From: a virus
IMG/VR virus record: IMGVR_UViG_3300032289_001724
Location: 1-30,120 of that record
Direction: 5' to 3' (one strand)
Length of the DNA stretch: 30,120 nucleotides
Shown here: positions 1 through 30,120 of the stretch, one piece after another
Layout of the letters: each line of letters opens with the position of its first letter
Position numbering within the stretch: position 1 is the first letter of the stretch
Made by a program: the position numbers and the translations under genes
The notes under the pieces: model-generated
Told to the model about the DNA's origin: nothing
Databases searched by the model: none
The model's input: only the letters and a program-made list of their open reading frames with translations

Positions 1-2
1 AA

Positions 3-47
3 ATTCTACAAAACTATAACGCACAAAAATCACGCTTTAATTTATAA
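3..47 (+). CDS. C-terminal end of a LamG/ConA-like protein (partial)
   Basis: Only the last 14 codons of this gene lie in the window; it enters from the left edge in the third reading frame and stops with TAA at 45-47. The end reads ILQNYNAQKSRFNL. It matches the last residues of the LamG-like protein at 4815-5591, which ends TQNYNALKSRYSLP. In LamG/concanavalin-like domains this C-terminal strand typically closes the jelly roll. I therefore infer a second LamG-like virion protein upstream of the fibre gene. The next start follows after 3 nt. An alternative end in frame 2 (stop at 17-19) exists but shows no recognisable match. Confidence 0.6.
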   Translation: MLQNYNAQKSRFNL

Positions 48-50
48 ACT

Positions 51-314
51 ATGGCATACGAAAACAGAGAATTCATGATCTTTAATGTATCAGAATTACC
101 ACAAATCGACTTTACTCAAGTATTAGAAACATCAATTGATACAGTAAGGAAATCAGTTGATCAAACAAAAACATTTGTTAAGTGGGATGGAACAACAATT
201 CCATCATCAGTAGACTCACTAACTACTAAAGAAGGACCGTACACCTACAACGAAATATTAGACATTCTTGCAACACCAGAATGGACAGATCCATCAGGTA
301 GTATGATGCCTTAA
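51..314 (+). CDS. Small conserved-looking phage protein, unknown function
   Basis: This gene encodes 87 residues, acidic to neutral, with no signal peptide or membrane segment. I do not recognise a named domain. The middle (TFVKWDGTTIPSSVDSL) and the stretch GPYTYNEILDIL look like a compact folded domain. The ATG at 51 follows the TAA of the LamG-like gene by 3 nt, which suggests co-transcription with it. The stop codon at 312-314 overlaps the first bases of the ATATTTAT motif preceding the fibre gene. Its position between two adsorption-type genes suggests a virion or fibre-associated role, but that is context only. Confidence 0.75.
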   Translation: MAYENREFMIFNVSELPQIDFTQVLETSIDTVRKSVDQTKTFVKWDGTTIPSSVDSLTTKEGPYTYNEILDILATPEWTDPSGSMMP

Positions 315-321
315 TATTTAT
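313..321 (+). promoter_or_regulatory. Candidate late promoter element (AATATTTAT) of the fibre gene
   Basis: The core ATATTTAT ends 34 nt before the fibre start at 356. The flank continues as CCGTAGCT. This is close to the flank of the copy before the sheath gene (15382), which continues CGGTAGGT. It is inferred from recurrence; no transcription data are available. Confidence 0.45.
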
Positions 322-355
322 CCGTAGCTGTTGGACAGTGAAAACAGTATAAACT

Positions 356-3300
356 ATGCCAAACGAATTCAAAGTCAAAAATGGCCTGCTTGTTAGCGGG
401 TCTGCTAATATTAATTCTTCAGGATCTGAGGTTTTTTCAGTAGATGGTACTGCAGGTCGTCTATTCCAAATTGACGACTCTTTATCTGGTTCGTTATTCT
501 CAGTTAATACAGCAGCTGGTCTTCCCGTAATCGAAGCTTTTTCAGATAATACAACACGCATTGGTCAATTCGGCCAAAAAGCGTTATTTGTCTCTCAATC
601 AAAAGTTGGTGTAGGCAAAGAAGCCTTACTAAATGGTACATTAGATGTTAGTGGCAGTCTTACTGTTACTGGTTCACTTTTAGCCCCAACTATAACTGGT
701 TCATTATTAGGTACTGCCTCTTTTGCAGTAACTGCCTCTTGGGCATTAACACCAGCTGGTACATCAGGTACTGCTGGATCATCAGGTACTTCCGGCGCAA
801 ATGGCTCCTCAGGAACTTCTGGTTCTAGTGGTACTGCTGGTACTAGTGGCAGTTCTGGTACTCGGGGATCAAGCGGTTCTTCAGGCACGTCAGGCGCTAA
901 CGGTGCTAATGGCACAAGTGGGTCTAGTGGAACATCAGGTGCTAATGGTACTTCAGGATCAAGTGGTACTTCAGGCGCAAATGGCACTTCAGGATCAAGC
1001 GGCACTTCAGGCGCAAATGGTACTTCAGGATCAAGCGGCACTTCAGGCGCAAATGGCGCAAATGGCACTTCAGGTTCTTCAGGTACATCTGGTTCAAGTG
1101 GAACATCAGGTACATCAGGTACATCAGGTACATCCGGAACAAGCGGATCATCAGGTACTTCTGGATCATCTGGCACTAGAGGTTCATCAGGATCATCTGG
1201 TTCTTCTGGTTCTTCAGGTACCTCAGGTGCAAATGGTGCTAATGGTACTTCTGGGTCTTCAGGAACAAGTGGAGTTAATGGTGCGAATGGTTCTTCAGGT
1301 ACCTCAGGTGCAAATGGTGCAAATGGCACTTCAGGAAGTTCAGGCACTTCAGGTGCAAATGGCGCTAATGGTACTTCTGGTTCTTCAGGTACATCAGGTG
1401 CAAATGGTGCGAATGGCACTTCAGGAAGTTCAGGCACTTCAGGTGCAAATGGCGCTAATGGTACTTCTGGTTCTTCAGGTACATCAGGTGCAAATGGTGC
1501 GAATGGTACATCTGGTTCTTCTGGAACAAGTGGAGCAGCAGGTGCTCCCGGTACTTCTGGATCAAGTGGTACTTCAGGCGCTGCGGGCGCTCCAGGTTCT
1601 TCAGGTACATCTGGCTCATCTGGTACTTCAGGTACTTCTGGCTCATCAGGTACTCGAGGATCAAGTGGTTCCTCAGGAACTAGTGGAGCAAATGGTGTAA
1701 ATGGTTCAAGCGGTACTTCAGGCGCAAATGGTGCTAATGGTTCATCTGGATCATCAGGTACTTCAGGAGCAAATGGCGCAAATGGTTCATCTGGTACTTC
1801 CGGATCATCTGGTACACGGGGATCATCAGGTACTTCAGGAGCAAATGGCGCCAATGGTTCTTCAGGAACAAGTGGAGCAGCAGGTTCTTCAGGTACATCT
1901 GGTTCAAGTGGTACTTCTGGTGCTAACGGAGCCAATGGTTCTTCAGGAACTTCAGGTGCAAGTGGTGCCCCCGGAACTAGTGGTTCAAGTGGAACATCAG
2001 GCACAGGATTTAATAGTATTAACAATGCATTAAACGGAAGAGTTTTAGTATCTAATGGTACTACTAATGCAGCAACTGCTTCTAGCTTTTTAGTTCTAGA
2101 TACAACTAATGGTAAATTAACTTCTGTATATAATTCAAATGCTACTGTCAATTATATTGATATATCTGCAGCTTCTGCAAATAGCACAAATGGATATAAT
2201 GTATTTATAGGTAATTCCCCAACTGCATTAGCTACAGGTGGTGGTGGGGATACTGCTAGTTTTAACTCAAGTCTAGGATTTGACACACTTCCTTCTCTAA
2301 CCACAGGGTTTTATAATGTAGCTGTAGGAGGTCAAGCAGGATTTGCTTTAACTTCAGGTAAAGGAAATACAGCAATAGGAGTAGGATCATTATTCTCAAT
2401 TAATGATGATAATGACAATTCAGCTTTAGGATATAATACTTTAGCAAATTTAACAACAGGAAATGGAAATATAGCAATAGGATATCAAGCCGGTAGATAT
2501 TTTGGAGCGGGAATTGGCTCTAACGCTTCTGCTTCTCAAGGTATTTATTTAGGATGGCAGGCTAGAGCTAGTGCAAATGGACAAACTAACGAAACAGTTA
2601 TAGGATATAATGTTGTAGGTAATGGCTCAAATAGTATTACATTAGGTAATACAAATATAACCAAAACAATACTTAGATCAGGTGTAGGCATAGGAACAAC
2701 AGCACCAACTACAGCTCTACATGCGGTAGGACAATTAAGATTAGAATCTTATACTACAACAACATCTTATGCAGGTACAGCAGTTGGCGTGTTAGCATTT
2801 GATGCTACCGGTAGTATTTTAACAATTGCTACACCAGGTAGTGGTAGTGGTTCACCTGGAGGTGCAAATACAAACATTCAATTTAATGATAGTAGTGCAT
2901 TTAGTGGTTCAGGAAATTTTACATTTACTAAAGCAACTAATACAGTTAAGATACAAGGTAGTGGATCTACTTTATTACATATAACAGGCAGTGCTGGTGA
3001 TTTATTTAGAGTAGTAGATAGTGGTTCTAATTTTCCTACTATAGCTACATTTTCATCTGGTAGTGTAAACGTATTAACTGTAACTACTTCATCTGTAATT
3101 GTAACAGGCTCATTTGCAATCACCACAGGCAGTAATATTGAATTTCAAGTTACTAACACAGGGGTTAAAATAGGAGATCTAACTACAGATACTCATACTG
3201 TAACAGGATCTTTTAATATAAGCGGAAGTCAAACTATAACAGGCTCATTTAATTTAAGTGGAAGTAATGTTCGAGGATTACCAGAACATATGATATTAGC

Positions 3301-3640
3301 CTTATCAGATGAATCATCTTCTGTTCTTACTGCAGGTAATTCTAAAGTAGTATTTAGAGCTCCATATGCAATGTATCTATATCAAATTCCAAGATCATCC
3401 GTTTCACAAAGTTCATCTTCAGGTTTAGTAACTGTAGATATAAATGAAAATGGTACTTCAATATTAGGTGCAAATAAACTTTCTATAGACGCAAACGAAA
3501 AGACAAGTACAACAGCTGCTACTGCTACTACACTAGCTGATAATTTAATTGCTGATGATGCTGAAATTACATTAGATATAGATTCAGCTGGTACTGGTGC
3601 TAGAGGATTAAAGGTAACTTTATATTATCAAAGAGTATAA
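356..3640 (+). CDS. Large collagen-like tail fibre / adhesin with YadA-like head
   Basis: This is a 1094-residue fibre protein. Residues 1-134 are a Ser/Gly-rich beta-type N-terminus with repeated VSGSL/VTGSL strands, probably the part that binds the tail. Residues 135-548 are 138 consecutive Gly-X-Y triplets, mostly GTS, GSS and GAN, with four GTR and three GAP. This implies a collagen-like triple helix, hence a trimer. Residues of about 665-775 contain repeats such as NTAIGVGSL, SALGYNTL and NIAIGYQAG, which resemble the YadA head repeats of trimeric autotransporters. GVGIGTTAPTTALHAVG follows. Residues of about 975-1094 form a C-terminal beta domain of a type common in phage structural proteins (VDINENGTSIL, then EITLDIDSAGTGARGLKVTL). 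No S74 chaperone domain is seen. Start: ATG at 356, after a candidate promoter. It is a likely receptor-binding or whisker protein and a plausible acceptor for the downstream glycan enzymes. Confidence 0.85.
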   Translation: MPNEFKVKNGLLVSGSANINSSGSEVFSVDGTAGRLFQIDDSLSGSLFSVNTAAGLPVIEAFSDNTTRIGQFGQKALFVSQSKVGVGKEALLNGTLDVSGSLTVTGSLLAPTITGSLLGTASFAVTASWALTPAGTSGTAGSSGTSGANGSSGTSGSSGTAGTSGSSGTRGSSGSSGTSGANGANGTSGSSGTSGANGTSGSSGTSGANGTSGSSGTSGANGTSGSSGTSGANGANGTSGSSGTSGSSGTSGTSGTSGTSGTSGSSGTSGSSGTRGSSGSSGSSGSSGTSGANGANGTSGSSGTSGVNGANGSSGTSGANGANGTSGSSGTSGANGANGTSGSSGTSGANGANGTSGSSGTSGANGANGTSGSSGTSGANGANGTSGSSGTSGAAGAPGTSGSSGTSGAAGAPGSSGTSGSSGTSGTSGSSGTRGSSGSSGTSGANGVNGSSGTSGANGANGSSGSSGTSGANGANGSSGTSGSSGTRGSSGTSGANGANGSSGTSGAAGSSGTSGSSGTSGANGANGSSGTSGASGAPGTSGSSGTSGTGFNSINNALNGRVLVSNGTTNAATASSFLVLDTTNGKLTSVYNSNATVNYIDISAASANSTNGYNVFIGNSPTALATGGGGDTASFNSSLGFDTLPSLTTGFYNVAVGGQAGFALTSGKGNTAIGVGSLFSINDDNDNSALGYNTLANLTTGNGNIAIGYQAGRYFGAGIGSNASASQGIYLGWQARASANGQTNETVIGYNVVGNGSNSITLGNTNITKTILRSGVGIGTTAPTTALHAVGQLRLESYTTTTSYAGTAVGVLAFDATGSILTIATPGSGSGSPGGANTNIQFNDSSAFSGSGNFTFTKATNTVKIQGSGSTLLHITGSAGDLFRVVDSGSNFPTIATFSSGSVNVLTVTTSSVIVTGSFAITTGSNIEFQVTNTGVKIGDLTTDTHTVTGSFNISGSQTITGSFNLSGSNVRGLPEHMILALSDESSSVLTAGNSKVVFRAPYAMYLYQIPRSSVSQSSSSGLVTVDINENGTSILGANKLSIDANEKTSTTAATATTLADNLIADDAEITLDIDSAGTGARGLKVTLYYQRV
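947..1054 (+). repeat. Three tandem 36-bp repeats in the collagen region
   Basis: Copies start at 947, 983 and 1019, each encoding GTSGSSGTSGAN. They differ only at a few synonymous third positions. The near identity stands out against the otherwise shuffled codon use and suggests recent duplication. Confidence 0.85.
1322..1501 (+). repeat. 90-bp tandem duplication in the collagen region
   Basis: Two essentially identical 90-base copies lie back to back (about 1322-1411 and 1412-1501). Similarity extends leftwards into a less perfect partial copy from about 1290. Each unit encodes ten Gly-X-Y triplets. It is a likely site of unequal recombination or replication slippage that changes shaft length. 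Confidence 0.8.
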
Positions 3641-3642
3641 TT

Positions 3643-4803
3643 ATGAGTGGTTTTTTACTTAATTCATTTTTCCTTCAGGCAACAGCTGCTCCTAGTGGAA
3701 TTACAAGGATATTTTATGATTCCCCTTATACTGCTTCTAGATCAACTACAACAGTAAATGTTCCTGCAATAAATGTTTCAACAATTAACAGTGTAAATAG
3801 TGGCGTAAATGGTCTTGCAGTATTTTATATGGCTACTACGGATGTTGACTCTACAAACGCTGACGTTAATTTTAACTTAATAAGTGGATCCACTACAGTA
3901 ATAGGTCTTAACATGGAACCACAAGATCCTACTGATAGATTTTCTGTGGGTGGTGCTTATTTTGATTTATCAGAAACGAACGGTATATTTACATCTAGTT
4001 TTTCTCAAGAAACATTAGGTAACACAGCAGGATATGCTGGTTATTCATTAGTTGGTTTACAATTAACTGGTTCTGATAGTGGTTCTCATAGCCCTGGATC
4101 AACAGTATATAGAAGTACAACATATACAACTAAAACATCAGTACCCGTACCAGCAGGAACTTACATAGTAGTTGGCTCAGCTGCTGTTCTTACACAAGAT
4201 GCAGGTGCAGTAGCTAGGGTAAGAATGTTTGATGGTACTAACCAATATGGTGAAATGTTTGACATATATGAACAAGATATCTCCAACTGGACACCATACT
4301 GGCATATGTTTAGAAGAACAACAACAGGTACAACAACATTTAGTTTACAAGCAAGAAGTGATGGTAATAACGATATAGAAGTTAGACAAGCTAGTGTAAT
4401 AGTATTAAATACATCTCAATTCTCTAACGTATACTATGCTGAAAGTACCGGTTCATTTTCAACAGATAGTTCAACATATGTGAATGCAATGTCTGCTTCA
4501 TTTACAATAGCTAACCCATCTAATAAACACTTATTATTAGCAGCAGCTATGTTATCTGGTAGTCGTTCTGGTGTTAGTTCATTTAATTGTAAACTCCAAA
4601 ACACTACAACAGGTATAGACTATATACCAGAACACATAAGAGAACCAAATATAGTAGACGAATTGTATCCTACTATTGTGTGTAGAACAGTAACATTCTC
4701 TGGTGCTTCAAATACAATTGCATGGCAATTACTTGAGGAACTTAATGCCTCTGGTTCTTTACGTAATATGACTATAGCACTTCTAGATTTAGGAACAACT
4801 TAA
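3643..4803 (+). CDS. Beta-rich structural protein with repeated domains, probably adhesion-related
   Basis: This gene encodes 386 residues and begins 2 nt after the fibre stop. I see no named family. After a hydrophobic N-terminus the protein appears to contain three similar beta-sandwich-like units: about 30-150, 155-260 and 260-386. Units two and three can be aligned by eye. Each starts with an S/T-rich strand, then a hydrophobic strand (YIVVGSAAVL; LLLAAAMLSG), an acidic stretch with E/D and P (DISNWTPYW; EPNIVDELYP), a T-rich strand, and a closing strand (QASVIVLN; MTIALLDL). There are no catalytic motifs. Its place between a fibre and a LamG-like protein suggests a fibre tip, fibre connector or capsid/tail decoration protein. 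Function is inferred only. Confidence 0.7.
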   Translation: MSGFLLNSFFLQATAAPSGITRIFYDSPYTASRSTTTVNVPAINVSTINSVNSGVNGLAVFYMATTDVDSTNADVNFNLISGSTTVIGLNMEPQDPTDRFSVGGAYFDLSETNGIFTSSFSQETLGNTAGYAGYSLVGLQLTGSDSGSHSPGSTVYRSTTYTTKTSVPVPAGTYIVVGSAAVLTQDAGAVARVRMFDGTNQYGEMFDIYEQDISNWTPYWHMFRRTTTGTTTFSLQARSDGNNDIEVRQASVIVLNTSQFSNVYYAESTGSFSTDSSTYVNAMSASFTIANPSNKHLLLAAAMLSGSRSGVSSFNCKLQNTTTGIDYIPEHIREPNIVDELYPTIVCRTVTFSGASNTIAWQLLEELNASGSLRNMTIALLDLGTT

Positions 4804-4814
4804 AAATACACTAA

Positions 4815-5591
4815 ATGCCAGTTACTATATTTAATGGAAGAAGCCAGATATTTTCAGGAAATTTTTCTGTAGGGCCTAGAGAAACATCTACTACTATTGT
4901 AACAACAAACCTAACTCACCAGTTCGACGCAGGCAATGTATCTTCATACGGAGGTTCAGGTAATGTATGGACTAATTTAAGTGGTCCTAATAATTTAGCC
5001 TTAGTAAATACACCAACATTTGTATCTAATGGAGCTGCTAGCTATTTTTTATTTGATGGAGTAAGTGATTATATGTCTGGATCTGGATATCTAACAGGAT
5101 CTGCGGCTAAATCTCATACACTAAATATGATAATGTCTTTTGGTCCTGCACCTTTTCTTTTCAGTAGGATTAGATTCTTTTCAGATAATGGAAATCCAAC
5201 ATCATACGGAACTCTCCAATATTTTTCAGGACAGGGTCCAGGTGAAATACAAATATCACAAGGAACACCCAATTTTAATGCTACCGTGTATAGCAGTAAT
5301 CCAAATCAATTCTCACCATTATATACAACAGCAATGTATACTTTTGTTAGTAGTAATACTGGCATTGATTTTTATCTAAATGGTACTTTATTAGGTGGTA
5401 CTACTACTGATACTTTTGTTAATACTAGTTTTATTGATCCTACTAGAACTTATTGGTGGGCTTCTGCTGGAAATGGAGCTACTCCTATATCTATGTCTAT
5501 TGCTCATATAATGTGGTACTCATCATCATTATCGGCAGCAAATATTACTCAAAATTACAATGCATTAAAATCAAGATATTCTTTACCATAA
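4815..5591 (+). CDS. LamG/concanavalin-like carbohydrate-binding virion protein
   Basis: This gene encodes 258 residues. The pattern is that of a LamG/ConA-like jelly roll. An FDAG strand lies near residue 36, followed by VWTNLSG and YFLFDGVSDYM (about 76-87). After the central beta strands comes FYLNGTLLGG. The closing helix-strand AHIMWYSSSLSAANITQNY (from about 229) then runs into NALKSRYSLP. In this fold the domain usually binds glycans, so a receptor- or glycan-binding role on the phage tail is likely. The start is 11 nt after the previous stop. Its last residues match the truncated gene at the window's left edge, so the phage has at least two copies bracketing the fibre gene. It is followed by a candidate promoter at 5619. 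Confidence 0.75.
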   Translation: MPVTIFNGRSQIFSGNFSVGPRETSTTIVTTNLTHQFDAGNVSSYGGSGNVWTNLSGPNNLALVNTPTFVSNGAASYFLFDGVSDYMSGSGYLTGSAAKSHTLNMIMSFGPAPFLFSRIRFFSDNGNPTSYGTLQYFSGQGPGEIQISQGTPNFNATVYSSNPNQFSPLYTTAMYTFVSSNTGIDFYLNGTLLGGTTTDTFVNTSFIDPTRTYWWASAGNGATPISMSIAHIMWYSSSLSAANITQNYNALKSRYSLP

Positions 5592-5618
5592 AATTTGATT
5601 ATTTAAAATTTTTTAGTT

Positions 5619-5626
5619 ATATTTAT
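5619..5626 (+). promoter_or_regulatory. Candidate late promoter element (ATATTTAT) upstream of 5638
   Basis: The core ends 11 nt before the ATG at 5638 and lies in a 46-base AT-rich gap. The flank TTATTAATA is shared with the copy at 17159 before the tube gene. If it is real, it would head the unit that includes the glycan enzymes. Confidence 0.45.
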
Positions 5627-5637
5627 TAATACAAATT

Positions 5638-5967
5638 ATGATAGAACTTACTTATAATTGGAATTTTAATCCACTAGAATCATATCCTACAGCATCCGGT
5701 CAAACAGATGTAGTATTTTTAATACATTGGCAAGTAGAAGCCATAACAGGATCATATAGTGCTCGTCAAATTGGAACTCAACCCGTTCAATACACTTCAG
5801 AGTCAGTATTTATTCCTTTTAATGAATTAACATTTGATACTGTTTATGGTTGGGTTACTTCCTCTATGGGAGAGGAATATTACAATAGTATAACTACTAG
5901 TCTAACCCAACAAATAGAAAACCAAATTAATCCACCAGTATTAATTCAACAAGCCCCGTGGCTATAA
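5638..5967 (+). CDS. Small phage protein, unknown, fibre-associated by position
   Basis: This gene encodes 109 residues with the N-terminal pattern LTYNWNFNPLESYPTASGQTD. It is followed by alternating beta strands (VVFLIHWQVEAITGSYS, FIPFNELTFDTVYGWV) and a C-terminal helix rich in Gln/Glu/Asn. There is no signal peptide or membrane segment, and I cannot assign a family. It is the first gene after a candidate promoter and is followed 10 nt later by another small gene and then the glycan cassette, so it likely shares their transcript. The position next to fibre and LamG-like genes suggests a minor virion component, without direct evidence. Confidence 0.75.
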   Translation: MIELTYNWNFNPLESYPTASGQTDVVFLIHWQVEAITGSYSARQIGTQPVQYTSESVFIPFNELTFDTVYGWVTSSMGEEYYNSITTSLTQQIENQINPPVLIQQAPWL

Positions 5968-5977
5968 AATCTAAATT

Positions 5978-6160
5978 ATGTACGTAGTACTAAAACAATT
6001 CATCCCGGGTAACGATCAAATTTGGGTAGCCAAATTAACCCCAGATGACCCTGAATATATCTACCCAACAGAACAAGAAGCAATAGATAAAGCAGCTGAA
6101 TTACAAGCTACGGATCCTGATGGAAGACATTATAAAGCAGCACCATACGGAGAAATTTAA
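5978..6160 (+). CDS. Small hypothetical protein (60 aa)
   Basis: This gene encodes 60 residues. The sequence (VLKQFIPGNDQIWVAKL, then YIYPTEQEAIDKAAELQ) suggests a small alpha/beta fold: two strands, a helix and a final strand. There are no cysteines, membrane segment or catalytic motif. It lies 10 nt after the previous gene and 17 nt before the GT4-FkbM fusion, in the same orientation. The function is unknown. It is judged real because of the tight spacing, normal composition and a start context (AAATT before ATG) like its neighbours. Confidence 0.65.
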   Translation: MYVVLKQFIPGNDQIWVAKLTPDDPEYIYPTEQEAIDKAAELQATDPDGRHYKAAPYGEI

Positions 6161-6177
6161 TATAATTAAATCTAGTT

Positions 6178-8130
6178 ATGAAAGTTTTGTTTATAGCCCC
6201 TCACCTGTCAACAGGCGGAATGCCTCAGTACCTTTACAAACAAATGGAAGTTCTCTCTGAGAGCTGTGAAGTTTGGTGTATAGAATGGGATAATGTTACT
6301 GGTGGAGTATTAGTAGTTCAACGAAATCGCATTGTTAATTTATTAGGCAGTAGATTAATTACATTAGGGGAAAAAAGAGAAAATTTATTTTCTTTTATTA
6401 AAAACATAAACCCCGATGTAATCCACCTTCAGGAAATACCTGAGATGTTTATGCCTTACAATATTGCTTCAAGATTATATAATTTAGATAGAAAATATAC
6501 TATCATTGAAACATCACATGATTCTAGTTTTGACATAAACAATAAACTACATTTTCCAGATAGATTTGCAATGGTAAGTCAATATCAAGTTGATGCTTAC
6601 AAACCATTAGGTATTCCTTGTGATTTAGTAGAATATCCAATTGAATATCATAAACGCACTAAAACTAGAGAAGAACTATTAAACGAATTAGGATTAGATC
6701 CTGATAAAAAACACGTTATAACTGTTGGTTTATTTACACCAAGAAAAAATCAAGCTGAGGTTATTGAGTATTCTAAACAACTTCAAAACTATCCTATTCA
6801 ATTCCACTTTATTGGTAATCAAGCAGATAATTTCAAATATTATTGGGAACCATTAATGAAGGATTTTCCATCAAATTGTAAATGGTGGGGAGAACGAAGT
6901 GATGTTGATAAATTTTATCAAGCAGCTGATCTATTTTTGTTTACTTCTAGAGGATCTAATACAGATAAAGAAACAATGCCTTTAGTAATTAGAGAGGCAA
7001 TTAGTTGGCAAGTTCCTTCCTTAATCTATAATCTGGACGTATATTTAAATTACTTTGATAAACATAAAAATATTGAATATTTAGATTTTAAAAGTAAAGA
7101 AAATAATATTCAAAAAATAATAAATAAATTAAATACAAAACCAATGGCAAATTATAACATCTGGAGTAGATGGGATGCATCTGAGCAAAAAGTCTACTAT
7201 GGTACATCTGAAGACATAAATATTCCTATAATTATAACTTTAAGAGAATATCAATCAGATGGTGTATTGTGGTCTGGTGAGTATAATGCACTATATAAAA
7301 ATGCAGAATATTGGATGGTTCCTATAAATAAAGGCATGCATGATTATGAAAAAGATCCAAAATTTGGGGGGATAAAAATATGTATTTATAAAAAAGAAAA
7401 TAATGAGTTAATTTATGAATATCCTTATTTTCAAAAATTTGTAAATATTCCAAGAGTTTCTTTAAGTAATAGCATTCCTTATTATATAAATTATAAAGAA
7501 TTTTTTATTGAAGATAAATATAAAAAATATTTTAATAAAAAATTTGATAGTATAGTAGATGTTGGTGCAAATGTAGGAGTATTTACTGAATATTTAATTC
7601 AAAAAGAATTAAGTGAAAAAATCATTGCAGTAGAATGCGACAGCAAAGCATTAAAAGATTTAAAAAATAATTTTAAAAGAGAATATAGAGTAGAAATAAT
7701 TCCAAAAGCACTTAATTCTACAAATGATCCCATTACATTCTACCAATCAGAAGAAAATCCAATCATAAGCAGCACTATCCCCCCAGATAAATTAAAAAAT
7801 CACAATGCGGGAGTAAAAGGAAATGATAAAGTAGTTGTAGATACTATTACTATAAAAGATCTTGTAGATAAATTAGGTAATATAGATTTACTTAAGATTG
7901 ATATTGAAGGAGGAGAGTATGAAATTATTAAAAATGTAGATTCTTCTTTGTTCAAAAATATAAATAATATTTTAATTGAATGTCATTTTTTTGAAGAGGA
8001 TTATTTAGAAAAATATAATAATCTAGTTAGAAAATTATCTGATAATGGATATGAAGTTGAAGAATTTGTTAAAGATCAAGCTATTAAATATAAAGGAGGA
8101 AGTGAAGTAATATTCGCTACTAAAAAATAA
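6178..8130 (+). CDS. Bifunctional glycosyltransferase (GT4) - FkbM methyltransferase
   Basis: This gene encodes 650 residues. Residues 1 to about 330 form a GT-B glycosyltransferase of the GT4 type. The N-terminal strand MKVLFIAPHLSTGGMPQY is followed by the second-domain start HVITVGLFTPRKNQAEVI. The EX7E motif is at E265/E273 (ETMPLVIRE) and probably binds the sugar nucleotide. Residues of about 345-450 are a beta-rich linker with W and YWMVP. Residues of about 455-650 are an FkbM-family SAM-dependent O-methyltransferase: motif I is VDVGANVGVFT (from 460) and the family signature is DLLKIDIEGGEYEII (from 570). The protein probably adds a sugar and O-methylates a sugar of the same glycan in the cytoplasm. 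It is the first gene of a run with 2-6 nt spacings. Donor, acceptor and linkage cannot be read from the sequence. Confidence 0.85.
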   Translation: MKVLFIAPHLSTGGMPQYLYKQMEVLSESCEVWCIEWDNVTGGVLVVQRNRIVNLLGSRLITLGEKRENLFSFIKNINPDVIHLQEIPEMFMPYNIASRLYNLDRKYTIIETSHDSSFDINNKLHFPDRFAMVSQYQVDAYKPLGIPCDLVEYPIEYHKRTKTREELLNELGLDPDKKHVITVGLFTPRKNQAEVIEYSKQLQNYPIQFHFIGNQADNFKYYWEPLMKDFPSNCKWWGERSDVDKFYQAADLFLFTSRGSNTDKETMPLVIREAISWQVPSLIYNLDVYLNYFDKHKNIEYLDFKSKENNIQKIINKLNTKPMANYNIWSRWDASEQKVYYGTSEDINIPIIITLREYQSDGVLWSGEYNALYKNAEYWMVPINKGMHDYEKDPKFGGIKICIYKKENNELIYEYPYFQKFVNIPRVSLSNSIPYYINYKEFFIEDKYKKYFNKKFDSIVDVGANVGVFTEYLIQKELSEKIIAVECDSKALKDLKNNFKREYRVEIIPKALNSTNDPITFYQSEENPIISSTIPPDKLKNHNAGVKGNDKVVVDTITIKDLVDKLGNIDLLKIDIEGGEYEIIKNVDSSLFKNINNILIECHFFEEDYLEKYNNLVRKLSDNGYEVEEFVKDQAIKYKGGSEVIFATKK

Positions 8131-8133
8131 ATA

Positions 8134-9141
8134 ATGAAAGAAATAGTTATCTTATCTTGTTGGCCTAGTGATGAATATAGGGAAAAACTTTTAGTAGATT
8201 TAATTAACAAATTAAAAACACTAAATAAAGAAATACTAATAGCTTCACATCATGTTATTCCTTCCTATATAATTAATATGGTTGATTACTGTATATATGA
8301 TAAAACTAATACAATATATACAAATAAAACCCTAAAAACATACCCAGCAGACTATTATTTTAAGTGTGATTTATTTAGGATAGAAGCAATAAATATTGCT
8401 CATTCTGCTGCTCTTTCTAGAATTTTTAATATTGCTCTTAATTTTATCAAAAATTTAGAATATGATTATTTTACTATTCTAGAAGCAGATGCTGAATTTG
8501 ATATAAATGATTTAAAAAAATTAGATGATATAAAGGTAGATTTAGTAAAAAACAATAAAAAATTATTTTTTTTCAAATTAAGACCTTATGAATTTCCTTA
8601 TTGGGAAGATAATGGAATTTTTGAAGTATATGAAACTTTTTGTTTTGGGGGTTTTTTAAAAGAATTTAATTCTAAACTTACCTTTCCTAAAACGTTAGAT
8701 GAATGGAATCAAAATCTTTTAAAAGATAAAAATAACCATTTATTTGAATACATAGTAACAGAAGCCTTTAAAGAACATAAAAATAATTATGCAATCCTAG
8801 ACTCATCTAGAAATATTTTTACTAATTCTAAAACGAATACATCTACTATTATTAAATTAAATGGAGTATATATTAACCCTAAAGATATAAATACTCCAAT
8901 ATTATTTTTCCACAATGAATCAAATCAAACTAGAACATATAAAATACTTTCTCCTTTTTTACAAGAAGTTACTTTAGATCCTGATTATTGGTGGTTTAAT
9001 TATTTAAGTATGAGTGAACCTAACATTGATGTTAAGGTAGTTGTATATGAAGAAGATAAGATAATTGAAAGTTTTAATTCATTAATAGATAAAGAATGGA
9101 TTGATAGAGAAAAAAATAGAAGACAAATTTTATTCAAATAA
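8134..9141 (+). CDS. Putative glycosyltransferase (GT-A-like)
   Basis: This gene encodes 335 residues and starts 3 nt after the preceding stop. The N-terminus IVILSCWPSDEYREKLLVDL suggests a Rossmann-like nucleotide-sugar domain. A hydrophobic strand then ends in YFTILEADAEFDI, with D119 and acidic E117/E121 where GT-A enzymes have their DxD-type metal and nucleotide-sugar site. The classic D-x-D spacing is not exact, so activity is uncertain. The rest (FFFKLRPYEFPYWEDNG, FCFGGFLKEF) resembles the acceptor half of small GT-A enzymes. No membrane segment is seen. The operon position among sugar-modifying enzymes supports a role in building the same glycan. Confidence 0.6.
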   Translation: MKEIVILSCWPSDEYREKLLVDLINKLKTLNKEILIASHHVIPSYIINMVDYCIYDKTNTIYTNKTLKTYPADYYFKCDLFRIEAINIAHSAALSRIFNIALNFIKNLEYDYFTILEADAEFDINDLKKLDDIKVDLVKNNKKLFFFKLRPYEFPYWEDNGIFEVYETFCFGGFLKEFNSKLTFPKTLDEWNQNLLKDKNNHLFEYIVTEAFKEHKNNYAILDSSRNIFTNSKTNTSTIIKLNGVYINPKDINTPILFFHNESNQTRTYKILSPFLQEVTLDPDYWWFNYLSMSEPNIDVKVVVYEEDKIIESFNSLIDKEWIDREKNRRQILFK

Positions 9142-9147
9142 AAATAC

Positions 9148-10368
9148 ATGACTGTAAATCAATGCCCTATAACATATGATTCTGATAAATTTACCTATTT
9201 TAGTTTAGGTGATATGCCTTTAGTAAATAATTTATCTAATACAAAAGAAGAATCCTTTAATTGTATTAAATACCCATTAGAGGTTCAATATTTTTCTAAA
9301 AGTAAATTATCATGTCTTACATATAATGTGGACCCAAACCTAATGTTCTCAGATTATTCGTATAAATCTGGAGTATTAAAACCATATATAGAGCATTGTA
9401 AAGAGATGTTTTGGTTTGTTGATCACTATACTTTATTAAAAGAAGAAGATAATGTTTTAGATATTGGGGGAAATGATGGTACATTACTAAAAACTTTTTT
9501 AAAAGAAAAACCATTTTTACAAGTCTTAAATGTTGATGCTTCAGCTAATTTAACAAAATTAAGTAACCAACAAGGAGTACCATCAATTAATGCTTTTTGG
9601 GGAGTAGATACAGCTAAAAAAATAGATAAAAAGTTTAAATTAATTACATCTACAAATGTGTTTCAACATACTCCACCAATTGAAGACTATGTAGAGGCTA
9701 TATCAATAAGTTTAGATAAATTTGGAATATGGTGCTTAGAATTTCCTTATTGGAAAACAAATATGGAAACAAAACAATATGATCAAATTTATCATGAACA
9801 TGTTTATTATTATTTAATAGAACCATTAAAAACATTATTTGAAAAATATAATTTAAGGATTGTAAAAGCTGTTAAATATCCTATTCATGGAGGAAGTTTA
9901 CGACTATTAATTACTCATATTGGTGAGTTAGGAGAAGCATTTCAACCTTGTGATGGAGTTCAACAGTTAATTGAAGAAGAACAAAAAATTACTAAAGATT
10001 ATTATAAAGAATGGGGTAATGATATTAAAAATCATATTTTGAGTTGCAGAGAATTTTTAATATCTTTAAAACAACAAGGAAATAATATAGTAGGATTTGG
10101 AGCTGCCGCTAAAGGATGTATATTTTTAAATAGTGCTCAAATTGATTGTAATATATTAGATGTTGTTATAGATGATACTGATTTAAAACAAGATAAATAT
10201 ATACCCGGAACTGGTATACAAATTAAAAATAGGAATTACTTAAAAGAAAATAAAGTAGATTATATTTTAATATTAGCTCATAATTTTAAAGAAGAAATTA
10301 TAAACAATTTAAAAAATCACTATCAAGGTAAATACATTATTCTTTTCCCAGAAATACAAATTATATAA
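9148..10368 (+). CDS. Sugar C-methyltransferase family protein (class I SAM methyltransferase)
   Basis: This gene encodes 406 residues with the three-part architecture of NDP-hexose C-methyltransferases. The N-terminal part (about 1-80) keeps the spacing of the usual zinc-binding domain (FSLGDMPLVNN, then KYPLEVQ). Most of the expected paired cysteines are missing, so the metal site looks eroded. The SAM domain follows, with VLDIGGNDGTLL (from 103) and the family signature YHEH at 215-218, where the catalytic Tyr/Glu/His are expected, then IHGGSLRLL. The C-terminal domain has VGFGAAAKGCIFLNSA and the DDTDLKQDKYIPGTGIQI pattern. The known role of the family is C-methylation of a keto-sugar nucleotide when branched deoxysugars are made. 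It starts 6 nt after the preceding stop and ends 2 nt before the next gene. Confidence 0.85.
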   Translation: MTVNQCPITYDSDKFTYFSLGDMPLVNNLSNTKEESFNCIKYPLEVQYFSKSKLSCLTYNVDPNLMFSDYSYKSGVLKPYIEHCKEMFWFVDHYTLLKEEDNVLDIGGNDGTLLKTFLKEKPFLQVLNVDASANLTKLSNQQGVPSINAFWGVDTAKKIDKKFKLITSTNVFQHTPPIEDYVEAISISLDKFGIWCLEFPYWKTNMETKQYDQIYHEHVYYYLIEPLKTLFEKYNLRIVKAVKYPIHGGSLRLLITHIGELGEAFQPCDGVQQLIEEEQKITKDYYKEWGNDIKNHILSCREFLISLKQQGNNIVGFGAAAKGCIFLNSAQIDCNILDVVIDDTDLKQDKYIPGTGIQIKNRNYLKENKVDYILILAHNFKEEIINNLKNHYQGKYIILFPEIQII

Positions 10369-10370
10369 TT

Positions 10371-11201
10371 ATGGTTTTTTTCTTATACAGTAACAAAGCA
10401 TATGAACATCAAGCAATAGCTTGTATAAAATCCTTATCTAATAAGATAACAGATGATGTAAAAATAGTTTACTATACTATTGGATTTGACAGTGATTTTG
10501 AATTTAAAAATTTAACTAAGGTATATTTTCCTCTTAAAGATCAATATCCATCTTTTTACTATTATAAAGCAGAATTATCTTTACTTACAATGGATATGTT
10601 TCCTAATGAACATTATATGTTCTCTGATACAGATATATTATATTCTAGAAGATTTTCTTTTGATAATCTAAAACATGATTTACCATATCCTAAAGCTAGT
10701 TTTGGTCCTCATGAATATCCCTTTATGTGGGAATTAGATAATAATGGAGAAACAGTAATTCTTGATGAGACAAGATTAATGAATTATCTTAATGTTCCTG
10801 GAAGAACACAAAGATACGTTTGGTCATGTATGTATACTTTTAATTCTAATTGTAGAGATTTTTTTGAAGAATACACCTCATTATGTAATTATAAATACCT
10901 TTTAGATAAAAGATGGTATTATTATCCAATGCATGATGAAACTCCATTTAATATTTGTTTATGGAAAAGAAATGCCACTGAAAGTTTAGGATTTGCTTTT
11001 TTAAATACCCATTCACCAAGTGCTGTTAGATTAACTGAAGAAAATATTATTAAGGATCAAAATTTAAATAATCATTTTGATGCTAAAGGAAATAATTGGG
11101 AATATATTTATGATTCTGAACAAATCATTGCTTATCACGGATTTAAAGAAAAAAAAGGAATAGATGAAGCATTAAATTATCTATTAAATGGACATCAATA
11201 A
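10371..11201 (+). CDS. Putative GT-A glycosyltransferase with DxD motif
   Basis: This gene encodes 276 residues. The order of elements fits a GT-A glycosyltransferase. The N-terminal strand MVFFLYSNKAYEHQAIACI is followed by a second strand (VKIVYYTIGF), then MFSDTDILYSRRF with D86-T87-D88, a good DxD metal/nucleotide-sugar motif at the usual distance. Later come HDETPFNICLW and the final IIAYHGFKEKKG, a His near the C-terminus as in GT8-like enzymes. I do not assign a family. It sits in the middle of the glycan gene run, and its 3' end overlaps a 31-codon remnant in another frame. Confidence 0.65.
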   Translation: MVFFLYSNKAYEHQAIACIKSLSNKITDDVKIVYYTIGFDSDFEFKNLTKVYFPLKDQYPSFYYYKAELSLLTMDMFPNEHYMFSDTDILYSRRFSFDNLKHDLPYPKASFGPHEYPFMWELDNNGETVILDETRLMNYLNVPGRTQRYVWSCMYTFNSNCRDFFEEYTSLCNYKYLLDKRWYYYPMHDETPFNICLWKRNATESLGFAFLNTHSPSAVRLTEENIIKDQNLNNHFDAKGNNWEYIYDSEQIIAYHGFKEKKGIDEALNYLLNGHQ

Positions 11202-11283
11202 TCAAGGAATAATCATACAGGGATCTACAGATCTTTATCATAAAGAAATTGTTGATTTTTATTCTCAATTTAATAATAAATAA
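11188..11283 (+). pseudogene. Possible remnant N-terminus of a WavE-like glycosyltransferase gene
   Basis: A 31-codon open frame starts with ATG inside the end of the preceding gene (14-nt overlap, different frame) and ends with TAA 6 nt before the next gene. The product begins MDINNQGIIIQGSTDLYHKE. The pattern GIIIQG followed by a short helix resembles the start of WavE-type and related phage/LPS glycosyltransferases, where this strand opens the nucleotide-sugar domain. Such an enzyme needs about 250 residues or more, so this looks like a gene that lost its body by deletion. The alternative is a real micropeptide or plain spacer. The match is short, so confidence is modest. Confidence 0.4.
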
Positions 11284-11289
11284 AATAAA

Positions 11290-12225
11290 ATGAAATTATT
11301 AAATATAGGATTTGATAAAAGTGAATGTAAACTATATTTTGAATGTAACACAGCAGACGTTAAAATTAGTAATTGTAGTATTGTAATATCTGATTTACAT
11401 TTAGATTGCGCTTATTATACTTGGGATAATTTAACAATTTCTAATACTTTTAATTGTTGGGTAATTCCTCTTGGCACAAAATTAGTAAATACAGTTTTAC
11501 AAAATAATAAATTTCCTGGTTTTTGTGTTAAAGTGTATGGCCCTAATAAGCGATTGCTACAAATTGATAAATTTATAATGAATAATGTTGATCCTTTAGT
11601 AAAAAGACCATATAGTACTCCTACACATGACGATGTTGGACCATCATATGTTGACTTTTTCTTTGGTGATTTGTGTGCAGGAATGGATACAAAAGGTGTT
11701 GTAATAGATGCAGGTGCTAATGTAGGATTTTTTACCTTATTTGCTAAAGAAAATGGAGCTACAAGAGTATATAGTATAGAACCTGACCCTTTACCTTACA
11801 ATTTTTTAGAATCCAATTACAAACATGACCCTTCAGTTATTACTATAAATAAGGTGTTAAGCCATAAAAATGAACCTGTTGATTTTAATATAGTATTAAT
11901 AAATTCAGTAGGTAGTGTTATGAGTGAATATAGAATAAAAGATGATAATGTTTTTTCTGCCAAAATAGATTCAATATCTTTACATAATATATTAAATATA
12001 GAACCAACAATCAATCTTTTAAAATTAGATATTGAGGGAGCGGAATATGATGTATTAGATAATTTAGACAGTAGTTACTTTAAAAATATAAATCAATTCT
12101 TTATTGAATTTCATAAAGATCCTAAACCAATTTTTAATAGACTTGTTAATGAAGGGTATCAAGTAGAATATAGACATTCAAATGAAAATGATATTGCTGG
12201 TTTTATATACGCTAAAAAAATATGA
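11290..12225 (+). CDS. FkbM-family SAM-dependent methyltransferase with N-terminal beta domain
   Basis: This gene encodes 311 residues. Residues 1 to about 105 are a beta-rich domain (YYTWDNLTISN, NCWVIPLGTK, CVKVYGPNKRLLQ). Its layout resembles the linker before the FkbM part of the protein at 6178. Residues of about 130-311 are the FkbM methyltransferase: motif I VVIDAGANVGFFTLF (from 138), acidic SAM-ribose contact IEPD, and the signature NLLKLDIEGAEYDVL (from 242). The closing DSSYFKNINQFFIEFH closely matches DSSLFKNINNILIECH in the 6178 protein, so the two are probably paralogues. The expected role is O-methylation of a sugar hydroxyl. It stops with TGA, unusual here, inside an ATGA overlap with the next start, so translation is likely coupled. 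Confidence 0.85.
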   Translation: MKLLNIGFDKSECKLYFECNTADVKISNCSIVISDLHLDCAYYTWDNLTISNTFNCWVIPLGTKLVNTVLQNNKFPGFCVKVYGPNKRLLQIDKFIMNNVDPLVKRPYSTPTHDDVGPSYVDFFFGDLCAGMDTKGVVIDAGANVGFFTLFAKENGATRVYSIEPDPLPYNFLESNYKHDPSVITINKVLSHKNEPVDFNIVLINSVGSVMSEYRIKDDNVFSAKIDSISLHNILNIEPTINLLKLDIEGAEYDVLDNLDSSYFKNINQFFIEFHKDPKPIFNRLVNEGYQVEYRHSNENDIAGFIYAKKI

Positions 12226-14312
12226 AGATAATTAATGTTACGCCGGGTTTACTTCCAATTCCTCCTAATGGGTGGGGTGCTGTAGAAAAAATAATTTGGG
12301 AGACACATAATGCTCTATTAGAATTAGGTCATGATTCTCAAATTCAATATTTAAATGAAGTAGAAGATTATGATATTGTTCATATTCATGTTGCTAATTT
12401 AGCTAATATGGCACATGAACGAGGTATTCCTTATTATTTTACTATGCATGACCATCATGCTTATTTGTATGGTAAAGAATCTCAAGTATATAAAGAAAAT
12501 TTACAAGCAATAAAAAATGCTAAAAAAGCATTTGTACCTGCTAAATTTTTAGTTGATTATTTTGAAGGAATACCTGAATATTTTTCCCACGGAGTTAATA
12601 CTGATTATTTTACTCCTAGTGGAATTAAAGAACATAAGTTATTATGTGTAGCTAATAATGGTTTTATTCATAATCAAGCTGAAGATAGAAAAGGATTTGG
12701 ATATGCTATTGAAGCAGCTAAACAACTTAATTTACCAATTACAATAGCAGGCCCTAATAATAACAAAAATTATTTTGATACATTCCCCCCAGATTATGAT
12801 AAGCTTACTATTCTTTATGATTTAAATGAAGAACAATTAAGGGATTTATATAAAGAACATAGTATATTTGTACATGCTTCTATTTTGGAGGCAGGACATC
12901 CTAACTTAACTTTACTTGAAGCATTAGCTTCAGGATTACCCATAGTAGGTACTTTTGAAGATAATAATAACTTAGAAGGATTATTAAAGATAGATAGAGA
13001 TGTAAATCAAATAAAACAAAAAATTAAATATTTAATTTCTAATCCAATAGTTCATTTAAAATATTCTAAAAGAGCTAAACAACAGGCTTTAGAATTATCT
13101 TGGAAAAACAGAGTAAAAGATTTATTAGGTAAATACGAAATTAGTATGAAAGATCAATTAATATCAATTTATAAAACTGAAAGATTGAATAAACCCTCAA
13201 AACCAAATACACCTAGGTTTAACATTAATTTTATTAATGGTCCTTTTGTTGAAATATTAAATTCACCGTATAAAAACCATATAGTAAAATTTATAAATAA
13301 AAATACTGGTGGAATAGAATATTCCCAAAAAGTAGGAAGTGACTGTTGGGTTAGAGCAGGTAAACAATATTTTATTGATTGGAAAATAAAAGTAGAAGAT
13401 GAAAATGGAAATACAATATTTGAGCATGACTACAATGCTGAAGGTAAAAAAGTGTATATTGCTTTAGATTCAAAATCACTAGGTGATACACTAGCCTGGT
13501 TTCCATATGTAGACGAATTTAGAAAAAAACATAACTGCAAAATAGTTTGCTCCACATTCCATAACCATCTATTCCAAAACCAATACCCAGAAATTGAATT
13601 TATTAGACCTGGAGAAACAGCAAATGGGTTATACGCTATGTATACTGTAGGATGGTTTTATTTTGCTGATGGTAAGATGGATTTAAATAAAAATGTATCT
13701 GATTTTAGATGTATACCTTTACAACAAACATCGTCTGATATTTTAGGATTAAAATTTAAAGAAGTTATACCTAAATTAAAAAAATCATTAGCAGCTAAAA
13801 AGAAACAAATATCAATCGCAATTCATGGCACAGCACAAGCTAAATATTGGAATAACATAGACGGATGGCAAAAAATTGTTGATTGGTGTTCTAATAAAGG
13901 ATATGAAGTATTTTTATTATCTAAAGAAGAAGATGGATATATGGGTAATATTCATCCTAAAGGAATAAAATACCTTAATTCATATGATTTAGATAATACC
14001 ATAAAAACACTACATGAGTCAGAATTATTTATTGGTATCAGTAGTGGATTAAGTTGGTTAAGTTGGGCAACTAACACTCCAACAATTGTCATTTCTGGAT
14101 TTACAGAGCCATATACTGAACCAGAAAGTTGTTATCACCTTGATGCACCACAAGATAAATGTAGGGGATGTTTTAATTCACACCAATTAGATGCAGGAGA
14201 TTGGAATTGGTGCCCAGTACATAAAGGAACAAATCGCCAATTTGAATGTTCTAAATCAATAACTTCTGAAATGGTAATAAAAAAGTTGAGAGAAATTTTG
14301 GTTGTTTCCTAA
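12222..14312 (+). CDS. GT4 glycosyltransferase fused to TibC/Aah-type (BAHT) O-heptosyltransferase
   Basis: This gene encodes 696 residues. Residues 1 to about 320 are a GT4-type GT-B enzyme (IINVTPGLLPIPPNGWGAVE; DIVHIHVAN; donor-site region EAGHPNLTLLEALASGLPIV from E223). From residue 334 a second complete enzyme begins, matching the autotransporter strand-loop-strand O-heptosyltransferase family (TibC, Aah; GT9-like). It shows NFINGPFVEI, KQYFIDWKIKV, IALDSKSLGDTLAWFPYVDE, FRCIPLQQTSSDILG and HGTAQAKYWNNIDGWQ. It also has the four-cysteine cluster C647-x2-C650-x13-C664-x11-C676, placed like the iron-binding finger of TibC. Known members transfer heptose to Ser/Thr hydroxyls of autotransporter adhesins. 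Here it probably primes glycan addition on a protein, with the GT4 half adding another sugar. It overlaps the previous gene by 4 nt (ATGA). Confidence 0.85.
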   Translation: MKIINVTPGLLPIPPNGWGAVEKIIWETHNALLELGHDSQIQYLNEVEDYDIVHIHVANLANMAHERGIPYYFTMHDHHAYLYGKESQVYKENLQAIKNAKKAFVPAKFLVDYFEGIPEYFSHGVNTDYFTPSGIKEHKLLCVANNGFIHNQAEDRKGFGYAIEAAKQLNLPITIAGPNNNKNYFDTFPPDYDKLTILYDLNEEQLRDLYKEHSIFVHASILEAGHPNLTLLEALASGLPIVGTFEDNNNLEGLLKIDRDVNQIKQKIKYLISNPIVHLKYSKRAKQQALELSWKNRVKDLLGKYEISMKDQLISIYKTERLNKPSKPNTPRFNINFINGPFVEILNSPYKNHIVKFINKNTGGIEYSQKVGSDCWVRAGKQYFIDWKIKVEDENGNTIFEHDYNAEGKKVYIALDSKSLGDTLAWFPYVDEFRKKHNCKIVCSTFHNHLFQNQYPEIEFIRPGETANGLYAMYTVGWFYFADGKMDLNKNVSDFRCIPLQQTSSDILGLKFKEVIPKLKKSLAAKKKQISIAIHGTAQAKYWNNIDGWQKIVDWCSNKGYEVFLLSKEEDGYMGNIHPKGIKYLNSYDLDNTIKTLHESELFIGISSGLSWLSWATNTPTIVISGFTEPYTEPESCYHLDAPQDKCRGCFNSHQLDAGDWNWCPVHKGTNRQFECSKSITSEMVIKKLREILVVS

Positions 14313-14321
14313 AAATATTAT

Positions 14322-14329
14322 ATATTTAT
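14322..14329 (+). promoter_or_regulatory. Candidate late promoter element (ATATTTAT) upstream of 14356
   Basis: The core ends 26 nt before the ATG at 14356, just after the stop of the BAHT fusion gene. Its downstream flank (ATACATCAAATAAAA) nearly matches that of the copy at 17737, which carries ACACAAATAAAA. Confidence 0.45.
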
Positions 14330-14355
14330 ATACATCAAATAAAAAACAATTTATT

Positions 14356-14613
14356 ATGTCAGCACTTATCATTCTCATTGTGGTTGCAGGTATTGTTGCC
14401 GCAGTAGTACTTAACAAGAAAAAACAACAACCTGAAGCAGCTGCTCCTATTGTAGCTCAAGACCCAAATGTATCAGTAGTAGAAAACGACTTAGTATTAA
14501 CAGTAGACGAATTAATTGCTACTGAAGAACAAAAAGTAACTAGAAAAGCTAATGCTACTAAACAAGCCTCTACAAAACCTGCTACTAAAAAACCAGTAAA
14601 AAAAGCTAAATAA
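14356..14613 (+). CDS. Small single-pass membrane protein with Lys-rich tail
   Basis: This gene encodes 85 residues. The first ~19 form one hydrophobic segment (SALIILIVVAGIVAAVVLN) followed directly by KKK, so the N-terminus is a membrane anchor with the body in the cytoplasm. An acidic middle part (ENDLVLTVDELIATEEQ) leads to a tail rich in Lys, Thr and Ala that ends in KKPVKKAK. I chose ATG 14356 over an in-frame TTG at 14302: the upstream 18 codons would overlap the previous gene and consist of promoter-like AT sequence. The stop overlaps the next ATG by 1 nt (TAATG). The function is unknown. A lysis or membrane-association role is possible but unsupported. Confidence 0.7.
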   Translation: MSALIILIVVAGIVAAVVLNKKKQQPEAAAPIVAQDPNVSVVENDLVLTVDELIATEEQKVTRKANATKQASTKPATKKPVKKAK

Positions 14614-14873
14614 TGAGTGAAGAAAAAAAGTTTATTTCTGAAGAAGATTTAAATCAAATTAAAGCCTTTAGAGCACAACTTAATAATATTACGTTTGCTT
14701 TAGGTAAAAATCGTATTGAAAAAGAAAACTTACTTGCCTCCTATCGCAACGTTGTTGCTCAAGAGCAGGATTATTATAGTAAACTCTCTATTAAATATGG
14801 AGATGGTAGTCTTGATTTAAATACTGGAGAAATAGTTCCATTCGACAATGAACAAAATAACGGAGATATTTAA
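14613..14873 (+). CDS. Small coiled-coil protein, paralogue of 15087-15353
   Basis: This gene encodes 86 residues, mostly helical and charged (SEEDLNQIKAFRAQLNNITF, then KNRIEKENLLASYR), with no cysteine. It ends in KYGDGSLDLNTGEIVPF. Both the helical layout and this ending match the protein at 15087-15353 (KYGIGSINPETGEITPI), so the two are paralogues separated by the zinc-ribbon gene. Its ATG overlaps the previous stop by one base, and its end overlaps the next gene by 26 nt, so the four small genes are likely one translationally coupled unit. I do not know the function. Short coiled-coil proteins near tail genes may be structural or assembly factors. Confidence 0.75.
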   Translation: MSEEKKFISEEDLNQIKAFRAQLNNITFALGKNRIEKENLLASYRNVVAQEQDYYSKLSIKYGDGSLDLNTGEIVPFDNEQNNGDI

Positions 14874-15081
14874 AGCATGGGTAGCTGCGGCTGACCCAAC
14901 ACCTGAAGAACAAGCACTAGCCGAATATCGCGCTAGTGTTTGTGAATCATGTGAGAAAAAAACTTATGTACTCGCAATTAATTCATTTATATGTAGTGAA
15001 TGTGGGTGCCCATTAAGTAAAAAAGTATTTTCACCTAAACCTGGTCCTGAAGCTTGCCCATTAGCTAAATGGGAAAAATAA
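14848..15081 (+). CDS. Small zinc-ribbon protein
   Basis: This gene encodes 77 residues. A short N-terminal helix (about 1-29, TEIFKAWVAAADPTPEEQAL) precedes a zinc ribbon with C32-x2-C35 and C49-x2-C52. Further cysteines are C54 and C70, the latter in the ending GPEACPLAKW. Small proteins with paired CxxC and a terminal C-P-L-x-K-W motif occur in many myoviruses, but their role is not established to my knowledge. It could bind nucleic acid or a protein partner. It overlaps the upstream gene by 26 nt and sits between two paralogous coiled-coil proteins, which suggests they may work together. Confidence 0.8.
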   Translation: MNKITEIFKAWVAAADPTPEEQALAEYRASVCESCEKKTYVLAINSFICSECGCPLSKKVFSPKPGPEACPLAKWEK

Positions 15082-15086
15082 ATGTT

Positions 15087-15353
15087 ATGGCACAATTAAC
15101 ACAAGAAGAATTACAACAAGTTAAAGAATTTCAATCAAAGTACAACCAAACACTATTCGAAATTGGTGTAGCAGAAGCACAACGTCTTGCATTATTAGAG
15201 CAAGTTGAAAAACGTGAATCTGATAAAAAATCATTACTTAATGATTTAGATATAATTGAGAAAAAGGAGAATGAATTAGTTAAATCTCTTCAAGAAAAAT
15301 ACGGTATAGGCTCAATTAACCCAGAAACGGGAGAGATCACACCTATTCAATAA
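15087..15353 (+). CDS. Small coiled-coil protein, paralogue of 14613-14873
   Basis: This gene encodes 88 residues from ATG 15087. An in-frame ATG at 15069 exists but lies inside the zinc-ribbon gene, so I prefer the later start, 5 nt after its stop. The protein is a long charged helix (EELQQVKEFQSKYNQTLFEI, LLEQVEKRESDKKSLLNDL) likely to form a coiled coil, then a short tail KYGIGSINPETGEITPI. That tail is almost the same as in the 14613 protein. It is the last gene before an 80-base gap and the sheath promoter. The function is unknown. Confidence 0.75.
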   Translation: MAQLTQEELQQVKEFQSKYNQTLFEIGVAEAQRLALLEQVEKRESDKKSLLNDLDIIEKKENELVKSLQEKYGIGSINPETGEITPIQ

Positions 15354-15381
15354 TATTTCCGCGTTTTGTAGTGGTTTTTGG

Positions 15382-15389
15382 ATATTTAT
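15382..15389 (+). promoter_or_regulatory. Candidate late promoter element (ATATTTAT) of the sheath gene
   Basis: The core ends 44 nt before the sheath start and is the clearest feature of the 80-base gap 15354-15433. The flank CGGTAGGT resembles that of the fibre-gene copy at 313-321. Confidence 0.45.
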
Positions 15390-15433
15390 CGGTAGGTCAA
15401 TCCTATTAAATTTTTTAAAAACAAATATACAAA

Positions 15434-17143
15434 ATGGCAGAAGCAATTTTATCTCCTGGTGTATTCCAAAATGAATCAGACCAATCGCTGGTTCAAAGAG
15501 GCATTGTAGGTTCAGCAACAGCTATTGTTGGTCCAACTGTGTTGGGTCAACCATACATTCCTACCTATGTTACTTCATATAGCGAATACGTAGCAAAATT
15601 CGGAGAAACGTTTAAAAGTGGTAGTTATTACTACGAATATCTTACATCATTAGCCGCTAAAGATTTCTTCCAAAACGGTGGTCAAACATTATTAGTTACT
15701 AGAATTATCAGTGGTTCAGCTAATTACGGTTTATATGCAAGTTCATCTGTAGGTGATTACGCAGCTTCCGCTAATTCATTTGTACTTGAAACATTAGCTT
15801 GGGGTAACCAAATGAATAGTGCAGGTGGTACTGAAGTTAGTGGTGCTTTACCAAACGGAACTATAGCTAATGTTCGTTGGGAAATTATCAATGTAAACAC
15901 AGGAAGTGGTACCTTTAGTTTAGGTATCCGTGCTGGTAATGATAATAATGCTCAAAAGAATTACTTAGAAACATGGCCTAATTTATCATTAGATCCAATG
16001 TTACCTAACTTTATTTCTCGTGTAATTGGTGACCTAAAACCAGTATACGACGCTACAAATAATGTTATTAACTATACAGGCTCTTATACAAATGCATCTC
16101 AGTTTGTTCGTGTTAAATCTATAACTACTCCACAAGTAGATTCTATTGATAATAATGGTATTTATAAAGCTACTCAATACAGTGGTAGCCTACCAGCATT
16201 AGGAAGTGGATCATTTGGTGGTGCAGTAGCTGCAACAGGTGCTGAACAAAAAATGAATGAAACTATCACAGCTACTAATATTCAAGGATTTGGTAATGAT
16301 GATTATACAGAAGCTTTCCAATTATTAGCAAACCAAGACGAATTTAGATTTAATGTATTATTAGCTCCTGGTTTAACTCTTGATACAACAGGTAACGCAG
16401 TGTCAACTATGATTTCTACTTGTGAAGGTAGAGGTGATGCAATTGCAGTTATTGATACTAAATTATATGGTGCTACTGTAGCAAGTGCTGCTACTGCTGC
16501 TCAAGGTCAATCAAGTAACTATGCAGCTACTTACTATCCTTGGATTCAATTATATTCAAGTGGAACTGGTAAGGCAGTTTGGGCTCCACCTTCAACTGTA
16601 ATGGGTGGTGTATTTGCATTCAACGACCAAGTTGGTGCTGAATGGTTTGCTCCTGCAGGTTTAAACCGTGGTGGTGTTCCTTCAGTATTACGTGCTGAAA
16701 GAAAATTATCTCAAGCAAATCGTGATACATTATACGAAGCAAATGTTAATCCATTAGCTACATTCCCTGGTGAAGGTGTTGTAGTATTTGGTCAGAAAAC
16801 ATTGCAGAAAAAACAAACAGCACTTGATCGTGTAAATGTTCGTCGTTTGTTGATTGCATTGAAAAATTATATAGGTCAAGTAGGTAATAACTTGGTATTT
16901 GAACAAAATACAAATGTAACTCGTAACAGATTCTTATCTCAAGTTAATCCATATCTTGAATCAGTAGTACAACGTCAAGGTTTATATGCTTACAAGGTAG
17001 TAATGGATGATACCAATAATACACCTGATGTAATCGATAGAAACCAATTAGTAGGTCAGATCTATATCCAACCAACTAAGACTGCTGAATTCATTATCTT
17101 GAATTTTAACGTACAACCAACTGGAGCTTCATTCCCTGCATAG
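15434..17143 (+). CDS. Contractile tail sheath protein (T4 gp18-like)
   Basis: This gene encodes 569 residues and forms the contractile outer tail layer. Family features are as follows. The N-terminal arm MAEAILSPGVFQNESDQSL is followed by the first beta domain (IVGSATAIVGPTVLGQPYIP, YVAKFG) and AAKDFFQNGGQTLLVTRI. The variable middle comes next, then the conserved C-terminal domain. In that domain are VVFGQKTLQKK, ALDRVNVRRLLIALKNYIGQ and QNTNVTRNRFLSQVNPYLES, and finally VIDRNQLVGQIYIQPTKTAE before a last beta strand that links neighbouring subunits. Length is somewhat shorter than T4 gp18. The start ATG 15434 gives the canonical N-terminus. It is directly followed by the tube gene, the usual myovirus order. 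Its stop codon (TAG) lies inside a hairpin. Confidence 0.95.
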   Translation: MAEAILSPGVFQNESDQSLVQRGIVGSATAIVGPTVLGQPYIPTYVTSYSEYVAKFGETFKSGSYYYEYLTSLAAKDFFQNGGQTLLVTRIISGSANYGLYASSSVGDYAASANSFVLETLAWGNQMNSAGGTEVSGALPNGTIANVRWEIINVNTGSGTFSLGIRAGNDNNAQKNYLETWPNLSLDPMLPNFISRVIGDLKPVYDATNNVINYTGSYTNASQFVRVKSITTPQVDSIDNNGIYKATQYSGSLPALGSGSFGGAVAATGAEQKMNETITATNIQGFGNDDYTEAFQLLANQDEFRFNVLLAPGLTLDTTGNAVSTMISTCEGRGDAIAVIDTKLYGATVASAATAAQGQSSNYAATYYPWIQLYSSGTGKAVWAPPSTVMGGVFAFNDQVGAEWFAPAGLNRGGVPSVLRAERKLSQANRDTLYEANVNPLATFPGEGVVVFGQKTLQKKQTALDRVNVRRLLIALKNYIGQVGNNLVFEQNTNVTRNRFLSQVNPYLESVVQRQGLYAYKVVMDDTNNTPDVIDRNQLVGQIYIQPTKTAEFIILNFNVQPTGASFPA

Positions 17144-17154
17144 GGAATGTAGCT
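17126..17154 (+). terminator. Hairpin at the end of the sheath gene, no U-tract
   Basis: CATTCCCT (17130-17137) pairs with AGGGAATG (17142-17149) around the loop GCAT. The stem extends by AGCT/AGCT beyond one T-T mismatch. The sheath stop TAG (17141-17143) lies in the hairpin. No T-run follows, so it is probably not an efficient intrinsic terminator. It could act as a partial terminator or an RNA end protector. A candidate promoter starts 10 nt later. Confidence 0.45.
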
Positions 17155-17158
17155 ACTA

Positions 17159-17166
17159 ATATTTAT
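17159..17166 (+). promoter_or_regulatory. Candidate late promoter element (ATATTTAT) of the tube gene
   Basis: The core ends 25 nt before the tube ATG at 17192. The flank TTATTAATA equals that of the copy at 5619. Confidence 0.45.
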
Positions 17167-17191
17167 TAATAGCAAATAAACACAACATAAA

Positions 17192-17677
17192 ATGGCAGTA
17201 TTAGACGCTAACGAAATCATGTTTACCGCTTTTGAACCTAAGGTTCAGAATAGGTTCATCATGTACATAGATGGTATCCCGGCTTATTTGATTAAGGCTG
17301 CATCTGCACCTGGATTCGAAGCTGGTGAAATTATATTAGACCACATTAACGTTTACCGTAAAGTAAAAGGTAAAGTTAGATGGAATGATATGACATTAAG
17401 CTTATACGATCCTGTAACCCCATCTGGTGCACAAGCAGTAATGGAGTGGGCTCGTTTAGCACACGAATCAGTAACTGGTCGTGATGGATATTCAGATTTC
17501 TATAAGAAAGACTTAACATTAGATATTTTAGGACCAGTGGGTGATGTTGTTGGTGAGTGGATTATAAAAGGTGCTTATTGTAAAACAGCTACATTCGGTG
17601 AATACGATTGGGCAAACGAAGCAGCAATTAATCTTTCAGTAACAATCGCGATGGATTATTGTGTACTCAACTTCTAA
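17192..17677 (+). CDS. Tail tube protein (T4 gp19-like)
   Basis: This gene encodes 161 residues, the size typical of T4 gp19-type tube proteins, which stack as rings to form the inner tail tube. Characteristic elements are the N-terminal NRFIMYIDGIPAYLIKAASA and the loop GEIILDHINVYRKVKGKVRW. These are followed by MTLSLYDPVTPSGAQAVMEW, then LTLDILGPVGDVVGEWIIKG and a closing amphipathic strand (INLSVTIAMDYCVLNF). It lies directly after the sheath gene, as in most contractile-tailed phages. It has its own candidate promoter and is followed by a strong terminator, so it can be transcribed alone at high level. Confidence 0.95.
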   Translation: MAVLDANEIMFTAFEPKVQNRFIMYIDGIPAYLIKAASAPGFEAGEIILDHINVYRKVKGKVRWNDMTLSLYDPVTPSGAQAVMEWARLAHESVTGRDGYSDFYKKDLTLDILGPVGDVVGEWIIKGAYCKTATFGEYDWANEAAINLSVTIAMDYCVLNF

Positions 17678-17702
17678 AAAATCCTTCATATTTTTTTCCT
17701 TT

Positions 17703-17730
17703 GGTGTCTGCTTTTGCAGACACCTTTTTT
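17703..17730 (+). terminator. Rho-independent terminator after the tube gene
   Basis: There is a perfect 9-bp stem, GGTGTCTGC (17703-17711) with GCAGACACC (17716-17724). The loop is TTTT, followed by TTTTTT (17725-17730). It ends 6 nt before the next candidate promoter element. Confidence 0.92.
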
Positions 17731-17736
17731 CTGCAT

Positions 17737-17744
17737 ATATTTAT
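17737..17744 (+). promoter_or_regulatory. Candidate late promoter element (ATATTTAT) of the chaperone gene
   Basis: The core ends 22 nt before the ATG at 17767 and directly follows the terminator. Its position after a strong terminator is good circumstantial support that it starts transcription. Confidence 0.5.
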
Positions 17745-17766
17745 ATATACACAAATAAAATAGTTT

Positions 17767-18510
17767 ATGGCAGAATTAAAAATCCCAACAGAAACAGTTA
17801 CATTGCCCTCAAAAGGTTTATTGTATCCTGAGACATCACCACTAGCTAAAGGTGAAATTGAAATGAAGTATATGACAGCAAAGGAAGAAGATATTCTTAC
17901 CAATGCTAATTATCTTAGAAATGGAACAGTAATTGATAAATTACTTCAATCACTAATTGTTACACCAATTAATTACAATGAATTATTAATTGGCGATAAG
18001 AATGCAATATTAATTGCAGCTCGTATTTTAGGTTATGGTAAGGATTATCAATTTAGATACAATAATAGAGAATATACAGCTGATTTATCTACATTAGAAG
18101 ATAAAATAGTAGATACATCATTATTTAAACGTGGATTAAATGAATTTTCATTTTCACTCCCACATTCAGGAAATAGTGTTACTTTTAAACTGTTAACACA
18201 TGGTGACGAACAAAAAATTGATGCTGAAATTAAGGGAATGCAAAAAATCAACCCAAATGTTACAGCAGATGTTACTACACGTTTGAAACACATGATTACA
18301 TCTATTGAAGGAAAACGTGATCAAAAGGATATTCGTGATTTTGTTGATAATTATCTTATTGCCAAAGACGCTAGAGCATTACGTGAATTCTACAATAAAA
18401 TATCCCCAGATATCAATTTAACCTATATTCCACAGGATGAAGACTATACAGGGGAGGGTATAGCGATACCACTATCTCTTGACTTTTTTTGGCCTGACGC
18501 CGGAGTATAG
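17767..18510 (+). CDS. T4 gp26-like baseplate hub assembly / tail-assembly chaperone
   Basis: This gene encodes 247 residues. The N-terminus (LKIPTETVTLPSKGLLYPET, then IEMKYMTAKEEDILTNANYL) and the following VIDKLLQSLI and LLIGDKNAILIAARILGYG are typical of T4 gp26-type baseplate proteins of myoviruses. A beta region (FSFSLPHSGNSVTFKLLT) and a helical C-terminal part follow. It lies between tube and tape measure, which is where tail-assembly chaperones (the G/GT position of lambda) are encoded. Near its end is a run of seven T (18484-18490), after which a second frame stays open for 90 codons. This frame probably stops six codons past the slip site, while a minority of ribosomes would make a longer product. 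It probably acts during tape-measure and tail assembly. Confidence 0.8.
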   Translation: MAELKIPTETVTLPSKGLLYPETSPLAKGEIEMKYMTAKEEDILTNANYLRNGTVIDKLLQSLIVTPINYNELLIGDKNAILIAARILGYGKDYQFRYNNREYTADLSTLEDKIVDTSLFKRGLNEFSFSLPHSGNSVTFKLLTHGDEQKIDAEIKGMQKINPNVTADVTTRLKHMITSIEGKRDQKDIRDFVDNYLIAKDARALREFYNKISPDINLTYIPQDEDYTGEGIAIPLSLDFFWPDAGV

Positions 18511-18763
18511 ATTATATGTATTTTCTCAAATTCATGATATCGTGTTTCATGGTAAGGGAGGATACGATTGGGATACTATATACAACATGCCTATTTGGCT
18601 TCGTCGCTTTACATTTGAAAAAATTAAAGAATTTTATGATAAAGAACGCGAAGAAGCAGAAAAGCAACAAAACTTAATGAAAAATAAGTCGGGTAAAGAG
18701 ATATCACGTCCTAACGTGGCTCCTAAACAACCAACATATGTAGCAAAAGCGCCTAAAAAATAG
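18479..18763 (+). CDS. Frameshift extension of the tail-assembly chaperone (C-terminal part)
   Basis: The open frame runs from 18464 to 18763 in the +1 (equivalently -2) frame relative to the upstream gene. It has no ATG near its beginning; the only early start-like codon is TTG at 18479, inside the upstream gene. The unusual part, GLTPEYRLYVFSQIHDIVFH, then YDWDTIYNMPIWLRRFTFEK, then a charged coiled-coil region and a Lys/Pro tail, starts just after the T7 run. I therefore read it as the C-terminal half of a fused product of about 331 residues made by frameshifting, as in gpG-gpGT systems. The alternatives are a TTG-started separate protein, or a sequencing error in the homopolymer. The terminator after it overlaps its stop codon. 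Confidence 0.65.
   Translation: MTFFGLTPEYRLYVFSQIHDIVFHGKGGYDWDTIYNMPIWLRRFTFEKIKEFYDKEREEAEKQQNLMKNKSGKEISRPNVAPKQPTYVAKAPKK
18484..18490 (+). promoter_or_regulatory. Candidate frameshift/slippage site (T7)
   Basis: In the zero frame the codons read GAC TTT TTT TGG. A +1 slip of the Phe tRNA from TTT (18487-18489) to TTT (18488-18490) places the ribosome on GGC, in the frame of the downstream extension. A -2 slip reaches the same frame with one extra Phe. RNA polymerase slippage on the T-run could also do it. The zero frame ends at TAG 18508-18510. Confidence 0.6.
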
Positions 18764-18771
18764 GCGCTTTT
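18745..18771 (+). terminator. Hairpin terminator after the chaperone extension
   Basis: There is an 11-bp perfect stem, AAAAGCGCCTA (18745-18755) with TAGGCGCTTTT (18761-18771), and a loop of five A. The stem includes the stop codon TAG 18761-18763. With A-run on one side and T-run on the other it could stop transcription in both directions. The next candidate promoter overlaps its edge. Confidence 0.85.
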
Positions 18772-18772
18772 A

Positions 18773-18780
18773 ATATTTAT
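18773..18780 (+). promoter_or_regulatory. Candidate late promoter element (ATATTTAT) of the tape-measure gene
   Basis: The core ends 18 nt before the ATG at 18799 and begins one base after the preceding terminator stem. Confidence 0.5.
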
Positions 18781-18798
18781 ATAATGTAACACCATACC

Positions 18799-21700
18799 AT
18801 GGCTACCCCAGAAGAAATAAGAATTCAACAAGAAGGCATACAAAATAGTGAAAAATTACTTGATTTATCTAGTCAGTTAAATAATTCTATAACTGAAAGG
18901 AGAAGATTATTAAAAAATCTTACAGCTGAAGAGCAATTATACTTTGCTACTGTAAAGCAACAACAAAAATTATCTCAAGATATTGCGGCTAATGCTGAAA
19001 AATATTTAGGTTACCAAATTAAATCTAAAGATTTAGCTAAACAAATCAAAGCAGTTGAGGATAATACGGCTAAATCAAAAATTGCTTTTAAAAATATTCA
19101 AAATGATGTAACTAAACAATATCAGGACGCCTTAAAAGCTAATAGTAAATTAATTGAACAAATTGATAAAGAAAATAAATTAAATTTAAAAGCTAACAAT
19201 ACTGTAGATGCAACTAGAACTATATTCCAAGATCTTTTAAAAAGAAGAGAAAGAGGAGAAAGTATTAGCCTTAGAGAATTAGCTATTGCTCGAAGAAGAT
19301 TTAGAGATGCTCAAGAAGAAGTAAAAACCTCAGATCAGTTATTAAAAAATCTTACAGAAAACCAACAAAAACAAGAAAATTTAGCTAAAACAGCTGCTGA
19401 AATAATTAAAAACGGAAAAGAAACTTTAAAAGCTCAAGAAGAAGAAATAAAGTTTTTAAAAGAAAATGAACGAATAAGAAAACGAATAGAAAAATCTACG
19501 GGTTTATTAGGAGCATTTTCTAAATCCTTATCTAAACTTCCAGGTATAGGCCAATATCTCAATGCAGATGAAGCTATTACTGAAATGGAAAAATTAGCTG
19601 CTGAAATTGAAGAAGCAGGAGATAAAGCAACGTCATTTAGTAATAGATTAAAAATTGGTTTAAAAGGATTATCAACATTAGCTAAAGGATTTTATGAAAA
19701 TATAAAATCACCTGAAGCTGTTTTTACTTTTATAGTAACAAAAGCTTTAGAAGCTAATAAACAAGTAGTAGAATTAGGCAAATCATTAAATCTCAGTGCA
19801 AGTGCAGCTGAAGATTTAAGACAAGGCTATGCTGATTTTGCAAGAAGTACAGGTGATACTTTTATTAATACTGATAGATTATTAAAAGCTCAAACCGAGC
19901 TATCTCAACAATTAGGAATTGCTGTTAGATTTAGTAATGAAGAATTAGCTACATTTGCTAAATTAACTGAATTAACCGGATTATCATCTCAAGAAGCAGG
20001 AAACCTAGCTAAAGCATCTGCTGCAGCTGGAATGCCTACAGAAAAATATACTGATAGTTTAAGAGAAGCGGCTTTTTATGCTCAACAATCAACAAAAACT
20101 CATTTTAGTAGTAAAGAAATATTACAAGATGTTTCTAAATTAAGTGCTGGAATATTAGTTAAATTCCAAGGTAATCCAAAAGCATTAGGTCAAGCTGTTG
20201 TTGAAGCTAGAAAATTAGGATTAACATTAGATCAAATAGATAAAGTTGGTGAATCACTACTAAATTTTGAGCAATCACTTGAAAATGAATTAAAAGCTGA
20301 ATTAATAACAGGTAAACAACTTAACTTAGAAAGAGCACGAGCTGCTGCTTTATCTGGAGATCAATTAGCTTTAACTAAAGAAATATCATCTCAAGTAGGA
20401 ACATTAGAAGACTTTCAAAACATGAACGTTATCGCTCAGAAATCATTAGCAGATGCTTTTGGTTTGAGTAGAGAAGAAATGTCTGAAATGTTAATGAAAC
20501 AAGAAGCCATAAACAAATATGGAGATGAAGCAGCTAAACTAAATAAAGAACAATTAGAAGACATGAAGAGGCAAGGACTATCAGCCTCCGAATATCTTAA
20601 AAAACAAGAACAACAAAGAGCAGCCCAAGATAAGTTCCAGGATGCTATGATTAAATTACAAGATATAATTGGTAATTTAGTAGCAGGTCCTGTAGGACAA
20701 TTATTAGACGCTTTAGCTGATATTGTAGGTACAGCAGTAAATATTTTAAGTATATTTAGTCCTCTATTTAGTGTAATTTCAGGTATAGCAGAATTAATAT
20801 CTGATATAGCTAGTTCAACTACAGGTAAGTGGGTTATAGGATTAATAGCTACTGCTGTGTTGTTACCTAAAATAGCTAGCGGGTTTGGAGGAATATATAC
20901 TAGTTTAACTTCTATAGTTAAATCTATTCCTTCTTTAGGTAAATCCCTTAAATCAGCTTTTTCAGTAGATGGAGTTAAAAAATACTTTAGTAGTATAAAA
21001 GAAGGATTTGCAGGAACAAAATCATTAACTGGAGGAGTAACAGATAAAGCAAAAGAAACAATTACTTCAAGTAGAGGTATTACTTTAACTAAAAAAGTAA
21101 CAGATAAAGTAAAAGAAACAGCAACAGATAAAGCTGGAGATTTAGCAGATAAAGTAACAGGAAAAGCAGATGAAGTAACATCAAAAACAAAAGGCGAAGG
21201 TGTAGGTGGATTCTTAAAAGGAATAAAAATGAATGATGTATTAAAAGGAGCAGCTGCTATTCTAATACTATCAGGAGCTTTATTTATAGCAGCAAAAGCA
21301 TTCCAAGAATTTGCTGAAGTAGAATGGGAAAGTATTGCAAAAGGAGGTGTTGCTTTAGTAGGTTTAGCAGGAGTTGCTTTCTTATTAGGTAAAATGACAG
21401 GACCTATACTTAAAGGAGCAATTGCTATAGGAATATTAGGAGCTGCTTTAATACCATTAGGATATGCTTTAAAATTAGCCGCTCCTGGTATAGAAGCTTT
21501 TGGTAATGCTATTAAATCTGCTTTTGAAGGAATAGGAACAATAATTACTGCTGCTGCTACTGGTATAGCTACTATATTTAGTTCATTACAAGGAGTAGAT
21601 GTAACAAAATTATTAGCAATAGGTCCTGCACTTATAGGTATAGGAGTTGGTTTAGCATCACTTGGAGCAGGTGGGGTAATAGGTGCTATTGGTGCTTTCT

Positions 21701-22116
21701 TAGGAGGTGATCCTATTGAAAAATTACAAGGTTTAGCAGCAGCTGGTGATGGTTTAACAAAAACAGCAACAGCACTACAATCAATAGCAGGAGCTTTAAT
21801 TGGAGTATCAGCAGCACTTGCCACAATTGATACATCTAAATTAGAAGCATTAGATGAATTTTCAAATAATCAATCTTCTAATTCTGTTGTTAGTGGAATT
21901 ACAGGTCTTATTACAGCTCCTATTAAAGCTATTGGTGATGTTATTAATGGAGGTAAAGAAGAAATAAATACTGGTATTGATCTTACACCAATGATAGCAG
22001 CAATTAATGAAGTTAAAGCATCTATTGATAAATTATATAGTAAAGATACATCTATCAACATGGATGGTAAAAAAGTAGGTAGTACATTAGTGCAAGGCTC
22101 ATATAAAGTAGCATAA
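18799..22116 (+). CDS. Tail tape measure protein
   Basis: This gene encodes 1105 residues. The first ~260 are coiled coil (QLNNSITERRRLLKNLTAEE; long Lys/Glu/Gln helices). The central part is helical and polar. The C-terminal third carries hydrophobic segments at about 676-695 (WVIGLIATAVLL), 814-835 (AAAILILSGALFIAA), 848-892 and 913-970, mostly Gly/Ala-rich. A Lys/Asp/Thr repeat region (VTDKVKETATDKAGDLADKV) lies near 750-797. Coiled coil plus membrane-active segments is the usual tape-measure layout; the hydrophobic parts are thought to help DNA cross the inner membrane. By the common rule of about 0.15 nm per residue the tail would be near 165 nm. It is the largest gene here, right after the chaperone gene, as expected. 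Confidence 0.9.
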   Translation: MATPEEIRIQQEGIQNSEKLLDLSSQLNNSITERRRLLKNLTAEEQLYFATVKQQQKLSQDIAANAEKYLGYQIKSKDLAKQIKAVEDNTAKSKIAFKNIQNDVTKQYQDALKANSKLIEQIDKENKLNLKANNTVDATRTIFQDLLKRRERGESISLRELAIARRRFRDAQEEVKTSDQLLKNLTENQQKQENLAKTAAEIIKNGKETLKAQEEEIKFLKENERIRKRIEKSTGLLGAFSKSLSKLPGIGQYLNADEAITEMEKLAAEIEEAGDKATSFSNRLKIGLKGLSTLAKGFYENIKSPEAVFTFIVTKALEANKQVVELGKSLNLSASAAEDLRQGYADFARSTGDTFINTDRLLKAQTELSQQLGIAVRFSNEELATFAKLTELTGLSSQEAGNLAKASAAAGMPTEKYTDSLREAAFYAQQSTKTHFSSKEILQDVSKLSAGILVKFQGNPKALGQAVVEARKLGLTLDQIDKVGESLLNFEQSLENELKAELITGKQLNLERARAAALSGDQLALTKEISSQVGTLEDFQNMNVIAQKSLADAFGLSREEMSEMLMKQEAINKYGDEAAKLNKEQLEDMKRQGLSASEYLKKQEQQRAAQDKFQDAMIKLQDIIGNLVAGPVGQLLDALADIVGTAVNILSIFSPLFSVISGIAELISDIASSTTGKWVIGLIATAVLLPKIASGFGGIYTSLTSIVKSIPSLGKSLKSAFSVDGVKKYFSSIKEGFAGTKSLTGGVTDKAKETITSSRGITLTKKVTDKVKETATDKAGDLADKVTGKADEVTSKTKGEGVGGFLKGIKMNDVLKGAAAILILSGALFIAAKAFQEFAEVEWESIAKGGVALVGLAGVAFLLGKMTGPILKGAIAIGILGAALIPLGYALKLAAPGIEAFGNAIKSAFEGIGTIITAAATGIATIFSSLQGVDVTKLLAIGPALIGIGVGLASLGAGGVIGAIGAFLGGDPIEKLQGLAAAGDGLTKTATALQSIAGALIGVSAALATIDTSKLEALDEFSNNQSSNSVVSGITGLITAPIKAIGDVINGGKEEINTGIDLTPMIAAINEVKASIDKLYSKDTSINMDGKKVGSTLVQGSYKVA

Positions 22117-22123
22117 TATTTTA

Positions 22124-22131
22124 ATATTTAT
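22124..22131 (+). promoter_or_regulatory. Candidate late promoter element (ATATTTAT) of the baseplate operon
   Basis: The core ends 15 nt before the ATG at 22147. It appears to head a run of five baseplate-region genes through 28747 with no further copy of the motif in between. Confidence 0.45.
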
Positions 22132-22146
22132 ATCAAACAATAAACC

Positions 22147-22449
22147 ATGGCATTATTAAACAAATTAAAAGACAGCAATCTAGGTTTAGGTGGTAACAAA
22201 CCAGCACAATTTGGGGTTGACCCAGTTCCTCCAGGATCTCTTCATGATCTATATTCAGTTAATGGTAATCCTAATGTAACATGGAGAACTAGTAATGGTA
22301 ATTTAGGAGTAAAACCTCAACCATCTAATTTAGATGAATTAGATTCAATTGCACCAAATCTTAAACCAGTAGGAGTTGTATCACAAATATACAAATCTAG
22401 ATCTGGTCGTCAATATAAAGATTTAGGACCAACAGAGGGACGCTACTAA
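22147..22449 (+). CDS. Small baseplate-region protein, unknown
   Basis: This gene encodes 100 residues, rich in Gly, Pro, Asn and Ser and probably extended in structure (LGLGGNKPAQFGVDPVPPGS; VGVVSQIYKSRSGRQYKDLG). No transmembrane segment or cysteine is present. The first residues MALLNKLKDSNLGLGG recall MALLDLKTNLKSLKYG at the start of the following protein. This may reflect a common docking peptide or duplication. It lies between the tape measure and the large baseplate protein, 10 nt before the latter. A small baseplate or hub subunit is the most likely role, from context only. Confidence 0.7.
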   Translation: MALLNKLKDSNLGLGGNKPAQFGVDPVPPGSLHDLYSVNGNPNVTWRTSNGNLGVKPQPSNLDELDSIAPNLKPVGVVSQIYKSRSGRQYKDLGPTEGRY

Positions 22450-22459
22450 TATAACATAA

Positions 22460-24931
22460 ATGGCCCTACTTGATTTAAAAACAAACTTAAAATCACTTAA
22501 GTACGGAAGCGATACTCCAGGTGGGGGCAATAGTGGACAACCTTATCAACAAGTAGATATCAATACTGTTGATAGTGGCTTTAACCGTTTTCGAATGACT
22601 AAATTCGATGATGGTTTAGTTAGAGGAGGAGTTGTAGGTGCCGCTAATGCTTCGATTGTTGATACTTTTCGTATAGGGAAATTTCTTACCGACTTTCCAA
22701 AAGGCCCTTTATTCATTGTTAAGCAAATAGGATTACAACTATCTAATCCTCAATTAGAAACTAAAAAACTAAAAACAGATAATCCTACTAAAGGTGGTGG
22801 ATTATTAAGAAATGTAGGTAACTTTGCTTTAAACACAGCAAATAAATTAGTAAATGCTGTAGGACCTACTCGTATCTATAATTTAGGAATTAACACCTTA
22901 GCTCAAGTACCAGTTAATGCTTTTGGTCAACACTTTAATAGACATGGTTTATTACCTGTTCAAGATGACCAAACTAAATACTTAGCAGTTGCTCAAAATA
23001 ACAATAATGAAGAAAATAATAGATTAGCTGGATTAAGAAATAGATTTGGTTTAGGTGCTAATTATGATCTTTATAAGGGAAATATTAAGTTAAGGAAAAA
23101 AGAATTAAAAACATTAAATGTTATAGCAGCTACATTTGAAGGAGGAGTCCCATTTGCTAATTCAGTATACAACGATATACAAAATAGCAGAATAGCTGAT
23201 TATATAGGAGGACCTAGTTCAGTATATGGTATTGGAAGAACACTAATTCCTAGAACCCCAGAGTATACTAATGATAAATTAAAAATAGATGCTGCTAAAA
23301 ACAGAAATTATAATGCTCAACATATTCCTGAGGTAAAAATTAGTAGTAGTTTTGATTATGGATTATCTTTATTAACTAATACTTCAACTAATTTAACTAA
23401 TAGAGAATTTAATCTAACAAAAGATAATCAACAAATTCTTAGTGGTTCTCTTTTAAACTATGATGTTACTGATTATAATGCATTTCAATTAGCAAAAAAT
23501 AAACAAGAATCATCGTATACTAGCGCTAGTGCAATGCTAAGAAATGATAGATTGTATTATGTTCAAGCATCTCGTCGTTCTACCTCTTCATTATCTGATT
23601 CATATTTTCCTGATTTAAAATCAGTTGCTAATGAACGCACAACATTAAATGACACTACTTCTAAATTATATAAAGGAGAAGTTTGGGCTGGAGCTTTAAC
23701 ATCAAGTAATGATATAGAATTATCTAATCGTACTTCTTCATCTTTATCTTTTCAAAGATTTGAATTACCAAAACCAACTTCATTAATTAACAATCCTGTT
23801 ACTTATGATGGAGGAATATGGAATGGAGCTTTAACAGCAAGCAATGATTTCGGAGTATCTAATCAATACTTTTCAGGATCTGAAATTAGTTTACCTAAAA
23901 ATTTAGCTACTTATGGTAAAACTGCAAGAGTAAATGGTGTAATATTACAAGATAATAATAATTTTTCTTTTGGAGCCGTACCTCAATATAATACTCTTTC
24001 TAGTAATGCTTCATATAAAACATATCAAAAATTAATTGCGTCTAAACAATTAAGAGAAAAAACATATACTTTTAATAGACAACAAGTAAATACTTTTGGT
24101 ATATATGGAGACCCAGTAGTAGATGGAGGGCGAGGAAATCCTAAAGATGGAATACTACCTAGTTTATTTGGGACTCCTACTTATACTAATGGAACAAAAG
24201 TAATACAAATAAATAAATTTTGGAGAGAAGCTTCTCGTGAAAAGAGAGTAGGAAGTGGAGTTCAAGACCAAATTAATTTAACCCCTATATTTAATGCTCC
24301 TGCTGGAACTATAGGAGATGAAGTAAATATTCCTTCTATAGGAAAGATAAACATAAATGATTTAGTTAAATTTAGAATACAAGCATTAAATGGAAATAAT
24401 CCAACACAAGCAGATTGGATGATATTTAGAGCATATATCACCCAGTTTTCAGATAGTACTGATGCAAAATGGGGATCAGTAAATTATGTTGGTAGAGGTG
24501 AAGAATTTTATATATATAATGGATTTACTAGAAAAGTAAGTATCGGATTTAAAGTAGCAGCATTATCTGCTGAAGAAATGCAACCAATGTATCAAAAATT
24601 GAATTATTTAATGGGTAATGTAATGCCTGATTATAATAATAATTTGATGAGAGGTCCATTTGTAAAAATGACTGTTGGTAATTGGTTTGATGGACAAGAT
24701 GGAATTTTAAATAATGTATCATATACTGTTCCTCAAGATTCACCTTGGGAAATAGGATTACCTACTTCTGTAGGAGGAATAGAACCACTAATATTACCTC
24801 ATGTAATAGATGTAAGTATGACATTTACTCCTATTGGTTCTCAAACAAAAGGTACAAATCAAGTATCTTCTAAATCTACTACTATTTCTCATATTGCTCA
24901 AAATATAAATGATCTTCAATATATTAAGTAA
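22460..24931 (+). CDS. Large baseplate protein with tube-initiator-like C-terminal domain
   Basis: This gene encodes 823 residues. The N-terminal part (about 1-180) carries Gly/Asn-rich and hydrophobic segments (TFRIGKFLTDFPKGPLFIVK). The middle is Ser/Thr/Asn-rich and probably variable. It contains two similar units, GEVWAGALTSSNDIELSNRT and GGIWNGALTASNDFGVSNQY. The C-terminal ~190 residues (WMIFRAYITQFSDSTDAKW, YVGRGEEFYIYNGFTRKVSI, MTVGNWFDGQDGILNNVSYT) resemble domains in phage baseplate proteins that have the tail-tube fold, comparable in role to T4 gp48/gp54. That last assignment is by pattern memory and not certain. It lies between the tape measure and a gp53-like gene, whose ATG overlaps its stop (TAATG). 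Confidence 0.75.
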   Translation: MALLDLKTNLKSLKYGSDTPGGGNSGQPYQQVDINTVDSGFNRFRMTKFDDGLVRGGVVGAANASIVDTFRIGKFLTDFPKGPLFIVKQIGLQLSNPQLETKKLKTDNPTKGGGLLRNVGNFALNTANKLVNAVGPTRIYNLGINTLAQVPVNAFGQHFNRHGLLPVQDDQTKYLAVAQNNNNEENNRLAGLRNRFGLGANYDLYKGNIKLRKKELKTLNVIAATFEGGVPFANSVYNDIQNSRIADYIGGPSSVYGIGRTLIPRTPEYTNDKLKIDAAKNRNYNAQHIPEVKISSSFDYGLSLLTNTSTNLTNREFNLTKDNQQILSGSLLNYDVTDYNAFQLAKNKQESSYTSASAMLRNDRLYYVQASRRSTSSLSDSYFPDLKSVANERTTLNDTTSKLYKGEVWAGALTSSNDIELSNRTSSSLSFQRFELPKPTSLINNPVTYDGGIWNGALTASNDFGVSNQYFSGSEISLPKNLATYGKTARVNGVILQDNNNFSFGAVPQYNTLSSNASYKTYQKLIASKQLREKTYTFNRQQVNTFGIYGDPVVDGGRGNPKDGILPSLFGTPTYTNGTKVIQINKFWREASREKRVGSGVQDQINLTPIFNAPAGTIGDEVNIPSIGKININDLVKFRIQALNGNNPTQADWMIFRAYITQFSDSTDAKWGSVNYVGRGEEFYIYNGFTRKVSIGFKVAALSAEEMQPMYQKLNYLMGNVMPDYNNNLMRGPFVKMTVGNWFDGQDGILNNVSYTVPQDSPWEIGLPTSVGGIEPLILPHVIDVSMTFTPIGSQTKGTNQVSSKSTTISHIAQNINDLQYIK

Positions 24932-25236
24932 TGACACGCTACGAAAATGCAACTATATTAACAACATCTGATTACAGACCTTATTATAAAGGAAAATTTT
25001 ACCCAAATATTCCTTTGTCAGAATCTGATGTGTATGTTATTACTACTGTAGGAGATAGATTAGATTCATTAGCCTTTAGTTATTATAATGATGCTACTTT
25101 ATGGTGGATAATTGCTATGGCTAATAACAATGCTACTAAAGGAGCTTTATACCCAGAACCAGGTACACAATTGAGAATACCAACTAATGTAAATAGTGTT
25201 TTTAATTTATTTGAACAATTTAATAAAGTAAGGTAA
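24931..25236 (+). CDS. LysM-like baseplate wedge protein (T4 gp53-like)
   Basis: This gene encodes 101 residues. A LysM-like module spans roughly residues 28-85: DVYVITTVGDRLDSLAFSYY, DATLWWIIAMANNN, then GTQLRIP. The pair of strands with a helix reading LWWIIAMANN corresponds well to LYWVLLMCND in T4 gp53. Here it is much shorter than gp53 (196 residues), closer to small gpX-type LysM tail proteins. LysM in these proteins probably holds baseplate parts together and may contact peptidoglycan. The ATG overlaps the preceding stop by 1 nt, and the hub gene follows 5 nt after the stop. Confidence 0.85.
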   Translation: MTRYENATILTTSDYRPYYKGKFYPNIPLSESDVYVITTVGDRLDSLAFSYYNDATLWWIIAMANNNATKGALYPEPGTQLRIPTNVNSVFNLFEQFNKVR

Positions 25237-25241
25237 ATGTT

Positions 25242-28200
25242 ATGTCTATATTTAAAGAAACGTTTAAAGATGGAGTTAAAAATCAACTAAAAGCTAGACA
25301 AGAAGCTATAGTTGAACGCACCCCTAGTGCTATCCAGTATTTTAATTCACGTAATGCATGGGTAAGAATGACTTCTGCTGTTGATGTAGGAGGTAGTGGA
25401 GAATTATCAAAAAATTATGTTTTATTAGGAGGTACTTTACTTAATGGTAAATTAAGATCCGGAATAGGAGCATCAGGAGCCTATAGTGTTAATTCTCCTG
25501 GAGGAGTTACACATCGTTTAGGAATTCGCTCAATGCCTGGTATTACAAGTATTGATATTAAATCAAAATCTGCTTATGGCTCATTAAGAGAAATAGTTGT
25601 AAATTTTAACGCTTGGGATTTAAGACAGCTTGAAGAATTAGAAATACTCTACATGCGCCCCGGATACTCAGTATTAGTAGAATGGGGATGGACACCTTAT
25701 TTAAATAATAGTAAAAAATTAAGCAATGATATCCAGTTTGTAGATGATGTTTTGAATGGAGGGCAAATAACTAAAGAACAAATATGGGAAAAAATATATA
25801 ATAAGTCTGCTGATAATGGCAATTATGATGCTATATATGGATTTATAAAAAATTATAGCTGGTCAGCTAGAGCAGATGGTGGATATGATTGTAGTACTAC
25901 TCTTATTACAATGGGAGAAATTCTTGAATCTTTAAAGGTTAACTATGGTCCTTATGTAGATAAAGCTCCTACTGAAAGTATATTTGGCAAATTAGATGCT
26001 TCATATTTTAAAAAAGAGGATATTACTTCAAAAGCATATAACCAAAATATAATTGCAGGTATATGTAGTGAATTATATCTTACTTTACTTAATATAGAAG
26101 GAATAAGTAATAATGAAGATAAAGTATTTAACGGGTGGAATTTTTATAGATTTGATATAGATATAAAAGGTAAAGATGAAGGGAATACTATTACAAGTAA
26201 AGGAGCTCAAATTTATATTACTTTAAAAGGTTTTGTTGATATTTTAAATAAACATGTTTTAATTGCTGACAAAAAAGCTAAAAAACCATTATTAGAACTT
26301 TCTGTATTTTGTGGAAATCATAATGGAGGTACAACTACTCCTCTTACCTGCTTAGGTGATATTCAACAATTATCAACAGATCCATCAATATGCCAAATTA
26401 AAAATACAAATTGGACTGACCCAAAAACTAATTTAGGAATAGATATTAGTGCTCCTAATCTTGTTACTTTAAAATTAATAATGGAAACTTTATCCCAAAA
26501 TTATTGGTATAAGGATGATTATGTTAATCAACAGTTAGGAATTATAGGAAATATCTATGTAAATTTAGATTATATTTACTCATTAGTAACAAATCCCAGC
26601 GTAGAAGCACAAGATAAAAAAGAAAAAAACGATGTTTCTTTATTTGATTTTATTAAAACCATGATGAGTGGAATTAATACTTCTATAGGAAATGTAGCAA
26701 ACTTTGAATTATTCGTAGACCCAGTAGATTCTGTAGCAAGAATAATAGACGTAAATTATACTGGTAATAGAACAGAAGATTGGGAAAAGGCTGTTATTAT
26801 AGAGTTACAAAAATTAGGATCTGTAGTTAGATCATATAAATTAGAATCCCAAATCTTTCCAGAACAATCTACTATAATTGCTATCGGAGCTCAAGCACAA
26901 GGAGGAGCATTAGGAGAAGATGTTAATACTTTAGTTGATTTTAATCAAAATTTAATAGATAGAATAGTACCTGTAAAACAATCTCCTCTATATAAAGGAG
27001 AACCAAAATCAGCAGAAGATATAAAGAAAGAAAATGAAGAAAAAGAAAAAATAAGAAAAGAAAATTTATCTGTTTTAATTGATTATATAAGTAAAATAGA
27101 CCCCGATTTTTGGGAGTTTAAAGGTGATTTCGACCCAGGTGAAGGTTCAAAATATTCTAATGCATTAAAAGATCAGATTAATTATTACAGAAGTAATACT
27201 AAAACGGATAATAAAAATAGAGCTATTATTCCTACTAAATTATCTCTCGAAATGGATGGCATAGGAGGAATAATAATTGGTAATATTTTTAGAATTCCTG
27301 ATGAAATATTACCTCGTGGGTATAAAGGGGGAGGAGGAGTAGGTCCTTCTAAAATAGGATATGCAGTTACTGGTATAGGACATTCAATTCAAAATAATGA
27401 TTGGATTACTAGACTAGATGCTCAATTTATAATATTAGATGAACCTAAAGGAGGAATATCTACAGCTGATGCTAAAGCTATTAAAGCAGGAAATAAAGCA
27501 ATAACACCTGAAGGAAATGGCGTTAAAAGAGTAGTAGAAAAAATAGTAGAAATAGTAAAAACAAAATATAAAGCTCCTAGTAGTGCTGCAATAAGGAAAA
27601 ATCTTGATGAGATTGAAAAAGAATGCATTAAACAAGGCATTACTAATAAATTTACAATAATTGCTATTAAAGCAAATATTTTAAAAGAAACAGGAGGGGT
27701 TCCTCGAAATGAAGACATAAAAGGATATGGCAAAACAGCAATTGCTAGAATTAGAAACATATTTGGAGGTAGAGTTGCCAAATTAAGTGATTCTGAACTT
27801 AGAGCAGCTAGCCTAAACCCAGTAGAATTTGGTGAATATATTTACGGTACCAAATCAGGAGCTATAGGAAAAGCTTTTGGAAATACTACTTATGGAGATG
27901 GATATAAATATAGAGGAAGAAGTTACATAGGTATAACAGGAAAAGCCCAATATGCCCAATATTCAAAAGACCTAGGTAAAGATTTCATAAATAATCCAGA
28001 CAGTATGAATACTCCAGAAAATGCAGCTGCTACTACTGTGTTATATCTTAAAAAAACTCTCCCAAATATGTCAAGAAGATTAAAAATAGATTATAGAAAT
28101 CCTTCAAGTCAAGAAGATGCTAATTTACTTGTTACAAGTGCTATTGCTGGAAAAGCTTTAGTAAGGCCACCAAAAGCAGTTATATTCCAAGAGATTTTAG

Positions 28201-28244
28201 CTAAAGTAGATAATTATTCTACCCAAGTAACAACTAATGTATAA
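25242..28244 (+). CDS. Baseplate hub protein fused to GH19-type peptidoglycan hydrolase
   Basis: This gene encodes 1000 residues. The N-terminal ~735 residues have the look of a hub protein (gp27/gpD type). There are repeated beta segments (GITSIDIKSKSAYGSLREIV, MRPGYSVLVEWGW), a large middle, and the hub closing region IPTKLSLEMDGIGGIIIGNI followed by VTGIGHSIQNNDWITRLDAQ (about 706-725). A Lys-rich linker (about 748-780) leads to a GH19 lysozyme/chitinase-like domain (about 780-990). It has ILKETGG with probable catalytic E816, then GDGYKYRGRSYIGITGKAQY from about 885. The enzyme likely makes a local hole in the peptidoglycan during injection. T4 splits these roles between gp27 and gp5 (lysozyme internal); here the enzyme sits at the C-terminus of the hub. 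ATG 25242 is preferred over the out-of-frame ATG at 25237. Confidence 0.85.
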   Translation: MSIFKETFKDGVKNQLKARQEAIVERTPSAIQYFNSRNAWVRMTSAVDVGGSGELSKNYVLLGGTLLNGKLRSGIGASGAYSVNSPGGVTHRLGIRSMPGITSIDIKSKSAYGSLREIVVNFNAWDLRQLEELEILYMRPGYSVLVEWGWTPYLNNSKKLSNDIQFVDDVLNGGQITKEQIWEKIYNKSADNGNYDAIYGFIKNYSWSARADGGYDCSTTLITMGEILESLKVNYGPYVDKAPTESIFGKLDASYFKKEDITSKAYNQNIIAGICSELYLTLLNIEGISNNEDKVFNGWNFYRFDIDIKGKDEGNTITSKGAQIYITLKGFVDILNKHVLIADKKAKKPLLELSVFCGNHNGGTTTPLTCLGDIQQLSTDPSICQIKNTNWTDPKTNLGIDISAPNLVTLKLIMETLSQNYWYKDDYVNQQLGIIGNIYVNLDYIYSLVTNPSVEAQDKKEKNDVSLFDFIKTMMSGINTSIGNVANFELFVDPVDSVARIIDVNYTGNRTEDWEKAVIIELQKLGSVVRSYKLESQIFPEQSTIIAIGAQAQGGALGEDVNTLVDFNQNLIDRIVPVKQSPLYKGEPKSAEDIKKENEEKEKIRKENLSVLIDYISKIDPDFWEFKGDFDPGEGSKYSNALKDQINYYRSNTKTDNKNRAIIPTKLSLEMDGIGGIIIGNIFRIPDEILPRGYKGGGGVGPSKIGYAVTGIGHSIQNNDWITRLDAQFIILDEPKGGISTADAKAIKAGNKAITPEGNGVKRVVEKIVEIVKTKYKAPSSAAIRKNLDEIEKECIKQGITNKFTIIAIKANILKETGGVPRNEDIKGYGKTAIARIRNIFGGRVAKLSDSELRAASLNPVEFGEYIYGTKSGAIGKAFGNTTYGDGYKYRGRSYIGITGKAQYAQYSKDLGKDFINNPDSMNTPENAAATTVLYLKKTLPNMSRRLKIDYRNPSSQEDANLLVTSAIAGKALVRPPKAVIFQEILAKVDNYSTQVTTNV

Positions 28245-28246
28245 AA

Positions 28247-28747
28247 ATGAAAATACCTTCAAATATAATAATTGCAGAAAGTTATACAATAGGAAAAGAA
28301 TTTATATATGAAAATACCTATAAAGAATACCAGGGGTATTATTATGAACTTAACAATAAATTTTTTGCAGGCAAAGAATTTAATCCTAATGCTCCTCTTC
28401 TTTTAAAATTAGGATCTTCTGAGATTAATCCATTAAAATTAAATCCTGCTACTTCAACATATGCTAATTTAACAAATATAAAAATTTCAAATAATACTAT
28501 TAATTCTTTCCCACAAATAAATTCAAATTCTTATGATAAAGGAGGTGAAGTTTTTTTAAAATTTTATTGTAAAAAAAATGATGTAAATCCTATTTTGATA
28601 AAACAAATTGATGAAAAAACATATTCTAATTTACAAAATAACCCTATGTACCAAACAGTTTACATAGGTACATTTAAAGACAATACAATTACTCCTGATC
28701 AAGCATATTCTAAAATGATTGGATTAAAAGAATTTATAGAAGGCTAA
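28247..28747 (+). CDS. Baseplate-region protein of unknown function
   Basis: This gene encodes 166 residues, beginning 2 nt after the hub gene. The N-terminal half (YTIGKEFIYENTYKEYQGYY, LNNKFFAGKEFNPNAPLLLK) looks like a small beta domain. Similar patterns, a GxEFIY/KEYxGYY strand pair, are seen in uncharacterised proteins of Bacteroidota phages, though I cannot name a family. The C-terminal half is mixed (GGEVFLKFYCKKNDVNPILI) with a final helix (AYSKMIGLKEFIEG). There is no signal or membrane segment. It is the last gene of the run that starts at 22147, so a minor baseplate or wedge component is likely by context. Confidence 0.7.
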   Translation: MKIPSNIIIAESYTIGKEFIYENTYKEYQGYYYELNNKFFAGKEFNPNAPLLLKLGSSEINPLKLNPATSTYANLTNIKISNNTINSFPQINSNSYDKGGEVFLKFYCKKNDVNPILIKQIDEKTYSNLQNNPMYQTVYIGTFKDNTITPDQAYSKMIGLKEFIEG

Positions 28748-28783
28748 ATTTTCTTATTATATTTAATTCAAAGGTTATGTTAT

Positions 28784-30070
28784 ATGTTTTATATTATAGA
28801 AAGGTCATCTCAATTACCAACTAATTTTGAGGATTGTTTCGTTAGGTTTATTCCTAAAAGCAATAATTTTCATCCCGCTCTAACTGATCTAAGTTTAGTT
28901 TATATTCGTCCTCTTAATCATAGAAAAGGATATATCATCTGTTTAGATCACAATGAATCATTTGGTATTGACAAAACAGAAGTAATTAATTGGTTACTTA
29001 ATAACACAAATAGATTATGGGTGTTAAATAAGAAAGAAGCAATGCATTGGGTTTATCCATTAAAAGATAAATTATTTGATGTTAATTTTATTGAGTATAT
29101 TGATACAAGTAATGTAGGTACTAAATGCGTTGATTTCTACTACAGCAAATACGTCAATTTATCTAACATTAATTGTCTAATTCCAATCAGTAAGCACTAT
29201 GAGGAAAGCGAAGCATTATTTGAAATTATATCTCCTATAATTAAAAATCCTATTACTTTACAATTTGAATTTCAAAACACTCGCACCACAGAGGTATTTT
29301 ATCAAATTGAAAAAAACGGTATTAATCTAAATAAAAAATGCTTTATAGAACACTATAAAGAGAAAATGCACTATCCCGAATTTAATATTAGTAAGGGCAG
29401 AATATATACTCAATATAATTTATATACAACCACCACTCGCCCATCAAACACATTTAATAATGTTAATTTCGCAGCATTAAATAAAGACAATGGTGAGCGC
29501 ACATGCTATAAACCCGAATTTGATAAATTCATTGAATTAGATTTTCAAGGATATCACCCACGATTAATTGGTGAATTAGTTGAATGGCATTTTCCTAATG
29601 ATACTAATACTTATGAAATATTGGGTCAATCATTAAATGTATCACCACAAGAAGCTAAGGAATTAACATTTAAACAGTTGTATGGTGGTGTTTGGAGTGA
29701 ATATCAAGACAAACCATTCTTTAAGCAAGTAAATATGTTTATTGATAATATGTGGGATATTTATCAATATGATAATTCATATACAACCGCTAATAAAATA
29801 TTTAAACGTAATGATGAAAATATTACTCGCAATAAATTATTTAATTATATAATTCAAAGTTACGAAACATCTAATAATATTCAATTATTAGAACAAGTAC
29901 TAGATTATTTAAAAGATAAAAAAACTAAATTAGTATTGTATACTTACGATGCGTTTCTATTCGATTATAATAAAGAAGACGGCGCAATATTCACAGAAAT
30001 ATCCAAAATCTTAGAATACCCAGTAAGTATTAAACAAGGCACATCATATCACGGTCTAACAAAAATATAA
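28784..30070 (+). CDS. Divergent family A DNA polymerase (palm/fingers), short form
   Basis: This gene encodes 428 residues. The order of family A motifs is visible. First comes a thumb-like IEKNGINLNKKCF, then GRIYTQYNLYTTTTRPSNTF, which matches the Pol I region around TGRLSS. Motif A is LDFQGYHPRLIG with catalytic D253. Motif B is AKELTFKQLYGG (K292, F296, Y300, G301), aligning to the Pol I O-helix AKAINFGLIYGM. Motif C is LYTYDAFLFDY with the catalytic Asp. Several usual residues differ: Pol I E710 is His258, R754 is Pro288, H881 is Tyr and E883 is Ala. Residues 1-150 are too short and unclear for a proofreading exonuclease. ATG 28784 is chosen because the ATG at 28777 is out of frame. It is likely the replicative polymerase core or a repair-type enzyme. 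Confidence 0.8.
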   Translation: MFYIIERSSQLPTNFEDCFVRFIPKSNNFHPALTDLSLVYIRPLNHRKGYIICLDHNESFGIDKTEVINWLLNNTNRLWVLNKKEAMHWVYPLKDKLFDVNFIEYIDTSNVGTKCVDFYYSKYVNLSNINCLIPISKHYEESEALFEIISPIIKNPITLQFEFQNTRTTEVFYQIEKNGINLNKKCFIEHYKEKMHYPEFNISKGRIYTQYNLYTTTTRPSNTFNNVNFAALNKDNGERTCYKPEFDKFIELDFQGYHPRLIGELVEWHFPNDTNTYEILGQSLNVSPQEAKELTFKQLYGGVWSEYQDKPFFKQVNMFIDNMWDIYQYDNSYTTANKIFKRNDENITRNKLFNYIIQSYETSNNIQLLEQVLDYLKDKKTKLVLYTYDAFLFDYNKEDGAIFTEISKILEYPVSIKQGTSYHGLTKI

Positions 30071-30078
30071 ATATTTAT
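30071..30078 (+). promoter_or_regulatory. ATATTTAT motif before the last gene
   Basis: The motif is part of the 12-base palindrome ATAAATATTTAT and ends one base before ATG 30080. That distance is too short for a leadered promoter, so either the mRNA is nearly leaderless, the true start lies downstream beyond the window, or this copy is chance. Confidence 0.25.
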
Positions 30079-30079
30079 T

Positions 30080-30120
30080 ATGGAAAATATATTTTTTGAT
30101 TTGAATAAATTATTCTGTAC
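30080..30120 (+). CDS. Start of a further gene (truncated by the window)
   Basis: An ATG at 30080, 9 nt after the polymerase stop, opens a frame that reads MENIFFDLNKLFC and runs off the right edge. Spacing, strand and start context resemble the other genes. Thirteen codons are too few to say anything about function. Confidence 0.45.
   Translation, partial: MENIFFDLNKLFC

Follow-up and report, generated by a model that had tools for sequence, protein, structure and literature searches.

Why would a bacterial virus, represented by environmental DNA only, carry both a collagen-like tail fibre and a block of sugar-enzyme genes? We addressed this in a 30,120-nucleotide stretch of its DNA (hereafter the window), for which the original prediction was that the phage uses the cassette to decorate its own fibre, an interpretation that our analysis supports in part.

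A glycan island within the tail module

The enzyme genes form a low-GC island that lies, by synteny, inside the tail module (Table 1). It contains six open reading frames rather than the seven genes proposed. Family matches bear out two GT4-type enzymes, one fused to a methyltransferase and one to a BAHT domain, as well as the sugar C-methyltransferase and both FkbM domains. For the two enzymes described as GT-A-like the indication is structural: neither has a sequence-family match (a Pfam search of the GT-A-like 2 set returned none) or significant direct sequence homology to solved structures, but their low-confidence models (pLDDT 63 and 61) suggest nucleotide-sugar-transferase/GT-A folds, with Foldseek returning GT-A/nucleotidyltransferase folds for the first from E=7.5e-6. 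A late-type motif had been placed before the cassette; the motif in question, TATAAATA, does not occur in 5967-6178 and is not above chance in the window (16 vs 11.6 expected).

Table 1. Features of the fibre and glycan-island region (window coordinates)
Feature	Position	Strand	Basis
Tail fibre, proposed substrate	356..3640	+	1094 aa; PF01391 E=4e-59; Pro-poor, Ser/Thr-rich collagen tract
Gly-X-Y tract, aa 135-551	758..2008	+	70% Ser/Thr, 1% Pro of X+Y
Structural-region protein	3643..4803	+	No family match; N-terminus resembles post-fibre gene of L110
LamG/ConA-like lectin-fold tail or structural protein	4815..5591	+	PF13385 E=6e-4 (below Pfam cut-off); phrog_24074 E=3e-14
DUF7936 tail-region protein, left flank	5638..5967	+	PF25590 E=1e-23; kept in L090
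Conserved 60-aa ORF, left border of island	5978..6160	+	Also in island-free L090 (2662-2844)
Whole glycan island, about 8.1 kb, GC 26%	about 6166..14290	+	blastn breakpoints, GC, synteny; absent from L090 and L110
GT4 fused to FkbM methyltransferase	6178..8130	+	PF00534 E=3e-16; PF05050 E=6e-18
GT-A-like glycosyltransferase 1	8134..9141	+	No Pfam family; low-confidence model
Sugar C-methyltransferase	9148..10368	+	PF08484 E=6e-34; PF13489 E=7e-14
GT-A-like glycosyltransferase 2	10371..11201	+	Invariant D86-x-D88; low-confidence model
FkbM-family methyltransferase	11290..12225	+	TIGR01444 82.9 bits vs cut-off 37.7
GT4 (aa 1-320) fused to BAHT protein O-glycosyltransferase (aa 349-692)	12222..14312	+	TIGR04414; TibC 4rap

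The fibre belongs to PF01391 by virtue of a single, uninterrupted Gly-X-Y tract of 139 triplets, or the 138 first reported if triplets with Gly in X or Y are left out. GTS (51), GSS (42) and GAN (30) are its main triplets, with Ser at 94 of 139 Y positions and Thr (58), Ser (42) and Ala (37) at X, in agreement with the Thr/Ser dominance noted originally. Because proline is so scarce, the stability of any triple helix that this tract might form without sugar is, judging from its composition, doubtful. An 87-aa N-terminal part of the fibre shares 51% identity with the tail fibre annotated in Flavobacterium phage immuto, and residues 1-116 and 916-1094 are 81% and 87% identical to the collagen-free fibre of the close relative L110.

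Close relatives provide empty sites. The nearest, L090, keeps both flanks and is missing the island; in L110 the two ends of the fibre are preserved, while collagen and island are both lacking, with no blastn match to about 680-3100, which includes the Gly-X-Y tract. The DUF7936 protein is likewise found in cassette-free relatives. These comparisons bear on an unlikely alternative in which the cassette acts elsewhere on the virion, on the LamG protein, the product of 3643-4803, the sheath or the capsid, and the fibre is only one target or a bystander. Two of these candidates are encoded between fibre and island, and mycobacteriophage capsids are glycosylated by phage-encoded transferases (as cited in PMC11256854), yet homologues of sheath, tube and hub persist in island-free relatives, and the feature that we found common to unrelated BAHT-positive phages is GTS-type collagen.

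The BAHT domain and its residues

Assignment of the 12222-14312 enzyme to the BAHT family is, on sequence grounds, certain: the whole domain matches TIGR04414 at 282.6 bits against a curated cut-off of 200 and the TibC structure 4rap at E=1e-52. The functional residues of TibC are matched, with Asp-110 (catalytic base) as D422, the ligand residues Lys-230 and Trp-305 as K541 and W612, and the iron-finger Cys-339, 342, 358 and 370 as C647, C650, C664 and C676; among 99 unique BAHTs, D110 is kept in all and the four cysteines together in 97. The exception is Arg-286, the adenine contact that confers ADP-donor specificity in TibC, which is Thr593 here. With this Arg lost, the heptose-type glycan of the original prediction becomes doubtful as regards its donor sugar, and since Arg occupies the position in just 19 of the 99 unique sequences, several of them bacterial, we do not claim the ‘heptosyl’ part of the TIGR04414 name.

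BAHTs are a family of protein O-glycosyltransferases, and TibC modifies Ser, not Thr; the substrates of TibC and AAH are Ser residues of beta-helical repeats, not collagen (PMC4358343). The window BAHT is predicted to transfer sugar to Ser of a protein. An AIDA-type substrate, the classical target of BAHTs, was considered and rejected, since AIDA repeats (PF16168) were detected in 0 of 43 BAHT-positive phage contigs; the window's own proteins gave no match, and both Paraburkholderia controls encode such repeats adjoining BAHT.

BAHT co-occurs with Ser/Thr-rich collagen

A genome survey of Ser/Thr-rich collagen and BAHT had been proposed as a check, and the two co-occurred in several samplings that complement the empty-site comparisons. 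In viral contigs 57 kb or longer chosen by a DNA pattern for GTS-type or GPQ-type collagen, a choice that selects on composition, BAHT was present in 16 of 22 GTS-picked contigs vs 2 of 18 GPQ-picked (Fisher p=1e-4) and 0 of 10 in a third set; one of the two BAHT-positive GPQ-picked contigs also has a 78-triplet GSS/GTS tract, and the 6 large GTS-collagen contigs without BAHT are perhaps incomplete. At the same size threshold, GTS/GSS runs occurred in 15 of 18 BAHT-positive contigs vs 0 of 11 BAHT-negative sheath relatives, with zero for a reversed-pattern control. Among tail-sheath relatives, collagen above the cut-off was found in 5 of 7 BAHT-positive vs 0 of 43 BAHT-negative contigs. The two collagen-free BAHT-positive contigs are fragments (20.8 and 23.5 kb) encoding the 698-aa BAHT form seen in the collagen-positive G002 and G003. 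Just two changes on the tree explain the BAHT-positive sheath contigs, so this sample does not represent many independent events.

The pairing extends to dozens of diverse environmental viruses, one 735-kb phage and one bacterial contig. GTS-type collagen accompanies 41 BAHT clusters when these are drawn at 80% identity and 25 at 60%, among them that of a Polaromonas MAG contig whose BAHT adjoins a lipoprotein with a GTSG tract. An isolate, Microcystis phage Mel-JY01, has both collagen and BAHT parts. A random 16-mer sample of viral contigs was mostly short, with no Gly-X-Y tracts in the loci examined, and was therefore not used as the main control. Domain fusions tie the cassette enzymes to BAHT: homologues of GT-A-like 1 are fused to it in two contigs (L023, L002) and of GT-A-like 2 in four (L184, L253, L413, L414), the window's GT4 domain is fused to BAHT elsewhere too, and the GT4 type of 6178-8130 accompanies 38 of 51 BAHT clusters with loci of at least 9 kb. 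In a BAHT-anchored sample, all 17 fused-BAHT contigs had collagen.

Many phages have collagen-like fibres and many have glycosyltransferases, and the sampling was pattern-based with incomplete contigs, so a coincidence of two common traits of large aquatic phages might be considered. It is, however, highly improbable and already disfavoured by the rarity of BAHT in similar-sized GPQ-type collagen phages, the lack of collagen in BAHT-negative sheath relatives, the empty sites and the domain fusions.

Genes of the GT4, FkbM and C-methyltransferase kinds are commonplace in surface-glycan clusters. Accordingly, the cassette might modify host surface polysaccharide or LPS, for superinfection exclusion or receptor masking, with an indirect collagen link through shared host or ecology; about half of the BAHT-negative sheath relatives have GT4 genes without BAHT, and several large genomes place BAHT and collagen tens of kilobases apart. 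We nevertheless judge this reading improbable, given that the BAHT family consists of protein O-glycosyltransferases (PMC4358343), that the island lies within the tail module, that island and collagen are both missing from close relatives, and that BAHT tracks GTS collagen more sharply than do FkbM (13/22 GTS-picked, 5/18 GPQ-picked, 3/10 third set) or GT4 (17/22, 7/18 and 5/10). A cassette without any Ser/Thr-rich repeat protein, which the original prediction named as evidence against itself, was seen in no close relative and in part in the 636-kb huge-phage genome W03, which has a 36%-identical BAHT and no collagen; around that BAHT we saw neither the rest of the cassette nor a repeat protein rich in Ser/Thr.

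A model for fibre glycosylation

Gene content and comparative genomics make it probable, in our view, that the island serves to glycosylate virions and that it acts chiefly on the collagen shaft, Ser/Thr-rich and Pro-poor, of the phage itself. In the scheme that we infer, from substrate, residue and sugar to order of steps and physical role, the BAHT domain would place the first sugar on Gly-X-Y hydroxyls, probably of Ser and mostly at Y, in the host cytoplasm prior to assembly. Extension of the glycan would fall to the GT4 fused to BAHT, the GT4-FkbM protein and both GT-A enzymes, and its methylation to the FkbM and C-methyltransferase domains. The sugars may lend stability or stiffness to a proline-lacking collagen helix, and may form a protective, variable coat on the fibre. 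We are nearly evenly divided on, and lean slightly away from, a broader reading in which phages of several groups share a module of two parts, namely a Gly-(Ser/Thr)-Ser shaft with almost no proline and a BAHT-centred glycosylating set, with sugars replacing (hydroxy)proline in the helix and both parts gained or lost together, also in at least one bacterial contig.

The model suggests a function for a viral glycosyltransferase group that is widespread (one scan of viral contigs gave 304 BAHT relatives) and rare in the phage records searched, where the domain appears in 3 distinct lineages. If it is true, BAHT, known from autotransporter adhesins, gains a new kind of substrate, and glycosylation makes proline-free collagen workable.

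Comparison with known systems

The open-access literature searched yielded nothing relevant on phage BAHTs or glycosylated phage collagen; an earlier description in other papers is possible. The phage enzyme resembles TibC and AAH, which act on AIDA-type autotransporters, in its TIGR04414 match, its catalytic and Cys residues and the proximity of enzyme and putative substrate genes. It differs in its GT4 fusion, its place in a tail module without an AIDA-repeat substrate, Thr593 in place of Arg-286, and collagen as the proposed target. BclA, found on bacterial spores, has triplets of the Pro/Thr type and is served by other transferases. The BclA-type collagen of Bacillus spores bears O-glycans on its collagen-like tract (PMC8968730), as we propose for the phage, whose tract, by contrast, is Pro-poor and Ser/Thr-rich and whose enzyme is a BAHT.

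The lysyl hydroxylase/glucosyltransferase L230 of mimivirus glycosylates virus-encoded proline-poor collagen peptides (PMC9614988), likewise pairing a viral enzyme with viral proline-poor collagen, a pairing predicted from genes in the phage; that case involves a eukaryotic virus, hydroxylysine-linked glucose and an unrelated enzyme. Mycobacteriophages Che8 and Rita encode glycosyltransferases and bear glycans on virion proteins (cited in PMC11256854), a combination that genomics suggests here; the target there is a capsid protein, and that source mentions neither BAHT nor collagen. Collagen-like proteins are also encoded by E. coli O157:H7 prophages, for which the abstract of PMC3368898 mentions no glycan cassette. 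In Riftia cuticle collagen, glycosylated Thr is reported to replace hydroxyproline at helix-stabilising positions (Mann et al. 1996, cited in PMC11766948); as this is an animal collagen, its likeness to the phage fibre is a physical analogy only.

A collagen fibre and a glycan cassette in a T4-like phage

The window spans an entire IMG/VR record (30,120 bases) and represents part of the genome of a T4-like phage with a contractile tail: from 15,434 onward, recognisable products include the sheath, tube and hub of the tail as well as endolysin-like proteins. Among annotated sheaths, the closest come from Flavobacterium phage immuto and Microcystis phage Mel-JY01 (each 48%). A Mel-JY01 product (PP395634.1 4750-8430) is annotated 'methyltransferase FkbM', yet its content is a GT4–GTA1-like–BAHT polyprotein, and Pfam returned no FkbM match on it.

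The central idea of the original prediction, that a phage cassette glycosylates the phage's own Ser/Thr-rich collagen fibre, is, as a predicted function, well supported on comparative grounds. The fibre's collagen tract is dominated by Ser/Thr as described: it (aa 135-551) comprises 139 uninterrupted Gly-X-Y triplets, with 70% Ser/Thr and 1% Pro over the X and Y positions and Ser at 94 of the 139 Y positions. This low Pro content is unusual, since Pro in X averages 19-31% among published bacterial collagens (PMC8968730).

Features of the window
Feature	Position	Length	Remark
Collagen-like fibre	356-3640	1094 aa	single uninterrupted Gly-X-Y tract
Tail-region ORF	5978-6160	60 aa	at the island's left edge; conserved in L090, the window's sister
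GT4-FkbM	6178-8130		island ORF 1
GTA1 (GT-A-like)	8134-9141		island ORF 2
Sugar C-methyltransferase	9148-10368		island ORF 3
GTA2 (GT-A-like)	10371-11201		island ORF 4
FkbM	11290-12225		island ORF 5
GT4-BAHT	12222-14312		island ORF 6
Protein of which parts may resemble DNA polymerase motifs	28784-30070	428 aa	no family match over cut-off

The cassette holds six ORFs, one fewer than first counted, and the late-type motif reported ahead of it is no more frequent than chance. The predicted models of GTA1 and GTA2 are weak (pLDDT 63 and 61). In Foldseek they match folds of the GT-A or nucleotide-sugar-transferase kind; human collagen galactosyltransferase is among the matches of GTA1, and GT6 enzymes are among those of GTA2. 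Because TM-scores are low (about 0.3-0.5), we assign both putatively to that fold class only. Fusions of the window's GTA1, GTA2 and GT4 types to BAHT are found in other phages and tie these types to a single pathway; the GT4 type of 6178-8130 is present in 38 of 51 BAHT clusters (loci of at least 9 kb).

The BAHT domain resembles TibC

The BAHT domain of the last ORF scores 282.6 bits against TIGR04414 (cut-off 200) and aligns with TibC (4rap) at E=1e-52. Among the TibC residues named in PMC4358343, Asp-110, Lys-230 and Trp-305 are conserved (D422, K541, W612), as are Cys-339/342/358/370 (C647/C650/C664/C676), while Pro-300 is replaced by Ser607, as in AAH, and Arg-286 by Thr593. Of the 99 unique BAHT relatives compared, all retain Asp-110 and 97 the Cys residues, but only 19 retain Arg-286. 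In TibC, Arg-286 touches the adenine of its ADP-linked donor (PMC4358343), so most phage BAHT enzymes may or may not share that donor, and the 'heptose-type' glycan originally proposed is doubtful. Ser is the likelier acceptor in the fibre tract, since TibC modified Ser and not Thr (PMC4358343).

BAHT and Ser/Thr-rich collagen co-occur

The survey of co-occurrence called for beforehand found the association in several samplings: by sheath, collagen type, BAHT and architecture. By sheath, collagen exceeded the cut-off in 5/7 BAHT+ vs 0/43 BAHT- contigs (p=1e-5, which overstates independence, the rows being related); the two collagen-negative BAHT+ contigs are short fragments whose 698-aa BAHT form is shared with collagen-positive contigs. 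By collagen type, among contigs of 57 kb or more, BAHT was present in 16/22 retrieved with a GTS-GTS-GTS DNA pattern (including G095 at 193 bits, slightly below the curated cut-off) vs 2/18 retrieved with a GPQ pattern (p=1e-4), one of the latter two also bearing a 78-triplet GSS/GTS tract. FkbM (13/22, 5/18 and 3/10) and GT4 (17/22, 7/18 and 5/10) rank the GTS-type contigs, the GPQ-type contigs and the BAHT- sheath relatives in BAHT's order, but less sharply than BAHT itself (16/22, 2/18 and 0/10).

By BAHT, runs of four Ser/Thr triplets occurred in 15/18 contigs of at least 57 kb (four with only one or two runs each) and in 0/11 BAHT- sheath relatives, and a reversed-pattern control gave none. 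Incompleteness may explain two of the three negatives, G016 and G040, whose BAHTs share 94% and 100% identity with BAHTs on positive contigs; the 636-kb W03 is a real exception, BAHT+ but lacking such runs. By architecture, collagen accompanied fused BAHTs in 17/17 contigs and stand-alone BAHTs in 10/34 rows of the BAHT-anchored sample, many of the latter rows being on short contigs. BAHTs from contigs with such collagen form 41 clusters at 80% identity and 25 at 60%, and pooled tracts of BAHT-anchored loci contain 72% Ser/Thr and 4% Pro. The 735-kb phage LR756501.1 has 1,247 matches to the four-triplet Ser/Thr collagen DNA pattern and encodes a GT4-BAHT fusion that shares 41% identity with that of the window.

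AIDA repeats were found in 0/43 BAHT+ phage contigs and in both Paraburkholderia genomes, where an AIDA-repeat protein lies directly upstream of the BAHT gene. On a Polaromonas MAG contig with BAHT neighbours of chromosomal type, a 47% identical BAHT adjoins a 102-aa putative lipoprotein (both at L558:9965-11408), and a GTSG collagen tract (PF01391 match) makes up over half of that lipoprotein; this single contig may show the pairing in a cellular setting.

Relatives carry empty sites

GC content is 26% in the island (about 6166-14290), 38% in its left flank and 31% in its right. L090, the window's sister in the sheath tree (SH-aLRT 97), has the left (5619-6165) and right (14294 on) flanks and, in place of the island, only ~1.1 kb of other DNA. 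Its fibre-like protein, which begins off the contig, shows no Gly-X-Y run in the 776 aa that are visible. In L110, a 50.7-kb contig whose sheath is 78% identical to the window's, the ends of a 332-aa fibre match window fibre aa 1-116 (81%) and 916-1094 (87%). The stretch joining these ends lacks collagen, and L110 has no island. In the BAHT+ relatives G003 and G005, a GT cassette occupies the equivalent site and GTS-rich collagen proteins are encoded as well. BAHT state requires at least two changes on the sheath tree.

In G002, G003 and G005, 61-aa ORFs adjoin the cassette. G003, the closest long relative, also encodes two 2OG-Fe(II) oxygenases (PF13759; L552:2766-4071) between its glycan cassette and collagen fibre genes, possibly hydroxylating fibre or sugar, and three more very long collagen-like frames (1,088-2,011 aa; 45000-60000) far from the tail module.

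A proposed mechanism

Beyond what is established for the cassette (enzyme families, conserved residues, co-occurrence, fusions and empty sites), we propose that BAHT would start an O-glycan on Ser of the collagen tract in the cytoplasm, which the remaining enzymes would extend and methylate. The components are of known kinds; for their combination, in which BAHT would modify the collagen shaft of a phage, a search of openly accessible literature returned no description. A proline-free collagen helix is expected to be weak, which, with the Riftia precedent, makes replacement of proline by sugar a plausible reason for the BAHT–collagen pairing. In Riftia cuticle collagen, according to Mann et al. 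1996 as cited in PMC11766948, stabilising positions are occupied by glycosylated Thr, a likeness to the phage tract that we offer as analogy.

Follow-up and report, generated by a model that had tools for sequence, protein, structure and literature searches.

A phage fusion glycosyltransferase of the GT4 and TibC types with a Ser/Thr-rich collagen-like fibre as its likely acceptor

Introduction

Glycosyltransferases of the TibC/Aah type (BAHT; PDB 4RAP, 4RB4) have been regarded as a speciality of Gram-negative autotransporter adhesins. TibC forms a dodecamer through a beta-hairpin thumb (Phe265, Val266, Phe368), and its P300S variant accepts both ADP-D,D- and ADP-L,D-heptose, AAH natively having Ser at this position (PMC4358343, whose TibC residue numbering we follow). 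The enzyme described here, at ~30% identity, shares with TibC/Aah the whole fold including the N-terminal beta-barrel, the catalytic Asp, the Lys, the thumb-tip hydrophobics and the four-cysteine iron finger. Unlike TibC/Aah, it is phage-encoded and fused to a GT4 glycosyltransferase, and its candidate acceptor, unlike the TibC/Aah partners, is a Ser/Thr-rich collagen-like fibre.

Staphylococcus SdgA and SdgB, which act on Ser-Asp repeat adhesins, are likewise of the GT4 type and modify Ser in long simple repeats; to our knowledge, neither has a TibC-type domain. Glycosylation of collagen-like proteins in the BclA, BclA1 and mimivirus systems uses other glycosyltransferase families. In those systems (Bacillus BclA, C. 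difficile BclA1 and mimivirus, as cited in PMC8968730) sugar sits on Gly-X-Y proteins exposed on the particle or spore surface, a likeness to the case proposed below; unlike theirs, the triplets of the present fibre are G-[ST]-[ST] and almost Pro-free. Pelagimyophages have glycosyltransferases near tail fibre genes in their tail and host-recognition regions, as here, and the available text of the report on them describes no TibC-type enzyme or collagen link (PMC7029224). A literature search, weak evidence given that most subscription papers lay outside its scope, returned no paper linking TibC-type enzymes, or the glycosylation of collagen by such enzymes, to phages.

Results

The window, meaning the whole stretch of 30,120 bases of a virus record that we analysed, contains contractile-tail genes, among them a tail sheath gene (15434..17143, +; phrog_23, 250 bits), which was used to choose related phages as controls, and genes for a tail tube (17192..17677), a baseplate-hub-like protein (17767..18510) and an endolysin-like protein (25242..28244). 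A DUF7936 gene (5638..5967, +) serves as a boundary marker; in several relatives that have no glycosyltransferase cluster its distance from the sheath gene, upstream of which it is found, is about 1.3-2.6 kb. The cluster in the window comprises a GT4 glycosyltransferase fused to an FkbM methyltransferase (6178..8130, +; 650 aa), a 335 aa protein without library match whose EADAEF motif suggests a GT-A enzyme (8134..9141, +), a sugar C-methyltransferase (9148..10368, +; PF08484/PF13489), a 276 aa protein without library match that may also be a GT-A enzyme judging from its DxD (FSDTDI; 10371..11201, +), an FkbM methyltransferase (11290..12225, +; TIGR01444, 82.9 bits) and the fusion enzyme under study (12222..14312, +), an open reading frame of 696 aa whose ATG overlaps the FkbM gene by 4 bases.

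The fusion consists of a GT4 domain (residues 1-312; 12222..13157, +), a flexible linker (residues 313-328; 13158..13205, +; pLDDT mostly <50) and a TibC/Aah-type O-glycosyltransferase domain (residues 330-696; 13209..14309, +), as supported by profile, TibC and predicted-structure matches. Residues 349-692 matched TIGR04414 (hepto_Aah_TibC) at 282.6 bits (E 4.3e-84; curated cut-off 200 bits) over profile positions 25-374 of 374, and phmmer with TibC (4rap) gave E 9.5e-53 across residues 356-685. Two AlphaFold models of the fusion had mean pLDDT values of 75.6 and 87.2; the second, built on another and better alignment, showed two well-formed domains joined by a disordered linker (Z 39.2 to TibC). 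VIA-align placed residues 330-696 of the first model on TibC 21-390 with Z 39.9 and an rmsd of 2.5 Å over 357 residues, including the N-terminal beta-barrel; the model has eight strands at residues 332-415. The initial annotation, which had read this gene as a GT4 enzyme fused to a complete TibC/Aah-type domain within a late gene cluster of a phage and had proposed a search with the TIGR04414 model and a structure prediction against TibC, is borne out by both analyses, the gene lying in a phage tail-gene region. Sequence, fold and active site all place the C-terminal domain in the TIGR04414 family. The LPS heptosyltransferases WaaC and WaaF are fold relatives that match the domain much more weakly than TibC (Z 18-19 vs 39.9), as does the heptosyltransferase I profile (27.9 vs 282.6 bits), and an identity of the WaaC/WaaF type was rejected.

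The GT4 half scored over the cut-offs of PF00534 (37.1 vs 26.4 bits), PF13692 and PF13524, matched the phrog_33732 glycosyltransferase over residues 1-318, and superposed in a GT-B/GT4 fold on BshA (Z 27.2, 294 residues, 2.6 Å) and with Z ~27 on several other GT4 enzymes. A function based on SdgB (Z 24.3) was discarded, since many GT4 enzymes reach the same or a higher Z and the likeness is one of fold only. The E-x7-E motif is common in GT4 enzymes and not universal among them; here it is replaced by E223-x9-E233 (EAGHPNLTLLE), which is kept in the fusions seen, and for this reason we claim for this half a GT4-type fold and profile match, from which activity may follow.

Residues central to TibC function are retained in the C-terminal domain. 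The segment LDSKSLGDTLAWFPY begins at residue 415 of the fusion; D422 aligns with the TibC base D110, K541 with the sugar-binding K230, and C647, C650, C664 and C676 with the iron-finger cysteines 339, 342, 358 and 370, an assignment made by alignment. Thumb residues Y573/M574 occupy the places of F265/V266, and F674 that of F368, such that their hydrophobic kind is kept. S607 takes the place of P300, the stereoselectivity position, and corresponds to AAH Ser294, which makes the donor site AAH-like in this respect. All 83 dereplicated homologues have the catalytic Asp and the Lys, and 82 of them the cysteines, the sole exception coming from a Pacearchaeota MAG (L540); the P300 position was Gly in 50, Ser in 27 and Pro in 3. 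The four-cysteine iron finger that the initial annotation had taken to be intact appears so by alignment to TibC and by this conservation.

Upstream of the enzyme, and absent from the initial annotation, stands a gene for a tail-fibre-like protein (356..3640, +; 1094 aa; PF01391 Collagen, 196.8 bits), which we propose as the acceptor. Its collagen-like segment (residues 135-551; 758..2008, +) consists of 139 unbroken Gly-X-Y triplets, including 51 GTS, 42 GSS and 30 GAN, with 194 Ser/Thr and 3 Pro at the X and Y positions, and is flanked by beta-strand 'TGSFNISGS' repeats. A paired relative (L106), whose sheath and tube are 78% and 82% identical to those of the window's phage, shares the fibre ends in a protein of 332 aa (first 116 residues 81% identical, C-terminus alike) from which the collagen segment is missing along with some of the middle; this relative also has none of the glycosyltransferase block that the window has between its fibre and sheath genes. 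In this pair, therefore, a phage has either both the collagen segment and the glycosyltransferase block or neither.

When viral contigs were scanned with the C-terminal domain, an analysis with no counterpart in the initial annotation, 304 stretches were confirmed. The best 80 of these 304 included stand-alone enzymes of ~385 aa and GT4 fusions resembling that of the window. Other architectures among the 80 were GT4 fusions of a different type (L015, L017), a fusion with a methyltransferase (L023; 910 aa) and a protein of 762 aa (L018) without Pfam match in its N-terminal part. The full fusion was found at 41% identity in two 735-kb phage records, and one 735-kb phage (LR756501) has both a TibC-type enzyme and collagen-like repeats. 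The isolate Microcystis phage Mel-JY01, which also has Ser/Thr collagen-like repeats, encodes a 1227-aa protein that ends in this domain.

Linkage between enzyme and repeats was tested in both directions, with repeats scored by a DNA pattern for (G[ST][ST])3G. Repeats occurred in 31/49 enzyme-bearing viral records and in 0/39 enzyme-less relatives with a 70-85% identical sheath (Fisher P = 2e-11). Conversely, viral contigs chosen solely for (GTS/GxS)4 DNA had TIGR04414 matches in 20/43 cases, 19 of them over the cut-off; about half of the repeat-bearing contigs had no enzyme, being fragments or perhaps having other enzymes. By comparison, the enzyme was found in 1/45 random contigs, the same contig being the sole repeat carrier of the 45, and in 2/38 contigs with Pro/Gln-type collagen; long G[ST][ST] arrays (451 matches) occurred in a single contig of the 38, which is one of these two. 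Stand-alone enzymes mostly had no collagen segment within 8 kb, an apparent counter-example that was resolved in whole records, where arrays lay farther off or contigs were too short. When enzymes were clustered at 90% identity, repeats were present in 15/15 clusters with a contig of at least 50 kb and in 6/17 known only from shorter pieces. The Fisher P values for linkage (4e-8 and 2e-11) overstate certainty because the contigs are related and not independent samples, a non-independence partly answered by counting clusters and by the cellular loci.

Searching 84,980 species genomes with the enzyme sequence alone yielded 16 cellular loci, of which 14 had repeats within 9 kb and 8 within 1 kb, compared to 0/16 for a reversed-pattern control. 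In whole genomes (1-9 Mb), most of the array matches listed were on the enzyme's own contig; the Methylobacter and Methylomicrobium genomes had additional arrays elsewhere. In Methylobacter sp. BlB1 (L536), the 432-aa enzyme lies 40 bp downstream of a gene for a 293-aa collagen-like protein (PF01391), which has no TGSF-type repeats and, from inspection of its sequence, probably has a signal peptide; the setting is an ordinary chromosome, with housekeeping genes that resemble dnaK-type, miaB, phoH, ybeY and galE by sequence. Three other loci (L538, L545, L546) have a similar plan, and two from archaeal MAGs (L541, L547) are on contigs that look viral. TIGR04414 matched over its cut-off in two of 369 Gammaproteobacteria genomes, both already in the set found, and thus gave no wider cellular sample. 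No strand-loop-strand autotransporter was recognised in the 30-kb window, which is part of an incomplete phage genome, or around the six cellular loci listed, whose neighbouring genes were partly scanned with profiles; in its place, a collagen-like protein was found in the window and in the cellular neighbourhoods.

Discussion

In phages as well as bacteria, a TibC-type enzyme with conserved catalytic and metal residues shows tight and specific linkage to Ser/Thr-rich collagen-like proteins, which leads us to regard it as likely that the C-terminal domain acts as an O-glycosyltransferase of the TibC type on the phage's own Ser/Thr-rich, nearly Pro-free collagen-like fibre segment. Because the TibC-like half travels with such proteins in viral sequences and in 16 cellular ones, the acceptor is probably the collagen-like fibre and not an autotransporter adhesin. 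The cellular loci, which are independent of the window's phage lineage, are the strongest argument for the repeat as substrate. A new acceptor had been suggested in the initial annotation, and the controlled co-occurrence tests support this as likely and specify it as Ser/Thr-rich collagen-like repeats. Several points weigh on the other side. Linkage alone is no proof of substrate, as a single lifestyle might account for both repeats and enzyme, and about half of the contigs with repeats had no enzyme. TibC recognises a beta-helix autotransporter via its iron finger and ring, and from such an acceptor a collagen-like chain differs greatly. The GmhA result below and the Gly at the donor-selectivity position of 50 of the 83 homologues also count here.

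In the cytoplasm of the infected cell, the TibC-type domain would put sugar on many Ser/Thr of the G-[ST]-[ST] triplets of the fibre, before or during its trimerisation. The sugar would most likely be heptose drawn from the host ADP-heptose pool. GmhA (PF13580) occurred in 0 of 50 enzyme-bearing viral records, which implies a donor that is host-derived or not heptose and leaves ADP-heptose made by the phage without support; a 'cytidylyltransferase' near the enzyme in Mel-JY01 was also considered as HldE and set aside as a weak nucleotidyltransferase match. The benefit may be that a collagen-like rod without Pro/Hyp is stabilised or shielded, or that its adhesion surface is changed. Sugar on Thr can stabilise triple helices of collagen that lacks hydroxyproline. 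Hydration effects have been attributed to the sugars of BclA (review PMC8968730).

The enzyme may alternatively alter a surface structure of the host, such as its capsule, the O-chain of its LPS or one of its adhesins, and thereby block superinfection, the role commonly suggested for glycosyltransferases in phage host-recognition regions and published for those in pelagimyophage tail regions (PMC7029224). The fold kinship with WaaC and WaaF (Z 18-19) would fit such a role, yet the TIGR04414 score far exceeds that of heptosyltransferase I, and this explanation, which we deem unlikely, accounts neither for the enzyme's tracking of Ser/Thr-rich collagen repeats in phages nor for its adjacency to a secreted collagen-like protein in bacterial chromosomes. 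It is similarly improbable that the sugar goes to some other Ser/Thr-rich region of the fibre or of its neighbours, such as the 'TGSFNISGS' beta repeats or a LamG-like protein, with collagen merely travelling along. Known acceptors of TibC are indeed beta-strand repeats, of the sort that flank the collagen segment; against this, the paired relative has the beta repeats and a LamG-like neighbour without the enzyme, and the Methylobacter partner is a collagen repeat free of TGSF-type repeats.

A separate sub-question, compatible with collagen-like repeats as acceptor, is whether another nucleotide sugar than ADP-heptose serves as donor, which we consider rather doubtful while giving it appreciable weight. 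Such a donor would agree with the lack of GmhA in the 50 viral records, with the Gly that most homologues have at the TibC Pro300 position (50/83), and with relatives in archaeal MAGs, two of whose contigs look viral; archaeal hosts are not known to make LPS. The full-length TIGR04414 match, the AAH-like Ser607 and the invariant Asp and sugar-site Lys argue for heptose instead, and Gram-negative hosts usually make ADP-heptose. That the TibC-like domain is an inactive decoy, serving as a scaffold or binding module, is very improbable: the GT4 half has E-x9-E in place of E-x7-E, yet Asp and Lys in 83/83 and cysteines in 82/83 widely diverged proteins are hard to explain without selection for function.

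The fusion is probably, judging from these genomic associations, a collagen-repeat glycosyltransferase rather than an autotransporter heptosyltransferase, and the NCBI name 'autotransporter strand-loop-strand O-heptosyltransferase' is probably wrong on the acceptor for the whole branch. The enzyme family is already known; what is new is the likely acceptor. Both an enzyme and a candidate acceptor for phage-fibre glycosylation can now be named, and the TibC family would become a common tool of phages and bacteria with collagen-like proteins. More tentatively, we envisage a widespread, undescribed glycosylation system common to aquatic phages, to bacteria and possibly to viruses of archaea, whose TibC-type enzymes, in many cases fusions with GT4 or further domains, would hyperglycosylate Ser/Thr-rich, near-Pro-free collagen-like proteins, the sugar replacing the stabilising role of hydroxyproline in animal collagen. 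How collagen-like rods without Pro/Hyp are stabilised thereby becomes a testable question, and the enzyme may offer a route to recombinant collagens that are glycosylated enzymatically.

The fused GT4 may extend the glycan, and together with the neighbouring glycosyltransferases, FkbM and C-methyltransferases would extend and cap it. GT4 fusions, which are common and occur in many lineages, as well as methyltransferase and other fusions, alongside many stand-alone enzymes, agree with successive steps on one glycan, for which the two-step priming and extension suggested in the initial annotation would be one possible order. The fused GT4 is also an extra part that any TibC-like dodecamer would need to accommodate.

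Variation in the enzyme and additional candidate acceptors

Two divergent TibC-type enzymes (3-1115 and 7268-8455) were encoded 6 kb apart on a single phage contig, L043, and L283 carried an additional, shorter copy besides its first. The TibC-type protein of a Pacearchaeota MAG (L540, 997-3348) had none of the four iron-finger cysteines and kept the catalytic Asp and Lys, and, if the alignment is right, would represent a natural iron-less variant of the enzyme. Within the TIGR04414 match of phage L295 (G123) we found seven in-frame TGA codons, which this phage may read as an amino acid. Close to the TibC-type enzymes of the cellular loci L545 and L546 were genes (6796-8003 and 6905-7495, respectively, both on the minus strand) for proteins that begin with a lipoprotein-like or Tat-like leader, continue with (GSS)n repeats and end in an acidic tail, a possible further class of acceptor.

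Composition and spurious frames

GC content was 23-28% across most of the glycosylation block (6178-14312) compared to ~32-36% in the downstream sheath and tube genes, in line with inserted foreign DNA. The 518-aa open frame with EVPEEP-type repeats at 595-2151 on the minus strand, opposite the collagen repeat, is an artefact that arises when repeat DNA is read in antisense, and it should be left unannotated. In Microcystis phage Mel-JY01 (PP395634.1), a collagen-like frame (2-3052; 1016 aa, 149 uninterrupted triplets) runs open into the record start and is overlapped by an annotated minus-strand 'hypothetical protein' (739-2298), which is probably an artefact of the same antisense kind. Near the right end of the window, a 428-aa ORF (28784-30070) had no match in Pfam, PHROG or NCBIfam; by our own reading, its residues FDKFIELDFQGYHPRLIGELVEW look polymerase-like.
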